Assembly: GCF_027622945.1 (NCBI RefSeq)
Contig: NZ_JAPZVQ010000010.1
Location: forward strand, 86,799-150,798
Direction of reading: 5' to 3'
DNA from: Glycomyces lechevalierae
GTDB taxonomy: Bacteria > Actinomycetota > Actinomycetes > Mycobacteriales > Micromonosporaceae
Length of the DNA: 64,000 nucleotides
Translations under genes and position numbers: made by a program
Shown: positions 1 through 64,000 of the stretch, one piece after another
Numbering within the stretch: the stretch's first letter is position 1
How the letters are laid out: each line of letters begins with the position of its first letter
The notes under the pieces: model-generated
Told to the model about the DNA's origin: nothing
Database searches by the model: none
What the model saw: only the letters and a program-made list of their open reading frames with translations

Positions 1-3000
1 GCCGCGAACACCGACGGCTTCACGATCGACATCGGCGGCGTCGACTTCACCGAGGTCGTCGCCGAACGCCGCCAGACCCCCAGCCACTGGACCAGCGTCC
101 ACGAGGGCGGCGACCTCACCGCCGAGGTGCAGAAGTTCATCACCGACGGCAATGTGGCCGTGGCGAACGTGACCGTGACGAACGACGGCGCCGACGCCAC
201 CGTGCCGGTCCGCGTCGCATCCGACTTCGCCTGGCAGGCCTCGGGAGACGAGCTCACCGGCGTCCTGGACGCGCAGAACTCCCGCGGCGAGCGCCTCACC
301 ACCGTCTTCCCGCGCCTCTCCGGCACCGGCCTCGCTCCCTCGGATGGCGCCCTCGCCGGCGATCTCGAACTCGCCCAAGGCGAATCGGCCACGTTCAAGG
401 TCCAGCTCGGCATGGTCACCACCGAGATCCCGGCGTCCGCCACCGAGTACGAGGCGTACAAGGCCGCCGCTCCTCAGGACGCCTTCGCCACCCACGTGCA
501 GACCTACAACAAGTGGTGGGCGGACAACCTCCCGTACTTCGACGTCCCCGACGAGGCGCACAAGAAGTTCATCTACTACCGCTGGTGGCTGATGCGCTAC
601 AACTACCTCGACGCGGACATCCCGGGCAACGACTTCCAGTTCCCGACCTCCATCGAGGGCGTCACCGGCTACAACAACGCCATCGCCCTCACCGTGCCGA
701 TGTTCATCGACGACCTCAAGTACCTGCGCGACCCCGCGTACTCCTACGGCCCCTGGGTCTCCACCGGCGAGTCCTCGCAGGGCGGGCGCTTCATGGACAA
801 CCCCGGCGACCCCGAGAACTGGTCGAACTCCTACACCCAGTACATCGCCGAGGCCGCCTGGCGCTCCTACCAGATCCACGGCGGCCCCGAGGACGTCGTC
901 GAGAACCTCGCCCGCTACGCCGAGGGCGACGTCAAGGGCCAGCTCGAGACCTTCGACTCCAACGGCGACAACCTCATCGAGTACGACTGGGGCGCGATGA
1001 CCGGCAACGACGCCGACGCCGTCTCCTTCCACTGGCGGGACGGCGACCTCGACCGCGCCGAATCCGCCTACCAGTACTCCGGCGCCATGGCCGCCGCCGA
1101 AGCCTACGAACTCATCGGCGACACCGCGAAGGCCGACGAGATGCACGCCCTCGCCGACGACATCAAGACCGCCATCACCGACGTGCTCTGGAACCCCGAG
1201 ACGCGGCTGTTCGAGCACGTCCATGTCGAGTCGGGCGAGCACGTGCCATGGAAGGAGATCAACAACTACTACCCGTTCTCCGTGGGCGCCGTCCCGAACG
1301 AGCCGCAGTACACGGACGCGCTGCGCCTCTTCGAGGACCCCGCCGAGTACCCGGTCTTCCCGTTCTACACCGCCAACCAGGCGGACAAGGCCGAGGCCGC
1401 CGAGCAGGGGAACCCCGGCTCCAACAACTTCTCGCAGATCAACTCCACCGTCCAGTTCCGCCTGTTCTCCTCGGCGATCCGCGACTACGACCAGGACTCC
1501 ATCACCGCCGAGGACTACAAGCAGCTCCTGTACTGGAACGCCTGGTCCACGTACATCGGCGGCGACACCGCCTGGCCGGACTCGAACGAGTTCTGGGCCG
1601 ACTGGAACCCCGAGAGCGAATCCATCGACTACCGCTCCTGGATCCACCACACCACCCTCGGCTCCAGCATCTGGACCTATGTGGAGGACGTGGCCGGCCT
1701 GCGCCCCCGCACCGACGACAAGGTCGAACTCTCCCCGATCGACATCGGCTGGGACCACTTCACCGTCAACAACCTCCGCTACCGCGACTCGGACCTCTCC
1801 ATCGTCTGGGACAAGCCCGGCGACGGCACCGTCCACTACCAGGGCATCCCCGAGGGCTACTCCGTCTACATCGACGGCAGGCGCGCCTTCACCATCGACA
1901 GCCTCGTCCCGGCCGTCTGGGACCCGAACACCGGCAACGTCGAACTGCCCCAAGGCGGCAAGGTCGTCAAGAGCAAGAAGATGAAGGACCTCTCCGCCCC
2001 CGAAGAGGTCGCACTCGACGGCCGCGTCGTCGACGTCTTCGCCAAGGCCGGCGCCGACCTCGAAAGCGACGCCGAGAACCTCGCCGAGGGGCAGGCCGCC
2101 ACCGCCTCCCACACCGCGAACGGCACCAGCACCGCCGGCGCCGTCGACGGCACCACCATCAACGCGCCCTACTGGTCCAGCGCCGGCTCCGGCAACGAAA
2201 CCGACTGGTACGAAGTGGACCTCGGCGGCACCGTCGCCATCGACGAGGCACGGCTCTACTTCTACCGCGACAGAACCGTGGACGGCCTCGCCGAACCCGC
2301 CGTCTACCAGGTCCAGTACCACGACGGCACCGACTGGGTCAGCGTCGAGGACCAGGCCAAGACCCCCGCGGTCCCGCAGGCCAACTACAACCTCGTGCAG
2401 TTCCCGCAGGTCACCACCGACCGCGTCCGCATCGTCATGGACCACCAGGACGGCCACGCCACCGGCCTCAAGGAAGTCCAGATACTTGACACAGGCCACG
2501 AGGTCGCGGCCTCCGAGAATGTCGCGCCCTACGCCCTCGCCAGGCAGGACCTCCAGTTCCGCCAACCGATGCAGGCACGCCTCACCGGCACCGTGAAGGA
2601 CGACGGCCTCCCGCTCGACGGCGCCCTCACCGCCGCGTGGTCCATGGTCGAAGGCCCCGGCGCCGTCGTCTTCGAAGACCCCGCCGCCTCCGCCACCATC
2701 GCCACCTTCACCGAACCGGGCACCTACACGCTCCAGCTCGCCGCGAACGACGGCACCGCAGAATCGACCTCCACAGTGGATATCGTGGTCGCCGAGCCCG
2801 ACGACCGCACCAACGCCGCACTCTTCGCCACACCCACCGCCTCCTACACCTCCCCCTGGGAGAACGTCACCGCCGTCAACGACGGCATCGACCCGCCCCG
2901 CTCCAACGACGGCGGCAACCCCCGCTGGGGCACCTGGCCCGAAGAAGGCGAGCAGTGGGTCCAACTCACCTGGGACACACCGGTCCGCGTCGACTCCAGC

Positions 3001-3705
3001 GACATGTACTTCCTCGACGACGGCGGCGGCGTCCGCACCCCCGCCTCCTGGAGAATCCAATACCTCGACGGCGACCAGTGGAAGGACGTCACCACCACGG
3101 ACGCCTACGGCACCGCCGCCGACCAGTACAACCAGGTCGCCTTCGACCCCGTCACCACCACCGCCCTCCGCGCGGTCCTCCAGAGCGGCGCCGCCAGCGT
3201 CGGCGTCCTCGAATGGAAGGCCTTCGCCGAAGCGCCCCAACAGGTCCGCGCCGTCCACCAGCCGACCATCGTCGGCACCGTGCCCCCACTCCCATCCGCC
3301 GTGACCTGCGTGTACGCCGACGGCACCCGGCTCGAACAGCCCGTCGTCTGGCAGCAGCCCACCCCCGAGGACCTCGACGAACCCGCCACCCACGTCGAAG
3401 TCGGCGGCCTCGTCACCGGCCTCGCCCTCCCCGCGAACGCCACCGTCCACGTCAGACTCCACGACCAGGTCGAGATCACCGCGCTCGAAACCGAAGCGGT
3501 CACCACCGTCGCCGGCCGCGCGCCCCAACTCCCGGCCACCGTCACCGCCGTCTACAACGACGGCTCGAAGGACAACGTCAGCACCGCCGTCACCTGGGAA
3601 GCCGTCGATCCGGCCGACTACGCCCAGCCCGGCGCCTTCACCGTCCACGGCACCATCGCCGGCACCTCCCTCGCCGCCGAAGCCACCGTCACCGTCATCA
3701 GTTGA
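1..3705 (+). CDS. Large multidomain secreted glycoside hydrolase, 5' end outside window
   Basis: The frame is open from base 1, so the N-terminus and any signal peptide are missing; 1234 residues are visible. Residues about 160-590 form an (alpha/alpha)6 glycosidase-like domain, ending in a block with WIHHTTLGSS and GLRPRTDD of the kind seen in clan GH-G-like and MGH1-like enzymes. Then follow a discoidin (F5/8 type C) domain (about 695-830), a PKD/Ig-like domain (845-935), a second discoidin-like module (940-1077) and two bacterial Ig-like group 4 domains (1084-1155, 1160-1234). The extra modules suggest carbohydrate or surface binding outside the cell. It is first in a run with GH43, a sugar ABC importer and two GH127 genes. 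By analogy with bifidobacterial clusters it could be a GH121-like beta-L-arabinobiosidase. That is inference from context; the family is not proven. Confidence 0.8.
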   Translation, partial: AANTDGFTIDIGGVDFTEVVAERRQTPSHWTSVHEGGDLTAEVQKFITDGNVAVANVTVTNDGADATVPVRVASDFAWQASGDELTGVLDAQNSRGERLTTVFPRLSGTGLAPSDGALAGDLELAQGESATFKVQLGMVTTEIPASATEYEAYKAAAPQDAFATHVQTYNKWWADNLPYFDVPDEAHKKFIYYRWWLMRYNYLDADIPGNDFQFPTSIEGVTGYNNAIALTVPMFIDDLKYLRDPAYSYGPWVSTGESSQGGRFMDNPGDPENWSNSYTQYIAEAAWRSYQIHGGPEDVVENLARYAEGDVKGQLETFDSNGDNLIEYDWGAMTGNDADAVSFHWRDGDLDRAESAYQYSGAMAAAEAYELIGDTAKADEMHALADDIKTAITDVLWNPETRLFEHVHVESGEHVPWKEINNYYPFSVGAVPNEPQYTDALRLFEDPAEYPVFPFYTANQADKAEAAEQGNPGSNNFSQINSTVQFRLFSSAIRDYDQDSITAEDYKQLLYWNAWSTYIGGDTAWPDSNEFWADWNPESESIDYRSWIHHTTLGSSIWTYVEDVAGLRPRTDDKVELSPIDIGWDHFTVNNLRYRDSDLSIVWDKPGDGTVHYQGIPEGYSVYIDGRRAFTIDSLVPAVWDPNTGNVELPQGGKVVKSKKMKDLSAPEEVALDGRVVDVFAKAGADLESDAENLAEGQAATASHTANGTSTAGAVDGTTINAPYWSSAGSGNETDWYEVDLGGTVAIDEARLYFYRDRTVDGLAEPAVYQVQYHDGTDWVSVEDQAKTPAVPQANYNLVQFPQVTTDRVRIVMDHQDGHATGLKEVQILDTGHEVAASENVAPYALARQDLQFRQPMQARLTGTVKDDGLPLDGALTAAWSMVEGPGAVVFEDPAASATIATFTEPGTYTLQLAANDGTAESTSTVDIVVAEPDDRTNAALFATPTASYTSPWENVTAVNDGIDPPRSNDGGNPRWGTWPEEGEQWVQLTWDTPVRVDSSDMYFLDDGGGVRTPASWRIQYLDGDQWKDVTTTDAYGTAADQYNQVAFDPVTTTALRAVLQSGAASVGVLEWKAFAEAPQQVRAVHQPTIVGTVPPLPSAVTCVYADGTRLEQPVVWQQPTPEDLDEPATHVEVGGLVTGLALPANATVHVRLHDQVEITALETEAVTTVAGRAPQLPATVTAVYNDGSKDNVSTAVTWEAVDPADYAQPGAFTVHGTIAGTSLAAEATVTVIS

Positions 3706-3733
3706 TCTCCCACCGGCATCTAGGAGACCTCCC

Positions 3734-5191
3734 ATGCAGCCCAAGACACTCAGACGAACGTTCGCCGCCGCGCTGGCCGCGGCCCTGGCCTGGAGCCTCT
3801 TCCAGGTCGCGACCCCGGCGCAGGCGCAGCAATTGAATGTGGCCCGCTCGGCGACCGCCTCGGCCTCCTACACCTCCTCTTGGGAGTCCGTGGCCGCCGT
3901 CAACGACGGCGTCGAGCCGCCCGGCTCCAACGACACCCAGAACCTGCGCTGGGGCACCTGGCCCCAGACCGGATCGCAATGGGTGCAACTGACCTGGGCG
4001 ACTCCGGTGACGGTGTCCTCTTCGGACCTCTACTTCTTCGACGACTCGTACAACTCGGGCCCCGGCGGCGTCCGCGTCCCGGCGAGCTGGCGCATCGAGT
4101 ACCTGAACAACGGCTCCTGGACCGCCGTGAGCGGCGCCAGCGCCTACGGGGTGGCCGCGAACGCCTACAACCACACCAACTTCAACGCCGTGACCACCAC
4201 CGCGCTCCGCGCGGTCCTCCAGAGCGGGACCGCCTCCGTGGGCGTCCTGGAATGGAAGGTCTGGGGCCAGGGCTCGGTCTCGCAGGCGGGCAACCCGATC
4301 GTGCGCGACATCTACACCGCCGACCCGGCGACCCTGGTCGTGGGCGACACGATGTACCTCTACTCGGGCCGGGACGAGGCCGCCACGGGCCAGGACGCCT
4401 TCGTGATGGACGAGTGGCACGTGTTCTCCTCCAAGGCGCCGGACGACGACCCGGCCGCGTGGACCTCGCACGGCGCCAAGCTCTCCCTCGCCACCTTCGC
4501 GTGGGCCGGGGCGAACGCCTGGGCGTCCGAAGTGGTGCAGGGCCCGGACGGGCGGTACTACTGGTTCGTCTCCGTGGACGGCAAGACCGACGACGGCTGG
4601 ATGAACATCGGTGTGGCGGTGTCGAACAGCCCGCTCGGCCCGTTCACCGACGCGATCGGCGGCCCGCTGATCTCCGACTCGACGCCGAACTCCTCGGCGC
4701 TCAACATCGACCCGACCGTGTTCATCGACGACGACGGCCAGATCTACCTCTACTGGGGCTCGTACTGGCAGCCGCGCATGGCGAAGCTCAACCCGAACAT
4801 GACCTCCCTGGCCGGTCCGGTGACGACCCCGACGGGGCTCACGGACTTCTGGGAGGCGCCGTGGATGTTCAAACGGAACGGCACCTATTACATGGCCTAC
4901 GCCTCCAACGGCGGCACCGGCTGCGTGACCAGCTCCTCCTACGCCTGCATCCGCTACGCGACCGCCTCGAACCCGGCCGGGCCGTGGACGCACCGGGGCG
5001 TGGTCCTGGGCCAGGTCACCTCCACCACCAACCACCCTGCGATCGAGCAGTTCAACGGCCAGTGGTGGATGGTCTACCACACCGCCGACGCCCCCGGGGG
5101 CGGGAACTTCCGCCGCTCGGTCGCGATCGATCCGCTCTATTTCAACGCCGACGGGACGATGCAGCAGGTCGTCCAGACCAGGGGAACGTGA
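3734..5191 (+). CDS. Secreted GH43 glycosidase with N-terminal discoidin-like module
   Basis: A 485-residue protein with a Sec signal peptide (residues 1-31, ending TPAQAQA-like) and a discoidin-like carbohydrate-binding module (about 33-185). A five-bladed GH43 catalytic domain follows (190-485). The expected triad is visible: base Asp197 in TADPA, pKa modulator Asp326 in NIDPTVF, and acid Glu374 in DFWEAPWMF. GH43 enzymes mostly remove arabinofuranose or xylose from plant polysaccharides, which suits an exo-acting alpha-L-arabinofuranosidase or arabinanase role here. The ATG has a good AGGAGA site 28 bp after the upstream hydrolase. The stop codon overlaps the next start (ATGA), so the genes are probably translationally coupled. 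Its binding module is strikingly similar to that of the preceding protein, pointing to recent module duplication. Exact specificity cannot be read from sequence. Confidence 0.9.
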   Translation: MQPKTLRRTFAAALAAALAWSLFQVATPAQAQQLNVARSATASASYTSSWESVAAVNDGVEPPGSNDTQNLRWGTWPQTGSQWVQLTWATPVTVSSSDLYFFDDSYNSGPGGVRVPASWRIEYLNNGSWTAVSGASAYGVAANAYNHTNFNAVTTTALRAVLQSGTASVGVLEWKVWGQGSVSQAGNPIVRDIYTADPATLVVGDTMYLYSGRDEAATGQDAFVMDEWHVFSSKAPDDDPAAWTSHGAKLSLATFAWAGANAWASEVVQGPDGRYYWFVSVDGKTDDGWMNIGVAVSNSPLGPFTDAIGGPLISDSTPNSSALNIDPTVFIDDDGQIYLYWGSYWQPRMAKLNPNMTSLAGPVTTPTGLTDFWEAPWMFKRNGTYYMAYASNGGTGCVTSSSYACIRYATASNPAGPWTHRGVVLGQVTSTTNHPAIEQFNGQWWMVYHTADAPGGGNFRRSVAIDPLYFNADGTMQQVVQTRGT

Positions 5192-7779
5192 TGAGACTGA
5201 ACCGCCGCAATGCACTCCGCTTGGGCGCCTTGGCGTCAGCGGCTCCCGACTCGTGGGCCGTGCGCCCGTTCGGCCTCGGCGAGGTCGCCTTGGACGACTC
5301 GATCTTCACCGCCAAGCGGGACCGGATGCTCGCGTACGCGAAGGGGTACGCGGCCGACCTGGGCGAGTCCGGCGGGCCGGACCGGATGCTCTACAACTTC
5401 CGCGCGGCGGCCGGACTGCCCAATGCGGACGGTGTGGAGCCGCCGGGGAGCTGGGACGACGCGAACGGCTACCTGCGCGGCCACTACAGCGGGCACTTCC
5501 TGTCGATGCTCGCGCAGGCCTGGGCGGGCACCGGTGACCGCGTGTACAAGCGCAAGCTCGACCACCTCGTCGCGGGCCTGGGGGAGTGCCGGGACGCCTT
5601 CGCCGCTGCCGCCGCTGTGGCGACCCCGAGAGTGGAGGGCCGCAACGGGACCGCGGTGCGGCTCACCGGTTCGCCGCTCGGGAACGCCGAGCACCTGAAG
5701 CTCCCGGCCGGTCTCGTGGACGGCCTCGCCGCCGTCACGGTCGCGACTTGGATCAAGCTCGCCCCCGTGGACCAGTCGCGGCTGCCCGATCCCTGGGCCG
5801 ACCCTGCGCCGCTCGCGAACGGCGTGAAGGTCTTCGACTTCGGGGCCGACGCGAACGCGCACATGTACCTCACGATCCGCGCCGACAACGCGAACCCGTT
5901 CCCGCGCTTCGCGATCACCACCGGCGGTGCGGCCGCCGAGCAGCGGGTCACCGCGACCGCGCCGCTCCCGGCGGGGGAGTGGGTGCACCTCACGGTCACG
6001 CTCGGCGGCGGCACCGCCGTGCTCTACGTGAACGGCACGGCCGCGGCCTCCGGCCCGGTCTCGCTGACGCCGGCCGATCTTGGTGCGGGCGTGGCGAACT
6101 GGATCGGGCGCGGACAGTTCCCGCAGGGCCTCACGCAGTACCTCGGCGCGGACGTGGACGAGTTCCACGTCTACGGCTCGGCCCTCACCGCCGAGCAGGT
6201 CGCCGCGCTCCTGCAAACCGCTAACGGCGACGTGGCCGCGTACCGCTTCGACGACGAGCCCGGCCCGGTCTGCGCGGACGCCTCCGAGAACGCCCGCCAC
6301 GCCGAGCTCATCGGCCCCGGCGACGGCAACCGGCACAGCGGTTTCGTCGCCGCCTACCCCGAGACGCAGTTCGTGCGGCTCGAGGAGTTCGCCACGTACG
6401 GCGGCAACGCCGGGATCTGGGCGCCGTACTACACGACGCACAAGATCATGGCCGGCCTCCTCGACGCCCACCGCCTCGCGGGCAGCACCGCCGCCCTCGA
6501 CCTCGCCTCGGGCCTCGGCGACTGGATCCACTCGCGCCTCTCGAAGCTCCCGCGCGAACGCCTCGACCGCATGTGGTCCATCTACATCGCGGGCGAGTAC
6601 GGCGGCATGAACGAGAGCCTCGCGAACCTCGCCCGGGCCCGGCCCGACCGGCCCGAGTACCTGGAGACCGCGCGGCTCTTCGACAACACCGCGCTCCTCC
6701 AGGCCACCGTCGCCGGCACCGACCTCCTCGACGGCAAGCACGCCAACCAGCACATCCCGCAGTTCACCGGCTACCTGCGCATGCACGAGCAGGGCGCGGG
6801 CGAGGACTACCGGACGGCCGCGGCGAACTTCTTCGACATGGTCGTGCCGCACCGCCTCTACGCCCACGGCGGCACCGGGGTCGGCGAGATCTTCCGCAGG
6901 CGCGGCGTGATCGCGGGTTCCCTGTGGCAGTACCCGAACGACCCCAACCACGCCGAGACCTGCTGCGTCTACAACCTCCTGAAACTGGCGCGGAACCTGT
7001 TCTTCCACACCGGGGACCCGAAGTACATGGAGTACTACGAGCGGGCCCTCTACAACCAGATCCTCGGCTCGCGCCGGGACGAGGACAGCACCGAGGACCC
7101 CGAGGTCACGTACTTCGCGCCGGTGCGGCCGGGCCGGTGGCGCGAGTTCGGCAACACCGGGACCTGCTGCGGCGGCACCGGCATGGAGAACCACACGAAG
7201 TACCAGGACTCGGTGTACTTCGCGTCGGCCGCGGACGACGCCCTCCTGGTGAACCTCTACCTCCCGTCCACTGTGAACTGGTCCGCGCGCGGCGTCGCGA
7301 TCGAGCAGACCACCGACTACCCGTTCGAAGGCGCGAGCCGCCTCAAGATCCGCGCCCGCCGCCGCACCGCCTTCGCGCTCAAGCTCCGCGTCCCGTCCTG
7401 GGCCGAGGAGTTCGCGGTGAACGTCAACGGCCGCGACCAGAAGCTCACGGCCGCACCGGGCACCTACGTCACCATCGACCGCACCTGGCGCGGCGGCGAC
7501 ACCGTCGACGTCGCGATGCCGCTGCGCCTCCACACCGAAGCGGCCCTGGACGACCCCGGCATCGAGTCCGTCTACTGCGGACCGACCCTGCTCGCGATCA
7601 AGCACGAGGCGGTCGGCGACGACCTCGCGACCGGCCTCGTCGACCTCGCCGTCGGCGAGGACCTCTCCGCGTTCGAGCCCACCGGCGAACCGCTCGAGTT
7701 CAAGGCCGACGGCTACACCTTCGCGCCGTTCCACCTCGGGAACGGCGAGCCGTACCACCTCTACTGGCGGCGGCGGTAG
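5191..7779 (+). CDS. GH127 beta-L-arabinofuranosidase with inserted LamG-like domain
   Basis: An 862-residue protein of the DUF1680/GH127 family, which cleaves beta-L-arabinofuranosides using a cysteine nucleophile and a Zn-thiolate site. The ligand set is intact: Glu589 and Cys591 in HAETCC, and Cys659-Cys660 in TCCGGTG, matching the Glu/Cys/Cys/Cys site known from the bifidobacterial enzyme. A concanavalin/LamG-like domain of about 230 residues (roughly 145-380, with conserved TVATWIKL and YVNGT-type strands) interrupts the N-terminal part of the catalytic domain. The N-terminus has a twin arginine (NRRNALRLGAL) and a short hydrophobic stretch, perhaps a weak Tat signal; localisation is uncertain. 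The start overlaps the GH43 stop by ATGA. Confidence 0.88.
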   Translation: MRLNRRNALRLGALASAAPDSWAVRPFGLGEVALDDSIFTAKRDRMLAYAKGYAADLGESGGPDRMLYNFRAAAGLPNADGVEPPGSWDDANGYLRGHYSGHFLSMLAQAWAGTGDRVYKRKLDHLVAGLGECRDAFAAAAAVATPRVEGRNGTAVRLTGSPLGNAEHLKLPAGLVDGLAAVTVATWIKLAPVDQSRLPDPWADPAPLANGVKVFDFGADANAHMYLTIRADNANPFPRFAITTGGAAAEQRVTATAPLPAGEWVHLTVTLGGGTAVLYVNGTAAASGPVSLTPADLGAGVANWIGRGQFPQGLTQYLGADVDEFHVYGSALTAEQVAALLQTANGDVAAYRFDDEPGPVCADASENARHAELIGPGDGNRHSGFVAAYPETQFVRLEEFATYGGNAGIWAPYYTTHKIMAGLLDAHRLAGSTAALDLASGLGDWIHSRLSKLPRERLDRMWSIYIAGEYGGMNESLANLARARPDRPEYLETARLFDNTALLQATVAGTDLLDGKHANQHIPQFTGYLRMHEQGAGEDYRTAAANFFDMVVPHRLYAHGGTGVGEIFRRRGVIAGSLWQYPNDPNHAETCCVYNLLKLARNLFFHTGDPKYMEYYERALYNQILGSRRDEDSTEDPEVTYFAPVRPGRWREFGNTGTCCGGTGMENHTKYQDSVYFASAADDALLVNLYLPSTVNWSARGVAIEQTTDYPFEGASRLKIRARRRTAFALKLRVPSWAEEFAVNVNGRDQKLTAAPGTYVTIDRTWRGGDTVDVAMPLRLHTEAALDDPGIESVYCGPTLLAIKHEAVGDDLATGLVDLAVGEDLSAFEPTGEPLEFKADGYTFAPFHLGNGEPYHLYWRRR

Positions 7780-7823
7780 CCGTCGCCGAACCCCTTTGAT
7801 CCCTTACAAAGAGGAGACCGGAA

Positions 7824-9122
7824 ATGAGCATGAACAAGCGCCCCTCACGGGCCGTGCGCGCGGGGGCGGCGGTCGCCGCGGCGGCCCTGCTGGCCGCCGG
7901 GTGCGGCGACGGACGCCCGCCCGGCGGGAGCGACGACGAGGTCGTCCTCGAAGGCGTCGACGACGGCACCACCCTCACCATGTGGACCCGCGCCGCGACG
8001 GAGGCCCAGTCCCAGGCCCTCGTGGACGCGTACAACGCGAGCCACGAGAACCAGATCGAGCTCACCGTGATCCCCACGGACGACTACCAGACCCGCGTCG
8101 GCACCGCCGCGGGCAACCAGGAGCTGCCCGACCTGTTCGCGCTCGACGTCGTGTTCGCCCCCAACTTCACCACCGCCGGGGCCTACCTCGACATCACCGA
8201 CCGCATCGACTCGCTCGAGTTCAAGGACGCCCTCGCGCCCTCGCACATCGAGGTGGGCACTGTGGACGGCCGGAAGTACCTCGTGCCGCACACGCTCGAC
8301 CTCTCTGTCCTGTTCTACAATCGGACGCTCTATGAACAGGCCGGGCTCGACCCGGAGCGGCCGCCCACCACCTTGGCGGAGTTCGCCGAGCAGGCCCGCG
8401 CCGTGGACGCCCTCGGCGGGGACGTGAGCGGCACGTTCTTCGGCGGCAACTGCGGCGGCTGCTTCGTCTTCACCTGGTGGCCCACGCTCTGGGCCGAAGG
8501 CGTCGAGGTCATGAACGAGGAGGGCACCGAATCGCTCCTCGACTCCCCTGAGGCGCAAGAGCTCTACGCGACCTACCGGGGCCTCGTCGAAGACGGCGTC
8601 GTGGCCCCCGGCCACGCCGAGGAGACCGGCGCGACCTGGGTCTCCCTCTTCCCCGAAGGGAACATCGGCGTGATGCCGATGCCCTCCACGATGCTCGGCC
8701 TCATGCCCGAGGACATGAACATCGGCGTCGCGCCCATCCCGGGCCTCACCGGCGGCCAGTCCACGTTCGTGGGCGGCGACTCGATCGGCATCAGCGCCAA
8801 CTCCGAGCACCCGAACCAGGCGTGGGACTTCCTGCGCTGGAGCCTGGAGGAGGAGCAGCAGGTCGAACTCCTCGCCGCCAACGGGGACGTCATGGCCCGC
8901 ACCGACCTCGCCGACAACGAGTACTACGCGGACAACCCGAACGCCGTCGTCATGAACGACCTCGTGCAGGTCGGCCGCACCCCGTACTCGCTCAACTTCG
9001 GCCAGACCTTCAACGACCCGCAGGGGCCCTGGCTGCCGCTGGTCCGCGAAGCGGTCTACGGCGACGCGGGCGCCGATCTCAGCGCCCTCAACGACGACGT
9101 CACGGCCTCCCTCTCCAGTTAA
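7824..9122 (+). CDS. Sugar ABC transporter substrate-binding lipoprotein
   Basis: A 432-residue family 1 extracellular solute-binding protein. A lipoprotein signal ends in LAAGC, so Cys27 would be lipid-anchored to the outer face of the membrane. The mature part begins a typical bilobed fold (TLTMWTRAATEAQSQALVDAYN). It precedes two permease genes by 13 bp and sits between arabinan-type hydrolases, so its ligand is probably an arabino-oligosaccharide. The start is set by an AAAGAGGAGACC site. No ATPase gene is nearby. In actinomycetes such importers often share one MsiK-type ATPase encoded elsewhere. Confidence 0.92.
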   Translation: MSMNKRPSRAVRAGAAVAAAALLAAGCGDGRPPGGSDDEVVLEGVDDGTTLTMWTRAATEAQSQALVDAYNASHENQIELTVIPTDDYQTRVGTAAGNQELPDLFALDVVFAPNFTTAGAYLDITDRIDSLEFKDALAPSHIEVGTVDGRKYLVPHTLDLSVLFYNRTLYEQAGLDPERPPTTLAEFAEQARAVDALGGDVSGTFFGGNCGGCFVFTWWPTLWAEGVEVMNEEGTESLLDSPEAQELYATYRGLVEDGVVAPGHAEETGATWVSLFPEGNIGVMPMPSTMLGLMPEDMNIGVAPIPGLTGGQSTFVGGDSIGISANSEHPNQAWDFLRWSLEEEQQVELLAANGDVMARTDLADNEYYADNPNAVVMNDLVQVGRTPYSLNFGQTFNDPQGPWLPLVREAVYGDAGADLSALNDDVTASLSS

Positions 9123-9135
9123 GGAACAACCGCAT

Positions 9136-9999
9136 ATGCGTCATTCGCGCAAGCTGGCCGGCGCCCTCTACGCCGCCCCCGTGGCGGTCTTCGTGCTGGT
9201 CTTCTTCGTCGCGCCGCTGCTGCTGGTCGGGCGCATGTCCGCGTCCGACTGGCCGCTGCTGGCCGGCGACCTCGGCCTCAACCTGCCGGACAACTACGCC
9301 GGGATCGCCGACAACCCGCTGTTCTGGCCCGCGGTGGGCTTCACGCTCAAGTACACCGGGATCGTCGTCGTCATCCTCATCGGACTCTCGCTGCTCCTGG
9401 CGCTCATCGTCGCCGACCGCCGCAAGGGCACCGGCTTCTTCCGCACCGCGTACTTCCTGCCGACCACGCTCGGGCTCGCGTCGGCCTCCCTGCTGTTCTT
9501 CGGCTTCTACAGCCCCGCGATCGGCCCGCTCGACCCGCTCCTGGAATTCCTCGGCATCGGCCCGGTCTCCTGGCTCGGGACCCCCACGGCCGCACTGTGG
9601 TCCACTGTGGTCCTCATCGTGTGGAAGTTCGCCGGGTTCTTCATGATCATCCTGCTCGTGGGCCTGCAGGGCATCCCGCCGGACGTCTACGAGGCCGCCC
9701 GCCTCGACGGCGCCAACCGCTGGCAGTCCTTCCGGCACGTCACGATCCCGCTGCTCCGTCCCGCGCTCGGGCTCGTGCTCATCCTCTCCGTCACCGGCTC
9801 GCTCCTGGCGTTCGACCAGTTCTTCATCCTCACCAAGGGCGGCCCGGACAACTCCACAGTGACCGTGGTGCAGCTCATCTACCGGGAGGCCTTCCAGCGC
9901 TTCGACCTCGGCGCCGCCGCCGCGATCTCCGTGGTCGTGCTCGCCGCGCTCCTGGTGCTCAACATCGGCCAGTTCCGCGCCCTCAGAAAGGACCACTAG
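9136..9999 (+). CDS. Sugar ABC transporter permease, MalF/UgpA type
   Basis: A 287-residue inner-membrane protein with about six hydrophobic segments; the first is residues 11-32. It carries the EAA-type loop that contacts the ATPase (EAARLDGANRWQSF, about residue 190). It pairs with the next permease, forming the channel for the lipoprotein-bound sugar. Its stop codon TAG shares one base with the GTG start of the partner permease, as is common in such operons. Confidence 0.93.
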   Translation: MRHSRKLAGALYAAPVAVFVLVFFVAPLLLVGRMSASDWPLLAGDLGLNLPDNYAGIADNPLFWPAVGFTLKYTGIVVVILIGLSLLLALIVADRRKGTGFFRTAYFLPTTLGLASASLLFFGFYSPAIGPLDPLLEFLGIGPVSWLGTPTAALWSTVVLIVWKFAGFFMIILLVGLQGIPPDVYEAARLDGANRWQSFRHVTIPLLRPALGLVLILSVTGSLLAFDQFFILTKGGPDNSTVTVVQLIYREAFQRFDLGAAAAISVVVLAALLVLNIGQFRALRKDH

Positions 10000-10817
10000 T
10001 GAGCCAGAAGCTCTGGACGACGTCCTACTACGCGCTCGCCGGGGGCCTCACGGTCCTCTTCCTGTTCCCGCTCATCTGGACCGGCTACGCCTCGGTCGCC
10101 CCCGCCGGGGCCACCAACCAGCAGGACGGGTTCGGCTTCGGGAACTACGCGAGCCTCCTCGACTACGACGCCGGGCTCGGCCGCTACCTGTGGAACAGCA
10201 CGTACGTCTCGGTCCTCACCGTCGCGTTCACGCTCGCGCTCTCGATCGCGGGCGGGTACGCGTTCGCGCGGTTCTCCTTCCGCGGCAAGGACACCTTGTT
10301 CCTGCTCACCCTCGCGATCCTCATGGTCCCGTACTCGACGCTGCTCATCCCGCTGTACTCGATGCTGGGCGACCTGGGCCTGCGCAACACCCTCACCGGG
10401 CTCGCGCTGGTCCTGACCCTCTACCAGCTCCCGTTCGCGGTCTTCATGATGCGCATCTCGTTCGAGGCGGTGCCCAAGGAGATCGAGGAGTCGGCGATGT
10501 GCGACGGCGCCGGCACCTTCGGCGTCCTCACCCGCATCATGCTGTTCGCGGTGTGGCCGGGGCTGATCACCGTGGGGCTGTTCTCGTTCCTCGCCGCCTG
10601 GAACGACTTCATCGCCCCGCTCATTCTCGTCAGCGAGGCCGACAAGGCCGTGCTGCCGGTGGCCATCGCCAACCTGCGCCAGCAGTCGATGGGCGCCGTC
10701 GACTTCGGGGCGACGCAGGCGGGCGTGGTCGTCATGGCGCTGCCGTGCCTGGTGCTCTTCGCCCTGCTCCAGCGCCACTATGTCCGCGGATTCATGTCAG
10801 GAGCTGTCAAAGGATGA
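9999..10817 (+). CDS. Sugar ABC transporter permease, MalG/UgpE type
   Basis: A 272-residue permease starting at a GTG that overlaps the preceding TAG by one base. About six membrane segments are visible. The EAA-like loop is EESAMCDGAGTFGVL (about residue 164-180). It is the second half of the heterodimeric channel. Its stop overlaps the ATG of the next gene (ATGA), tying transport to an intracellular GH127 enzyme. Confidence 0.93.
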   Translation: MSQKLWTTSYYALAGGLTVLFLFPLIWTGYASVAPAGATNQQDGFGFGNYASLLDYDAGLGRYLWNSTYVSVLTVAFTLALSIAGGYAFARFSFRGKDTLFLLTLAILMVPYSTLLIPLYSMLGDLGLRNTLTGLALVLTLYQLPFAVFMMRISFEAVPKEIEESAMCDGAGTFGVLTRIMLFAVWPGLITVGLFSFLAAWNDFIAPLILVSEADKAVLPVAIANLRQQSMGAVDFGATQAGVVVMALPCLVLFALLQRHYVRGFMSGAVKG

Positions 10818-12694
10818 CGACCCCCGTCGTACCAAGTCGCGGGGCGCTGCGCCCGCTCGGCCTCAACGAGGTCCGCCTCACCGGCGGGCACTGGGCCGAA
10901 CGCCAGTCGGTCAACGCCGCCAACACCATCGCGCACTGCCTGCACTGGCTCGAGACGCTCGGCTGGATCGACAACTTCACGCGGGCCGCCACCGGCGCCC
11001 CGTTCGAGCGGGCCGGGCGCGAGTTCTCCGACTCCGAGGTCTACAAGCTCGCCGAGGCCATGGCCTGGGAGATCGGCCGCACCGGCGACCCCGCGCTCGA
11101 AGCGCGCTTCACCGAACTCACCGCGATCATCATCGCCGCCCAGGAGGAGGACGGCTACCTCAACACCATGTTCGGCCACCCCGGCCAGCGCCCGCGCTAC
11201 TCCGAACTCGAATGGGGGCACGAGCTCTACTGCTACGGCCACCTCCTCCAGGCCGGGGTGGCGCGGCTGCGCTGCCACGGCGAGGACGACTTCACGCGGC
11301 TGTGCCGCCGCGCCGCCGACCACGTGTGCGACGTGTTCGGCCCCGGCGGGATCGAGCGGGTCTGCGGCCACGCGGAGATCGAAGTGGGGCTGGCCGAGTT
11401 CGCGCGCGCGACCGGCGAGGCCCGCTACCTGGAGCAGGCGCGCCTGTTCATCGAGCGGCGCGGCACGCACACGCTCAGCGCCGAAGGCTTCGGCCGCGCC
11501 TACTACCAGGACGATGTGCCGGTGCGGGACGCCGAGGTGCTGCGCGGCCATGCCGTGCGGGCGCTCTACCTCGCCTCGGGCGCGGTGGACGTCGCGGTGG
11601 ACACCGGCGACGACGAACTCCTGGATGCCGTTCGGCGCCAATGGGACCGCACCCTCGCGCGCCGCACCCACCTCACCGGGGGCATGGGCTCGCGGTACAT
11701 CGACGAGGCCTTCGGGCCGGACTTCGCGCTGCCGCCGGACCGGGCCTACTCCGAGTCGTGCGCGGGGATCGCGGCCGTCATGACCGCGTGGCGGCTCATG
11801 CTCGCGACCGGCGACATGGGCTACGGGGACCTGATCGAGCGCGTCTCCTGGAACGTCCTCTCAGGAGCGACCGACCCGGACGGCACGACGTTCTTCTACG
11901 CCAACCCGCTCCACGTGCGCACCGCCGACGCGACCCCGCCGCCGTATGCCGTCCTGCCGCACCAGGCCGCGGGCGGGCAGCGCGCGCCCTGGTACGACGT
12001 GTCGTGCTGCCCGACCAACCTGGCCCGCACGTTCGCGCAGTTCGCCGTGTACCTCGCCACCGCGGACGAGTCGGGGGTGCAGCTCCACCAGTACGCCCCG
12101 GCCGCGATCGACACGGTCGTCGGCGGCTCCCGCTTCGCCCTCACGATGTCGACCGCTTACCCGGACGACGGCGTGATCGTGATCCGGGTGGACGCCAACG
12201 ACGGCGGCGAACGCACCGTCTCGCTCCGGGTCCCGGCCTGGGCCGAGGGCGCGACGGTCACGGGCCCGGACGGCGCGACCCGCCCGGCCGAGGCCGGCCG
12301 CACCGCCCGCGTCACCGCCGCTTTCGCGCCCGGCGACGAGATCCGATTGCAGCTTCCGGTGGCCCCGCGCTGGACCGTCCCGGACCCGCGCATCGATGCG
12401 GTGCGCGGCTGCGCCGCCGTCGAACGCGGCCCGGTCGTGCTGTGCGCGGAGTCGATCGACCTCCCCGGCGGCGCGGACGTGGCCGAACTCACGGTGGACG
12501 TTTCGGTCCCGCCGCTCGAGCGCGACGGCCGGATCTCCGTGTCCGCGCAGGTCCACGCCCGCGACGGCGGCTGGCCGTACGGGCCGGCCACACCCGACGA
12601 AGAGGGCAAGTCCGCCGAGGTCGCGCTGATCCCCTTCCACCGCAGGGCGAACCGCGGCCCCTCCTCCATGCGGGTGTGGCTCCCCGCCACCTGA
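10814..12694 (+). CDS. Cytoplasmic-type GH127 beta-L-arabinofuranosidase
   Basis: A 626-residue GH127 protein of near-standard family length, without a signal peptide or extra modules. The metal and nucleophile residues are present: Glu314 and Cys316 in YSESCAG, and Cys398-Cys399 in VSCCPTN. It starts on an ATGA overlap with the permease, so import and intracellular cleavage are likely co-translated. Together with the extracellular GH127, GH43 and importer it suggests stepwise use of short arabinofuranosides: release outside, uptake, final hydrolysis inside. The family also has members on other pentosides, so the substrate is inferred. The 166 bp after it hold no gene. Confidence 0.9.
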   Translation: MTTPVVPSRGALRPLGLNEVRLTGGHWAERQSVNAANTIAHCLHWLETLGWIDNFTRAATGAPFERAGREFSDSEVYKLAEAMAWEIGRTGDPALEARFTELTAIIIAAQEEDGYLNTMFGHPGQRPRYSELEWGHELYCYGHLLQAGVARLRCHGEDDFTRLCRRAADHVCDVFGPGGIERVCGHAEIEVGLAEFARATGEARYLEQARLFIERRGTHTLSAEGFGRAYYQDDVPVRDAEVLRGHAVRALYLASGAVDVAVDTGDDELLDAVRRQWDRTLARRTHLTGGMGSRYIDEAFGPDFALPPDRAYSESCAGIAAVMTAWRLMLATGDMGYGDLIERVSWNVLSGATDPDGTTFFYANPLHVRTADATPPPYAVLPHQAAGGQRAPWYDVSCCPTNLARTFAQFAVYLATADESGVQLHQYAPAAIDTVVGGSRFALTMSTAYPDDGVIVIRVDANDGGERTVSLRVPAWAEGATVTGPDGATRPAEAGRTARVTAAFAPGDEIRLQLPVAPRWTVPDPRIDAVRGCAAVERGPVVLCAESIDLPGGADVAELTVDVSVPPLERDGRISVSAQVHARDGGWPYGPATPDEEGKSAEVALIPFHRRANRGPSSMRVWLPAT

Positions 12695-12860
12695 CCGAAT
12701 TGGGCCGGTGTCGCCCGGAATGCGGGGGCACCGGCCCGCCTCGCCCGCCGCGACGGAAATATCCGGCGGAACATCGCACCGGGAGTCCAAGTGCCGCATG
12801 GCCTTGCACCCTTAGGATGAGGTCCGTCGGGTGGGTCGGACGGAGACGAGGAACCGAATA

Positions 12861-13649
12861 ATGAGCGAGCTGCTGGAAATCCTGGGCACCGCGGAGCAGG
12901 CGGCCGAGACGGCGGTGGCGGTGATCCGGGCCGGACTCGGGCGCGAGCGCTCCATCAGCGGCAAGGGCGACCGCGATTTCGCCACGGACCTCGACTACGC
13001 CGCGGAGGACGCCGTCCGCGCCTTCCTCGAGCAGGAGACCCCCGAGATCCCGCTGCTGGGGGAGGAGCGGGGCCGCACCGGCGACACCGAGTCCCACTAC
13101 GAATGGGTGCTCGACCCGATCGACGGGACCATCAACTTCGCGCACGGCTCGCCCCTGTTCGGCGTCTCGCTCGCCTTGATGCGCAACGGGATGCCGGTGG
13201 TCGGCGTCGTCCACGCCCCCATGTCCGAGGAGCGCTTCAGCGCCGCCCTCGGCCACGGCGCGGCCCTCAACAAGCAGGCCCTGCACGCGAAGGGCCCCAC
13301 CGATCTCGCCGAGGCCGTGGTCGCCATGGGGGACTTCTCGGTCGGCACGGACGCGGACAAGCGCAATCTCCGCCGCCTCGCGACCCTCCAGCGGCTCGTG
13401 CCGAAGGTGCAGCGGATCCGGATGCTCGGCACGGCCGCGCTCGACATGTGCTGGCTCGCCGCCGGCCGGGTCGACGCGGTCATCCACGAGCGCATCAACC
13501 TCTGGGACGTGGCCGCCGGGACCGTCATCTGCCGCGAGGCCGGCGTGCTCGTCACCGACCTCGACGGTGTCGACTACGGCGACGGCGCCCTCTCGGTCCT
13601 CGCCGCGGGCCCGGCGATCCACCGCGCCCTCCTCGCCGAACTCGCCTGA
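12861..13649 (+). CDS. Inositol monophosphatase family protein
   Basis: A 262-residue Mg-dependent phosphatase of the IMPase/SuhB/HisN superfamily. Metal-binding motif 1 is DPIDGTINF (Asp85-Asp88), and the C-terminal motif is WDVAAG (Asp216). The upstream GEERG glutamate pair is also present. Likely substrates are inositol-1-phosphate, histidinol phosphate or another small sugar phosphate; the sequence does not decide. The ATG at 12861 is preferred over an upstream GTG because GAGGAA lies at a suitable distance. It is single, with a strong hairpin after it. Confidence 0.88.
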   Translation: MSELLEILGTAEQAAETAVAVIRAGLGRERSISGKGDRDFATDLDYAAEDAVRAFLEQETPEIPLLGEERGRTGDTESHYEWVLDPIDGTINFAHGSPLFGVSLALMRNGMPVVGVVHAPMSEERFSAALGHGAALNKQALHAKGPTDLAEAVVAMGDFSVGTDADKRNLRRLATLQRLVPKVQRIRMLGTAALDMCWLAAGRVDAVIHERINLWDVAAGTVICREAGVLVTDLDGVDYGDGALSVLAAGPAIHRALLAELA

Positions 13650-13661
13650 GCGACAAGCAGA

Positions 13662-13694
13662 AAGGCGCCGGGGCCGCATGGCCTCCGGCGCCTT
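13662..13694. terminator. Bidirectional intrinsic terminator
   Basis: A long perfect hairpin: AAGGCGCCGG pairs with CCGGCGCCTT, and an inner GGCC pairs with GGCC around a GCAT loop. It lies between the convergent IMPase and HxlR/small-ORF genes, so it can serve both strands. Confidence 0.75.
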
Positions 13695-13711
13695 CGTCGT
13701 GCACAACCGTG

Positions 13712-13840
13712 TCAGGGCATCCACTCGGGCGGGCCGTCGTGCCGCTCCCGGCAGGCCGCCTCGATCTCGCCCTTCACGTCTTCCCCGGCGTGCAGGCGGA
13801 CGAGCAGCGGGACCGGCCAGTCCAGTCGCGCGGCCGTCAC
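13712..13840 (-). CDS. Possible 42-residue protein coupled to HxlR regulator
   Basis: A short reading frame starts at a GTG that overlaps the HxlR stop codon (GTGA) and ends just before the terminator hairpin. The predicted peptide (VTAARLDWPVPLLVRLHAGE at its start, PPEWMP at its end) has ordinary actinobacterial codon bias and fills the space to the terminator exactly. No domain is recognised. The overlap and position argue for a real coupled gene; the size leaves doubt. Confidence 0.45.
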   Translation of the reverse strand: MTAARLDWPVPLLVRLHAGEDVKGEIEAACRERHDGPPEWMP

Positions 13841-14223
13841 GCGGCGAGCGCCTGCTCGTCGTAGGCCTTCCGGGCCTCGATGATGTCGGGCTGGTGCCGC
13901 TCGGCCCATTCGAGCAGTCCTGTCAGGTGCCCGTAGAGCTCCCGTGCGCTCGGGGTCGCGCTGTACTCGACCTTCGGCGGCACGGTCGGGTAGACCGTGC
14001 GCTCCAGCAGGCCGTCGCGTTCGAGGTTCCGCAGCGTCAACGTGAGCATCCGGCGGCTGATGCCGGGGACCGAGCGCTCGAGCTCGGTGTAGCGCACCGG
14101 CTTCCGGATGGCCGCGACCAGGATCGAGACCGACCACTTGCCCGCGACCCGGTCGATGATCTGGACGATGGGGCAGGCCTCGGCCTGCACGTCGGACTTC
14201 GGCAGGACGCAGTCGTCGCTCAT
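13837..14223 (-). CDS. HxlR-family transcriptional regulator
   Basis: A 128-residue winged-helix protein of the HxlR family: CPIVQIIDRVAGKWSVSIL, then PGISRRMLTLTLRNLERDGLL. The conserved N-terminal Cys (about residue 17) can act as a redox or electrophile sensor in relatives. The ATG at 14223 has AGAAGGACCG before it, so the longer frame upstream is not needed. It is divergent from an MFS exporter 204 bp away and probably represses it in response to a toxic or reactive compound. Confidence 0.88.
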   Translation of the reverse strand: MSDDCVLPKSDVQAEACPIVQIIDRVAGKWSVSILVAAIRKPVRYTELERSVPGISRRMLTLTLRNLERDGLLERTVYPTVPPKVEYSATPSARELYGHLTGLLEWAERHQPDIIEARKAYDEQALAA

Positions 14224-14328
14224 CGGTCCTTCTCTCCGCCCCCGGAACGAGACCGGAGGCACCTGTGTCGCACGTCATAGCCAGGGAAACGGCCGGTCGA
14301 CCTGGACAGGAACATCCCTGTACCCCCT

Positions 14329-14398
14329 GGCACATGAAAGTGCCTTCTTACGGATCGCTCCATTGGAACACATGATTACCCCAGGAACAAAACGTTCC
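14329..14398. promoter_or_regulatory. Candidate HxlR operators in divergent promoter region
   Basis: Two short perfect inverted repeats lie between the HxlR and MFS genes: GGCAC-n6-GTGCC at 14329-14344 and GGAAC-n5-GTTCC at 14384-14398. Either could be the regulator's binding site. This rests on symmetry and position only. Confidence 0.4.
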
Positions 14399-14427
14399 CC
14401 AATGCAGCCCTTCCCGGAGGAGACACC

Positions 14428-15882
14428 ATGTCACCCATTGCAGGCCAGAGCCTTCGCACCCGCTGGCTCGCGGTGATCGCACTCGCGGCCGCCCAGGTCA
14501 TGATCGTCCTGGACCAGAACATCGTCAGCATCGCGCTCCCGGCCATCCGCGAGGACCTCGCGTTCAGCCAGGCGAACCTCGTGTGGACCGTCAACGCCTA
14601 CGTGATCCCCTTCGGCGGCCTGCTGCTCCTCGCCGGCCGGCTCGGCGACCTCGTCAGCCGCAAGCAGGTGTTCCTCGCCGGACTGGCCCTCTTCACCCTC
14701 GCCTCCGTCGCGGCGGCGCTGGCGGACTCGCAGGGCTTCCTGCTGGCCGCCCGGTTCGTGCAGGGCATCGGCGGGGCCGTCACGGCCGCCGGGCTGCTCG
14801 GCATGATCGTCACGATCTTCCCCGAGCCGCAGCACCAGGTGAAGGCCATCGGCCTCTACGGCTTCGCCTCGGCCGGCGGCGGCGCGGCGGGCAGCGTCGT
14901 GGGCGGCGTGCTCACCGAGACGCTCGGCTGGGAATCGGTCTTCTACGTGAACCTCCCGCTCGGCCTGATCGTGGCCGCGATGGCCTGGAAGCTCCTTCCC
15001 GCCGAGCGCGGCATCGGACTGAAGGCCGGCGCGGACGTGATCGGCGCGGCCCTCGTGACCTCCGGCCTCATGCTCGCCGTCTACACCCTCATCGAGACCG
15101 AGCGGTACGGCCTCACCTCGGCCCGCACCCTGGGCTTCGGCGCCCTCGCCGCCGCCCTGCTCGCCGGGTTCGCGATCCGCCAGGCCAAGGCCGCCTCGCC
15201 GCTCATCCCGCCGCGGATCCTGCGCTCCCGCAACGTGACCGGGGCGAACCTCGCGCAGGCGCTCATGGTCGGCGCGGCGTTCGGGTTCATGTTCTTCACC
15301 GTCCTGTACCTGCAGCAGGTCCTCGAGTTCGCGCCGCTGGCGGCGGGCCTGGCGTTCCTGCCGGCGCCGGTCGTGATCGCGGTGGTCTCGATGTGGCTCG
15401 CCCCGAAGCTCCTCACCCGCTTCGGCGCCCGCCCGATGGTGATCGCCGGCCTCGCTCTCATGGTCGCCGGGTTCATTCTCTTCGCCCAGATGCGGGCCGA
15501 CGGCAACTACCTCGTGGACGTGCTGCCCGGCATGGTCACCGCGCCGCTCGGCTTCGGCCTGGCGATGCCCGCCCTGATGACCCTCGGCATGGCCGACTCC
15601 AAGCCCGAGGACGCCGGGGTCACCTCCGGCCTGTTCAACACGGCCCAGCAGGTCGGCGGCGCGGTCGGCCTCGCGGTCATCAGCACCGCGGTCTCGGCCC
15701 GCACCGGCTCGCTCCTCGACGGCGGCGAGTCGCAGGCCGAAGCGCTCACCGGCGGATTCCGCCTCGGCTACGGCGTCGCCGCCGGCCTCGCGGCGGCCGC
15801 CCTCGTCATCGCCATCACGGTCATCAACGCCCGCAAGGCATCGGCAGTCGAAGCCGAACCGGTCCCGGTCGCCATCGGCTAA
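14428..15882 (+). CDS. MFS multidrug exporter, DHA2/EmrB type
   Basis: A 484-residue proton-driven antiporter with about 14 hydrophobic segments. The DHA2 signature LDQNIVSIALPAI occurs in helix 1, and the loop 2-3 motif is GRLGDLVSRK (about residue 71-80). Helix 5 carries the GGGAAGSVVGG antiporter-type glycine-rich stretch. It would export drugs or toxic metabolites. GGAGGAGAC before the ATG fixes the start. It is divergent from the HxlR regulator, the usual layout for inducible efflux. Confidence 0.9.
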   Translation: MSPIAGQSLRTRWLAVIALAAAQVMIVLDQNIVSIALPAIREDLAFSQANLVWTVNAYVIPFGGLLLLAGRLGDLVSRKQVFLAGLALFTLASVAAALADSQGFLLAARFVQGIGGAVTAAGLLGMIVTIFPEPQHQVKAIGLYGFASAGGGAAGSVVGGVLTETLGWESVFYVNLPLGLIVAAMAWKLLPAERGIGLKAGADVIGAALVTSGLMLAVYTLIETERYGLTSARTLGFGALAAALLAGFAIRQAKAASPLIPPRILRSRNVTGANLAQALMVGAAFGFMFFTVLYLQQVLEFAPLAAGLAFLPAPVVIAVVSMWLAPKLLTRFGARPMVIAGLALMVAGFILFAQMRADGNYLVDVLPGMVTAPLGFGLAMPALMTLGMADSKPEDAGVTSGLFNTAQQVGGAVGLAVISTAVSARTGSLLDGGESQAEALTGGFRLGYGVAAGLAAAALVIAITVINARKASAVEAEPVPVAIG

Positions 15883-15893
15883 GACGCACAACA

Positions 15894-15934
15894 CGCCCAG
15901 GGCCGCCTTCCGCAGTGGATGGCGGCCCTGGGCG
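15894..15934. terminator. Intrinsic terminator after MFS gene
   Basis: A 14-bp perfect stem (CGCCCAGGGCCGCC with its complement) closes a 13-base loop and is followed by TTCTGT. It lies between the convergent MFS and VOC genes. Confidence 0.75.
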
Positions 15935-16009
15935 TTCTGTACGAGTGGCTCATCCGTTGCGCCGCCCTCGGTTCGCAGGGGCGGCCCTTCGTACCGTCGT
16001 GCCGGGCGG

Positions 16010-16375
16010 TCAGTCGACCGGGGCCACCCGGATCAAATTGTCGTCGGGGTCGGCGACGACGAAGGTGCGTCCGAAGCCCTCGTCGGTCGGTTCCGCCACC
16101 ACTCGTACGTCTTTGGCTTTCCAGGACTCGTAGAGGGCGTCGACCGAGGCGGGGGCGCCCTCGACCGCCAGGCACAGTTCGCTGGTGCGGATCGTCGTCG
16201 CGGCCAGATCGACTTCCGCTCGGCTCCACAGTGCGAGTTGGACTCCCGAGGCGAGGTCGAACGCGATGAAGCCGGGGGTCTCGAGGACCGGCTCCATATC
16301 GAAGAGGTCGCCATAGAAACGCGCCGCTGCGGGGGCGTCGCTGACATAGACGATGAACTGGTTCGGTACGGGCAT
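16010..16375 (-). CDS. VOC family (glyoxalase-like) protein
   Basis: A 121-residue single VOC fold protein with paired beta-alpha-beta modules (VYVSDAPAAARFYGDLF, then VEGAPASVDALYESWKAK and FVVADPDDNLIRV). Members include glyoxalases, dioxygenases and drug-binding proteins; the function is not predictable. Two starts are possible, GTG at 16378 or ATG at 16375. The ATG has the better spacing from AAGGAG. It is divergent from a WYL regulator, a common pairing that suggests regulation by it. Confidence 0.85.
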   Translation of the reverse strand: MPVPNQFIVYVSDAPAAARFYGDLFDMEPVLETPGFIAFDLASGVQLALWSRAEVDLAATTIRTSELCLAVEGAPASVDALYESWKAKDVRVVAEPTDEGFGRTFVVADPDDNLIRVAPVD

Positions 16376-16461
16376 CACTGCGCTCCTTCGAGGTTGTCGA
16401 AGGCGCCACCGTAACGGGGAAACATGCCAGGATCCGTCATGTTCACTGCCACCATGGGGAG

Positions 16462-17409
16462 GTGACTCCCGACAGGTTCTCGGCCCTGCTGCTCGCGCTG
16501 CAATCGCGGCCTGAGACGACCGTGGCCGCGCTCGCGGACGAGACCGGCGTCTCGGCCCGGACCGTGATCCGCGATCTCAACTGGCTGCGGGACGCCGGGT
16601 TCCCGGTCCTCATGCGGCGCGGGAAGTACGGCGGCGTCTTCATGCTCCCCGGCGGCACGTTGGACGCGGCCCGGCTGACACCGCACGAGCGCGAGCACTT
16701 GACGCTCACCGGCCTGGACGAGGAGCAGCGGCGCAGGCTCGGGGTCGAGCCGGTCACCGGCCGGGCCCTCCGCAAGGTCGCGGGTTCGCGTCCGAGCGAG
16801 GACCTGCTGCCGATCGGCGACCTCGTGGTCAGTGACAACCGGCCGTGGTTCGGGCGCGAACCTCACGGCGTGACCCCAGCGCAGCTCATCGGCGATCTGC
16901 GCCGCGGCGTGCGACTCCGCGTCGAATACCGGCGACCGGGCGAACCGGCGGCTCGCAGGACTGTGGATCCTTACGGGCTTTTGGCGAAAGGCGGGCGGTG
17001 GTACCTCGTCGCCGACGAGTCCGGCAAACCGAGACTGCTCAACCTCCAGCGCATCGCCGGATGGGAACCGCTCCGAGCCGTCCGGCGGCTGCGACCCGGG
17101 GCACGCCTCACTACCGTTGCGGCTGAGCTGACCTCGGGCTGGGAGGACAAGGGCGACTTGACGTTCCACCTGCTCATTGAGGACTCCCAGGCGGCGCGGG
17201 CCGAGCGGATCCTCGGCAGCCGGCTGTCGATCGTCGGGTCCGATGGGCAGGGACGTACTGAGGGCATCCTGCGCTGCCGTGAATTGGAGGACGTGCGTCA
17301 GCTCCTGCCGTTCGCCGACACCGTCACCGTCACTGACCCACCCGAGGCGCGCCGCCGCATCAGGAAGCTGGCGCACCAGATCCTCAACCACTATGCGTCA
17401 GCGGACTGA
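16462..17409 (+). CDS. YafY-type HTH/WYL-domain transcriptional regulator
   Basis: A 315-residue regulator. The N-terminal HTH_11-type helix-turn-helix is at residues 5-60 (VAALADETGVSARTVIRDLN). The central WYL domain is at about 140-220 (VEYRRPG, VDPYGLLAKGGRWYLVA), and a WCX-like C-terminal region follows. WYL domains bind ligands or nucleic acid. The GTG start abuts GGGGAGG with almost no spacer, so the true start is uncertain, though the N-terminus matches the family well. Confidence 0.85.
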   Translation: MTPDRFSALLLALQSRPETTVAALADETGVSARTVIRDLNWLRDAGFPVLMRRGKYGGVFMLPGGTLDAARLTPHEREHLTLTGLDEEQRRRLGVEPVTGRALRKVAGSRPSEDLLPIGDLVVSDNRPWFGREPHGVTPAQLIGDLRRGVRLRVEYRRPGEPAARRTVDPYGLLAKGGRWYLVADESGKPRLLNLQRIAGWEPLRAVRRLRPGARLTTVAAELTSGWEDKGDLTFHLLIEDSQAARAERILGSRLSIVGSDGQGRTEGILRCRELEDVRQLLPFADTVTVTDPPEARRRIRKLAHQILNHYASAD

Positions 17410-17483
17410 CCCCGCCCGAGTCCCTGCCTTAGTCCCTGCCCTGGTCCCTGTCAGCCTCCGGCTGTCCGCCCTGACCGGATCCC

Positions 17484-18030
17484 GGTTCGATCAGGGCGAC
17501 GACAACGAGGTGGCGCCGGGGGCCCCGGTTGCTCTTCGGCCCGCTGGTTCGATTGGGCCCGAATTCAATCAGGCAGCGACAACAGGGCCTCTCACACGGT
17601 CGCAGCGGGTCTCCGGCTGCCCGGGCCTAATTGGGGGTTCGGGTTCAACCTGGCAGCGACAACGAGGTAGCGGCAGGGCTCGGGTCTGACTCCGGCCGCC
17701 CGGCCCGAATCGGCCCAAGCTCAACCTGGCAACGACAACCAGGCCTCAGGCGGTCCCGGCCGGTCTCCGACTGCTCGATCTGATCGCCTCGAGGTTCAAC
17801 CTGGCAGCGACAACGAGGCCTCAGGCGGTCCTGGCCGGTCTGCGACTACCTGGCTTGATCGGGTGCGGCAGCGAGGTGGCAGCGGGGCTCGGGTCGACTC
17901 TTCGGCTTCCCGGATCACTTGTCTACCGGTTCAATCGGGCAGCGACAACGAGGTAGTGGCAGGGCCCGGTCGTTCTGCGGCTGCCCTGGCCGATCGGGTC
18001 CTGGTTCAACCCGGCAGGGATGGGAGGGTG
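17484..18030. repeat. Tandem degenerate repeat, about 75-80 bp unit, eight copies
   Basis: A core like GGTTCAACCTGGCAGCGACA (continuing ACGAGG) recurs at about 17484, 17562, 17642, 17718, 17793, 17854 (lacking ACAAC), 17928 and 18003. The spacing is 74-80 bp. The sequence between cores is also related (repeated ACGAGGCCTCAGGCGGTC, CGGCAGGGCTCGGGTC), so this is a true tandem array and not a CRISPR. It runs from just after the WYL gene into the 3' end of the disrupted HNH gene. No protein-coding frame runs through it with normal codon use. The last copy supplies the stop codon of the HNH fragment. Confidence 0.75.
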
Positions 18031-18623
18031 TTGGCAGGGGTTGGTTTCCTGCCCCGGGCATGCCGAGGGGCCCGATCCCTCTGGGGGATCAGGCTGCGTT
18101 GCGTGGTGTTGCCGTGCGGCGCTTCCCCCAGCAGTCGCCCGCTGGGGCAGCCTAAGACCGGCACAGGGGATGGTGGCTTCGGTGTTGCGAACTTCTCTCG
18201 GCATCGGGCCTTCGCCGCTCGCATGGCCTTCATTGCCCGGTCTCTGTCGATGGCCTCAGCCATCCCATCCAGGTCGGGCTTCATCGTCTCGGACCATTCC
18301 GAGCGGTAGAGCCCGGTCGGGAACACATCCCAGTCTGAGCCTTGGTTCTCGGTGTCCATGTCGTGGTCGGTGCGCCAGTCCGAGCAGCCACAGCCGCCCC
18401 CGCTGTCGTTGCCGCCTGGGCCTTCATGACCGTCATGGTGGGTGATGATCGCCTGGCCGGGCCCGGTCTTCTCCACCGACCAACCAGTCGTATGGATCCG
18501 CCCGTGGTGGAACCGGCACAGCAGGATCAGGTTCTCAGCGGCCGTCACACCGCCATCAGCCCAATGCTGGATGTGGTGCGCCTCAGTCCAAGCGACCGGC
18601 CGGTCACAACCGTGCCAAGCGCA
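18006..18623 (-). pseudogene. C-terminal HNH half of a DUF222/HNH endonuclease gene split by the element
   Basis: The first host codon is TGC at 18621-18623. Downstream are the HNH residues (CAWHGCDRPVAW, EAHHIQHWADGG, LILLCRFHHGRIH), as in the C-terminal domain of REP13E12/DUF222 proteins. About 205 residues remain. An element-derived ATG at 18680 opens the frame now, giving about 19 foreign residues before the host part. The missing DUF222 half lies at 32405-33496 on the same strand. Joining the halves at the shared TGC codon restores an uninterrupted 566-residue protein. The fragment probably makes no functional nuclease. Confidence 0.85.
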
Positions 18624-18643
18624 CCCGTAGGTGACAGTTTCAC
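18604..18643. other. attL: left attachment site of the element
   Basis: Host HNH sequence ends at core dinucleotide CA (18622-18623). It is followed by the element arm CCCGTAGGTGACAGTTTCAC (18624-18643). The same arm, inverted with one mismatch, occurs at the right end (32392-32411). This is the pattern expected when a serine integrase splits a palindromic attP between attL and attR. Confidence 0.82.
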
Positions 18644-18676
18644 ACGTTTCACGCGTGACAAATGTTGCGCGTGTGA
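18640..18676. promoter_or_regulatory. Inverted repeats between attL and the recombinase gene
   Basis: TCACACG at 18640-18646 is matched by CGTGTGA at 18670-18676, with a perfect palindrome TCACGCGTGA (18649-18658) between them. The site overlaps the P arm and lies just before the recombinase start. It may be integrase-arm sequence or an operator for the recombinase. Confidence 0.35.
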
Positions 18677-18704
18677 CCATGAAACTCAGTCATCAGGAGA
18701 TGCA

Positions 18705-20219
18705 ATGGCACATCAACGATCCAAGTCCCGCGCGAAGATGAACCGGTCCGGGCTCCGCATAGTCGGCGTCGTCCGCCTGTCGCGGGTCACCGACGTGACC
18801 ACCTCACCCGAACGCCAGAAGGAAGCCATCGAACGCTGGGCGCTCGATGCCGGGCACACGATCGTCGGCTGGGCCGAGGACCTCGACGTCTCCGGCTCCA
18901 CGGACCTGTTCGAGCGCGAGGAACTCGGCCCCTGGCTGCGCGAGCGCGCCTCGGATTTCGACGGGCTGTGCGCGGCAAAGATCGACCGGTGGGCGCGCTC
19001 GATCGTGCACTTCTCGAAGCTGCTGGCCTGGTGCGATGAGCACAAGAAGCTCGCCGCCACCGCCGACAAGCAGCTCCACACCGCCGAACCCTCGGGCAAG
19101 CTCATCGCCTACGTCGCGGCGATCTTCGCCGAGATGGAACTCGACGCGATCTCCGAACGCGTCACCTCCACCCGAGCGAAACTGCGCCAGCGAGGCCAGT
19201 GGGCCGGAGGCGTGGTCCCCTTCGGGTACAAGACCAGCCACGACGTGCAGGGGCGGGCGACCGGGCTCGTACCCGATCCCGAGCGCGCCCCGTGGGCGCG
19301 GGGCATGGTCGCCCGGCGCCTCGAGGGCTGGTCGTTCCAGAAGATCGCCGACTGGCTCAACGAGAACGGCGTCTACGGCCTCAAAGGCGCATTCTGGCTG
19401 GGCACGAGCGTCGCCAAGTTCCTCGGTGGTCGCCACCTGATCGGGCAGGCGATCCACGACGGCCGCACCGTGGTCGACGAGGCCGGGGAGCCGATCCAGT
19501 TCGCCGAACCGCTGATCTCCCTCGCCGACTTCGAGGCGCTCCGGGCCGGATCGGTGGTCCACAACGACCGCGACGGCAAGAGCTACACACAGCGACCCAG
19601 AACCGAGCTGTACCTGCTCAAGGACTTCCTGCGGTGCGGGGCGTGCGGGAACAAGATGTACCGCTTCGCCAGCACCCAGAAGGGCATCTTGTACGTCCGG
19701 TACGGGTGCAAGGGGACCATCAACCACTGCCCGCACCCGGCCTCGATCAAACTCGAAGAACTCGACCAGGCCCTGTCGGAGCGGTTCCTGGACGACATCG
19801 GCAGCCAAGAGGTCTACGAGCGCCGCTTCGTCCCCGCCACCGGCACCGCGGCACAGCTTGAACGACTTGGGCACACCATCCGCGACTTGCGCGACGACCG
19901 CGACGCCGGGCTGTGGGAAGGCGAGGACGACGAGTACCGCCGCCGCATGAAGGCGCTGATCGACAAGCGGAGCCAGCTCGAAGCCCAACCTTCGGAGGAG
20001 GCGAGGTGGGAGTATGCACCCACTGGCACCACCTATGCGAGGGCGTGGGAGGCCGCCGACATCGCCGAACGCCGTGACCTGCTGGCGGGCGCCGAGTTTA
20101 AAGCGCTCGCCTGCCGCCCCGCTATCGACGCGCCCGCCTGGTTCGAGGCGGGCCGGGATGTCATGGTGCCCACCCGCGCCTGCCGCGTCTACGCGGCGTG
20201 GAGCCCGCGCCGACTCTGA
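18705..20219 (+). CDS. Large serine recombinase (site-specific integrase)
   Basis: A 504-residue integrase. The resolvase catalytic domain has the nucleophile Ser26 in VVRLSRVTD, SPERQKEAI, DRWARSIVHF, and the AAIFAEMELDAISERV helix (about 145-160). A recombinase DNA-binding domain follows. A zinc ribbon has Cys311, Cys314, Cys335 and Cys342, and a charged coiled coil spans about 385-440. These enzymes join attP and attB through a 2-bp staggered cut; excision normally needs a directionality factor, which is not seen here. The ATG at 18705 has AGGAGA upstream and starts 61 bp after the attL arm. It almost certainly inserted this island. Confidence 0.93.
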   Translation: MAHQRSKSRAKMNRSGLRIVGVVRLSRVTDVTTSPERQKEAIERWALDAGHTIVGWAEDLDVSGSTDLFEREELGPWLRERASDFDGLCAAKIDRWARSIVHFSKLLAWCDEHKKLAATADKQLHTAEPSGKLIAYVAAIFAEMELDAISERVTSTRAKLRQRGQWAGGVVPFGYKTSHDVQGRATGLVPDPERAPWARGMVARRLEGWSFQKIADWLNENGVYGLKGAFWLGTSVAKFLGGRHLIGQAIHDGRTVVDEAGEPIQFAEPLISLADFEALRAGSVVHNDRDGKSYTQRPRTELYLLKDFLRCGACGNKMYRFASTQKGILYVRYGCKGTINHCPHPASIKLEELDQALSERFLDDIGSQEVYERRFVPATGTAAQLERLGHTIRDLRDDRDAGLWEGEDDEYRRRMKALIDKRSQLEAQPSEEARWEYAPTGTTYARAWEAADIAERRDLLAGAEFKALACRPAIDAPAWFEAGRDVMVPTRACRVYAAWSPRRL

Positions 20220-21120
20220 GACCCCGTGCCGCCCTTGTTCCCCCTGGAGAGGTATCTCGGACCTGCCCGAGCCGGGTAACACGCGCCGTGAGCGGGTCTT
20301 TCGCTCGTTTCCGTTGATCGGGTGCTGTTGGGCCCGGTGTGGGGGCCAGCGTCGGGGCGGATGTGGGCACCCGAGTGGGGGCCGGGGGGGGCGGGGGGGG
20401 GGGGGCGGGGGGGGGCCCCCCCCCGCCCGCGCGGGGGGAGGCCGGGGGGGGGGCCCCCGGGCCCGCCCGGGCCGGGGGGGCCCCCCCGGCGGCCTCGATG
20501 TGGAAGCGCGGGTCGGCGGCCGAGGAGGCGACAACCCCCTCGGCCGCCGCTCCCGCGACCAGGAGCGACCCGCCTTTTGCCAAGCGGGCCAGGCATTTTA
20601 CGAGGGTGGCGTTAAGCCGCGCGCCCTCGCATTCGGCTAGGACTGGCACGATGCCGAGCGTTGCGGGTGCGCCGTCGGGGAGGCCGCGGTGCCACCTGCT
20701 GAGGTCGAGCAGTGCGAAGCGGCGCTCGGTGAGGCCGTAGCCGTGGCCGATGCCGGCCCCGTACCACTCGCCATGATGTGTTCCCGGTCCGAGCACGGCG
20801 AGCTCAGCGGCGTGGGCGGCAACCCAGGTGGCGAAGCCGAAGTTGTCCCGGCCGACCCCGTTGCGGGCGTCAGACTCAGACACGAGCCACCGAGTGCGAC
20901 TCGCAGCCCGGACACTCACCTGCCGACCATCCGGGCCGCGAGCGAGGGCGAGGCCCGGCCCTGCGATGTCCTCGGCGGTGGCGGGTTTGATGACAATGAC
21001 GGCGTGTGTGCCGTCGACCATCTCGGTGACCGTCCACCGCTCGCTCAGGCGGATGGTTCTCGGCCATGCGGGCACGGGTGGGCCCGCTTCGGCGGTTGGT
21101 GTGGGTGCAGACCACGACAT
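20161..21120 (-). pseudogene. RNA-ligase-like gene, probably defective
   Basis: Residues 1-205 resemble actinobacterial RNA ligase family proteins: VTEMVDGTHAVIV (nucleotidyltransferase motif I region), RTRWLVSESDARNG, DNFGFATWVAAHAAEL, GEWYGAGIGHGYGLTERRF, and AEGVV near motif IV. The adenylated lysine of motif I (normally EKxDG) is Met here, an AAG to ATG change. The expected C-terminal FK motif is not visible. The frame then runs into a proline/glycine stretch produced by the G/C homopolymer tract and ends without recognisable sequence. Ligation activity is unlikely unless there are read errors. The tail coordinates after about 20500 are not meaningful. Confidence 0.5.
20381..20491. repeat. 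G/C homopolymer low-complexity tract
   Basis: Nearly pure runs of G and C, including 13 consecutive G at 20393-20405 and 9-base C runs, unlike anything else in the window. It interrupts the RNA-ligase-like frame. It could be real G-quadruplex-prone DNA but looks like a sequencing or assembly artefact. Confidence 0.8.
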
Positions 21121-21309
21121 GGGAGGCGACGCGGCGTCACCGTGGTCTCAGATGCACTCGATCCTACCGGGCCATGACACAGGAGTCGAGTGTTGTGGCT
21201 GTAGGTAATCAAGGTGGGTCGCGAACCGGCCTGCGAACAAGGGGCCTCGCGCTGCTTCCGCAGGTCGAAGAGTTCACGAGACCCTTCTTGGGGGAATATC
21301 AGGTAGATA
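21121..21309. other. No gene recognised
   Basis: Between the RNA-ligase-like start and the small coupled frame there is no convincing coding sequence on either strand. An AT-richer patch (GGGGAATATCAGGTAGATAC, about 21291-21310) is the only compositional feature. Confidence 0.4.
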
Positions 21310-21471
21310 CTAGTAGGACCCGCACACGCGCCCGGCTCTATTCGTCGCGAGCTGCGGAAACACTACCCGGCTCGGCCCGATGGCGTCTCGGGAGTGTTCC
21401 CGGTAGCGCTTCCGGTACCCCGCACGGGGCAGGTTCCGGGAGTCCTCAGCCGGATGCGGTACCGCCGTCAC
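21310..21471 (-). CDS. Possible 53-residue protein coupled to the replication-relaxation gene
   Basis: A GTG start overlaps the stop of the upstream gene (GTGA) and the frame runs 53 codons to TAG. The peptide is basic (RAGYRKRYREHSRD) with no known domain. It may be a small gene or the surviving start of a larger one lost from the element. Support is limited to the overlap. Confidence 0.3.
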   Translation of the reverse strand: MTAVPHPAEDSRNLPRAGYRKRYREHSRDAIGPSRVVFPQLATNRAGRVCGSY

Positions 21472-22421
21472 CACAGGTGGCTGAACGTGTAGATCTCCTC
21501 GAGCCTGCGCAATCGACCCGCCGGGTCACCGGCACACCACCAGACTGGACCGAGCGGATCGGCACTGCGGTCGGTGGCGGTGGTGGCGACGAGGTTACGG
21601 TCCTCTCCGCGATTCAGGCGGTCGTGCAGGTTCGCTTCGCGGCCGGGTTTGGTGAACTCGATGAGCATCATCCGCGGCGGCGCCTCGGCCAGGATCTCCT
21701 CACGGGTCCACTGCCCCTCCTGAACGCGGTTGCTCGCGATGCGTTGCTGCCTGCCGATCTCCTTGCCGTAGTGATAGATCTTCTGGATCAGTCGATCCAG
21801 TGTCTCGGTCCCGGTGTCGTACTCGAACCAGAACTCTCGCTTCAAGCCCACAAGCGTGAGGTCAAAACACCCGTCCGCTCGCATCCCCATCACCGACGAC
21901 ACCCGCTCGGCTTCCTGCTCGACGTACCAGCGCTGCAGCGTCGCCGTCGCGTCGTGGCGGCAGGAGAAGGCCAGCCGCGAGTAACAGTCGTTGATGCCCT
22001 CCAGATGCGCGCGGTGGGCGGAGAAGAAGAGCGCGTCGGCGTGCTCGCGGGCTTTCGCCTTCGTCGGCGTCCGGCCGGGCTTGGGCTTCTCGCTCTTGCC
22101 GAACCAGTCCGTGCCGGGGTCCCTCGCGTAGTCGGCGACCGCGACTGCATGGGTCAAGGAAAGTCCCAGCAGGCCGAGGAAGTACCGGTACGCCTCGTGC
22201 GTTGAGGGACGCCGGCGGTCGAGCAGTCCCCGCTCGGTCAAGGTCCGGACCCGGTCGTACGCCGAGGACGCGGAGTCGAAGAAGATCCGCTGCAATTGCT
22301 CGATCGTGAACAGTCGAAACCGGGCCAGGTGCTCGATGATCGCCCGGTCTCGGTCGGTGAGCTGATGCGCGATCTCACCGAGCGAAGCCGCTGCGTTCGA
22401 GGGCGTGCGCCATGACGCCAT
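21468..22421 (-). CDS. Replication-relaxation family protein
   Basis: A 317-residue protein with a winged-helix N-terminus (LTDRDRAIIEHLARFRLFTIEQLQRIFF, DRVRTLTERGLLDRRRP). A conserved C-terminal region (HADALFFSAHRAHLEG, DLTLVGLKREFWFEYDTGTETLDRLIQKIYHYG) is typical of the Replic_Relax family. In plasmids and integrated elements of actinomycetes these genes accompany replication or transfer functions; the mechanism is not established. The DTGTE and KI..Y residues recall a nuclease-like fold. The ATG at 22421 (MASWRTP) is chosen because sequence upstream lacks family similarity. A long inverted repeat lies about 200 bp upstream. Confidence 0.8.
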   Translation of the reverse strand: MASWRTPSNAAASLGEIAHQLTDRDRAIIEHLARFRLFTIEQLQRIFFDSASSAYDRVRTLTERGLLDRRRPSTHEAYRYFLGLLGLSLTHAVAVADYARDPGTDWFGKSEKPKPGRTPTKAKAREHADALFFSAHRAHLEGINDCYSRLAFSCRHDATATLQRWYVEQEAERVSSVMGMRADGCFDLTLVGLKREFWFEYDTGTETLDRLIQKIYHYGKEIGRQQRIASNRVQEGQWTREEILAEAPPRMMLIEFTKPGREANLHDRLNRGEDRNLVATTATDRSADPLGPVWWCAGDPAGRLRRLEEIYTFSHLW

Positions 22422-22613
22422 CAGTTCACCGCCCCACCGGGCATGGCGCGGGCACACCGAACAGCGGCACCGCCCACAGCGCGGCACCGTTTCACCGTTA
22501 TCGACATCCAGCGGATCGTGTTCGTGTCCTTCCTCCCGATCGGTGGAAGCAGCCCGGTCTGGCCACCTCCCGTGAACGCGAGTGTCGCTCGAAAATGCCG
22601 TTGAGTCGAGGCT

Positions 22614-22685
22614 TGTGCGGGTCAGCCACCCTGACAGACCCGCACAGGGCCCGCACAAACGATCGCTGTGCGGGCCCTGTGCGGG
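22614..22685. repeat. Iteron-like inverted repeat (candidate origin or operator)
   Basis: A perfect 19-bp stem: CCCGCACAGGGCCCGCACA (22639-22657) and its complement (22667-22685) around a 9-base loop. Each arm carries two copies of the octamer TGTGCGGG or its complement, and a fifth copy is at 22614-22621. It sits in the gene-free stretch 22422-22891 upstream of the replication-relaxation gene. This suits an iteron origin, oriT or autoregulatory operator. Confidence 0.6.
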
Positions 22686-22807
22686 TGAACGAGCTGACCG
22701 GGGCGGGACCCGCGACTCCGTTCGGCTCCGGTCCTCAAGGCCGAAATCTGGTCCGGCCCCATTCGAATACCGGAGACTCGTCCACCATTGTGGTGTCGGA
22801 GGTAGGA

Positions 22808-22839
22808 GGGCCGCCGCGCTCCACCTGGCGCGGCGGCCC
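22808..22839 (-). terminator. Terminator of the leftward small-gene operon
   Basis: GGGCCGCCGCGC pairs perfectly with GCGCGGCGGCCC around an 8-base loop, about 50 bp after the last leftward gene (22892-23113). No strong T-run follows. Confidence 0.5.
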
Positions 22840-22891
22840 GGAGGGGAACCGTCGCTCAGTCGCGGCGCGCGGCGGCCCCTCGGGAGGCAAG

Positions 22892-23113
22892 TCAGTCGTG
22901 ACGCGGTGCTTGGTCGATGATCCGTTGCGCCTCTCGAACGGCGTGCCAGTGCGCTTCGAGCCGCTCGATGGCGCGTTGCTCGCGCTCGGCCTGGTCGCCG
23001 CGGGCGCGATCGAGGTACCACCCGAGCGTCCGCCGCGGGTAGTCCGGCGGTGGCGGAACATCCCATACTGACGCCTGGCCGCCGAGGATGAGAGCGAGTA
23101 TCCGGCCAGTCAT
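22892..23113 (-). CDS. Small hydrophilic protein of unknown function
   Basis: A 73-residue protein with a short hydrophobic start (GRILALILGG) and a charged helical remainder (ARGDQAEREQRAIERLEAHW). No family is recognised. Its ATG overlaps the stop of the preceding gene (ATGA) and a hairpin terminator follows, so it is the last gene of a three-gene leftward operon in the element. Confidence 0.6.
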   Translation of the reverse strand: MTGRILALILGGQASVWDVPPPPDYPRRTLGWYLDRARGDQAEREQRAIERLEAHWHAVREAQRIIDQAPRHD

Positions 23114-23340
23114 CTCGTCACCCCAGCCCGGAACTGGTCGAATGCGTGCCGCAGCTCAAGCGGTGCGAGGTCATCGTCGGGAGCGAAGACGGTCAGATCG
23201 AGTCGGCCGTATCGGATCACGCCCATACCGGTGAGTGTGGGCCCGGTCCGGTTCAACCAGATGACTTCGCCCGCGAGCGGACTCGCGATCCTGTCAGCTT
23301 CGATTTCCCAGCCGCGCCATGTGAACTGTCCGATGATCAT
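23110..23340 (-). CDS. Small protein of unknown function, middle gene of leftward operon
   Basis: A 76-residue, beta-rich protein (MIIGQFTWRGWEIEADRI, then GMGVIRYGRLDLTVFAPDDD). No known family. It overlaps both neighbours by ATGA, strong evidence that all three are translated together. The longer upstream frame is ignored because the ATG at 23340 fits the overlap exactly. Confidence 0.65.
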   Translation of the reverse strand: MIIGQFTWRGWEIEADRIASPLAGEVIWLNRTGPTLTGMGVIRYGRLDLTVFAPDDDLAPLELRHAFDQFRAGVTR

Positions 23341-23864
23341 GGCGCGGCCCTTCCGGCAAGACACTCCTTGGTGGCCTGGCCCAGGGTCGCGACGTCGAGA
23401 TACCGGTGTTCGGGCGTCAGCGCGAGCCCGGCCGGGCCAGACACGGCGACGAGCGCTTCCGGGTGCACGTCGGTGCGGTACACGTAGACCATCGGCTGAC
23501 CGCTGAGCCGGTCGGTGGCAACGTGAGGCCGAAACCGCATGCCTCCGAGCTCGAACTGGTCCCGGTTTGCGAGCACCTCGGCCAGTTTCGCTTTGATCTG
23601 GACGCGCTCGGTTGCGGTCCAAACACCTGCTGGCGCCTGCCAGGTGACATTGTGGAGAACGCCGCCAGCATGGCCGAGGAGGGCGATTACCGGGAAGCCG
23701 CGACCGGTAGAAGTCAACTGCCCGTCGCCGACTTCATCGTCCACGTACAACTCAGTGCCCGGCAGGTCCCACCGCTCCAAGTACCGCATCCGGTCAGGCA
23801 CCATGTGGTGCCCCAGATCGTCTTGCATTGGGACCCTCGCGATGCCGACGTTTCGTCTCGCCAC
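23337..23864 (-). CDS. Hypothetical protein, first gene of leftward operon
   Basis: A 175-residue protein of no recognised family, starting with GTG behind AAGGAGGGAG. It contains a probable beta-domain (FPVIALLGHAGGVLHNVTWQ) and a segment (VQIKAKLAEVLANRDQFELGGMRFRPHVATDRL) that could pack as an alpha/beta unit. It begins the leftward operon divergent from the XRE regulator 173 bp away, so the regulator may control it. Confidence 0.6.
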   Translation of the reverse strand: MARRNVGIARVPMQDDLGHHMVPDRMRYLERWDLPGTELYVDDEVGDGQLTSTGRGFPVIALLGHAGGVLHNVTWQAPAGVWTATERVQIKAKLAEVLANRDQFELGGMRFRPHVATDRLSGQPMVYVYRTDVHPEALVAVSGPAGLALTPEHRYLDVATLGQATKECLAGRAAP

Positions 23865-23977
23865 TTGCAGCTCCCTCCTTGCTGGCGCTTCGCCCCCAGG
23901 AATGACCTGGTAGGGCCCTCTTGATTCGAACGGTGTCCGATTCGCTACCCCAGGCTATGGAGGCGGGAGCGCAGAGC

Positions 23978-23993
23978 GTTGCCATGTGGCAAC
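23978..23993. promoter_or_regulatory. 16-bp palindrome, candidate operator of XRE regulator
   Basis: GTTGCCATGTGGCAAC has two 7-bp arms around TG. It lies about 45-60 bp before the XRE/TPR gene start, in the divergent promoter region. A self-binding site is likely but untested. Confidence 0.55.
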
Positions 23994-24037
23994 GGCACTT
24001 GTAGGCTGAGGCGGACCCTGTAGGTATGGAGCAGCGC

Positions 24038-25246
24038 ATGGCGACCGAACCCATCGGCGAACGCATCATGACCCGGCGGAAGCTTCGCGGGCTCAGCATT
24101 CGCCGGGCTGCTGAGCTGGCCGACATGAACGCGAGCACCTGGAGCCGGATCGAGAACGGTCTCCGCGGCGCCGACAACCTCCAGATCCTGGCGTCCATGA
24201 GCATGGTCCTGCGCTGCTCGGTCATGGACCTGATCGGCGACGGCTACGTCTCCCTCACCAGCGACGGCGTCGGGCTCGTCGACGACGTCCACGACATCCT
24301 CGCGGCCCTCATCGAGACGGCCCTGGAGGATGAGGCCACCGCCGACCCGGCGGGGCTTGGCTACCTCAATGCCGAGGCCGATCTGCTCGAAGAGCTATAC
24401 CGGCGAGGCGACTTCACTGGGACGGCCGCGCGGCTGGCGCCGTTTCTACGTCGTCTGCACGCCACCGCCGTCACCGCAACCAACACAGCCACGGCCACGC
24501 GCACACGAGAGCTGACCGTCCAGGCAGCGCACCGAACCATGAACGTCATGCGCTCCACCGGGCAGCGCGCCGACACCTACCTCGCCGGTGAGCGCGCCCG
24601 AGACGCCGCCGCCGAACTCGACGACCTCAGCCTAAAAGGCATCGCCGCATTTACTCGTGCGCACGCGGCGTTGAGCTGCGGCAGTATGGAACGCGGCCAC
24701 AAGTTCGCCGCCGCCGGCCTTCGCATGCTCGAAGGCGGCACGGCCGACCAGCGGACTATGGCCGTCGCGGGCCAACTTCACCTGACCTCAGCGATGACGC
24801 TGTATGGGCTCAAGCGCGAATCCGAAGCCGAGACACACCTGGCCGAAGCCGAAGACCTCGCCACGCGCACCGGCGACTGCGGGCAAGAACTCGGCTGGTT
24901 CGGTCCCACCAACCTCACGTTCTGGATGGTCGCTATGGAAGTCGACCGGGACCCGCGCCGGGCCATCGCCATCGCGAACACCACCAACCCCAGCGCAATC
25001 GACGCCCCCACTCGACAGGCGTCGTTCTATCTCGACGCGGCCAGGGCATGCGCCCGGATCGGCTCGCGCGACTCCGACCGAGCCGCCATACGCATGATCG
25101 CCTCCGCCGAGAACGTCGCCCCACAGCGCATCCGCTTCAACCCCCTCGCACGCGAGGTCCTGCGGATCGTCGTGCGCCGCACCAAAGAGAACGCGATCGA
25201 CCCACAACTGCGAGGCCTGTGCGAACGGATCGGAGTCAAGACATGA
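24038..25246 (+). CDS. XRE-family HTH regulator with TPR-like C-terminus
   Basis: A 402-residue regulator with an N-terminal Cro/C1-type helix-turn-helix (residues about 8-60: LRGLSIRRAAELADMNASTWSRIENG in two parts). A long all-helical region with TPR-like repeats follows (AHAALSCGSMERGHKFAAAGL, AMTLYGLKRESEAETHLAEAE). Such proteins are common in actinomycete elements, and the TPR part usually senses a peptide or protein. The ATG at 24038 has GGAG six bases upstream; an ATG at 24026 is possible if the mRNA is leaderless. The stop overlaps the flavoprotein start (ATGA). Confidence 0.8.
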   Translation: MATEPIGERIMTRRKLRGLSIRRAAELADMNASTWSRIENGLRGADNLQILASMSMVLRCSVMDLIGDGYVSLTSDGVGLVDDVHDILAALIETALEDEATADPAGLGYLNAEADLLEELYRRGDFTGTAARLAPFLRRLHATAVTATNTATATRTRELTVQAAHRTMNVMRSTGQRADTYLAGERARDAAAELDDLSLKGIAAFTRAHAALSCGSMERGHKFAAAGLRMLEGGTADQRTMAVAGQLHLTSAMTLYGLKRESEAETHLAEAEDLATRTGDCGQELGWFGPTNLTFWMVAMEVDRDPRRAIAIANTTNPSAIDAPTRQASFYLDAARACARIGSRDSDRAAIRMIASAENVAPQRIRFNPLAREVLRIVVRRTKENAIDPQLRGLCERIGVKT

Positions 25247-25863
25247 ACGTCGTCTACCTCATCGTCTGCGGTGCCGGACCCACCATGCACGCCGCCGGGT
25301 TCGTTGAGGCCGCCCGCGCCTCGGGATGGGACTGCCACGTCATTGCCACCCCCACCGGCGCTGCGTTCGCCGACCTTGACGCGCTCGAAGCCGCCTCGGG
25401 CCACCCGGTGACCACCGAACACCGGAAACCGGGGACGCCCCGCCGAGACCGTCCAAACGCCGACGCCGTCGTCATTGCCCCGGCCACCGCGAACACGATC
25501 TGCAAACTCGCCGCCGGGATCGCCGACACCTACGCACTCGATGTCGCCTCCGAACACATCGGTCTTGGCATCCCGACCCTGGTCGTGCCGTTCGCAAACA
25601 CCGCACTCACCGGACGGGTGCCATACCTACGCGCGACAGCGACGTTGACCGAGGAGGGCGTGACCTTCCTAGAACTAGCCGAGCACGAACCCCACCACGG
25701 CGGCCCGCTCGCCGAACAGTTCCCCTGGCACCAGGCCATGACACAAGCCGCCAAACTCGCCGAGACACGCCGCTCCGAGCCAGAGCCAACCGCCACTTCT
25801 TGGAGCGGTCCTGCGGAGCCCCCGCCTACAAGCAACACCCACGAATTGCCGGAATCCCGCTAA
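25243..25863 (+). CDS. Flavoprotein-like (HFCD family) protein
   Basis: A 206-residue member of the homo-oligomeric flavin-containing Cys decarboxylase superfamily. It opens with VVYLIVCGAGP, has the PNADAVVIAPATANTICKLAAGIADTYAL block typical of FMN-binding enzymes, and continues LGIPTLVVPFANTAL. Relatives decarboxylate phosphopantothenoylcysteine or peptide C-termini, or prenylate flavin; the substrate here is unknown. Its ATGA overlap with the XRE regulator and the same pairing seen in other actinomycetes suggest one functional unit. The C-terminal 35 residues are low complexity. Confidence 0.78.
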   Translation: MNVVYLIVCGAGPTMHAAGFVEAARASGWDCHVIATPTGAAFADLDALEAASGHPVTTEHRKPGTPRRDRPNADAVVIAPATANTICKLAAGIADTYALDVASEHIGLGIPTLVVPFANTALTGRVPYLRATATLTEEGVTFLELAEHEPHHGGPLAEQFPWHQAMTQAAKLAETRRSEPEPTATSWSGPAEPPPTSNTHELPESR

Positions 25864-25901
25864 GCTGACCGAGCCGCCACCCCCTTGGACGGAGCCGCTG
25901 C

Positions 25902-26576
25902 GTGCCCTCAGTCGATGAACTCGCTGCCGCGATCCGCGCCGCGATCGACCAAAGCCGTGACCTCATCGCCGGCCTCGGCGCGAGCCGTGAACAGGCCACC
26001 GGGCTTCGAGACGAGCTCGGCACGCTCGGCGTCGAAGCGAAAGCTGAACAGGTCGGCTCGATCGTGGACAGCCTGGAGGAAATGCAGGCGGAGGCTTCGG
26101 CAGTCACTGCCAGCCTCGAGTCCGCTCTTGCCACAGCCGAGGCGATCCGCAGCGGCACCGCAGGTGGCGGAGGCGGTGGCGCATCACCGGGTCCGCCGCT
26201 GTCACCGTCAGCGCCGCAGCCCGGGCCGAACCGGCCCGGCCCTGACCTCACCCGAGCCGAATTCGATGATCGGAAACTCACCAAGTACGCCCTCAACCCC
26301 GAGCACCCAGTCGGCGGCAACAAGGCGCGCGTCATCAAGTCCCGGACTGGGTTCGGGCTCAACGACGCCGCTGAGATCAAACGTCAGATACTGGAGAAAG
26401 CCCCGGCCGCAAAGCCGATCATGGGCGACACCGACGAACACGGAACGCGCTGGAAAGTGGATGTGGAGCTGACCGGCCCTGATGGGACGATGGAAGTCCG
26501 CACCGGATGGATCGCCGACGCTGCCGGGAGGACTCGGCTGGTGACGATCAGCTTCCCGCCGAAGGGGGAGAGATGA
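25902..26576 (+). CDS. DUF6883-type protein with coiled-coil N-terminus, candidate toxin
   Basis: A 224-residue protein starting at GTG behind GGAG. Residues 1-85 are a helical/coiled-coil region like DUF6244 proteins. A Gly/Pro linker (about 86-115) follows, then a compact C-terminal domain (about 120-222: KLTKYALNPEHPVGGNKARV, GFGLNDAAEIKRQI, KVDVELTGPDG) matching DUF6883. The order of helical delivery part, flexible linker and small C-terminal domain resembles polymorphic toxins. The next gene overlaps by ATGA and encodes a DUF4926 protein, a frequent neighbour that may be immunity or antitoxin. Toxic activity is inference. Confidence 0.65.
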   Translation: MPSVDELAAAIRAAIDQSRDLIAGLGASREQATGLRDELGTLGVEAKAEQVGSIVDSLEEMQAEASAVTASLESALATAEAIRSGTAGGGGGGASPGPPLSPSAPQPGPNRPGPDLTRAEFDDRKLTKYALNPEHPVGGNKARVIKSRTGFGLNDAAEIKRQILEKAPAAKPIMGDTDEHGTRWKVDVELTGPDGTMEVRTGWIADAAGRTRLVTISFPPKGER

Positions 26577-26770
26577 AACTGTACGACGTGGTCGAGCTCG
26601 CCGTGGACCTGCCCGAGAAGGGCCTCCGGGAAGGCATGATCGGCACCATCGTCGATGTTTACGACGACCCGCGAGCGTTCGAGGTGGAGTTCGACGACGA
26701 GGACGGCGTAGAAATTGCGCTGCTTGCGCTCAAGCCAGAGCAACTGCGGTCGAAGCGGAAGACACTTTGA
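26573..26770 (+). CDS. DUF4926-type small protein, possible immunity/antitoxin partner
   Basis: A 65-residue, strongly acidic, SH3-like beta protein (KLYDVVELAVDLPEKGLREG, GTIVDVYDDPRAFEVEFDDE). The pattern is that of DUF4926. It starts at an ATGA overlap after GGGGGAG, so it is made with the DUF6883 protein. The acidic charge fits a partner that masks a basic or nucleic-acid-binding protein. The role is inferred from pairing. Confidence 0.68.
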   Translation: MKLYDVVELAVDLPEKGLREGMIGTIVDVYDDPRAFEVEFDDEDGVEIALLALKPEQLRSKRKTL

Positions 26771-26853
26771 TGACCTATTCTTGGAAGAGGTGCGGCCGGG
26801 TGATACTGGTGTCATTGGCAGAATGGCCCGACCGAAGGACCCGGGTTCTCGGT

Positions 26854-26883
26854 GTGACACCACAAAATCGCCTATTGGATAAT
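26854..26883 (+). promoter_or_regulatory. Candidate sigma-70-type promoter for the STAND gene
   Basis: GTGACA (26854-26859) and GATAAT (26878-26883) are separated by 18 bp. They lie in the AT-rich 155-bp gap before the STAND gene, leaving a leader of about 35-40 bases. Confidence 0.4.
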
Positions 26884-26925
26884 ACTCTGAATTAATTGAC
26901 TGTTCAACGAGATTGAGGTCAAATC

Positions 26926-29900
26926 GTGTCTAGCGACTCAAGTACACCCAGGAAAGCACGGCGCGCTAGTCCGTACTCAACTGGGGGAGGCGGCACCGTT
27001 TTTGAACAGCAGTATGGTGCAATAGTCCTCAGTCATATGCTAACGGCTGAACCCCTCGAGGAGCTGGGTAGCAACTTGGTTCCAGTGGAAGTCTCGTTTC
27101 AGGCGATGGGTGTGACACCAGTTGACGATCTTCTAATTAAAGGGATTCTCCCGGATGGAACAGTCCGTTCGGTTTCGATTGGGATTAGAAGGTCTCCTTC
27201 TTTTGCGCCAAGTAGTGAATCCACAGTTGACTTGATTCGTGCTTACCTCAGGGCACTCGACCGCCATCATGACGAAATTGAGTCGGGCAGATGGGGACTC
27301 GCGCTAGTTGTAGCAAGCCCAAATAATCAAGTCAAGCAGATTCGAGAACTCGCAAACATTGCGCGAGATTCGAGAGACTTCATGCAATTTCGCAATAAGA
27401 TTCTTATCGAAGAGGCAGCTAATCAGCAAGCTCGTGATCGTCTGATTCAAGTTGAGAGAATGATTGAGAAGGCTAAGGTTAACGAATGGAGTGAGGAAGT
27501 CAGCCCGATTCACCTCGATCTTACTTGGCAGTTGCTTGCAGCCTTGCGGATTATAGAAGTCCGAGCTGAGGGTGTTGATCAATCCGATCGAACTTCGGCT
27601 GTGGGACGGCTTCAAAACATCGTGAAAGATGGAACCGTGGCAGAAGCTGACCATCTCTTTGACAAGCTCTATAATCTGACTGGAAGGTACGCGCCCGCTG
27701 CAGCTACAAAGTCGGCAACCTCTGTAAGAAGAGATCTGATCGGATTTCCTTTTTCAAGTGATGCCGTAGAGCACTTGGCGGGCTCGGACGCAAATGAACC
27801 TTCATCCTCGCCAATCGTCCGCTCGGACTATCTATCTCTGGTTCAACGAATTTGTCCGAGCATGCTTCATGAACGTCATGATGAACTCGGCAAGATGGAA
27901 GACTTTTGTGCCTCCAATAGTAACGAAGGCTATTTTTGGTGGCGAGCACCTGCGTGGGCAGGAAAATCTGCTCTCCTTGCAACTTTCGTACTTAGACCGC
28001 CACAAGGAGTCCGCGTTGTTTCGTTCTTTGCGACGGCTCGTTGGGCGGGACAATCAAATGTACGTGCCTATACCGAGATCGTCTTGGAGCAGGTTCTTGA
28101 GATCCTAGGTGAGCCGATGCCGGTGTTGCTAACTGAGGCAACCCGTGAGGCACATCTGGCAGGAGCACTCGATCGCGCTGCTAGGCATTGTAGAGATCTC
28201 GGTGAGCGTCTGGTGCTGGTCGTTGATGGGCTTGATGAAGATACGGGCGTCACGAGTGATCCCGAAAGCCATAGTATTGCCGCAGCATTGCCGAGCGATT
28301 CAAATAGCCCACTTCGTGTAATCGTCGCGAGTCGCCATAACCCTCCGATCCCCAGCGATGTTCCAGACCATCATCCTCTCCGGCGGTTGAAGATACGCCA
28401 CGACTTGCAGCCATCTTCCTTCGCGGACGTTGTACGACAGGACGCCGAGCGAGAGCTCAGACGGCTGTTGCGTGGAAGCGAAATTGAGCGAGATCTTCTT
28501 GGATTGCTGGTGGCAGCGGGGGGTGGCCTCACTGGGCGGGACCTCGCAGAGCTCACGAACCTCCCGGAATGGGAGATCGAAGAGCAGCTGAAGGAGGTCT
28601 CGAGTCGAACGTTCGCTAACCGTTCTGGACGTTGGCGCACCACAGAGATGGCCTACATTCTGTGCCACGAGGAGATCCAACAGCAAGCAACAACTATGCT
28701 CGGAATGAGTCGGCTGAAAGCTTACAAAGAACGCATCGACATCTGGGCATCAAGCTACCAGACTCGGAGGTGGCCTAGCGAGACCCCAGAGTACCTCCTC
28801 CGAGGCTACTTCAGTCTCCTACTTGCGAACCGAGACCTAAATAGGCTAACCTCGTTGGCGATTGACGTTGAGCGCCACGAAAGAATGCTCGACATCATCG
28901 GGGGCGACAGTGTCGCGATTAGTGAGGTGCTTTCCGCACAGGAAGTGTTCCTCCAGGATGCGCCTACAGACTTGGAAACATTCTGCCGCCTTGCGGTGCA
29001 TAGAGTTTCTCTGATGGAGCGGAATAGTCATATTCCGACTCATCTTCCTGTGGTTTGGGCGCAACTAGGCAAGGGAAACCGAGGCGAAGCACTAGCTCGT
29101 TCAATCATCAGGCCGATTCAACAAGTTCGCGCGCTAGTTTCGCTTTCTAGAGAACTCTCTGACAATGGAAACAATCAAGACGCACGGGCGATTGTTGAGG
29201 CAGCAAGCCAGGTTGCAACCTCCATCGAAGATATCCCAGAGAGAGTTCGATGTCGTGCTGTAGTTGCACAAACTATGGCTCGAATCGGTGATCCCACCCA
29301 GGCTCGTATGATTCTTTCTCAAGCAGAGGCCGCCGCGAACTCTCTTACTGAGGGACTTGAAAAGTCAGTTGCGCAATCCGCAATTGTCCGCGGGTTGGCG
29401 GCCAACGGAGAACTCGAACATGCGCTCTCTCTCGCAGCATCCGTCCATGACAAAGGCGAGCGTGCTCAAGCAATAGGCGGAGTTGCGAGTGAGATCGCCA
29501 ACACCGGGGATTGGGAAAGAGCGTTTGAGATTTCAAAGACAATTCAATATTGGTCGACTCGGGCACCATTGCTGTCGAGTATTGGCCATGTTGCAAAGCG
29601 GTCCGGCTCAGCAGCCCGTGGTAACGCGATTATTAGCAGTGCGTTGAACCTTGCCGGGCGTATTCGCAACCCTGAGCGTCGCAGTTGGGTCCTGGCTTCT
29701 ATTGCACACGACCTTGCGCAAGCTGGTAAACGAAATCAGTCCCATCGAGTTTCCCAAAAAGCTCTAAGCGCGCTGGAAGTCATCTCTGGGGAGCATGCGA
29801 AAGCAGATAGCTTGATTGCAATAATTCGAGCTTTGGCAGTTTCGGGGTTTGTGTCAGAAGCAACTGAAATTGCGCGGAGTTTCAATAATCTCACACGTCG

Positions 29901-31284
29901 ATCTAAGGCCCTAGCTGTAATTGCTTCAGCACTCGCCAAGCAGGGCAAGAGTGAAAGAGCAGAGAAACTTGCAATGGAATCTGAGAGCACTGCGAGGATT
30001 GCGAACGATAGAGGTCGTAAGGATATTGATCTTGTTACTCTGTCTCAAGCTCTGGGCACGGTTGGTGACTTCGTTCGAGCTGAAACTACAGCCAAATTGA
30101 TTCATGATGAATCTAAACGAGACAAGGCATTTACCTTGCTTTCGGAGGCAATCGCGATTTCCGGGGACATAGAGACGGCGCAGCAGACCGTCGACCATAT
30201 TTCCAATCACGGGAAGCGGCTCAAGGCACTAACCAGAATTGTGAAATCGGTCGCTTCGATCCTTGACACCTCTGAACTTGATCGGTTGTTGGATACTATC
30301 CCTGATGCAACTGTTCGTAACAGTCTGCGCCGATGGATATCGAGGAACACCGGACTTCAGCAAGCTGATTCTGCTCCGAGTTCGAACGCACTTACGTTCA
30401 GTTCTGCTGAGTCTCGTGCAACTGAGGTTGACGAAGTCCTTGAGCTGAACTCCTCGAAAAATGATCTCTTCCGCATTGCCCGTGAGCAGACTGAACTTGC
30501 GATGGAATTTCTCGATGATGGTGACGTGGCGAGCGGGTTGAGCGCAATCGGGTCTATTGTGATCCCTACCCTTCGCATCGATGCACTGTTGCAAATTTCT
30601 AAGAAATTGGAGGAACATGATCAGAGGTCGCTTTCGGAAGACCTCGTCGAGCGAGCTATTCAAGCATGTGCCTCGATTTCAAATGAAGCCGTGAGGGATA
30701 GAACTCGCTCTAAGATCGCTAGGTTCCTGGCCGAGAATAGTGACCTACTTCGAGGAGAGGAACTTGCATATGAGGTTTCTAGCCTCCCAGCCAGGCAAAG
30801 AACGCTGGCGACTCTTTCCAGTATTGCGGGGCAGTTGTGCAGATGGGCAGAAGCTGAGAGGATTGCTCTTTCGATTCATGACTCCTCATTGAGGGAAAAG
30901 TCATTGGTGAGCCTTGTGGCGAGTCTTGCCGAAAAGGGATCCTTCGAAGAGGCAAGCCGAGTCGCCGCATCAATAGCTGACCCGCTTGCCCGTTCCTCGG
31001 CATTGCGCGAAATTTCTCTAGCCTTGGCGGATCAGGGTCATTCGGTGCACTCGGAGGAAGTAGCAGCACGAATCCCTGACTCTAACATACGAGCGCGCTC
31101 ATTTGCGTCGATCGCTCCTCGCGCTAGTCGTGAACACTCGAGCCTCCTTATTTCGAAGGCGTTGAGCGGCGGCCACTGGCGCCTTTCCATACCCACACTC
31201 GTCAAGGTGGCTCCGGAAACAGTCTCCGTATTGGCGAATGAGTTCCTCCTTATAATGGGCACCCGGAATAGTGGCGTCGGTTGA
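26926..31284 (+). CDS. STAND-type NTPase with nuclease-like N-terminus and helical repeats (candidate anti-phage, Avs-like)
   Basis: A 1452-residue protein with clearly lower GC than its surroundings. Residues about 20-150 resemble the PD-(D/E)XK-like domain at the head of defence NTPases (FEQQYGAIVLSHML, then PVDDLLI with Asp67-Asp68). The usual QxK strand reads SIGIRRS, so the catalytic Lys position is Arg88 or absent. The P-loop is APAWAGKSAL (Gly346-Lys347-Ser348) with Walker B LVLVVDGLDED (Asp434) and an IVASRHNP sensor-like strand. A winged-helix region follows to about 640. From about 715 to the end there are many 35-40-residue TPR-like helical hairpins, the usual sensor part. The GTG start has TGAGG upstream. 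Phage sensing is inferred from architecture. Confidence 0.82.
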   Translation: MSSDSSTPRKARRASPYSTGGGGTVFEQQYGAIVLSHMLTAEPLEELGSNLVPVEVSFQAMGVTPVDDLLIKGILPDGTVRSVSIGIRRSPSFAPSSESTVDLIRAYLRALDRHHDEIESGRWGLALVVASPNNQVKQIRELANIARDSRDFMQFRNKILIEEAANQQARDRLIQVERMIEKAKVNEWSEEVSPIHLDLTWQLLAALRIIEVRAEGVDQSDRTSAVGRLQNIVKDGTVAEADHLFDKLYNLTGRYAPAAATKSATSVRRDLIGFPFSSDAVEHLAGSDANEPSSSPIVRSDYLSLVQRICPSMLHERHDELGKMEDFCASNSNEGYFWWRAPAWAGKSALLATFVLRPPQGVRVVSFFATARWAGQSNVRAYTEIVLEQVLEILGEPMPVLLTEATREAHLAGALDRAARHCRDLGERLVLVVDGLDEDTGVTSDPESHSIAAALPSDSNSPLRVIVASRHNPPIPSDVPDHHPLRRLKIRHDLQPSSFADVVRQDAERELRRLLRGSEIERDLLGLLVAAGGGLTGRDLAELTNLPEWEIEEQLKEVSSRTFANRSGRWRTTEMAYILCHEEIQQQATTMLGMSRLKAYKERIDIWASSYQTRRWPSETPEYLLRGYFSLLLANRDLNRLTSLAIDVERHERMLDIIGGDSVAISEVLSAQEVFLQDAPTDLETFCRLAVHRVSLMERNSHIPTHLPVVWAQLGKGNRGEALARSIIRPIQQVRALVSLSRELSDNGNNQDARAIVEAASQVATSIEDIPERVRCRAVVAQTMARIGDPTQARMILSQAEAAANSLTEGLEKSVAQSAIVRGLAANGELEHALSLAASVHDKGERAQAIGGVASEIANTGDWERAFEISKTIQYWSTRAPLLSSIGHVAKRSGSAARGNAIISSALNLAGRIRNPERRSWVLASIAHDLAQAGKRNQSHRVSQKALSALEVISGEHAKADSLIAIIRALAVSGFVSEATEIARSFNNLTRRSKALAVIASALAKQGKSERAEKLAMESESTARIANDRGRKDIDLVTLSQALGTVGDFVRAETTAKLIHDESKRDKAFTLLSEAIAISGDIETAQQTVDHISNHGKRLKALTRIVKSVASILDTSELDRLLDTIPDATVRNSLRRWISRNTGLQQADSAPSSNALTFSSAESRATEVDEVLELNSSKNDLFRIAREQTELAMEFLDDGDVASGLSAIGSIVIPTLRIDALLQISKKLEEHDQRSLSEDLVERAIQACASISNEAVRDRTRSKIARFLAENSDLLRGEELAYEVSSLPARQRTLATLSSIAGQLCRWAEAERIALSIHDSSLREKSLVSLVASLAEKGSFEEASRVAASIADPLARSSALREISLALADQGHSVHSEEVAARIPDSNIRARSFASIAPRASREHSSLLISKALSGGHWRLSIPTLVKVAPETVSVLANEFLLIMGTRNSGVG

Positions 31285-31407
31285 AATGCGGACAAGCCAC
31301 GGGGTGAGACGCCCCGAATCGGCCTTCGGCACCGGAGACGCTCTCAGGTGTCAAGTTAGGAGATGTCCGGGGTTGAGTTTGTCGCAGGCATCGCTCACTA
31401 TGGGCGA

Positions 31408-32283
31408 ATGCAGCAGAAAATTGCGTATGGGCCCGGCGAACTCTGGGGGTACCGCGCTCGGGCGCGGGACGAGTTGGCCTGCGTGAAGGTGCTGAAGGTC
31501 GGCACCAAACGGCCGCTTCGACTCAAGATCAGGTTCGTAGACGACGAATATGAAGGACGCGAGGACTGGGTACCCCCGGCGAGGCTGAAAGTACGTTGGC
31601 AGGATCGGGTTCGCTTCATCGCCGCGGAGCAGCGTTGGCAGACAGTCGAAGACGCGTCCGCCGAAGCCGTCGACACACTCGAAGCCAACACCTGCATGCT
31701 GGTCTTTGACCACCTCAAGGCTCTCCAGTACATCGATTGGCGGTCAGCCGACCGCAGCGCGATCCTGATGGTGGACGACCTCGGCACTCTCGAGGCCACG
31801 ACAGGCCTCAAGCGCGAGGACCTCCTGTCATATCCGGTGGCGTACAGCGAGGACGACCAGATCGCCGCCCCGTGGCCGGCACTGAGGGTCGTCGCCCAGG
31901 CTCTGGCGCGCGCGAACGCCGAAAAGCTCCTTGATCTCGCCGACAAAGAAGAACGGGACCGGGCACGCCGAGCCATCTACGGCCAGCACTACCCCTCGCG
32001 CTCAGGAGTTCGGCACATCGAGCCTGAAATTTGCATCGAGGTCGACCGCGAGTACGCCCCGCAATGGGAGATGTTGCGAACCTGGTGCGGCGCAGAGATT
32101 CAAGCACGACGCGATGAGCTGTCCGAGCTCCGGGGTGAAGTAGCCCGCCTGTCGATGTTGGTGGAAGCGGCCATCACCGAACTCGACAAGGCGGGCAGCC
32201 GAAAGGCGGCCCGGCGTCTTGAGCGGGAGCTCAACGTCCCGCTGGATCTCATTCGAGCATCACAGAGAAGACTTGATTCCTGA
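31408..32283 (+). CDS. Uncharacterised protein with C-terminal coiled coil
   Basis: A protein of 291 residues from the ATG at 31408, or 306 if it begins at 31363. The N-terminal 75 residues form a beta-rich domain (KIAYGPGELWGYRARARDEL, VKVLKVGTKRPLRLKIRFVD, WVPPARLKVRW) seen in unassigned actinobacterial element proteins. The C-terminal 60 residues are a charged coiled coil (RRDELSELRGEVARLSMLVE). It is the last gene of the island, 79-124 bp after the STAND gene and on the same strand, but with normal high GC. It could be an accessory to the NTPase or an unrelated cargo gene. Confidence 0.6.
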   Translation: MQQKIAYGPGELWGYRARARDELACVKVLKVGTKRPLRLKIRFVDDEYEGREDWVPPARLKVRWQDRVRFIAAEQRWQTVEDASAEAVDTLEANTCMLVFDHLKALQYIDWRSADRSAILMVDDLGTLEATTGLKREDLLSYPVAYSEDDQIAAPWPALRVVAQALARANAEKLLDLADKEERDRARRAIYGQHYPSRSGVRHIEPEICIEVDREYAPQWEMLRTWCGAEIQARRDELSELRGEVARLSMLVEAAITELDKAGSRKAARRLERELNVPLDLIRASQRRLDS

Positions 32284-32391
32284 ACGAACTCATACCGGCT
32301 CCGCAACGAAGGTATGGCGATGTCTGTACCAGCCACGGAACGCAGCGCAAAATGCCCATGATATGGTGGTTTACCTGCGGGAACGCGGTTA

Positions 32392-32430
32392 GTGAAACTG
32401 TCGCCTACGGGCAGCCTTCCGGCTGCTCAA
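32392..32430. other. attR: right attachment site of the element
   Basis: The element arm GTGAAACTGTCGCCTACGGG (32392-32411) is followed by core CA (32412-32413) and then host DUF222/HNH sequence. It is the inverted partner of the attL arm, 19 of 20 bases identical. Confidence 0.82.
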
Positions 32431-33496
32431 GCTCCAGCTTCCTGCGCAGCGAAGCGTTCGGCAAGCGCATCGCCCTGCCCAGTTCCACGGCTTCACCGGT
32501 CGTGTAGTTGAAGACCGAGGGGATGACCCCGGCTTCGCAAGCGAGCAGGCGGGCACGGGCAACGCTGATCGGCTGGCCTTCCAGGAGGGGGAGGCGGCCG
32601 GTGTCCTTGCCCTGCAACGTCTCGATGTCCACCACCAGATCCAGGGTGGCAGTGTGCCCATGCCGGGTGGCCGCCTGCGGGGAGGACCCGTACCCGGCCA
32701 GGAGCTGGTGCAGGGCTTCGGCATTGCGGTTCGCCTGCGCGGGCAGGAGCCCTTCGCCTTCGTCTTCGCTGGTGCTCTCGGTGTCTTCTTGGCGGGGCGG
32801 CGGGCAGGCGGTCTTCAGGTACTTGTCCAGCAGCCGACCGGTCGCATCCGAGAGCGTGCCTTCCAAGTGCCACATGCCATTGCCGGTCTCGGTGAGTTCG
32901 AGCCGCTGGAGGGACTGCTCACCCAACTCGTCGAACAGTTCGGTCTCTTCGGCGATCGATGCCCACAGCTCATCCAGGTGCCGCCGCAGGTCTTTGAAGG
33001 AAGCATGGGCGCAGTACTCAGCCACCATGGCCTCGGGAGTCGCGCACTCCACCGAGGCATCAAAGGGCGAAGCAACCGGGGCCCTGAAGGGGGTGCGGGC
33101 GAACAGGCGCATGGCGGGGGTCTGGTCGAGTTGGCGGACGGCATAGGCGACCTGGTCGATCCTGGCCGTTCCCGTCGTTGCCGCTTTGGCCAGGATCCGG
33201 AACTTCCCGGAGAGCCGGGCGATGGCCGCGATGGATCCTGCCGTGTTGAACGTGAAGTCGAACTGGGAGAGCAGGAGGTCCCTGAGGGCGGAGAACCCGA
33301 ACTCGGAGCGGTGCAGACCCTGCTCCTTCATGGCGATCACGGAGGAGAGGACCTGGGTGTGGAAGGCATTGATACCGGCAGCGGCTTCATCGAGGGCCGA
33401 TCGGATCGCGGCGGCCTGAGAGCGGCGGTCGGAGGAACCGGCGAGGATCGAGACGGGGGAGGGAGTCGGAGTGGTGTGGGTGTTGCAGTGGGCCAT
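32405..33496 (-). pseudogene. N-terminal DUF222 half of the split DUF222/HNH gene
   Basis: Starts at ATG 33496 behind GAGGAGGC and encodes 361 host residues plus Cys-Pro before a TAG supplied by the element arm. It contains the DUF222 helical domain (SALDEAAAGINAFHTQVLSS, RIDQVAYAVRQLDQTPAMRL) and the conserved approach to the HNH domain (VELGRAMRLPNASLRRKLEL). The nuclease domain is at 18006-18623, separated by the island. In the uninterrupted gene the next residues would be EGCAWHGCDRP. The DUF222 fragment may still be made and stable but lacks the nuclease. Confidence 0.85.
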
Positions 33497-33835
33497 GGGT
33501 CTCGCCTCCTCACCTGTTCTCGAATGATCTGCCTGTTTTCGCTTCCTTGTTCGTACTTCAATGATGACATCCCACCGCGCTGGTGTCATCACCCGATAGA
33601 GTGAACATTCCATAGAGGACTATCAATGTCCGCCCCGGCCCGCCCCGCCGCCACCCGCAAACATCCTGGGATGCAAGGAAAACCGAGAGGGGATCACCCC
33701 GCATCCCCCGCGCTGCCTGTCAGCCGCTGGGCACACCCACCCGCCCTCAGACCTCTTTGTCGCTGCCCGCTCTAACCTCAATAGACACGGCGCAGCAAGC
33801 ATGAAAGGCGCGGCAAACCGACCGCCCCGCAATCC

Positions 33836-34378
33836 TCAGTCCCGGAGCGCGATCGCCCACGACGGCACGTGCTCGGTGAGCCAGACGCCGTTCTCGGACT
33901 TGTAGAACGTGAAGCCCGCGCCGACCATCCGCTGGGCGTCGACGACGAGAACGACGGGCTTGCCGCGGCGCGAGCCGACCCTGATCGCGGTCTCGTGGTC
34001 GGGGGAGAGGTGCACGTGGTGCCGGTCCATCGGCTTGAGGCCCTCGTCGAGGATCGAGGCGACGAAACCGCCGGTGGTCCCGTGGTAGAGCACGGGCGGC
34101 GGGACGACCGGGACGAGACCCAGGTCGACGTCCACGGTGTGGCCCTGGTTGGCGCGGATCCTTCCGTCGCGCAGGGCGAACCGCTGCTTGTCGTTGCGGA
34201 GCACGACCTCTTCGAGCTCGTCGCGGGTGACCTTGAAGTTCCGGTCGTCGAGCGCCTTGAGCAGGACGTCGACGTCGACCCACCCCTGTTCGTCCAGTTC
34301 GATACCGATCCGGCCGGGGTCGTGGCGCAGGTGCCGCGAGAGGTACTTGGAGACCTTCACCAACCGTCGTTCGTCCAC
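33836..34378 (-). CDS. kptA: RNA 2'-phosphotransferase, KptA/Tpt1 family
   Basis: A 180-residue enzyme that in eukaryotes moves the splice-junction 2'-phosphate of tRNA to NAD+. In bacteria the natural substrate is unknown, and ADP-ribosylation of RNA ends has been shown for some. Catalytic residues are visible: Arg18-His19 in SRHLRHD, Arg75 in IRANQGH, the YHGTT motif (about 98-102), HLSPD, and AIRVG with Arg133. The length matches the family. It is a single gene, 46 bp downstream of the DUF1304 gene on the same strand. Confidence 0.9.
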   Translation of the reverse strand: MDERRLVKVSKYLSRHLRHDPGRIGIELDEQGWVDVDVLLKALDDRNFKVTRDELEEVVLRNDKQRFALRDGRIRANQGHTVDVDLGLVPVVPPPVLYHGTTGGFVASILDEGLKPMDRHHVHLSPDHETAIRVGSRRGKPVVLVVDAQRMVGAGFTFYKSENGVWLTEHVPSWAIALRD

Positions 34379-34424
34379 TTCGCACTCCGATCGACTTGAG
34401 GGACCGCCAGACTACCGCGGCACC

Positions 34425-34805
34425 CTACAGCTGCGTCAACGCGAAAATCAGGGCCAGCGCCGGGAACAGGCCCTGCTTGAGCGCCGCGGAGGCCATCGAG
34501 CGGTCCTTGAGGACGAGCACGAGGGCTGCGCCGAGCATCGAGGCGCACGCGAACACGATGAGCGTCATGCCGACGGTGTTCTCCGACTGCACCACCGCGA
34601 CCCCGACGAGCGCGCCGATCGCGAGGAACAGGTTGTACCAGCCCTGGTTGAACGCCCAGGAGCGGACGGTCTCGACGTTCGCAGTGTCGACGCGGAACAC
34701 CCCGTGGTGCACCTTCGGGTCGGAGAAGCGCAGGCATTCCATGACCCAGATGTAGACGTGGAGGAGGCCCGCGAGGGCGGCGAGAATCTGGACTGCGATC
34801 AACAT
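34425..34805 (-). CDS. DUF1304 membrane protein
   Basis: A 126-residue integral membrane protein with four hydrophobic helices (LIAVQILAALAGLLHVYIWV, WYNLFLAIGALVGVAVV, MTLIVFACASMLGAALVLVL, FPALALIFAL) and the family block ECLRFSDPKVHHGVF near the first loop. The function is unknown. The ATG at 34805 is preferred over one at 34814 because GGGAGAA lies at good distance. Confidence 0.82.
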   Translation of the reverse strand: MLIAVQILAALAGLLHVYIWVMECLRFSDPKVHHGVFRVDTANVETVRSWAFNQGWYNLFLAIGALVGVAVVQSENTVGMTLIVFACASMLGAALVLVLKDRSMASAALKQGLFPALALIFALTQL

Positions 34806-34855
34806 GGACAGCATTCTCCCCGACGCGCCGCGGCGATGTCGCCGGTCGGGTCCGT

Positions 34856-35650
34856 TCAGTCCGCTTCGAGCACGAGGAGGTCCGGCGGCACGAGGGTGCG
34901 CGTGCGCAGAAGCTCGCCCACGAGGTTGTGGTTGAGCATGTTGCCCACCGGCTCGCCGACCTCCTCGCGGGTCAGGCCGGGCACGCCCGCGGCCGAGAGT
35001 CGCTTGCGCACCTTGGTCACGAGGTGCTCGGCCTTCTTCGGCCCCCAGCCCTCGCGCGGGTGCAGCTCGGCGAGTTCGGCGGCGACCTGCTTCCAGGACA
35101 CGGGCTGCGGGTAGGCGTCGTGCAGGAGGTACCGCTGGGCGAGGCAGACGAGGGCCAGCCGCTCGTCCGCGTCGAGCTTCCACGGCCGGTCCTTCAGCGT
35201 GGCCGCCTCGGGCGCGGGCGTCGGCAGGCGCCCGTCGACGCCGGCCACGTACAGCTCCACGAGGTGCCGCCGCCGGGATGTGCCGCTGATGAACACGGGC
35301 GTGTACCCGGTCTCGAGCGGGAAGGACTCGTCCTCGGGGAAGAGCATGCGCGCGCCGGGGAGCTGGAGCGGCAGGTGCCCGGTGTTGGCGAGCCACCAGT
35401 GGTCGCCGCGGCGGGCGAGGCGGCCGTGGCTGCGGCTGACGCGGCGGTCGTCCTCGCCCACGCACACGTGCACCTCGGGCCGGTTGCGTCCGAACAGGAC
35501 GACGCGTTCCTCCTTGGGACGGAACCGAACCCCGCCGGAGACGGAGAGGGCGTAGATGGTGCCCGGCTCGGACTCGGGCACGCCGAACGCGAGGCTGGCG
35601 TGGTTCGACGGGAGCGGTTCGAGCCCTTCGACCTGGGGGATGTCGGTCAT
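34856..35650 (-). CDS. FHA-domain protein
   Basis: A 264-residue protein with an FHA phosphothreonine-binding domain at about 40-120 (VVLFGRNRPEVHVCVGEDDRRVSRSHGRL in two parts, with the GR and SRSH signatures). A helical C-terminal region (DADERLALVCLAQRYLL, EGWGPKKAEHLVTKVRKRL) looks like a winged helix seen in other actinobacterial FHA proteins. An ideal AAGGAGGTCGAC sets the start. A Ser/Thr kinase gene lies 97 bp upstream on the same strand, so kinase and phosphothreonine reader may work together. Confidence 0.85.
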   Translation of the reverse strand: MTDIPQVEGLEPLPSNHASLAFGVPESEPGTIYALSVSGGVRFRPKEERVVLFGRNRPEVHVCVGEDDRRVSRSHGRLARRGDHWWLANTGHLPLQLPGARMLFPEDESFPLETGYTPVFISGTSRRRHLVELYVAGVDGRLPTPAPEAATLKDRPWKLDADERLALVCLAQRYLLHDAYPQPVSWKQVAAELAELHPREGWGPKKAEHLVTKVRKRLSAAGVPGLTREEVGEPVGNMLNHNLVGELLRTRTLVPPDLLVLEAD

Positions 35651-35747
35651 GTCGACCTCCTTTCCGGCTCCAGCCTGGCACGGCCGTTCGGGACGGGTCC
35701 CGAGCCGCGTCGCCCGCAATGGACGCGAGCGCGGACCGCAAGCGGCG

Positions 35748-37553
35748 CTACGTGTCCGGCAGGGCCTCCGCGGCGGACCGGGCCAAGGCGACGCCGAGGT
35801 CGCACAGGTTCTCCGGCCGGTCGTCCTCGTTGCCGATCACCAAGATCCGCACGTATTCGGCGGTGATCTCACGGTCCGGTCCGGCGCTGGTGAACTGGCG
35901 GTGGATGACGCTGATGAGGCAGGTGCCGGAGTCCCAGTGCTCGCCTTCGTCGTAGGCGACGCGGCCGTCGAGGGTGAGGCGTTCGCCGTCGTCGGCTTCG
36001 GGCGGGTCGTCTCGGTCGAACAGGAGGCGCACCTTGGTGGTGCTGGTGGTGCTGACCCACTGGCAGGTCCAGTCGCCGAAGCCCTCGATCGGGTCGTCTG
36101 CGGCGACGCCGGGGAACTGCTCGAGGGCTTCGTCGTCGAGGAGGCCGCACGCGTCGAGGTGGAACAGCGACGCGGGGTCCTCCTCGTGCTCGCGTCGCGC
36201 CACGGGGCCTTCCTCGGTGAGCCGGGCGACGGCCGCGGCGGCGGCGGTGTCGATGACGGCGCAGACGTCGCTGTCCTCGCCGGGGTCCTGCTTCGCCAGC
36301 ATCTCGGCGAAGTGCTCGCCGTCGGGGAAGACGAGCGTGCGCACGCACTCGTCGTGGGCGCCTTCGTCGCTGATGATGCCGAACTCCCCGTCCATCGTGA
36401 CCGGGCCGTCCTGGTTGGGGTCGCCGTTCGTCTCGTAGAGGTAGAGGTTGAGGTCGACGCCGCCGGTCTCGTTCTCGATGCGGAGGTCGCAGGCCTCGAA
36501 GGCGCCGTCGTCGGTGTCGATCTCGGTGGATCCGTAGGCGTTCAGGGCTGCCTCGTCGTACAGCGCGCAGGGGTCGGCGGTGGTCGGGTCGCCGATGAAG
36601 TCCCAGGGGTCGAGTTCGGCGGCTTCGCCTTGCGGCGCTTTGTTATCGCCTTCGGGCAGGACGTTCCAGACGGCGGCGGCGAGGAGGACGAGGGCCGCGG
36701 CGGTGGCCCCGGACCAGAGCCAGGACCGGCGCAGTCGCACGGCGCGCCCGGCCCCGGGCGCCGTCTCGCCGCCGATCCGCCCGAGTTCGACGCGGGCCTC
36801 GTGGATCTTGATGCGCCGCTTCGGATCGGTCTGCAGGAGCCGGTCGAGCAGCGGCGCGAGCGCCCCGGCGCGCTTGGACTCGACCCGCTCGCCCTGCGCG
36901 GTCCGCCACAGCAGCGAGTGCGCGTTGCCCTCGCCGAAGGGGGAGGTGCCCTCCACGAGGTGGAAGACGGTGGCGCCCAACGAGAACACGTCGGCAGCGG
37001 GGGTGAACTTGCCGCCCCGCACCACTTCGGGGGCGACGTACCCGGGAGTGCCGGTGACCGCGCCGGTCCCGGTGAGGGTCGGCTCGGCGTGGACCTGCCT
37101 CGCGATTCCGAAGTCGGCGAGTTTCGCGTGTCCCTGTTCGGTGACCATGACGTTCGCGGGTTTGATGTCGCGGTGGAGGATCCCCTTGGCGTGCACCGCC
37201 TCCAGGCCTCCGGCGAGCTGCGCGCCGTACCGCGCGGCCGTCTCGACGGTCACCGTCCCGGTGTCCGCGAGGGTCCGGCCCTGCACGTACTCCATGACGA
37301 TCCACCAGTCGCCGTCCTCCTCGACGGCGTCGTAGACCGTGACCACGTTGGGGTGGTTCACGCTCGCGAGCACCTCGGCCTCGCGGCGGACCTTGGACGC
37401 GGCGGCCGCGTCCCCGCCGCTGAGGGCCCGCTTGAGCGCTACCGACCGCTCGCGCAGCCGCAGGTCGGCGGCGCGCCACACCTGCCCCTGGCTGCCCGAG
37501 CCCAGGCGCTCCTCCAACCGGTACCGATCGCCCACGACCTGCCCAGCGCGCAA
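35748..37553 (-). CDS. Transmembrane Ser/Thr protein kinase, PknB-like
   Basis: A 601-residue kinase starting at TTG behind CGGAGAGA. The kinase domain (about 10-265) has the glycine loop LGSGSQGQVW, Lys41, catalytic HRDIKPAN with Asp129, DFG at 147-149 and GTPGYVAPE in the activation segment. A membrane helix lies at about 278-299. The outer 300 residues are acidic with paired Cys (PCALYD, EACDLRIE, DECVRT, DVCAVI), perhaps a disulfide-stabilised sensor domain of no named family. It likely signals to the neighbouring FHA protein. Confidence 0.9.
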   Translation of the reverse strand: MRAGQVVGDRYRLEERLGSGSQGQVWRAADLRLRERSVALKRALSGGDAAAASKVRREAEVLASVNHPNVVTVYDAVEEDGDWWIVMEYVQGRTLADTGTVTVETAARYGAQLAGGLEAVHAKGILHRDIKPANVMVTEQGHAKLADFGIARQVHAEPTLTGTGAVTGTPGYVAPEVVRGGKFTPAADVFSLGATVFHLVEGTSPFGEGNAHSLLWRTAQGERVESKRAGALAPLLDRLLQTDPKRRIKIHEARVELGRIGGETAPGAGRAVRLRRSWLWSGATAAALVLLAAAVWNVLPEGDNKAPQGEAAELDPWDFIGDPTTADPCALYDEAALNAYGSTEIDTDDGAFEACDLRIENETGGVDLNLYLYETNGDPNQDGPVTMDGEFGIISDEGAHDECVRTLVFPDGEHFAEMLAKQDPGEDSDVCAVIDTAAAAAVARLTEEGPVARREHEEDPASLFHLDACGLLDDEALEQFPGVAADDPIEGFGDWTCQWVSTTSTTKVRLLFDRDDPPEADDGERLTLDGRVAYDEGEHWDSGTCLISVIHRQFTSAGPDREITAEYVRILVIGNEDDRPENLCDLGVALARSAAEALPDT

Positions 37554-37700
37554 TCGTCTCTCCGCTCACTGAAAACCAAGCTCACCGAAAACCCGAAACG
37601 CCCCCATGTGTCGCGCTCCACATTAACGCACCGAAGCGACGCAAACCCGACGCGGGAATGCGGCCTCGGACAACGGCTCCCCGCAGCTCGTGTTCCCGGG

Positions 37701-38120
37701 TCAGTCCTGCCCGAGCTCCGCGGTCACCCGGATCTCGACGCGCATCTTCGGGGCGCCGAGCGCGGCGACCCCGATCTGGGTCCAGATCGGCGCGCGGTCG
37801 CCCATCCGCAGGCGGAACTGCTCGGCCATGACGCGGGTCGGCCGTTCGCCGATGAACGTGTCGTCGTCGGGCAGATGGTAGGAGTTGACGTGCACGACGT
37901 CCCGCCAGGTCGCCCCGGCCGTGTTGAGCGCCTTCTCGACGTTGTCGAAGGCCCGCACGATCTCCGCTTCGAGGTCCTCGGGGAAGGTCAGGTCGTCGTC
38001 CCACCCGCCCTGCCCCGAGATCTCGACGCGGTCGCCGATCCGCAGCGCCTGCCGGTAGTGCAGCATCGCCTCCAACTTCTCGCCCGCGCCCTGCGTGACG
38101 AAGAATGCCGGCTTGCCCAT
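37701..38120 (-). CDS. RidA-family protein
   Basis: A 139-residue member of the YjgF/YER057c/RidA family, small trimeric proteins that hydrolyse reactive enamine/imine intermediates. The strand IRIGDRVEISGQGG and the C-terminal MRVEIRVTAEL are typical. The classic arginine is within the PKMRVEIRVTA block. It is divergent from a MarR gene with a perfect inverted repeat between them, so it is probably the repressor's target. Confidence 0.85.
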   Translation of the reverse strand: MGKPAFFVTQGAGEKLEAMLHYRQALRIGDRVEISGQGGWDDDLTFPEDLEAEIVRAFDNVEKALNTAGATWRDVVHVNSYHLPDDDTFIGERPTRVMAEQFRLRMGDRAPIWTQIGVAALGAPKMRVEIRVTAELGQD

Positions 38121-38135
38121 GATGGTCTCCCTACA

Positions 38136-38188
38136 TTGACTTCAACCTTGAAGTAAACCTAGCATGATGGCTTCAAGGTTGAAGTCAA
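38136..38188. promoter_or_regulatory. Paired MarR operators, perfect 18-bp inverted repeat
   Basis: TTGACTTCAACCTTGAAG (38136-38153) is exactly complementary to CTTCAAGGTTGAAGTCAA (38171-38188). Each arm is itself near palindromic (ACTTCAA-CC-TTGAAGT). They lie in the divergent RidA/MarR promoter region and are very likely MarR sites for both genes. Confidence 0.75.
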
Positions 38189-38210
38189 CCCTCGTGGGTA
38201 TATTGCCACC

Positions 38211-38681
38211 ATGACCGAACCCGCCGAGAAGCTCTGGCTCGACCCCGAGGAGAAGGCGGCCTGGACCGGCGCCGCCTCCCTCGCCTGGCTCCTCCCGGGA
38301 CGGCTCGAAGCGCCGCTGCAGAAGGAGTTCGGCCTCACCCTCTTCGACTACCTGACCCTCAGCCACATCTCCGAGGCCCCCGGCCGCCGCCTGCGCATGA
38401 GCGAACTCGCCTACCTCGCCAACGGCTCCCTCTCGCGCCTCTCCAACGTGGTCAAACGCTTCGAGCAGCGCGGCTGGGTCGAGCGCTCGCCCGATCCCGA
38501 CGACGGCCGCTACACGATCGCCGCGCTCACCGACGCCGGCTTCGACGTCGTGGTCGCCGCCGCCCCCGTCCACGTCCGCTCCGTCCGCGAATTCGTCCTC
38601 GACCCCCTCGACGCCGAGGACCGGCGCGCCCTCGCCCGCATCGCCGCGAAGCTCGCCGTCCGGCCCGAAGACCTCGCCTGA
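38211..38681 (+). CDS. MarR-family transcriptional regulator
   Basis: A 156-residue dimeric winged-helix regulator: LTLFDYLTLSHISEAPGRRL, MSELAYLANGSLSRLSNVVK and RFEQRGWVERSPDPDDGRYT give the recognition helix and wing. It is divergent from the RidA gene and probably represses both through the paired palindromes. The ligand is unknown. Confidence 0.9.
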   Translation: MTEPAEKLWLDPEEKAAWTGAASLAWLLPGRLEAPLQKEFGLTLFDYLTLSHISEAPGRRLRMSELAYLANGSLSRLSNVVKRFEQRGWVERSPDPDDGRYTIAALTDAGFDVVVAAAPVHVRSVREFVLDPLDAEDRRALARIAAKLAVRPEDLA

Positions 38682-38726
38682 CGCGCTGGGCCGCAAGGGC
38701 TGCCGCATGCACGGGAACGAGAAACG

Positions 38727-38755
38727 CCGCCGACCGGATGACCGGTCGACGGCGG
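38727..38755. terminator. Hairpin terminator between convergent genes
   Basis: CCGCCGACCGG pairs with CCGGTCGACGGCGG around ATGA, with a 3-base bulge. It separates the MarR gene and the convergent acidic repeat protein. Confidence 0.6.
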
Positions 38756-38770
38756 ACGCCGTGGTGTCGA

Positions 38771-39262
38771 CTAGATGTTCTCGACGACCTCGTAGGTGCC
38801 GTCGCTGTTGTTGTCCTCGGCGTACGTGTCCAGGAAGCCGTCGGCGTCGGTGTCGGCCTCGACGGTGTTGACGTAGCCGTCGCCGTCGGTGTCGACGCCG
38901 GTCGTGTCCAGGTACGTGTCGCCGTCGGCGTCCACGGTGATCGTCTCCGCGTACCCGTCCCCGTCCTCGTCGGTGGTGACCGTGTCGACCCAGCCGTCGC
39001 CGTTCATGTCGGACTCGATGGTCTCGGCGTAGCCGTCCCCGTCGTTGTCGTACGAGGTGGACTCGTTGACGCCGTCACCGTCGACATCGGTGTCCGCGAT
39101 CGAGGAGTAGACGTCGTCCGACGACGTGTCGTCGGCGTAGGCGTCCTCGGTGTACGAGTCTTCCGTGTACGAAGTCGAGTCGTCCGCGGAGAAGTCGTCC
39201 GCCGAGTCGGTGCCGTAACCGTCAGTGGTGTAGTCGTCTTCAACCGTGTCGAATTCGCTCAT
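38771..39262 (-). CDS. Acidic repeat protein with Ca-binding-like DxDGDG repeats
   Basis: A 163-residue, extremely acidic protein. Residues 1-65 are Asp/Ser/Thr/Tyr-rich. Residues 66-163 are about eight 13-residue repeats of the type DxDGDGYxETxTV, resembling thrombospondin type 3 or dockerin-like calcium loops. There is no signal peptide. The ATG at 39262 is preferred over an upstream in-frame ATG because the acidic sequence starts there. Function unknown; calcium or cation binding is likely from the motif. Confidence 0.75.
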   Translation of the reverse strand: MSEFDTVEDDYTTDGYGTDSADDFSADDSTSYTEDSYTEDAYADDTSSDDVYSSIADTDVDGDGVNESTSYDNDGDGYAETIESDMNGDGWVDTVTTDEDGDGYAETITVDADGDTYLDTTGVDTDGDGYVNTVEADTDADGFLDTYAEDNNSDGTYEVVENI

Positions 39263-39476
39263 CGCTAGCCCTGCCTCGGGATTGAGAAGTGTTCGGTGCT
39301 GTCGTCGAAAACCATAGATCCCGCCCGCAAGGCCCATCCTCCCCGGTTCGTGCCACTAGCGAATCCCGAACCGCCCCATCACCCACAGCCATCCTGACAG
39401 CCGCGCCCGCCGATTGATTCCCTGCATTCGGTGCCTCCTTCGGGGCCGGCTCGTAGGATGGCGGCGGGAGGCGGGC

Positions 39477-40079
39477 ATGAGCGGACTGACACCGGGGTTC
39501 CGAGGGCATCGGCGGATCGAGAGCGACCGGGTGCCGCCCGGGCAGTACCTCACCGAGGACTTCCCGGTGCTCAGCGCCGGGCCCACGCCCTCGATCGGCA
39601 CCGACGACTGGACGTTCACCGTCGTCGCCGAGACCGGCGAGCGGCACGTGTGGGACTGGCGGCAGTTCGCGGCGCTGCCGCAGGAGACCCCGACCGCCGA
39701 CATCCACTGCGTCACCAGATGGTCCAAACTCGACACGACCTGGAAAGGCGTCTCGATCGACACCCTGCTCGCCGAGGTCGACACCACCGCGGACTTCGCC
39801 GTCGTCCACACCTTCGACGGCTACACCACGAACATGCCGTTCGCCGACATCACCGACGGCCAGGCATGGGTGGTCACCGAGTACGAAGGCGAGCCGCTGG
39901 CGGCCGAGCACGGCGGGCCCGCCCGGTTCCTGCTGCCGCACCTGTACTTCTGGAAGTCCGCGAAATGGGTCTCGGCGATCACCTTGCACGACGAGGACAA
40001 TCCGGGCTTCTGGGAGCGCGCCGGCTACCACGACTACGGCGACCCCTGGCTCGAGCAGCGCTACCAGTCGGGGTGGTGA
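39477..40079 (+). CDS. Sulfite-oxidase-like molybdopterin oxidoreductase
   Basis: A 200-residue protein of the oxidoreductase molybdopterin-binding family (YedY/sulfite oxidase fold). Cys78 in IHCVTRWS is the expected molybdenum ligand. Other signatures are WKGVSIDTLL, GYTTNMPFAD, and LLPHLYFWKSAKWV. There is no Tat signal, so it probably works in the cytoplasm. It heads a three-gene operon with a flavin reductase (4 bp later) and a DUF6510 protein. That set suggests an electron chain reducing or oxidising an unknown small substrate. GGGAGG sets the start. Confidence 0.9.
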   Translation: MSGLTPGFRGHRRIESDRVPPGQYLTEDFPVLSAGPTPSIGTDDWTFTVVAETGERHVWDWRQFAALPQETPTADIHCVTRWSKLDTTWKGVSIDTLLAEVDTTADFAVVHTFDGYTTNMPFADITDGQAWVVTEYEGEPLAAEHGGPARFLLPHLYFWKSAKWVSAITLHDEDNPGFWERAGYHDYGDPWLEQRYQSGW

Positions 40080-40083
40080 CCCG

Positions 40084-40791
40084 ATGTGGCAGAAGGCTCG
40101 CCTCGTCGAGCGCAGAGTCGAGACCGCCTCGGCCACGACGCTGGTCTTCGAACCGGAGCAGTGGGACGGGCACCTGGCGGGGCAGCACGCCGACATCCGG
40201 TTGACGGCCGACGACGGTTACCAGGCCGTCCGCTCCTATTCGCTCGCCGCTCCGGCCCGGGACGGCCGGATCGAGTTCACGGTCCAGCGCGTGATCGACG
40301 GTGAGGTCTCGCCGTACCTGTGCGACGACCTGCCCGAAGGCGCCTACGCCGAGATCAGGGGACCGGTCGGCGGCTGGTTCGTCTGGAGAGAGGCCGACAC
40401 CCGGCCGGTCATGCTCGTCGCCGGCGGGTCGGGCATCGTCCCGCTCCAGGCGATGATCCGCCAGCGCCGCGCCGTCGCCTCGCGAGTCCCGTTCCGGCTG
40501 CTGTATTCAGTGCGTTCCCCGGCGGAGGTCATCTACTCCGACGAGCTCGCCCGTCCCTCCTTGAACGGCGGCCTCGAGACGTCCCTGCTCTACACCCGCG
40601 AGGCACCGCCCGAGGTGAGGCGCCCGCTCGGCCGGATCGGCCTCGCCGACATCACCGCCCACGGCTGGCCCCCCGAGTTCGAACCCGCGTGCTTCATCTG
40701 CGGCCCAGCGGGTTTCGTCGAAGCGGCCGCCAAGATCCTCATCGCCCTCGGCCACGACTCGCACCGGATCAAGACCGAACGCTTCGGCTGA
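40084..40791 (+). CDS. Ferredoxin-reductase-type FAD/NAD(P)-binding oxidoreductase
   Basis: A 235-residue protein with the FNR-like FAD motif RSYSLA (Arg50-Ser53) and an NAD(P)-binding GGSGIVPLQAM (about 118-128). It ends in CFICGPAGFV. There is no 2Fe-2S domain, so it must pass electrons directly. The partner is probably the molybdenum protein encoded 4 bp upstream. Confidence 0.9.
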   Translation: MWQKARLVERRVETASATTLVFEPEQWDGHLAGQHADIRLTADDGYQAVRSYSLAAPARDGRIEFTVQRVIDGEVSPYLCDDLPEGAYAEIRGPVGGWFVWREADTRPVMLVAGGSGIVPLQAMIRQRRAVASRVPFRLLYSVRSPAEVIYSDELARPSLNGGLETSLLYTREAPPEVRRPLGRIGLADITAHGWPPEFEPACFICGPAGFVEAAAKILIALGHDSHRIKTERFG

Positions 40792-40804
40792 CCAGGAGGA
40801 CACG

Positions 40805-41071
40805 ATGAACGACCACATCGACGGCAACATGCTCGCCGGGGCTCTCTGGCAGGTCTTCCGCCCCGACATCACTGCGGCGCAGGCGCGCTGCGCGGGGTGC
40901 GGCATGGTCGGACCGGTGGCGGGCCTGACCGTCTATGCAGACGCCCCGGGCACGGTGGCCCGCTGCGTCAGATGCGAGCAGGTGAACCTCCAACTGGTCC
41001 AGAGCCCGACCGACCTGTGGCTCAGCACGACCGGCCTGTCCTTTCTCCGCTTCCGCATCCCCGGGCAGTAG
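40805..41071 (+). CDS. DUF6510 small zinc-ribbon-like protein
   Basis: An 88-residue protein with two Cys pairs (Cys29/Cys32 in CAGC and Cys54/Cys57 in CVRC), typical of a rubredoxin/zinc-ribbon knuckle. It is the third gene of the molybdo-oxidoreductase operon (13 bp gap, AGGAGGA site). The Cys pairs could hold Zn or Fe; a redox or maturation role is inferred from the operon. Confidence 0.8.
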   Translation: MNDHIDGNMLAGALWQVFRPDITAAQARCAGCGMVGPVAGLTVYADAPGTVARCVRCEQVNLQLVQSPTDLWLSTTGLSFLRFRIPGQ

Positions 41072-41180
41072 GCCTCCGGCAAAGGCCTTGGCGCGCGGTC
41101 GCCCAACAGAAAATCGCCGCTCCTCAGCGTTGCAGCTGGTGAACGGCGATTTCGAGAGTCGCACTCTGTGCTGTGTCTGG

Positions 41181-41254
41181 TAGCCCGGGTGGGATTCGAA
41201 CCCACACTGTACGGGTTTTGAATCCGTCTTCTCTGCCAGTTGGAATACCGGGCC
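41181..41254 (-). tRNA. tRNA-Leu (anticodon CAA)
   Basis: On the minus strand the acceptor GGCCCGG pairs with CCGGGCT. The anticodon arm is ACGGA-TTCAAAA-CCCGT with CAA, and the T arm is GTGGG-TTCGAAT-CCCAC. The discriminator A is followed by an encoded CCA (41178-41180). The variable loop is only about five bases, unlike the long arm of standard tRNA-Leu, and a stem base pair is mismatched (A-C). It decodes UUG if charged with leucine. Confidence 0.82.
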
Positions 41255-41536
41255 GGACACCGGTCAGTGCTCCGGAGCCGGTGCAAATGATACCCGGTGC
41301 GGCGGGGCGCCCGGCCCACCGGTCCTGGGCGGGAAACGAACCCGCACCGCACGCCGTCCGCACTCCCGATCCGGGCGCGCAAGGCGGGTTGCCCCGCTCA
41401 CGTTCCGGTTCCATCGTCCGAAACGCTCGGCATAGGAACGTGCGACCGCAACACACGGCGGCTAAGCTAGCGTCCTGGTGTGCCGGAACCGACGCACGCC
41501 CCCACGTCCATTCGCGCACGAAAGGTACGGACCCGC

Positions 41537-42154
41537 ATGACGAGCAAGGCCGCCGAGGAGCCCCGCAAGCGCGTGCTCATCGCCGAAGACGAGGGGCTCA
41601 TTCGCCTCGACCTGGCCGAGATGCTCACCGAGGAGGGTTACGAGGTCGTGGCCGAGGCCGCCGACGGTGAAGCCGCCGTCCGCCTCGCCCAGGAGCACCA
41701 GCCCGACCTGGTCATCTGCGATATCCAGATGCCGATCATGGACGGCCTCCAGGCCGCGGAGAAGATCGTCTCCGCGCGCATCGCCCCGGTCGTGATCCTC
41801 ACCGCCTTCAGCCAGCGCGACCTCATCAGCCGCGCCCAGTCCGCGGGCGCCATGGCCTACCTCGTGAAGCCCTTCCAGAAATCCGACCTCGTCCCCGCGA
41901 TCGAGCTCTCCCTCACCCGCTTCGCCGAGATGACCGCCCTCGAGAAAGAGGTCGCCAACCTCACCGAACGCCTCGAGGTCCGCAAGCTCGTCGACCGCGC
42001 CAAAGGCCTGCTCATGACCCAGTACGGCATGGCCGAGCCCGACGCGTTCCGCTGGATCCAGCGCGCCGCGATGGACCACCGCCTCTCCATGCGCGCCGTC
42101 GCCGAACGCGTCATCGCCGAAGCCGAGCAGAAGGAAGCCCAGGAAGCCGAATAG
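41537..42154 (+). CDS. pdtaR: ANTAR-domain response regulator, PdtaR-like
   Basis: A 205-residue regulator with a receiver domain at 10-125 (phospho-acceptor Asp62 in VICDIQMPIMDG, Lys111 in YLVKPF). A C-terminal ANTAR domain at about 135-190 (RLEVRKLVDRAKGLLM, EPDAFRWIQRAAMDHRLSM) binds RNA hairpins and prevents termination. The position just before polA is the conserved actinobacterial place of the PdtaR regulator of the PdtaS/PdtaR system. The start ATG 41537 is preferred over the upstream in-frame codons. Confidence 0.9.
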   Translation: MTSKAAEEPRKRVLIAEDEGLIRLDLAEMLTEEGYEVVAEAADGEAAVRLAQEHQPDLVICDIQMPIMDGLQAAEKIVSARIAPVVILTAFSQRDLISRAQSAGAMAYLVKPFQKSDLVPAIELSLTRFAEMTALEKEVANLTERLEVRKLVDRAKGLLMTQYGMAEPDAFRWIQRAAMDHRLSMRAVAERVIAEAEQKEAQEAE

Positions 42155-42169
42155 GCCCCTAGCGCACAC

Positions 42170-42232
42170 AAGGCCCGCGTCCTCCGCAGCATTCACGGCT
42201 CGCAAGCTTCGCCGAGGGGGGACGCGGGCCTT
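42170..42232 (+). terminator. Terminator between ANTAR regulator and polA
   Basis: AAGGCCCGCGTCC (42170-42182) is exactly complementary to GGACGCGGGCCTT (42220-42232), with a 37-base loop. This long loop is unusual and could include an ANTAR-type element, though no clear twin hexaloop is seen. Confidence 0.6.
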
Positions 42233-42304
42233 AGCGCTGCCCCCGAGCCACGCCGTCACCGGCTTGTGCCGGACTTGTCGGACCCACTCGCTAGGCTCGG
42301 GGAC

Positions 42305-45004
42305 GTGACCGCTTCGCAATCGCGCCTGCTCCTGATCGACGGCCATTCGATGGCCTACCGCGCGTTCTTCGCGCTGCCCGCCGAGAAGTTCGCCACCGAC
42401 GACGGGCAAGTCACCAACGCCGTCTACGGCTTCGCCTCGATGCTCATCAACCTGCTCAAGGCCGAGGAGCCCACCCACGTCGCGGTCGCCTTCGACATCT
42501 CCCGCAAGTCCTTCCGCACCGAGGAGTACGCCGCCTACAAGGACGGCCGCGGCGAGACCCCCCAGGAGTTCAAGAGCCAGATCCCGATCATCCAGGAGCT
42601 CCTGGACGCCTTCGGCATCCCCTGGCTGACCAAGGAGAACTTCGAGGCGGACGACATCATCGCCACTCTCGCCACCCGCGGCGAGGCCGCCGGGTTCGCC
42701 ACCCTCATCTCCTCCGGGGACCGCGACGCCCTCCAGCTCGTCAACGAGGCCACCACCCTCCTCTACCCGGTCAAGGGCGTCACCGAGCTCGCCCGCTACA
42801 CGCCCGAGGCCGTCGAGGCGAAGTACGGCGTCACCCCCGACCGCTACCGCGACCTCGCCGCCCTCGTCGGCGAGAAGGCGGACAACCTCCCCGGCGTCCC
42901 CGGCGTCGGACCCAAGACCGCCGCCAAGTGGATCGTCAAGTACGGCTCCCTCGACGGCCTCGTCGCCAAGGCCGACGAGATCACCGGCAAGGCCGGGCAG
43001 AGCCTCCGCGACAACCTCGACGACGTGCTCCGCAACCACCGCCTCAACGGCCTCGTCTGCGACCTCGAGCTCGACAGGACCGTCGAGGAGCTCGCCTGGG
43101 AGGGCTGGTCCGTCTCCGAGACCAACCGCCTCTTCGACGCCCTCCAGTTCCGCGCCCTCGGCGAGCGGCTCAACGCGAACCTCGCCGCCAAGGCCGTGGG
43201 CGCCGCCGCCGTCCCGGCCGCCGAAGTCGACCACACCGAAGCCGCCGCGCTGGTCCCCGGCGGCCTCGCCGCCTGGCTCGGCGCCCGCGCGGGCGACATC
43301 GCGATCGCCTTCTCCGGCACCTTCGCGTCCGGCGCCGGCTCGTTCGACTCGATCGCGCTGGCCCAAGGCGGCCAGGCGCTCTGGTTCGAGCCGTCGCAGC
43401 TCGACGCCGAGGACGAGTCGACGTGGGCGGCGTGGCTCGCCGACCCGGCGAAGAGCAAGGTCGTGCACGACGCGAAGGCGTTCCTGTGGGGCGCCGACGC
43501 CGCGGGCTGGCCCGAGGTGCAGGGGATCAAGGCGGACACGGTGATCGCCGCGTACCTGCTCAAGCCCGAGCAGCGCTCGTACGCGCTCGGCGACCTCGCG
43601 ATGCAGTTCCTCGGCCGCGAACTGGAGACCCCCGAGTCCCCGGCCGACGACGGCGCCCTGCTGGGCCTCGATGCGGCAATGAACGACGGCACCGCGAAGC
43701 TCGAAGCCGACTGCGCCGCGGCCGCGGTCATCAGCGACCTCGCCGCCGAGCAGACCGCGCGGCTCGCCGACCGGCACCAGGCGCACCTCGCCGAGGCCAT
43801 GGAGTACCCGCTCGCGGGCGTCCTGGCGCGCATGGAGATCCTGGGCATCGCCGCCGATGAGGGCCACTTCGCGGACATCGAGTCCGGGTTCGCGATGCAG
43901 TCGAAGGAGGCCACCGAGCGCGCTCACGAGATCGTGGGCCGCCCGTTCAACGTCGGCTCGCCGAAGCAGCTCCAGGAGATCCTGTTCGAAGAGCTGGGGA
44001 TGCCGAAGACCAAGCGCACCAAGACCGGTTACACCACCAATGCCGAAGCGCTGCAGCAGCTCTACGTGAAGACCCAGCACCCGCTCCTGGAGCAGCTGCT
44101 GCGGTTCCGGGACGTGGAGAAGCTCAAGCAGATCGTCGCCACGCTGCGCGCCACGATCCAGACGGACGGGCGCATCCACACCACGTTCCACCAGACCGTG
44201 GCCGCGACGGGCCGCCTCTCCTCGGCCGACCCGAACCTGCAGAACATCCCGGTCCGCTCCGAGGCCGGCCGCAACATCCGCGCCGGGTTCGTGGTCTCCG
44301 AGGGCTTCGAGTCGCTGATGACCATCGACTACAGCCAGATCGAGATGCGGATCATGGCGAGCCTGACGGGCGACGAGGGCCTGATCGACGCGTTCGTCTC
44401 GGGGGAGGACATCCACAACGCGGTCGCCGCGAAGGTCTTCGCCGTCGCGCCCGAGGCGGTCACCGCCGAGCACCGCCGCAAGATCAAGGCGATGTCGTAC
44501 GGCCTCGCCTACGGCCTGTCCACGTACGGCCTCAGCCAGCAGCTCGGCGTCTCCACCGAGGAGGCCCAGCAGCTGTCGAACGACTACTTCGCCCGTTTCG
44601 GCAAGGTCCGCGACTTCCTCCACCGCACCGTCGAGGAGGCCCGCAAGACCGGGTACACCGAGACGATCATGGGCCGGCGCCGCTACTTCCCGGACCTCAC
44701 CTCGGACAACCGCCAGCGCCGCGAGATGGCCGAGCGGGCCGCGCTCAACGCCCCGATCCAGGGCAGCGCCGCGGACATCATGAAGACCGCGATGCTCGGC
44801 GTCGACCGCGAGCTGCGCTCCTCCGGCCTCGCCTCGCGGGTGCTGCTGCAGGTGCACGACGAATTGGTGTGCGAAGTCGCACCCGGTGAAGCGAACGCGC
44901 TCGAAACGCTCGTCCGCGAGCAGATGTCGAGCGCCGCCGAACTCGCGGTACCGCTCACGGTCTCCGCCGGATTCGGCGAGTCCTGGGAAGCCGCCGCCCA
45001 CTAG
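42305..45004 (+). CDS. polA: DNA polymerase I
   Basis: An 899-residue protein. The N-terminal 5'-3' exonuclease domain (1-300: LLLIDGHSMAYRAFFALP, NFEADDIIATLA, GVGPKTAAKW) is followed by a 3'-5' exonuclease-like domain. The latter appears degenerate, as in other actinobacteria. The polymerase domain has motif A TIDYSQIEMR (Asp675), motif B RRKIKAMSYGLAYG, and motif C QVHDELV (Asp852). It fills gaps and removes RNA primers. The GTG at 42305 is preferred over a GTG at 42266 because family N-termini begin just before SRLLLIDGHS. Confidence 0.97.
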   Translation: MTASQSRLLLIDGHSMAYRAFFALPAEKFATDDGQVTNAVYGFASMLINLLKAEEPTHVAVAFDISRKSFRTEEYAAYKDGRGETPQEFKSQIPIIQELLDAFGIPWLTKENFEADDIIATLATRGEAAGFATLISSGDRDALQLVNEATTLLYPVKGVTELARYTPEAVEAKYGVTPDRYRDLAALVGEKADNLPGVPGVGPKTAAKWIVKYGSLDGLVAKADEITGKAGQSLRDNLDDVLRNHRLNGLVCDLELDRTVEELAWEGWSVSETNRLFDALQFRALGERLNANLAAKAVGAAAVPAAEVDHTEAAALVPGGLAAWLGARAGDIAIAFSGTFASGAGSFDSIALAQGGQALWFEPSQLDAEDESTWAAWLADPAKSKVVHDAKAFLWGADAAGWPEVQGIKADTVIAAYLLKPEQRSYALGDLAMQFLGRELETPESPADDGALLGLDAAMNDGTAKLEADCAAAAVISDLAAEQTARLADRHQAHLAEAMEYPLAGVLARMEILGIAADEGHFADIESGFAMQSKEATERAHEIVGRPFNVGSPKQLQEILFEELGMPKTKRTKTGYTTNAEALQQLYVKTQHPLLEQLLRFRDVEKLKQIVATLRATIQTDGRIHTTFHQTVAATGRLSSADPNLQNIPVRSEAGRNIRAGFVVSEGFESLMTIDYSQIEMRIMASLTGDEGLIDAFVSGEDIHNAVAAKVFAVAPEAVTAEHRRKIKAMSYGLAYGLSTYGLSQQLGVSTEEAQQLSNDYFARFGKVRDFLHRTVEEARKTGYTETIMGRRRYFPDLTSDNRQRREMAERAALNAPIQGSAADIMKTAMLGVDRELRSSGLASRVLLQVHDELVCEVAPGEANALETLVREQMSSAAELAVPLTVSAGFGESWEAAAH

Positions 45005-45250
45005 CGGGTCAAGGCGCCGCTTGCCGGCCTCAAGTGTTCGTGGCTGTCGACACGAGCCCCCGGCCCGGACTGGCGCGCCGTAATCGCGCACGGTAACCTG
45101 GGATGGCCTGGGCATGTCCGCGTCCTCAGAAGGGAGCAGGGCGCGTTGCCAGCGGCAAGGGCGGCCCGGGGAACGAACTGCGAGCATTCGCGTCTTGCGA
45201 GGGCGCGGGCGCGAGCCCACGAATCTTACGTATCCGGAGCACCAGCCCAC

Positions 45251-46747
45251 ATGACGAGCAGCATCGAGGCCACCTCGAGCAACGCTGAGAACAGCACCAC
45301 GGTCGAAGAAACGTTTTCCGACGAGGAGCTCCTCGCCGCGATCGACGCGACCATCAAATACTTCAATGACGGCGATATCGTCGAAGGTACCGTCGTCAAG
45401 GTCGACCGGGATGAAGTCCTGCTCGACATCGGCTACAAGACCGAGGGCGTCATCCCCTCGCGCGAGTTGTCGATCAAGCACGACGTGGACCCCGAAGACG
45501 TCGTCTCTGTGGGCGATCACGTTGAGGCCCTCGTCCTCCAGAAGGAGGACAAGGAAGGCCGTCTGATCCTCTCGAAGAAGCGCGCGCAGTACGAGCGTGC
45601 GTGGGGCACCATCGAGAAAATCAAGGAAGAGGACGGCGTCGTTCGCGGCTCGGTCATCGAAGTGGTCAAGGGCGGTCTCATCCTCGACATCGGCCTGCGC
45701 GGCTTCCTGCCCGCGTCCCTGGTCGAGATGCGTCGTGTGCGCGACCTGCAGCCGTACGTCGGCCGCGAGCTCGAAGCCAAGATCATCGAACTCGACAAGA
45801 ACCGCAACAACGTGGTCCTGTCGCGTCGCGCCTGGCTCGAGCAGACCCAGTCCGAGGTCCGCACCGAGTTCCTCCACCAGCTCGCGAAGGGCCAGGTCCG
45901 CAAGGGCACGGTCTCCTCGATCGTCAACTTCGGCGCGTTCGTCGACCTCGGCGGGGTCGACGGCCTGGTGCACGTCTCCGAGCTGTCCTGGAAGCACATC
46001 GACCACCCGTCCGAGGTCGTCGAGGTCGGTCAGCCGGTCGAGGTCGAGGTCCTCGAGGTGGACCTGGACCGCGAGCGCGTCTCCCTGTCGCTGAAGGCGA
46101 CCCAGGAAGACCCGTGGCGCCAGTTCGCCCGCACCCACGCGATCGGTCAGATCGTCCCGGGCAAGGTCACCAAGCTCGTTCCCTTCGGCGCGTTCGTGCG
46201 CGTCGAGGACGGCATCGAGGGCCTGGTGCACATCTCCGAGCTGGCCGAGCGCCACGTGGAGGTGCCCGAGCAGGTCGTCAAGGTCGGCTCCGACGCCATG
46301 GTCAAGGTCATCGACATCGACCTGGACCGTCGCCGGATCTCGCTCTCGCTCAAGCAGGCCAACGAGGCCTTCGTCGAGAACGAGGAGCAGTTCGACCCGA
46401 CGCTGTACGGCATGGCCGCGCAGTACGACGACCAGGGCAACTACATCTACCCGGACGGTTTCGACTCCGAGACCGGCGAGTGGATGGAGGGCTTCGACGA
46501 GGCCCGCGAGGAGTGGGAGCGGCAGTACGCCGAGGCCCGCACCCGCTGGGAGGAGCACGGCAAGCAGATCGCCGAGCGCGTCATCACCGAGGCTCCCGCC
46601 AAGCCCGCCGAGGGCGAAGCGGCCCCCAAGGGCGAGAAGAAGGGCGGCAAGGCCCCTGAGAAGAAGTCGGCCCCGGCCGAGCCTCAGGGCACCCTGGCCA
46701 CCGACGAGGCGCTCGCGGCTCTGCGCGAGAAGCTCGCCGGCAACTAG
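45251..46747 (+). CDS. rpsA: 30S ribosomal protein S1
   Basis: A 498-residue protein with four S1 RNA-binding repeats at about 37-106, 124-190, 208-276 and 293-362 (GDIVEGTVVKVDRDEVLLDI, GLRGFLPASLVE, GLVHVSELSWKH, GLVHISELAERH). A long acidic/Lys-rich tail is typical of actinobacteria, which have four repeats rather than six. It binds mRNA on the 30S subunit. The 246 bp after polA hold its promoter and leader; no other gene is seen there. Codons and a strong terminator fit high expression. Confidence 0.97.
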   Translation: MTSSIEATSSNAENSTTVEETFSDEELLAAIDATIKYFNDGDIVEGTVVKVDRDEVLLDIGYKTEGVIPSRELSIKHDVDPEDVVSVGDHVEALVLQKEDKEGRLILSKKRAQYERAWGTIEKIKEEDGVVRGSVIEVVKGGLILDIGLRGFLPASLVEMRRVRDLQPYVGRELEAKIIELDKNRNNVVLSRRAWLEQTQSEVRTEFLHQLAKGQVRKGTVSSIVNFGAFVDLGGVDGLVHVSELSWKHIDHPSEVVEVGQPVEVEVLEVDLDRERVSLSLKATQEDPWRQFARTHAIGQIVPGKVTKLVPFGAFVRVEDGIEGLVHISELAERHVEVPEQVVKVGSDAMVKVIDIDLDRRRISLSLKQANEAFVENEEQFDPTLYGMAAQYDDQGNYIYPDGFDSETGEWMEGFDEAREEWERQYAEARTRWEEHGKQIAERVITEAPAKPAEGEAAPKGEKKGGKAPEKKSAPAEPQGTLATDEALAALREKLAGN

Positions 46748-46802
46748 GCCCGAGGCGACTGCCTCCGCAAACCGGCGGTAGTCGCTCGTTCAGCTGAAAT
46801 AC

Positions 46803-46850
46803 ACACTGCCCGTCCCAGGCTGTTCGCCTGGGGCGGGTAGTGTTTTATTT
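46803..46850 (+). terminator. Strong intrinsic terminator of rpsA, abutting coaE start
   Basis: An 18-bp stem (46803-46820 with 46826-46843, two G-U pairs) closes a 5-base loop and is followed by TTTATTT. It ends directly at the coaE GTG codon (46851), leaving no room for a usual ribosome site. Confidence 0.85.
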
Positions 46851-48041
46851 GTGCTTAGAGTCGCATTGACAGGTGGCATCGGAGCCGGTAAGAGCACGGT
46901 CGCAGCGAAGCTGTCCGAACTCGGAGCCCGCGTCGTGGACGCGGACGCCCTCTCCCGTGAAGTCGTCGCCCCGAACACCGAGGGGCTGGCCGCGGTGGTC
47001 TCCCGCTTCGGACCGGAGGTCCTCGACGCCGACGGCGCGCTCGACCGCGCCGCGCTCGCGACGATCGTCTTCGACAGCCCGCACGCTCGTGCGGAGCTGG
47101 AGGCGATCGTGCATCCGCGGGTCCGGGCCCGCGCCCGAGAACTCACCGACGCCATGCCCGACGACGCGATCGTCGTCCAAGACATCCCGCTCCTGGCCGA
47201 GACCGGCCAGGCGCCAGGCTTCCACCTCAACATCGACGTGGAGGCGCCGCGAGAGCTCAGGCTCGAACGGCTCGCCGAGCGGGGCCTGCCCCGTGAAGAC
47301 GCCATCCGGCGCATCGACGCCCAGGCCTCCGACGCGGAGCGCCGCGAGGTCTGCGACGTCGTCCTCCACAACGACGGCGACCTCCACGAACTCGAACATC
47401 GCGTGAAGCTCCTGTGGGACGAGCGCATCGTGCCGTTCGCCGAGAACCTCCGGCTGGGCCGGTACGAGCCCCGGCCCGACAAGCTCCAGCTGGTTCACTC
47501 CGACCCCGAATGGGCGCACCGCTTCGAGCACCTGGCGGCCCGCATCCGCCGGGTCATGGGCCCCAGCGCGGTCCGCATCGACCACGTCGGCTCGACCGCG
47601 GTGCCGGACTTCCCCGCGAAGGACGTCATCGACATCCAGGTCACGGTCGTGGCGCTCCCGCTCGTCGACGCGTTCGAGGACGCCCTGGGCGACGCCGGGT
47701 TCTTCGGGAAGGTCGGGCAGGACACGCCCAAACCGGAGTTCCCGTCGGCCGAGGAGTGGGAGAAGCGCTTCTACGGCTACGCCGACCCGGGCAACATCGC
47801 CCACATCCACTTCCGGTCGATCGAGACCCCCGGGCAGCGGTTCGCGCTGCTGTTCCGCGACTGGCTGCGCGACGACCCGCAGGCCCGCGCCGACTACGCC
47901 CACGTCAAGGGCGTCCTCGCCGCGAAGTTCGACTCCACGCGGGACTACACCGAGGCCAAGGAGTCGTGGTTCAGCACGGAGGCCTGGCCGCGCGCGAACC
48001 GCTGGGCCGAAGAGACGCACTGGCACGCCCCGGTCTGTTAG
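46851..48041 (+). CDS. coaE: Dephospho-CoA kinase fused to GrpB-family domain
   Basis: A 396-residue protein. CoaE (1-200) catalyses the last step of coenzyme A synthesis; its P-loop is GGIGAGKST (8-16), with [10 protein letters not shown] and a lid with [12 protein letters not shown]. Residues about 210-390 are a GrpB/UPF0157 nucleotidyltransferase-like domain ([20 protein letters not shown]). The same fusion is known in mycobacteria, where the C-terminal part assists folding of the kinase. The GTG follows the rpsA terminator at once, so the mRNA is probably leaderless with its promoter inside the terminator region. Confidence 0.93.
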
Positions 48042-48057
48042 CGGAGGTGATGCAGAC

Positions 48058-48083
48058 GGGCCCGGCCGTTGTCGGCCGGGCCC
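48058..48083. terminator. Terminator after coaE
   Basis: GGGCCCGGCCG pairs perfectly with CGGCCGGGCCC around TTGT. It lies between convergent coaE and the secreted hypothetical gene. Confidence 0.7.
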
Positions 48084-48100
48084 CGTCGTATGCCTTCTCC

Positions 48101-48124
48101 GGTCAGCCGGTCAGCCGGTCAGCC
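48101..48124. repeat. Three tandem copies of an 8-mer
   Basis: GGTCAGCC occurs three times head to tail, followed by a partial copy, in the gap between convergent genes. It is probably a neutral microsatellite. Confidence 0.6.
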
Positions 48125-48148
48125 GGTCGCCTCGGCTCCCGTTGCGGC

Positions 48149-49549
48149 TCAGCCGATCTGCTCGGCGAGCTCCCACGGGATCTCGACCATCGGGAAGTCC
48201 TCATCAGACAGTTCGGCGCTCGCGACGCCGTAGTACGACATCATCTCGACCTCGCTGAGCCGGTCGCCGCTGAGGTGGTAGCGGAAGGCCGACTGCCCGG
48301 GAGCGGCCTCGGCGTCCCCGGCGACCGGGAACTCGACCACGTTCACCGTGCTGCCGTCGACCTCGTCGACCCGCAGGAGGAACGCCTTCTCGGCGATCGC
48401 CTCGGTGTCGTCGGACTCCTCGGAGGCCATCTCGAGGAGCCGGAACACCAGCGACTCGACCGGCCCGAAGTGGTCCGCCGCGTCCTCGTCGGCGAGCGCG
48501 TGCGCCTCCCAGCCCTCGGTCGGCGGTGTCTCGGGCAGGTCGTCGCCCTCGGCCGGGACCGTGGCGTACCCGCCGGGGCGGGCCAGGAACAGCCGCTGCC
48601 CGTCCGCGTCCGTCAAGTGCAGGTACGCGGTCATGGTGCGCCAGTCGATCGTGCCGCTGCCGGTGGTCATCTGCCCGTCGCCCGTCGGCACGGTCAGTTC
48701 CACCTCGGCGGTGTCCTCCCAGTTGCCCTGCCGCACTTCGGCGACGGTCTCGGCCAGGTCCTCGTCGACGGCCGCGGGCGCGATCGCCGGGCCGCCCAGC
48801 ACGTCGGCGGCCACGAGCCCGCTCGCGTCGAACGCGACGTCGCGCAGGAAGTCCACGGCCGAGAGGTTCGTCTCGCCCGTGTTCACCTGGAACCGCCGCA
48901 GGTCCCCGTCGCCGTCGAGCGAGTACAGGGCCTCGGGGCTCGCCGCGCCCTGCTCGTTCGTCTCCACCATGATCGGGGCCCGGAAGGAGTCCACGGGCTC
49001 GCCGTCGATGATCCCCTCCTCCCGCCACGTGGCCTTCTCCGCCAGCTCGGCCGGGTCGTCCGCCTCGGCGGCAGTGAGCGTGAACAGGGACGACGCAAGG
49101 ATGTCGATGGTCGTCTCGAGCGGCGTGGTCGCCCCGGAGAGCATCTGCCGGGTCGTCCAGCCGTCCTCGGGGACGCGCACCTCGCCGAAGGCCGCCTCAT
49201 CGTCCGCGTGCGTCGCGATCAGGCCGGGGATGGCCTGGACCAGCCGGTGGCCCTCGCCGTCCGGCACGCGCGCGTACAGCATCGGCACCTGCCAGTCGAG
49301 GTACCCGTCGGCGGTCACCGTCTTGCCGTCCAGCGGCACGCCGATGCGGATCGCGACCGGGTCGGCGCCGTGGTTGCGCTCGCGCATCCCGGCCAGCAGC
49401 GCGGCCTCCTCCTCGTTCACAGGCCGCTCGGCGTCCGACCGGCCCGGACTGCAGGAGACGGCGAACCACCCGGCGACGGCGATCGCGATGAGGAGGGCCA
49501 TGACCCACATGAGGGCCGATTTCCAGGGAACTGCGGTAGTGGAGCTCAC
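48149..49549 (-). CDS. Membrane-anchored secreted protein of unknown function with internal duplication
   Basis: A 466-residue protein with one N-terminal membrane segment or signal (about 10-32), ending near FAVSCSPG. A Cys at about 33 might be lipidated, though the site is not a good lipobox. The exported part is acidic and contains two related halves of about 200 residues. Each has a strand-rich block ending in PGLIATH or PGGYATVP after a [11 protein letters not shown]- or [11 protein letters not shown]-like stretch. No family is recognised; the fold could be LolA/LppX-like. It is divergent from uvrB with 78 bp between. Confidence 0.7.
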
Positions 49550-49627
49550 GCAGGGACCAACGAGTCGGACCGTGAAAAGTCACCGCCGATCGCGAAGTGT
49601 GTCGTACCCCGGCGCTACGGTTGGGCC

Positions 49628-51688
49628 GTGGCATTCGATATTCCGCGCGCCGAGGGGCGCTTCGAGGTGGTAGCCGACTGGGAGCCGTCGGGGGACCAGC
49701 CGACCGCGATCGCCCAACTGACCGAACGCATCGAACGGGGCGAGCGGGACGTGGTCCTGCTCGGCGCCACCGGCACCGGCAAGTCGGCGACGTCCGCGTG
49801 GCTGATCGAGCAGCTCCAGCGGCCCGCGCTGGTGATGGTCCACAACAAGACCCTCGCCGCGCAGCTGGCGAAGGAGCTGCGCGAGCTCCTGCCGAACAAC
49901 GCCGTCGAGTACTACGTCTCGTACTACGACTACTACCAGCCCGAGGCCTACGTCGCGCAGTCCGACACCTACATCGAGAAGGACGCCTCGATCAACGAGG
50001 AGGTGGAGCGGCTGCGCCACCGCGCCACCTATTCGCTGCTGACCCGCCGCGACGTGGTCGTGGTGGCCACCGTCTCGGCGATCTACGGCCTGGCCACCCC
50101 CGCCGAGTACCTGGAGCAGGCCACCGAGGTCGCGATCGGGCAGGAGTGGGACCGGGACAAGCTGCTGCGCCGCCTCGTCGACGTCCAGTACGGCCGCAAC
50201 GACGTCGCCTTCACCCGCGGCACCTTCCGGGTGCGCGGCGACACGATCGAGATCATCCCGGCCTATGAAGAGCTGGCGATCCGCATCGAGATGTTCGGCG
50301 ACGAGATCGACCGGCTCTACTACCTCCACCCGATCACCGGGGACGTGATCCGCGAGGTCGACCGGGTGCTCATCTTCCCCGGCTCGCATTACGCCACCGG
50401 CAACGAGCGCATGGCCCGCGCGATCCGGGACATCGAGGTCGAACTCGAGGAGCGGCTGACCGAGCTCGAGTCCCAGGGCAAGCTCCTGGAGGCCCAGCGG
50501 CTGCGGATGCGCACCGTGTTCGACCTGGAGAACATGAAGCAGACCGGCACCTGCAACGGCATCGAGAACTACTCGCGGCACATCGACGGCCGCCCGGCCG
50601 GCACCCCGCCGCACACCCTCCTCGACTACTTCCCCTCCGATTTCGTGACCATCGTCGACGAGTCGCACCAGACCATCCCCCAGATCGGCGCGATGCACGA
50701 GGGCGACGCCTCGCGCAAGCGCAACCTCGTGGACTTCGGCTTCCGGCTGCCCAGCGCGCTGGACAACCGGCCGCTGCGCTTCGACGAGTTCCGCGAGCGC
50801 GTGGGCCAGAGCGTGTACCTCTCGGCCACCCCCGGCAAGTGGGAGATGGAGCAGACCCGCGGCCAGTTCGTGGAGCAGGTCATCCGCCCCACCGGCCTGG
50901 TCGACCCGCACGTGGAGGTCCGGCCGACCAAGGGCCAGATCGACGACCTCATGCACGAGATCGGCGAGCGCGCGAAGAAGGACGAGCGCGTCCTCGTCAC
51001 CACCCTGACCAAGAAGATGGCCGAGGACCTCACCGACTACTTCATGGACAACGGCATCCGGGTGCGGTACCTGCACTCCGAGGTCGAGACCCTGCGCCGG
51101 GTCGAGCTGCTTGGGGAGCTGCGCCGCGGCGACTACGACGTGCTCGTCGGCATCAACCTCCTGCGTGAAGGCCTCGACCTGCCCGAGGTCTCGCTCGTGG
51201 CGATCCTCGACGCGGACAAGGAGGGGTTCCTGCGCTCGGCCACCTCGCTCATCCAGACGATCGGCCGCGCGGCCCGCAACGTCTCCGGCACGGTGCTCAT
51301 GTACGCGGACAACCTCACCGATTCGATGAAAGCCGCGCTGGACGAGACCGACCGGCGCCGCGAGAAGCAGATCGCGTACAACAAGGCGAACGGCATCGAC
51401 CCGCAGCCGCTGCGCAAGCGCATCGGCGACATCATGGAGGACCTGTACGACTCGGCCGCCGAGACCGCGAAGGTCCTCGAGGACGACCCGTGGGCGACCC
51501 TCCCGAAGGGCAAGCGGGAGCAGGGCGCCGGGAAGGTCCGCTCGGAGATCCTCAAGCAGCTCGAGGAGCGGAACGAGCAGATGCTCGCGGCCGCAAGGGA
51601 ACTCAGGTTCGAACTCGCCGCCGCCTACCGCGACGAGATCACCGATCTCAAGCGCGAACTCCGCGAGATCGACGAAGCGGGCGCTTAG
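49628..51688 (+). CDS. uvrB: UvrABC system protein B
   Basis: A 686-residue helicase-like damage verifier of nucleotide excision repair. Walker A is [10 protein letters not shown] (Lys52). The beta-hairpin that inserts into DNA is in [20 protein letters not shown]. Other signatures are [17 protein letters not shown] and the [18 protein letters not shown] helicase motif. A C-terminal UVR motif ([15 protein letters not shown]) contacts UvrC. The GTG at 49628 matches the family start ([14 protein letters not shown]). It has no uvrA or uvrC neighbour in the window. Confidence 0.97.
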
Positions 51689-51723
51689 CCGCCCGCGCCC
51701 GTGCAGCGGGTGAAATGTCGGGT

Positions 51724-51753
51724 CCGGGCCTCAGCCGCCGAGGGGAGGCCCGG
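51724..51753. terminator. Terminator between uvrB and convergent gene
   Basis: CCGGGCCTC pairs with GAGGCCCGG around a 12-base loop, between two convergent genes. Confidence 0.65.
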
Positions 51754-51762
51754 TCGCCGTGT

Positions 51763-52056
51763 TTACGCTTTGACGTCCTCGAAGTGCTCGACGAGCGGCG
51801 GCTGGGCGAAGTACGGGCCGATGGCCGCGCGCCACTTCGGGAAGCGCTCGGTCTCGCGGAATCCCTGCTCATGGGCCTCGACGGAGTCCCATTCGATGAG
51901 GAGCACGAAGCGGGTCGGCGTCTCGACGCCCTGGGTCATGCGCATGGACCGCAGGCCGGGGGAGACCTCGACGAACTCGCGGGCGGTGCGGTACGCCTCT
52001 TTGAAGGCCTCTTCCTGACCAGGGGTGACTTTGATTTCAGCGACTTCGAGAACCAT
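51763..52056 (-). CDS. Antibiotic biosynthesis monooxygenase (ABM)-domain protein
   Basis: A 97-residue dimeric alpha-beta barrel (ferredoxin-like) protein: VLEVAEIKVTPGQEEAFKEA, GLRSMRMTQGVETPTRFVLL, EHEQGFRET-like helix and a C-terminal HFEDV strand. ABM proteins include monooxygenases, heme-degrading enzymes and proteins of unknown role. The ATG at 52056 follows GGGAGG; the longer frame upstream is not used. Substrate unknown. Confidence 0.85.
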   Translation of the reverse strand: MVLEVAEIKVTPGQEEAFKEAYRTAREFVEVSPGLRSMRMTQGVETPTRFVLLIEWDSVEAHEQGFRETERFPKWRAAIGPYFAQPPLVEHFEDVKA

Positions 52057-52187
52057 GGGCGGAGCCTCCCACAGCACCAGCCACACTGACACCACCCGGT
52101 GTAGTGTCGAGAGTGAAGTCACAAATCTGACTGATGACAAGTCGGGTTCCGGCAGGCAGAATTATCCCGTCTGTTCAGAATCAGGTA

Positions 52188-52305
52188 TGTGGGGAGTATC
52201 CCGCAGCGTGCTGCGCTGTTAGCGTCGTCGTCAATGCACGGGACCGCGATCGGTCCCCGGTGGCGCTGGTCCGCGAGGACCGGGAGAGACCATGTGACCC
52301 TCCAA
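52188..52305 (+). promoter_or_regulatory. yybP-ykoY (manganese) riboswitch upstream of terC
   Basis: The leader contains GGGGAGTATCCCGC (52191-52204), the conserved first-loop sequence of the yybP-ykoY class. It also has GTCGTCGTCAATGC, a GGGACCG...CGGTCCC helix, and GGGAGAGACCATGTGACCC near the 3' end, as in other actinobacterial examples. This class senses Mn2+ and often precedes TerC-family or P-type exporters. It ends about 20 bases before the terC start. Confidence 0.75.
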
Positions 52306-52324
52306 AGGCAAGGAAGGCAACACA

Positions 52325-53386
52325 TTGGATCTCCCCGCGTGGGCCTGGGCTCTCACGATGGTGGTGCTGGCGTCCGTGGTCGTTCTCGACCTCGCGATGG
52401 CCGTGCGCAACCCCCATAAACTCTCGACAAAGGAATCCGCCGCTTGGGCCGGCGTGTACATCGGCGCGGCACTGGTCTTCGGCGTCATCATGTTCGTCAC
52501 CCAAGGCGCGCAGTACGGCGGGCAGTTCTACGCCGGCTATCTGACCGAGCTGGCGCTCTCTGTCGACAACCTCTTCGTCTTCCTGCTCATCATCCAGGGC
52601 TTCCGGGTCCCGGCGGTGCTCCAGTCGCGCGTCCTGCTGGTCGGCATCGTCCTCTCCATCATCCTGCGCGGCGGGTTCATCGCGGTGGGCTCGGTGCTCA
52701 TCGCGAAGTTCAGCTGGGTCTTCCTCATCTTCGGCGCGATCCTCATCTGGACCGCGATCGGGCAGCTCCGCGAGAACGCCCACGAGAACGAGGAGGACGG
52801 CGAGGAGCAGTACGAGAAGTCGCGCTTCATGAAGTTCGCCGAGTCGAAGCTGCGCGTGAGCGCCGACTACCACGGCAGCAAGCTCTTCGCCCGCATCGAC
52901 GGCGTCAAGTTCGTGACGCCGCTGCTGCTGGCCATGATCGCGATCGGCTCGACGGACATCCTGTTCGCGCTCGACTCGATCCCGGCGATCTTCGGCCTCA
53001 CGCAGGAGCCGTACCTGGTCTTCACCGCCACGATCTTCGCCCTGATGGGTCTGCGACAGCTGTACTTCCTGCTGGCCGCGATGCTCAAGTCGCTGAAGTT
53101 CCTGCACCTGGGCCTGGCCGCGATCCTCGGCTGGATCGGCGTCAAGCTGGTCATGAACGGCCTGGCCGAGAACCAGCTGCCGTTCATCAACGGCGGGCAC
53201 CACATCGAGTGGATGCCGCACATCCCGACGACGATCTCGCTGGGCATCATCGCGGGCGTGCTGGCGACGGTCGTGCTGGCCAACTGGATCCTGCTGCGCC
53301 GCCAGGGCAAGTCCTTCAAGGAGCTCTTCGCGGAGTCCGAGGCCTCGCTCGACAACGCCCCCGCGGTGGCGGTCGCCGAGAAGTAA
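52325..53386 (+). CDS. TerC-family membrane protein (probable Mn2+ exporter or metalation factor)
   Basis: A 353-residue integral membrane protein with about nine helices and the family's paired acidic motifs ELALSVDNLFVFL (about 78-90) and GSTDILFALDSIPAIFG (about 205-225). Acidic residues there bind metal. The TTG start follows AAGGAAGG. A manganese riboswitch upstream supports a role in Mn2+ efflux or in supplying Mn2+ to secreted enzymes rather than tellurite resistance. It is monocistronic with a strong terminator. Confidence 0.92.
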   Translation: MDLPAWAWALTMVVLASVVVLDLAMAVRNPHKLSTKESAAWAGVYIGAALVFGVIMFVTQGAQYGGQFYAGYLTELALSVDNLFVFLLIIQGFRVPAVLQSRVLLVGIVLSIILRGGFIAVGSVLIAKFSWVFLIFGAILIWTAIGQLRENAHENEEDGEEQYEKSRFMKFAESKLRVSADYHGSKLFARIDGVKFVTPLLLAMIAIGSTDILFALDSIPAIFGLTQEPYLVFTATIFALMGLRQLYFLLAAMLKSLKFLHLGLAAILGWIGVKLVMNGLAENQLPFINGGHHIEWMPHIPTTISLGIIAGVLATVVLANWILLRRQGKSFKELFAESEASLDNAPAVAVAEK

Positions 53387-53404
53387 GCGAGCACTGCAAG
53401 ACGG

Positions 53405-53440
53405 AACGGCCCGCCTCCCCGAACAGGGAGGCGGGCCGTT
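53405..53440. terminator. Bidirectional terminator after terC
   Basis: AACGGCCCGCCTCCC and GGGAGGCGGGCCGTT form a perfect 15-bp stem with a 6-base loop between convergent genes. Confidence 0.85.
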
Positions 53441-53448
53441 TCTGACGT

Positions 53449-54378
53449 TCAGGCCTGCACGGGCAGGCGGCGGCACGCGGTGATGCCGGCGAGCTCGGAG
53501 TCCTTGATCGATTCGACGACGACCTTGCCGTACACGGAGGACGAGAAGATGACCTCGGGCAGGTCGGACTGGCTGCGCTCGGCCATGATCGCCGGGGTCC
53601 TGGGGTCGCCGCCGTGCTCGATGAACACGAGGTCGCCCGGGTGGAGGTCCTCGAACTCGACGGCCTCGCCCGTCTCGATGAGCTCCTCGTTGAAGCGCGG
53701 CACGTCGATGCCCAACTGGCGGTAGACGATCCATACCAGGCCGGGGGCGTCGATGCCGTAGGCGCTGACGCCGCCGTGGAGGTACGGGATCTCCAGGAGC
53801 TGCTGCGCGAGCTTGACCGCGTCGAGCCCGGCCGCGATCAACGCGGTGGACGGGGTCTCGGCGACGGGCTCGTTGGCGAGGTCCCGCTGCGGGACCCAGC
53901 CGGGCTGGCGCGGCCCGGGCAGGCCCACGGGGACCCAGCCGCGGTAGGGGGCGCCGACGACCCGCAGGCGGGTGCCGAGCGTGACGCCCGGGATGGCGAC
54001 GTCGCCGCCGGGCTCCTCGCGCACCGCTGTCGCGGTCGCGCTCACGAAGTGCTCGACGCCGTCGGTGTCGCCTTCAGCGGGGTGCACCAGCTGGTCGAGC
54101 GGGACCCAGCCGCTGGTGCTCTGCTGCGGACAGGCCACTTCGGCCCAGCCGTCGGCGATCTGCAGGACCTCGACGCGGGTGCCGAGAAGGCATTGGGTGC
54201 GCACGCGTCCTTTGAGGCCGTTGGCGCGGATGTCGTTGGTGAGCCTGGCGACCCATTCGCGGATCGCGGACGGCACGCCGAGTGCGAGGCGGTCCTCCGG
54301 TCCTGGGGCCGAGGGCTGGGCCCAGAGGGTCGCGACTGCGACGGCGATCAACGCCGGTTGTCCAGGTGCGATCGGCAC
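53449..54378 (-). CDS. NlpC/P60-like protein with SH3 domains, catalytic Cys missing
   Basis: A 309-residue protein starting at GTG 54378 behind GGAGAGAA. Two SH3-like domains (about 55-100 and 108-168: GTRVEVLQIADGWAEV, GTRLRVVGAPYRGWVPV) precede an NlpC/P60 domain (185-300: QQLLEIPYLHGGVSAYGIDA, PGLVWIVYRQLGIDVPRF, LHPGDLVFIE). Active family members have FDCSG; here it reads IDAPG, so the nucleophile Cys is Ala211, and the usual SHVGIY histidine is also absent. It is therefore probably a non-catalytic binder or scaffold of cell-wall peptides. There is no clear signal peptide. Confidence 0.8.
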   Translation of the reverse strand: MPIAPGQPALIAVAVATLWAQPSAPGPEDRLALGVPSAIREWVARLTNDIRANGLKGRVRTQCLLGTRVEVLQIADGWAEVACPQQSTSGWVPLDQLVHPAEGDTDGVEHFVSATATAVREEPGGDVAIPGVTLGTRLRVVGAPYRGWVPVGLPGPRQPGWVPQRDLANEPVAETPSTALIAAGLDAVKLAQQLLEIPYLHGGVSAYGIDAPGLVWIVYRQLGIDVPRFNEELIETGEAVEFEDLHPGDLVFIEHGGDPRTPAIMAERSQSDLPEVIFSSSVYGKVVVESIKDSELAGITACRRLPVQA

Positions 54379-54601
54379 GGTTGGTTCTCTCCGGATGGCT
54401 CGAGCGGTTCGTCGTATGAAACGCGAGCAGGGGGGACCTCCACCAGCCCGCCGCGTTCTTCGCAGCACCGACCACCCACTGTAGCAAGTGTATCCAGATC
54501 GCGACGCTGCGGTCCGAGGATGGTGTGAGGGGTCGATAACGCGCAATGGCCGTGAACGATGCGAAAGGTCCGCGCGCCGCCGCTGTGGCAAGATTTTTGC
54601 C

Positions 54602-55669
54602 ATGACCGCAGTGCACGAAGCCCTCAGCCGCCTGTCCGCCGCCGCCGACGCGGGGGCGGCTCCGGCCGCCGCCGACCTCGAGGCGGTGCTGGCCAGCGCG
54701 GACGCCGAGCTGATGGACGTGGTGGCCGCCGCGGCGCGGCTTCGCTTCCGCCACTTCGGGAACACCGTCAAGCTGAACTACCTGGTGAACCTCAAGAGCG
54801 GGCTGTGCCCGGAGGACTGCAACTACTGCTCGCAGCGGCTCGGTTCGAAGGCGGACGTCCTGAAGTACACGTGGCTGAGCCCGGAGCAGGCGGCCGAGCA
54901 GGCCGCGGCCGGGGTCGCGGGCGGGGCCTCGCGGGTGTGCCTGGTGGCGAGCGGGCGCGGTCCGACCGATATGGACGTCGAGCGGGTGGGCAAGACGATC
55001 GCGGCGGTGAAGAACGCGGCGCCGGGCGTGGAGGTGTGCGCGTGCCTCGGGCTGCTCAAGGACGGGCAGGCCGAGCGGCTGGCGGATCTGGGCGCGGACG
55101 CGTACAACCACAACCTGAACACCTCAGAGGACTCGTACGCGGAGATCTGCTCGACGCACACGTTCAACGACCGGGTCGACACGGTGAACGCCGCGCACGG
55201 CGCGGGGCTCTCGCCGTGCTCGGGGCTCATCGCGGGCATGGGGGAGTCGGACGCCGACCTCGTCTCGGTCGCGTTGGGGCTCAGAGGGCTCGATGTGGAC
55301 TCGATCCCGGTGAACTTCCTGCTGCCGTTCGACGGCACGCCCCTTGAGGACACGTGGGAGCTCGACCCGCGCCGGTGCCTGCGCATCCTGGCGATGGTGC
55401 GCTTGGCGAACCCGGCGGCGGAGGTGCGCCTCGCGGCGGGCCGCGAGGTCCACTTGCGGCAGATGCAGGGCGTGGCGCTGCAGATCGTGAACTCGATCTT
55501 CCTGGGGGACTACCTGACCAGCGAGGGCCAGGCCGCGAAGGACGACCTCGCGCTCATCGCCGACGCCGGCCTGGTGCCGCTCGGGCTCGAGTCGGCCCCT
55601 GAAGCGGTGCGGGAAGCGGTGAAGCCCCGCAAGCGCGGCGCGGGCACCGACGTGGCCCCGAACGCGTGA
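54602..55669 (+). CDS. bioB: Biotin synthase
   Basis: A 355-residue radical SAM enzyme that inserts sulfur into dethiobiotin. The [4Fe-4S] motif is CPEDCNYC (Cys69, Cys73, Cys76). [12 protein letters not shown], and GLIAGMGES after SPCSG, are typical BioB blocks. The usual cluster ligand Arg is in the [10 protein letters not shown] region. ATG 54602 is chosen because sequence further upstream is not family-like. It stands alone with no bioA, D or F in the window. Confidence 0.95.
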
Positions 55670-55736
55670 CGGCGCGGGCGACCGAGGTCGACGCCGCGCC
55701 GATGCCGTTGGCGGACAACCGGTCCTGGAAGGACCG

Positions 55737-56759
55737 CTAGGGGACGAGCCGCGCCGTGGACTCGCGGACGACGAGCTCGGTGGCGAGTTCGAGGCGCGGC
55801 GAGTCGATGTCGTTGCCGGCGGCCATCTCCAGGACCGTGCGGGCGGCGAGCGCGCCCATCTCGGCGAGCGGCTGGCGGATCGTCGTCAAAGGCGGGCTGC
55901 ACCAGCGCGACTCGGGCAGGTCGTCGAAGCCGATGACGCTCACGTGCTCGGGAATGCGCAGGCCGGCCTGGCGGATCGCCTCGTACGCGCCGAAGGCCAT
56001 CTGGTCCGAGGAGGCGAAGATCGCGGTGGGCGGCTCGGGCAGGCGCATGAGCGAGGTGGCGGCGTCGAAGCCGGACTGGTGGTAGAAGTCCCCGTCGTAG
56101 ATCAGCGTGGGGTCGTAGGTGAGGCCGGCCGCGTCGAGGGCGGCGCGGTAGCCGTCGAAGCGGGCCCGGGAGCACAGCACCTGCTTGGGGCCGTGGATGA
56201 AGCCGATGCGCGTGTGACCCAAGGAGATCAGGTGCTCGGTCGCGGCGAGGCCGCCGGCCCAGTTGGTGGCGCCGATGGCGGGGGCGTCCATCGTCGGGCC
56301 GCCCGAGGGGTCGAGCACGACCATCGGGACGCCGAGGTGCCGGAGCTGTTCCAGGATGGGGGAGGCCAGTTGGGAGACCACCAGGATCACGCCGTCGGAG
56401 GCGCGGGTGCGGAGGTTGTCCAGCCACTGCTCGGTGGAGGCGCGGCGGCGGTGGACCGCGGACACGACGGTGCCGACGCCGGCGGCGTGGGCCGCGTCCT
56501 CGACCCCGCGGATGATCTCGACCGCCCACGGGCTGTCCAGCTCGTTGAAGACGAGGTCGACCAGGCGGGCGCGGCTGGGCGCGCGGGTGGAGCGGCGGCG
56601 CTGGTACCCGCGTTCGTTCAGCAGTTCCTCGACGCGCTTGCGCGTCTCGGGCGCGACGTCCGAGCGGCCGTTGATGACGCGCGACACGGTCGGCACGCTG
56701 ACGCCGGCCTCGTCGGCGATCGCGCGGATCGTGATGCGCCCGTGTTCGTCTTCGCTCAA
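55737..56759 (-). CDS. LacI-family transcriptional regulator
   Basis: A 340-residue repressor starting at TTG behind CCAGGAGGACCC. The helix-turn-helix is ITIRAIADEAGVSVPTVSRV (about 9-28), and the hinge is PETRKRVEELLNERGYQ. The sugar-binding core resembles other actinobacterial LacI proteins for oligosaccharides. It is divergent from a GH3 gene, and the gap holds GAAAGTT-type inverted repeats fitting LacI sites. A short hairpin (CGGTCCT-GGA-AGGACCG, 55720-55736) lies at its 3' end against bioB. Confidence 0.92.
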   Translation of the reverse strand: MSEDEHGRITIRAIADEAGVSVPTVSRVINGRSDVAPETRKRVEELLNERGYQRRRSTRAPSRARLVDLVFNELDSPWAVEIIRGVEDAAHAAGVGTVVSAVHRRRASTEQWLDNLRTRASDGVILVVSQLASPILEQLRHLGVPMVVLDPSGGPTMDAPAIGATNWAGGLAATEHLISLGHTRIGFIHGPKQVLCSRARFDGYRAALDAAGLTYDPTLIYDGDFYHQSGFDAATSLMRLPEPPTAIFASSDQMAFGAYEAIRQAGLRIPEHVSVIGFDDLPESRWCSPPLTTIRQPLAEMGALAARTVLEMAAGNDIDSPRLELATELVVRESTARLVP

Positions 56760-56836
56760 GGGTCCTCCTGGTCGTTCCTGCCCAACCGTAGTGCCGACAT
56801 CTTATAGCGGCTCCTCTGGGCTCCCGGATTCCACCC

Positions 56837-56974
56837 GAAAGTTTCGAGAACTTTCCTCGCTCAAGAGCCGTGGGCAAACGCATCCCACGATGAAATCAAG
56901 CCTAGAAGTACCCCGTCATCAATGTTATGGTGTGCAAACCTGCATCGAAAACGATCAGAAAAGTTTCAGAAACT
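56837..56974. promoter_or_regulatory. Candidate LacI operators before the GH3 gene
   Basis: GAAAGTT-n5-AACTTTC (56837-56855) is a perfect inverted repeat, and AGTTT-CAG-AAACT (56962-56974) is a second, related one. They resemble CGAAA/TTTCG-type sites of actinobacterial LacI sugar repressors. Both lie between the divergent lacI and GH3 genes. Confidence 0.6.
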
Positions 56975-57026
56975 ATCGGCCCGGAACCACCTGTTCCAGC
57001 GTTCCGGGCCGCTTGAGTGGAGCAGC

Positions 57027-59351
57027 ATGGACACCCACACCCCCGCGGACGCGGCCGAAAGGGCCGCCGGTCTGGTCAAGCGAATGACGCTCGAGGAGAA
57101 GTGCGCGCAGCTGTACAGCCTGTGGCGCGGCGTCGACGCGGACGCCGGCGACATGGCCCCGCACCAGAGCGAGCAGTCCGGCGCGGTCTCCGAGGACGAG
57201 GCCATCGCACACGGGTTGGGCCAGCTCACCCGCCCCTTCGGCTCGGCCCCCGTGCCGGCCGCCGAAGGCGCCGCCAACCTCGCCGCCCTCCAGGAGCGCA
57301 TCCGCGCCGCGAGCCGCTTCGGCATCGCCGCCCTCGCCCACGAGGAATGCCTCACCGGCTTCATGGCCCACGGCGCCACGATCTTCCCGACCGCCCTCGC
57401 CTGGGGCGCGACCTTCGACCCCGAGCTCATCGGCGCGATGGCCCAGCAGATCGGCGTCACGATGCGCAGCGTCGGCGTCCACCAGGGCCTCGCCCCCGTC
57501 CTCGACGTCGTCGCCGACTCCCGCTGGGGCCGGACCGAGGAGACCATGGGCGAGGACCCGTACCTCACGGGCACCCTCGCGACCGCGTACGTCTCGGGCC
57601 TGCAGGACTCCGGGATCATCGCCACCCTCAAGCACTTCGCCGGGTACTCCGCCTCGCACGCCGCCCGCAACTTCGGCCCGGTCTACATGGGCCCGCGGCA
57701 GTTCGCCGAGACGTACCTGACCCCGTTCGAGATGGCCGTGCGCATCGGCCGCGCCGGCTCCGTGATGCCCTCGTACGCCGCCAACGACGGCGTCGCCTCC
57801 CACGCCAACCCCCAACTCCTCCAGGGGGTCCTGCGCGACGAATGGGGCTTCGACGGCACCGTCGTCTCCGACTACTTCGGCGTCAACTTCCTCAACTCGC
57901 TCCACAGCGTCGCCGCGGACAAGTCGGAGGCCGCCGTCCTCGGCCTCGCCGGCGGCGTGGACGTCGAACTGCCCGGCGTCGACTGCTACGGCGGACCGCT
58001 CCAGTCCGCCGTCGCCGCCGGCCGCATCGACGAGGGTGTCGTCGACCGCGCCGTCGAACGCGTCCTCACCCAGAAGATCCAGCTCGGCCTGCTCGACGAG
58101 CTCCCCGCGCCCGCCGCCGAGATCGACCTCGACCCGCTCGAGGCCCGCGCGCTGGCCGCCGAGGTCGCCCGCAAGTCGATCGTGCTCCTCGCCAACGACG
58201 GCGCGCTCCCGCTGGACTCCCAGCCCGGCCGCATCGCCCTCGTCGGGCCCGTCGCCGACGACAAGGCCGTCATGCTCGGCTGCTACGCCTTCCCGAACCA
58301 CCACGGCCGCAACGACGCCGCGAGCATCGACTCGAACGACCCCTACCCCCACGTGGACATGGGCGTCTCGATCGCGACCCTCGCCGAGCGCCTCGCCGCC
58401 GACCTGCCCGGCGCGGCCATCGAACACCTCGCCGCCGGCTCCGTCCTCGACGCCACCGACGCCGAGATCGCCGCCGCCGCGAACGCTGCCGCCGCTGCGG
58501 ACCTCGCCATCGTCGCCGTCGGCGACCGCTCCGGCCTCTTCGGCCGCGGCACCTCCGGCGAAGGCTGCGACGCCCCCTCGCACGCGCTGCCCGGCCGCCA
58601 GCCCGAGCTGCTCGAAGCCGTGCTCGACTCGGGCACGCCCACCGTCGTCGTCGTCATCTCCGGCCGCCCCTACGCGCTCGGCACCGCCCCCGACCGGGCC
58701 GCCGCGATCGTCCAGGCGTTCCTGCCCGGCCAGGAGGGCGCGGGCGCGATCAGCGCCGTGCTCACCGGCGCCGCGGAACCCGAAGGCCGCCTCCCCGCCG
58801 GCGTCCCGGCCCGCCCCGACTCCCCGCCCGCCACCTACCTCGCCCCCGAACTGGCCCGGCGCTCCTCGGTCTCCTCCGTCGACCCGACCGCCCAGTACGT
58901 CTTCGGCCACGGCCTCTCGTACACGCAGTTCGAATGGGACGCGGCGACGCTCCTGTCCGGCCCCGAGGTCGCCCCCGACGGGACCGTCGAGCTCTCCGTC
59001 CGCGTCCGCAACTCCGGCGCCCGCCACGGCACCGAGGTCGTGCAGCTCTACCTCCACGACCCCGTCGCCTCCGCCGTCCGCCCCGTGCAGCGCCTCGTCG
59101 GCTTCGCCCGGCTCGACCTGGCCCCCGGGGAGACCCGCGAGGCCCGCTTCGCCATGCCCGTCGACCTGGCCGCGTTCGTGGGCGTCGACGGCTCGTGGGT
59201 CGTCGAGGCCGGCGCGCTCGAACTGCGCCTCGCCCGCTCGGCCGCGGACACCGCGGCCGCGCTGAACGTCGAGGTCACCGGCACCAGGCGCCTCGAGCCC
59301 GGGACCCGCGCGCTGGCGACCCAGGTCACCTCCGCGACCGTTGTCGGATAG
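57027..59351 (+). CDS. GH3 beta-glycosidase
   Basis: A 774-residue three-domain enzyme without signal peptide: TIM barrel (about 30-340), alpha/beta sandwich (about 380-590), fibronectin III-like domain (about 660-735). The nucleophile is Asp282 in GTVVSDYFG. Typical GH3 blocks are DSRWGRTEETMGEDPYL and LKHFAGYS. It would cleave a beta-glucoside or beta-xyloside in the cytoplasm. The ATG at 57027 has TGGAGC before it; the upstream extension runs through the operator region and is rejected. Confidence 0.92.
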   Translation: MDTHTPADAAERAAGLVKRMTLEEKCAQLYSLWRGVDADAGDMAPHQSEQSGAVSEDEAIAHGLGQLTRPFGSAPVPAAEGAANLAALQERIRAASRFGIAALAHEECLTGFMAHGATIFPTALAWGATFDPELIGAMAQQIGVTMRSVGVHQGLAPVLDVVADSRWGRTEETMGEDPYLTGTLATAYVSGLQDSGIIATLKHFAGYSASHAARNFGPVYMGPRQFAETYLTPFEMAVRIGRAGSVMPSYAANDGVASHANPQLLQGVLRDEWGFDGTVVSDYFGVNFLNSLHSVAADKSEAAVLGLAGGVDVELPGVDCYGGPLQSAVAAGRIDEGVVDRAVERVLTQKIQLGLLDELPAPAAEIDLDPLEARALAAEVARKSIVLLANDGALPLDSQPGRIALVGPVADDKAVMLGCYAFPNHHGRNDAASIDSNDPYPHVDMGVSIATLAERLAADLPGAAIEHLAAGSVLDATDAEIAAAANAAAAADLAIVAVGDRSGLFGRGTSGEGCDAPSHALPGRQPELLEAVLDSGTPTVVVVISGRPYALGTAPDRAAAIVQAFLPGQEGAGAISAVLTGAAEPEGRLPAGVPARPDSPPATYLAPELARRSSVSSVDPTAQYVFGHGLSYTQFEWDAATLLSGPEVAPDGTVELSVRVRNSGARHGTEVVQLYLHDPVASAVRPVQRLVGFARLDLAPGETREARFAMPVDLAAFVGVDGSWVVEAGALELRLARSAADTAAALNVEVTGTRRLEPGTRALATQVTSATVVG

Positions 59352-59366
59352 TATGAGCGCGACGTT

Positions 59367-59380
59367 GGAAAACGTTTACA
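59367..59380 (+). promoter_or_regulatory. Possible LacI-type site before the oxidoreductase gene
   Basis: GGAAAACGTTTACA contains the palindrome AAACGTTT and lies in the 54-bp gap between GH3 and the Gfo/Idh gene. It resembles a short LacI/CcpA-type half-site pair. Confidence 0.4.
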
Positions 59381-59405
59381 GACCCTCGTGACGAAGGAGT
59401 CCACT

Positions 59406-60503
59406 GTGTCTTCCCCCTACCGCCTCGCCGTGGTCGGCACCGGCGGCATCGCCGGGCTGCACGCCGGCCAGTTGCGCGACCACCTCCAAGGCCGCATCGA
59501 GCTGGTCGCGGCCGTCGACCCCGACGCCGAGCGCCTGGAGGCGTTCAAGGAGCAGTTCGGCGTCGAGCGCGGCTACGCCTCGATCGAGGAGCTGCTCGCC
59601 AACGAGACGCTCGACCTGGTCGACCTGTGCACGCCGCCCGTGGCCCACGCGCCCGGCGCGATCGCGGCCCTGGAGGCCGGCGTGGGCGTCGTCTGCGAGA
59701 AGCCCCCGGCGCTGAGCCTCGAGGAGTTCGACGCGGTCGCGGCCGCCGCGTCCGCCTCGACGGCCGACTTCGCGCTCATCTCCCAGCACCGCTTCGGCTC
59801 CGCCGCCGAGCGCGTGCGCAGCATGATGGCCTCCGGCGTCCTCGGCCGCCTGGCCGTCGCGAAGTGCGACACCCTCTGGTACCGCCCCGAGGAGTACTTC
59901 GCGGTCGAATGGCGCGGCCGCTGGGAGACCGAGGGCGGCGGCCCGACCATGGGCCACGGCATCCACCAGATCGACACGCTGCTGTCGCTCGTCGGGCCCT
60001 GGTCCGAGGTGGTCGCCACCGCGCACCGCCACCGCCGCATCACCAACACCGAGGACGTCTCGCACGCGATCGTCACCCTCGAATCCGGTGCGTCCGTGGT
60101 CATCACCAACTCGCTGCTCTCCCCGCGCGAGGTCTCGCAGATCCGGCTCGACTTCGACAACGCCACCGTCGAACTCGACCACCTCTACGGCTACGGCGAC
60201 GATGATTGGAGCGTGTACCCGATCGACGACGCCGCCGAGGAGGTCAACCGCGCCTGGGCGGGCGAGCCGCGCGGCAAGTCCTCCGGCCACTACGCCCAGT
60301 TCCTGCGCATCGCCGACGCCCTCGACGGCAAGGCCGCCCCGCCGGTCACCGTCGAGGACGCCCGCCGCACGCTCGAACTGCTCGCCGCGATCTACGCCTC
60401 CGCCTTCACCGGCAAGCGCGTCCGCGCCGGCGAGATCGACCCGACCTCGCCGTTCTACCAGCGCATGGACGGCACCGGCGCCCCGTGGCCCGACCGCAAG
60501 TGA
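59406..60503 (+). CDS. Gfo/Idh/MocA-family oxidoreductase
   Basis: A 365-residue NAD(P)-dependent sugar or inositol dehydrogenase-type protein. The Rossmann motif is AVVGTGGIAGLHAGQL. The conserved lysine is in VVCEKPPAL (family EKP motif), and GHGIHQIDTL gives the substrate-site histidine. The GTG at 59406 is favoured over GTG 59388 because AAGGAG lies six bases upstream. It sits with GH3, PmoA-like and cupin genes in a sugar-processing run. Confidence 0.9.
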   Translation: MSSPYRLAVVGTGGIAGLHAGQLRDHLQGRIELVAAVDPDAERLEAFKEQFGVERGYASIEELLANETLDLVDLCTPPVAHAPGAIAALEAGVGVVCEKPPALSLEEFDAVAAAASASTADFALISQHRFGSAAERVRSMMASGVLGRLAVAKCDTLWYRPEEYFAVEWRGRWETEGGGPTMGHGIHQIDTLLSLVGPWSEVVATAHRHRRITNTEDVSHAIVTLESGASVVITNSLLSPREVSQIRLDFDNATVELDHLYGYGDDDWSVYPIDDAAEEVNRAWAGEPRGKSSGHYAQFLRIADALDGKAAPPVTVEDARRTLELLAAIYASAFTGKRVRAGEIDPTSPFYQRMDGTGAPWPDRK

Positions 60504-60546
60504 CCGCCCGACCAGCCAGACCGAGCTTCGACTGGAGAGAACACCG

Positions 60547-61458
60547 ATGACGCTGCACCTCGCCGACGACGGCACCGCCCTCTCGATCACCAAGGGGGAC
60601 CTCGAGATCCTGCGGTACGTCTACCGCCCGGACAACGCCCAGTTCGAGTCCCCGCGGCCGTACTTCGAGCCGCTGCGCGACCTCGCGGGCAACCAGGTGA
60701 GCCTCTACCGCCCGCACGACCACGTGTGGCACAAGGGCATCGCCCTCTCGATCCCGAACGCCGGGCCCGAGAACTTCTGGGGCGGCGCCACCTTCCGCCG
60801 CGGCAAGGGCTACGTGGACGAGAAGAACGACGGCTCCATGGTCCACCAGGAGTTCACCGAGCTGACCTCGGACGAGAACGGCGTCAAGGCCGTCGAGCGC
60901 CTCGACTGGGTCACCCAGGACGGCCGCCACTTCTTCTCCGAGACCCGCTCCTTCGCGATCACCGTCCTCACCGACGACACGTGGGTGCTGTCCTTCACGA
61001 CCGCGTTCACCAACGACACCGGGGACACCGTCGTCATGGGCAGCCCGACGACCGAGGGGCGCGAGAACGCCGGCTACGGCGGGTTCTTCTGGCGCGGGCC
61101 GCGGTCCTTCACCGAGGGCCGCGTCTACACCGCCGAAGGCGAAGGCGGCGACGAGAAGATGGGCGTGCGCGGCGACTGGCTGGCCTTCCGCGGCAAGCAC
61201 GACTCGGTCGACGCGGTCTCGACGCTGGTCTTCACCGACCACGCGGAGAACCCGACCGCGCCGGTCAAGTGGTTCGTGCGCACGACCCCGTTCGCCGCGG
61301 TCTGCCCCGCGCCGTTCTTCGACACCGAGCTGCCGATGGCGCCCGGCGACACCGTGACGCTGCGCCACGCCGTCGCGATCTGCAACGGCGACACCGGGAT
61401 CGACGGGGCCGCGAAGGCCGCCGAGCTGGCCGCCGCCGAACTGGCGCGGCTGGGCTGA
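60547..61458 (+). CDS. PmoA-like (DUF6807) protein
   Basis: A 303-residue beta-sandwich protein of the PmoA/DUF6807 family (LYRPHDHVWHKGIALSIPNA, GENFWGG-like block, MGSPTTEGRENAGYGGFFWR). The conserved His pairs (HDHVWH) could bind metal or substrate. Members lie in carbohydrate clusters, often beside Gfo/Idh dehydrogenases as here, but the biochemical role is not settled. Start ATG 60547 behind GGAGAGAA. Confidence 0.8.
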   Translation: MTLHLADDGTALSITKGDLEILRYVYRPDNAQFESPRPYFEPLRDLAGNQVSLYRPHDHVWHKGIALSIPNAGPENFWGGATFRRGKGYVDEKNDGSMVHQEFTELTSDENGVKAVERLDWVTQDGRHFFSETRSFAITVLTDDTWVLSFTTAFTNDTGDTVVMGSPTTEGRENAGYGGFFWRGPRSFTEGRVYTAEGEGGDEKMGVRGDWLAFRGKHDSVDAVSTLVFTDHAENPTAPVKWFVRTTPFAAVCPAPFFDTELPMAPGDTVTLRHAVAICNGDTGIDGAAKAAELAAAELARLG

Positions 61459-61460
61459 CG

Positions 61461-62180
61461 ATGGGCGGCTTCCCCGGCGGCACGGCCGTCTCACTCGTCA
61501 CCGTCTACGACTGGCCCACTGTGGACGGTCAGGCGGGCGGCAGCCCGCATTTGCACACCGCCTCCACTGAGGGGTACGTCGTCACGAGCGGCACCGGCGC
61601 GGTCGAGACGCTCTCGGGGAACGGCTACCAGCGGCACGACCTCGCGCGAGGGACCGTCCTGTGGTTCACCCCTGGGACGGTCCACCGCCTGATCAACGGC
61701 TCCGGCGACCTCCAGCTCGTGGTGGTCATGCAGAACGCCGGCATCCCCGAGGCCGGGGACGCCGTGTTCACCTTCCCCGAAGCGACCCTCGCCGACCCGG
61801 AGGCGTACTCCGCCGCCGCATCGGCACCGGCCGCCCCGGGCCTCACCGAGACCGAACGCGGCGAGGCCACCCGCGCCCGCCGGGACCTCGCCGTCGACGG
61901 CTTCCTCGCTCTGCGCGAACGCGTCGAAGCCGAGGGCCCGGCGGCCATGAAACCCTTGTGGGACAGTGCGGCCCGGCTCGTCTCGTCCCGCACCGAGACC
62001 TGGCGCAAGCTCTGGGCCGACGGACCCAAGGCCCAGGCCGACGCCACGGGCGCCCACTTGGACGCCCTCGCGAAGGCCGACCCTGCCCACCTCTGCGACG
62101 CCCACGTCGCCGACGCGGGCGGCCCGGCCGCCAAATGGGGCATGTGCGGACGCCTCGAGACCTGGGACCTGCGCCCCTGA
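61461..62180 (+). CDS. Cupin-domain protein with helical C-terminal region
   Basis: A 239-residue protein. The N-terminal cupin (about 10-100) carries SPHLHTASTEGYVVTSGTG and WFTPGTVHRLIN, which give the metal-binding His/Glu set. The C-terminal 130 residues are mostly helical with no known family. It starts 2 bp after the PmoA-like stop, so it belongs to the same operon. It may be a sugar isomerase or sensor; the function is inferred from context. Confidence 0.8.
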   Translation: MGGFPGGTAVSLVTVYDWPTVDGQAGGSPHLHTASTEGYVVTSGTGAVETLSGNGYQRHDLARGTVLWFTPGTVHRLINGSGDLQLVVVMQNAGIPEAGDAVFTFPEATLADPEAYSAAASAPAAPGLTETERGEATRARRDLAVDGFLALRERVEAEGPAAMKPLWDSAARLVSSRTETWRKLWADGPKAQADATGAHLDALAKADPAHLCDAHVADAGGPAAKWGMCGRLETWDLRP

Positions 62181-62322
62181 CCGAACGGACCACGGGCCGG
62201 GCGTCCACCACCGGAACGCCCGCCCCATTGTGGTCCGCGAGGCTCGCCGCCACCGCCCGCGCCGTCCCTACCTGACCGTGTGGCTCCGGTTACCATTGCG
62301 GCTGGACTTCGAAGGAGCGCAG

Positions 62323-64000
62323 TTGGTCGACCACAATCCAGCCGAGACCGGGATCATGATCGACGCCGCGACCACGGTCGACCGCGACGACGCCGTCTGG
62401 ATCGAACCCCACGGCGACGGCTTCGACGTCTGGATCCACATCGCCCGCGTCGCCGACCACGTCGAGACGGGCGGCCGCGCCGACACCGAGGCCCACAGCC
62501 GCGTCCACACCCGCTACCGGCCCGAGCACACCAGGCACATGCTCCCCGCGCCCGTGGTCGCAGCCGCCTCCCTCGAACCCGGCCGCGAGAACGAGACCTT
62601 CGCCGTCCACCTGCGCCTCGACCACACCGGGCAGGTCCTCTCCGCCGACCTCGGCCCCGGCCGCCTCACCACCTCCTGGATCATGACCCACGGCGAGGCC
62701 GCCACCGCCGCGAACGACCCCGCCCACCCGCTCCACGGCACCCTCGCGCTCGCCCTGCGCTTCGCCCAGACCATGCTCGCCGCGCGCCGCAACGCGGGAG
62801 CGCTCGCGTTCTACGACCTCCTCTCCGGCTTCGCCACCAACGAGGAGGGCCAGCTCGTCCGCCTCGACAGCGCCGAACGCAACTCCGGGTACATCATCGT
62901 GCAGGAGTTCATGATCGCCGCCAACGCGCAGATCGCGGCGTGGGCCGTGCGCGAGGACCTGCCGATCCTCTTCCGCAACCACCGCCTCGCCGCCGTCGCC
63001 GGCGACCCCGCCGAACTGCGCGCCGAACTCGACTCGATCGCCGCCGCCGGGGACGGCACCGCCTTCGAGATGCTCCGCACCCGCATGCGCATGGTCGCCC
63101 GCGCCGCCACCTACGCTCCCACCGTGCACGGCCACCACGGCCTCCAACTGCCCGCGTACACGCACGCGACCAGCCCGATCCGCCGCTACCCCGACCTCAT
63201 CGTCCAGCGCATCCTGCTCGCCGCCGCCCTCGGCCGCCCGAGCCCCTACCCGATCGAGGAACTGGACGCGATCGCCGCGCACGTCAACGAACGCGTCGAG
63301 GAGGAGCGCCGCGCCAAGGCCGAGTACTTCAAGCAGAAGGCCCACGAGCAGACCGCGAAGCACGCCGAGGCCGCCGACTTCACCGCCCTGCCCTACAAGC
63401 AGTTCGCCCGCGTCCTCCAGTTCGCCGTCGAACGCGGCGAGAACCCCGTCGGCCTGGCCGCCGACACCGCCCGCCGCCTCGACGCCCGCGAGCTCCAGCT
63501 CCGCGAGTTCGCCTCCGTCTACCTCTACGGCCGCGGCGAGTTCGAGCCGCTGCGCGAGCGGATGAACCGGATGCTCGCGGACGAGCCGCAGCAGGCCCAG
63601 TCGATCGTCAACGTCTACCTGCAGGACCGCCTCGGCGGCCCGGTCAGCAACGAGACGAACGTGCTCTGGACCGTGGAGGACGCCCCCGGCTTCGAAGGAC
63701 CCCTGTTCTCCGCGCAGGTCTCCATCCGCTACAACGGCGAGCAGGTCGACTCTCCGAAGCGTCTGCAGCGCAACAAGAAGGAAGCCCGCAACCAGGCCGC
63801 CCTGGCGCTCGTGGCCGCGCTGGCGGGCCTGCCCGACCCGTCCGCGGACGCGGCCGCCAAGCCGCGCACGGAGGCCGCGAAGAAGCTCCTCGTGGACGCC
63901 GGGGTCAACCCGGCCGAAGCGGTCCAGATCTACGCCGCCCGCGGCGTCGTCAAACCCCTCACGTGGGATTTCTCGGTCGACGGCCCCTCGCACGAGCGGG
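62323..64000 (+). CDS. RNB-domain ribonuclease with dsRNA-binding-like C-terminus, 3' end outside window
   Basis: At least 559 residues, open at the right edge. The RNase II/R catalytic domain begins almost at the N-terminus with IMIDAATTVDRDDAVWIE (Asp14, Asp20, Asp22, Asp23 as in the RNase II metal site) and continues to HATSPIRRYPDLIVQR. There are no cold-shock or S1 domains. After about residue 420 come two dsRBD-like units: SIVNVYLQDRLGG ... NKKEARNQAALALVAALAG, and DAGVNPAEAVQIYAARG ... GPSHER, cut by the edge. The TTG at 62323 has GAAGGAG five bases upstream; ATG 62356 is an alternative. It would degrade RNA 3' to 5'. Confidence 0.85.
   Translation, partial: MVDHNPAETGIMIDAATTVDRDDAVWIEPHGDGFDVWIHIARVADHVETGGRADTEAHSRVHTRYRPEHTRHMLPAPVVAAASLEPGRENETFAVHLRLDHTGQVLSADLGPGRLTTSWIMTHGEAATAANDPAHPLHGTLALALRFAQTMLAARRNAGALAFYDLLSGFATNEEGQLVRLDSAERNSGYIIVQEFMIAANAQIAAWAVREDLPILFRNHRLAAVAGDPAELRAELDSIAAAGDGTAFEMLRTRMRMVARAATYAPTVHGHHGLQLPAYTHATSPIRRYPDLIVQRILLAAALGRPSPYPIEELDAIAAHVNERVEEERRAKAEYFKQKAHEQTAKHAEAADFTALPYKQFARVLQFAVERGENPVGLAADTARRLDARELQLREFASVYLYGRGEFEPLRERMNRMLADEPQQAQSIVNVYLQDRLGGPVSNETNVLWTVEDAPGFEGPLFSAQVSIRYNGEQVDSPKRLQRNKKEARNQAALALVAALAGLPDPSADAAAKPRTEAAKKLLVDAGVNPAEAVQIYAARGVVKPLTWDFSVDGPSHER

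Follow-up and report, generated by a model that had tools for sequence, protein, structure and literature searches.

A candidate Avs-like defence receptor with a non-canonical Cap4-fold head on a mobile element of Glycomyces lechevalierae

We analysed a 64,000-nucleotide stretch of DNA from Glycomyces lechevalierae (hereafter, the window) and found that its STAND receptor gene is carried on a 13,788-bp serine-recombinase element (18624-32411) with 20-bp inverted ends (Table 1). The element interrupts a DUF222-HNH gene that one relative, L172, keeps uninterrupted, which sharpens the mobile island of the original prediction to an element with defined ends. An HTH regulator lies at 24026-25246 within the same element. 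The reading of 26926-31284 as one plus-strand gene held: the frame has no internal stop, the product is 1452 aa long, and the open frame comprises 1455 codons, 3 above the gene. Of six aligned relatives with the window-type body, four are 1471-1503 aa long and the other two 987 and 1170 aa; their starts were chosen as those nearest to the start of the window gene, so agreement in start position is no evidence. The foreign base composition that had been proposed was also found, with a candidate promoter region: GC is 52.4% in the gene (GC3 48.9%) versus 69.4% in the rest of the window, and 49% in the gap before the gene (26771-26925). A scan of 26600-27000 by consensus only gave three promoter-like sites, one of them on the plus strand, against a shuffle mean of 0.1.

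Downstream of the receptor gene lies a second cargo gene. Its family occurs in 2 of 246 genomes (the window's own included) and in 2 plasmid records, with one further relative (L205), and no relatives were found in viral contigs. One relative adjoins another gene with the same type of head as the receptor (L106). We rejected the downstream gene as a fixed partner, as two Rhodococcus plasmids also carry relatives of it, and there no STAND gene is annotated within 7 kb.

Table 1. Features of the receptor gene and its element (window positions)
Feature	Position	Strand	Basis
Left element end, half of 20-bp inverted repeat (19/20)	18624..18643	.	Repeat comparison
Large serine recombinase	18699..20219	+	Pfam Resolvase, Recombinase, Zn_ribbon_recom; start chosen inside ORF 18342-20219
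Replication-relaxation protein	21468..23066	-	Pfam Replic_Relax, E 7.2e-21
Promoter-like match GTGACA-18-GATAAT	26854..26883	+	Consensus scan alone
STAND receptor gene	26926..31284	+	1452 aa, GTG start, intact ORF
Head, residues 1-285, predicted Cap4/DUF4297-type PD-(D/E)XK fold	26926..27780	+	AF2 model; Foldseek, VIA-align
E27, helix 1	27004..27006	+	E in 67/87 heads; the others have A (19) or G (1)
Q59, strand 1	27100..27102	+	87/87 heads
D67-D68, start of strand 2	27124..27129	+	87/87 heads
SIGIRR, residues 84-89 (G86-x-R88), strand bearing QxK in sisters	27175..27192	+	Head alignment, hhalign
STAND NTPase module, residues ~307-700	27844..29025	+	Pfam NPHP3_N; PADLOC STAND_TPR 307-765; Foldseek 6mfv
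Walker A, residues 341-348	27946..27969	+	Alignment, 7/7 sequences
Walker B, residues 429-439 (D-G-x-D-E-D)	28210..28242	+	Alignment, 7/7 sequences
Helical TPR-like repeats, residues ~701-1425, presumed sensor	29026..31200	+	Pfam TPR_30, TPR_12; periodicity; model
Downstream cargo gene, 306 aa	31363..32283	+	No Pfam, PADLOC or NCBIfam family
Right element end, other half of repeat	32392..32411	.	Repeat; uninterrupted site in relative L172

The domain order that had been proposed, a nuclease-like head followed by a STAND NTPase and TPR-like repeats, was confirmed. Behind the head, Pfam matched NPHP3_N over its cut-off (residues 325-470) together with TPR_30 and TPR_12, and the PADLOC model STAND_TPR (PDLC01173) matched the NTPase-TPR region (residues 307-765, E 1.8e-107). 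The P-loop is of the NACHT/STAND kind, with Walker A (A-W-A-G-K-S) and Walker B identical in the window protein and 6 relatives; conservation towards the C-terminus is lowered by two members of this seven-sequence alignment in which a large part of that end is missing. In the repeat region, a 33-residue periodicity exceeds the maximum of 200 shuffles, and the predicted model of residues 286-1003 shows helices. The best Foldseek match of the body was the STAND-TPR protein 6mfv (E 4.4e-8), with a TM score of only 0.27-0.30. Avs3 (AVAST type 3) likewise joins a STAND NTPase to a long C-terminal sensor. The Avs-type assignment of the original prediction therefore stands for the architecture but not for the family: STAND_TPR was the sole PADLOC hit, and no Avs-named model matched at E values up to 1, in a library that includes an Avs4 model. 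For these reasons, we describe the receptor as working like an Avs protein rather than file it as one. It also departs from STAND_TPR, which is described with an Xre-HTH fusion, whereas the window protein has no Pfam HTH match at its N-terminus and is fronted there by a predicted Cap4-type fold.

This fold comes from structure prediction. Neither the Pfam and NCBIfam libraries nor a PDB sequence profile named a family for the head, and Cap4_nuclease (PF14130) matched neither the window head nor 77 other heads at E values up to 0.1, nor anything in the window's own genome. The PDB profile gave four hits to a terminase small subunit (E 0.19-0.23), which we took as chance matches. The AF2 model of the head, however, has a pLDDT of 91.5 and a pTM of 0.87, and its best VIA Z scores were to HerA-DUF4297 (13.6), Avs3 (13.1; 8dgc_A, 204 residues, 3.7 A), LmuA (12.8) and Cap4 (12.6), over 192-208 residues. 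Other Cap4 and LmuA entries scored 5.6-12.5 and ordinary restriction enzymes about 4-7; Foldseek matched the head to Avs3 with an E value of 1.7e-4. The predicted model thus places the head among Cap4-like REase folds, in agreement with the PD-(D/E)XK-like head read from the sequence. HerA-DUF4297, LmuA and Cap4 nucleases are not known to be fused to a STAND-TPR body.

We found 88 relatives of the head in a profile scan of genome contigs and analysed the best 80; 63 of these 80 loci are actinobacterial by title, and metagenome bins of other phyla are also represented. A single-sequence pattern scan of genome contigs gave 22 stretches and no relatives, none of 34 pattern stretches in viral contigs was a head relative, and phage records likewise held none. 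The original prediction had noted SIGIRRS (residues 84-90) in place of the QxK strand. This reading is correct, but the change is a signature of the whole family rather than of this copy: among 87 aligned heads, the strand-3 motif is [G/A]xR in 84, TxR in 1 and QxK in 2, and position 88 is R in 85 and K in the other 2. It also distinguishes the window head from Avs3, HerA-DUF4297, LmuA and Cap4. The family's IGIRR is set by hhalign over RQVKR of a QxK sister family (E 9.8e-29). For the profile comparison of window-family heads (A2), sister set A7 replaced A6, since A6 contains window-family heads and is not independent of A2. The QxK sister heads came from plasmids, and a 246-genome search with one of them added only one partial relative. 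Because the scan pattern used to find relatives requires the Y-GGGG stretch, conservation there partly reflects how the relatives were picked; positions 59-88 lie outside the pattern. In a tree of the heads, the seven window-type bodies did not group and ingroup support was 0.145, so we make no claim on the root or direction of change.

Of the catalytic D...(D/E/Q)xK pattern, then, the window head has D67, with G86-x-R88 instead of QxK, and judging from these residues canonical PD-(D/E)xK catalysis is unlikely. Papers among PMC8195603, PMC7159879, PMC11291478 and PMC8086366 describe PD-(D/E)xK mutations in DUF4297 that strongly lower cutting and abolish defence, which makes the replacement of Q and K an argument for an inactive site; they also describe pairing as what activates heads of this fold in DUF4297-HerA and Avs3. 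The head may accordingly be a true pseudonuclease, a reading to which we give an appreciable but minority chance. It would bind DNA or cluster the receptor without cutting, and immunity would come from DNA sequestration, from a block of replication or transcription, or from a recruited host nuclease encoded elsewhere. A similar idea underlies existing Pfam families for REase-fold heads of NACHT proteins that are judged inactive; of these, NA-iREase3 (PF22739) left the window head unmatched and gave weak matches to 2 of the 78 heads, at E 0.00097 for the better one, and its search of 198 genomes gave zero matches but is uninformative, with controls equally silent. Against a pseudonuclease, D67 and D68 are invariant among heads that share only 25-50% identity with that of the window protein, and no recurrent partner gene was found. 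Together with Q59, the near-invariant R88 and a median dN/dS of 0.23 (77 non-independent pairs), these residues indicate a site under constraint. Migrated catalytic residues exist in restriction enzymes, and it is partly on this ground that we put the chance of the head cutting DNA through a rearranged site at about even; we judge that it still engages DNA. A point against the proposed site is that the 20 of 87 heads without E27 form one clade.

Heads and bodies have been exchanged. The window-type NTPase-TPR body elsewhere bears a TIR head (L047), a trypsin head (L052, L057), trypsin with Trypco2 (L015) or no head, and the head also occurs on long P-loop proteins, TPR-GreABC-PIN proteins and a PQQ propeller (body groups are single-linkage BLAST groups, with Pfam run on one member of most). 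L101, from a group of 4 bodies behind the head, matches PF20698 over its cut-off and so resembles the TPR-GreABC-PIN conflict proteins, unlike the STAND-TPR body of the window protein. In Kaur 2021 (PMC8195603), REase, HNH, TIR and trypsin effectors are listed at the head's place in such proteins. These exchanges argue for an effector position of the head. Together with the head fold, they make it highly unlikely that the receptor serves outside defence, regulating development or the mobile element, even though its TPR part weakly resembles NsdA-type regulators (20.9 bits versus a cut-off of 75) and the element also encodes the HTH regulator.

The neighbourhoods of head genes in other genomes offer a modest defence context. 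Across 81 loci, each neighbour cluster was present at 6 at most. When PADLOC (1e-8) was run on the 147 nearest neighbours of 80 head loci, 298 families matched under crude ORF calling; among the 25 listed, PDC-S07 had 6 members and Gabija, type II methyltransferase, mad2 and others 2 each, counted without a control set. A single head locus was present in each of 11 head-bearing genomes (295 searched at E 1e-3) and in the window's own genome. This pattern, with no recurrent neighbour, suggests that the head probably acts in cis. It also counts against a role as adaptor, in which the head would form a homotypic pair with another copy that is joined to a catalytic domain, in the manner of effector-associated domains, although copies weaker than E 1e-3 would escape. 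Multi-copy adaptor domains are described for such conflict systems among the four papers above, and headless body relatives open with short motifs that by eye resemble stackable signalling motifs; even so, we consider an adaptor very improbable. As an exception, two head loci (L121 and L125) occur in one metagenome bin, and their bodies belong to a single group of long bodies.

We give an even chance to the reading that the protein, carried as stand-alone cargo of the mobile element, is a defence receptor of the Avs-like kind whose Cap4-fold head is non-canonical (GxR). Its repeat region would recognise an invader component, and the NTPase would then drive an assembly of subunits like that of Avs3 and apoptosome-type STANDs. 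This would pair the Cap4-fold heads, and the paired heads would be the effector, acting in cis on nucleic acid through a site that keeps D67, D68 and, in the majority of heads, E27, while G/A and R88 replace Q and K. Such a receptor would be expected to act against phage. More tentatively, the heads may form an effector family in its own right that no library names: a Cap4-fold GGGG...Q...DD...[G/A]xR head without the canonical metal-and-lysine site but with a conserved site of its own, on at least 4 kinds of sensor body, some of which have an NTPase and some not, and mainly actinobacterial. Titles and abstract openings in the literature covered, to which subscription journals mostly do not belong, named no such head. 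If this is true, nuclease-fold immune effectors would gain a chemistry new to them or a mode that clearly does without cutting. Avs-type nuclease heads are taken to act by DNA cutting, and a conserved, widely exchanged head that is under selection without the canonical site makes it testable whether other chemistry or action without cutting is open to such heads; its motif is also a searchable signature for proteins left unnamed by the family libraries used. Low GC is not supported as a trait of this head family, as relatives and their flanks are a median 1.3 points apart (53 of the 80 relatives have the lower GC), and L107 and L075, at 15 and 13 points, come near the window gene's gap of 17.

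We confirmed the domain architecture set out in the original prediction, a nuclease-like head ahead of a STAND NTPase and TPR-like repeats: Pfam placed NPHP3_N at residues 325–470 and TPR families in the C-terminal half, the PADLOC model STAND_TPR matched with E 1.8 × 10−107 (best stretch, 307–765), and the head model is of Cap4/DUF4297 type. Residues 1–300 received no family name from Pfam or NCBIfam. Using a profile built from 14 heads, we searched a single genome of each species, found 88 relatives and retained the best 80. By record titles, 63 of these best 80 of 88 are actinobacterial; the other 17 are MAG-titled (Chloroflexi or Dehalococcoidia 3; Cyanobacteria, Gemmatimonadetes/-ota and Pseudomonadales 2 each; Gammaproteobacteria, Nitrospinae, Rhodothermales and Hyphomicrobiales 1 each; four others). 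AlphaFold2, given 77 of the 80 loci (three proteins <300 aa were left out), modeled residues 1–285 (mean pLDDT 91.5, pTM 0.87) with a helix at 22–39, strands at 52–58, 69–74 and 80–88, a helix at 98–113, a strand at 123–130 and then mainly helices. The top-ranked solved structures in Foldseek were Avs3 (E 1.7 × 10−4) and Cap4 (1.9 × 10−4 to 9.1 × 10−4). VIA-align 2, which warns that Z < ~8 may reflect nothing beyond a common arrangement, matched HerA-DUF4297 (Z 13.6, 192 residues, 3.6 Å), Avs3 (13.1, 204, 3.7 Å), LmuA (12.8, 208, 4.2 Å), Cap4 (12.6, 204, 4.7 Å) and Hachiman (Z 11.7); the scores of other Cap4 and LmuA entries ranged between 5.6 and 12.5, and those of ordinary restriction enzymes lay at ~4 to 7. 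These matches predict, with high confidence, a Cap4/DUF4297-type REase fold for the head.

The strand reading SIGIRRS (residues 84–90), originally noted in a single copy, is real but common to the head family. We aligned 87 heads (the window head, 80 loci, five from plasmids and one from a further genome); residues 27-59-67-68-86-88 read EQDDGR in 42, EQDDAR in 22, AQDDAR in 19, EQDDQK in 2, and GQDDAR and EQDDTR in 1 each. Q59, D67 and D68 are invariant (87/87) and R88 is present in 85, the remaining two pairing K with Q (QxK). The 20 heads lacking E27 form one clade (support 1.0). All seven members of a sister family, mostly on Streptomyces plasmids, carry QVK or QIK at the aligned strand, and hhalign placed IGIRR over RQVKR between the window family and six sisters (probability 99.8, E 9.8 × 10−29). 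Judged from these residue states and the QxK sisters, the altered strand is a property of the whole head family; the head is a variant, shared across the family, of a known effector kind. With this change strand 3 loses its usual ligand-and-lysine pair, but D67 and D68 stay in place. Purifying selection acts on the heads, with a median dN/dS of 0.23 (range 0.11–0.48) over 77 non-independent pairs.

To classify what follows the head, we grouped 83 bodies (proteins >350 aa) by single linkage, obtaining groups of 59, 7 (the window type), 5, 4, 3 and 2 and three singles. Lengths in the group of 59 are mostly ~1650–1740 aa; Pfam, run on a single member (L078), gave no match at 0.01, and PADLOC matched Avs4 weakly in two members (E 0.0022 and 0.001). 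In the group of 5, the single tested member (L093) is a PQQ beta-propeller protein; in that of 4, the single tested member carries the PIN-TPR-GreABC domain (Pfam). A Walker A-like motif lies within 270–480 in 65 of 81 proteins (that of the window and 80 others), four of the other 16 being too short to test. Conversely, the window-type NTPase-TPR body is fronted by TIR in one locus (L047) and by trypsin in two (L052, L057); another (L015) has trypsin, with Trypco2 upstream. In 20 of 25 hand-picked window-type-body loci the open frame before the match is ≤120 aa, too short for the head. The effectors that Kaur 2021 (PMC8195603) lists at the N-terminus of TPR-GreABC-PIN proteins include REase, HNH, PNPase, TIR, SIR2 and peptidase; taken with this exchange of heads and bodies, the list puts the head in an effector position. 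The five propeller-group proteins (L063, L088, L093, L095, L096; Walker A absent in four tested) are possible sensor-effectors without an NTPase. Among the headless STAND-TPR relatives (L027–L051, L012–L014), several have a short N-terminal motif rich in GD/N (VVVIGDGNRV, FANSGIVNGDLYM); by eye, these motifs resemble amyloid signaling motifs, the BASS motifs described in PMC8086366.

Among 295 genomes, 11 carry the head, each at one locus (one split in two adjacent pieces); in 17 other matching genomes the match is confined to the linker after the head. A neighbor survey, originally proposed as a check, was run on 81 loci, and its largest cluster covered no more than 6. The single head locus per genome and the lack of a recurrent neighbor cluster speak for a head acting in cis. 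One Acidimicrobiia metagenome bin holds two head loci (L121, L125), both with the long body group.

In head and NTPase the window protein and six relatives resemble one another more closely than they do toward the C-terminus, and two of these relatives also have a shorter C-terminal part. A periodicity of 33 residues in the repeat region, the presumed sensor, exceeds the highest value from 200 shuffles. We modeled residues 286–1003 from the same seven sequences (pLDDT 78.1, pTM only 0.45); the best Foldseek match was the STAND-TPR protein 6mfv (E 4.4 × 10−8, TM 0.27–0.30), and CED-4 was among the 50 matches listed. Because DUF4297-HerA and Avs3 heads are described as activated by pairing upon assembly (PMC11291478), we propose that the repeats would do the sensing, the NTPase would drive assembly and the heads would pair within it. 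The same source reports for DUF4297 that PD-(D/E)xK residue mutations significantly lower cutting and that nuclease-site mutation abolishes defense, which makes a canonical PD-(D/E)xK mechanism unlikely in the window head. The two alternatives, of about equal probability, are a rearranged site (E27, D67, D68, R88) and an effector that binds DNA without cutting it. A role in defense is likely.

The foreign composition and mobile-island setting first read from the sequence were both borne out. GC of the STAND gene, which has a single match within its own genome, is 17 points below the rest of the window, and the gene lies in a 13,788-bp mobile element that splits a DUF222-HNH gene. Its other contents are a large serine recombinase at the left end, a replication-relaxation protein, an HTH regulator, a flavoprotein, a DUF6883-DUF4926 pair and one gene without a family. 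For comparison we took eight genus relatives, anchored on the gene that flanks the element to the right. In seven, the whole segment between window ~15935 and ~33851 is absent, the counterparts of these points lying 18–101 bases apart in five, ~600 in L171 and ~1,130 in L177. The eighth, L172, is the one relative with evidence for an uninterrupted insertion site, its DUF222-HNH gene reading through the position that corresponds to window 18627|32421.

Features of the mobile element and its surroundings
Feature	Position	Strand	Remark
HNH half of split gene	18006-18680	-	left of element
Element ends	18624-18643 and 32392-32411		20-bp inverted repeat, 19/20 identical
ORF	20161-21120	-	weak RNA-ligase match, E 0.016
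Extreme G/P-rich stretch	~20.4-20.6 kb		at ORF 20161-21120
DUF6883 and DUF4926 genes	25902-26770	+	overlapping; just upstream of STAND gene
STAND receptor gene	26926-31284	+	one open frame, 1452 aa, GTG start
Rare 306-aa gene	31363-32283	+	without family
DUF222 half of split gene	32405-33613	-	right of element

The DUF6883 and DUF4926 genes look like what we take to be a toxin-immunity pair. A relative of the 306-aa gene (L106, 7625–8524) adjoins a gene in which the head is joined to a different body, and others occur on Rhodococcus plasmids beside DUF3800 and sce7726 genes.
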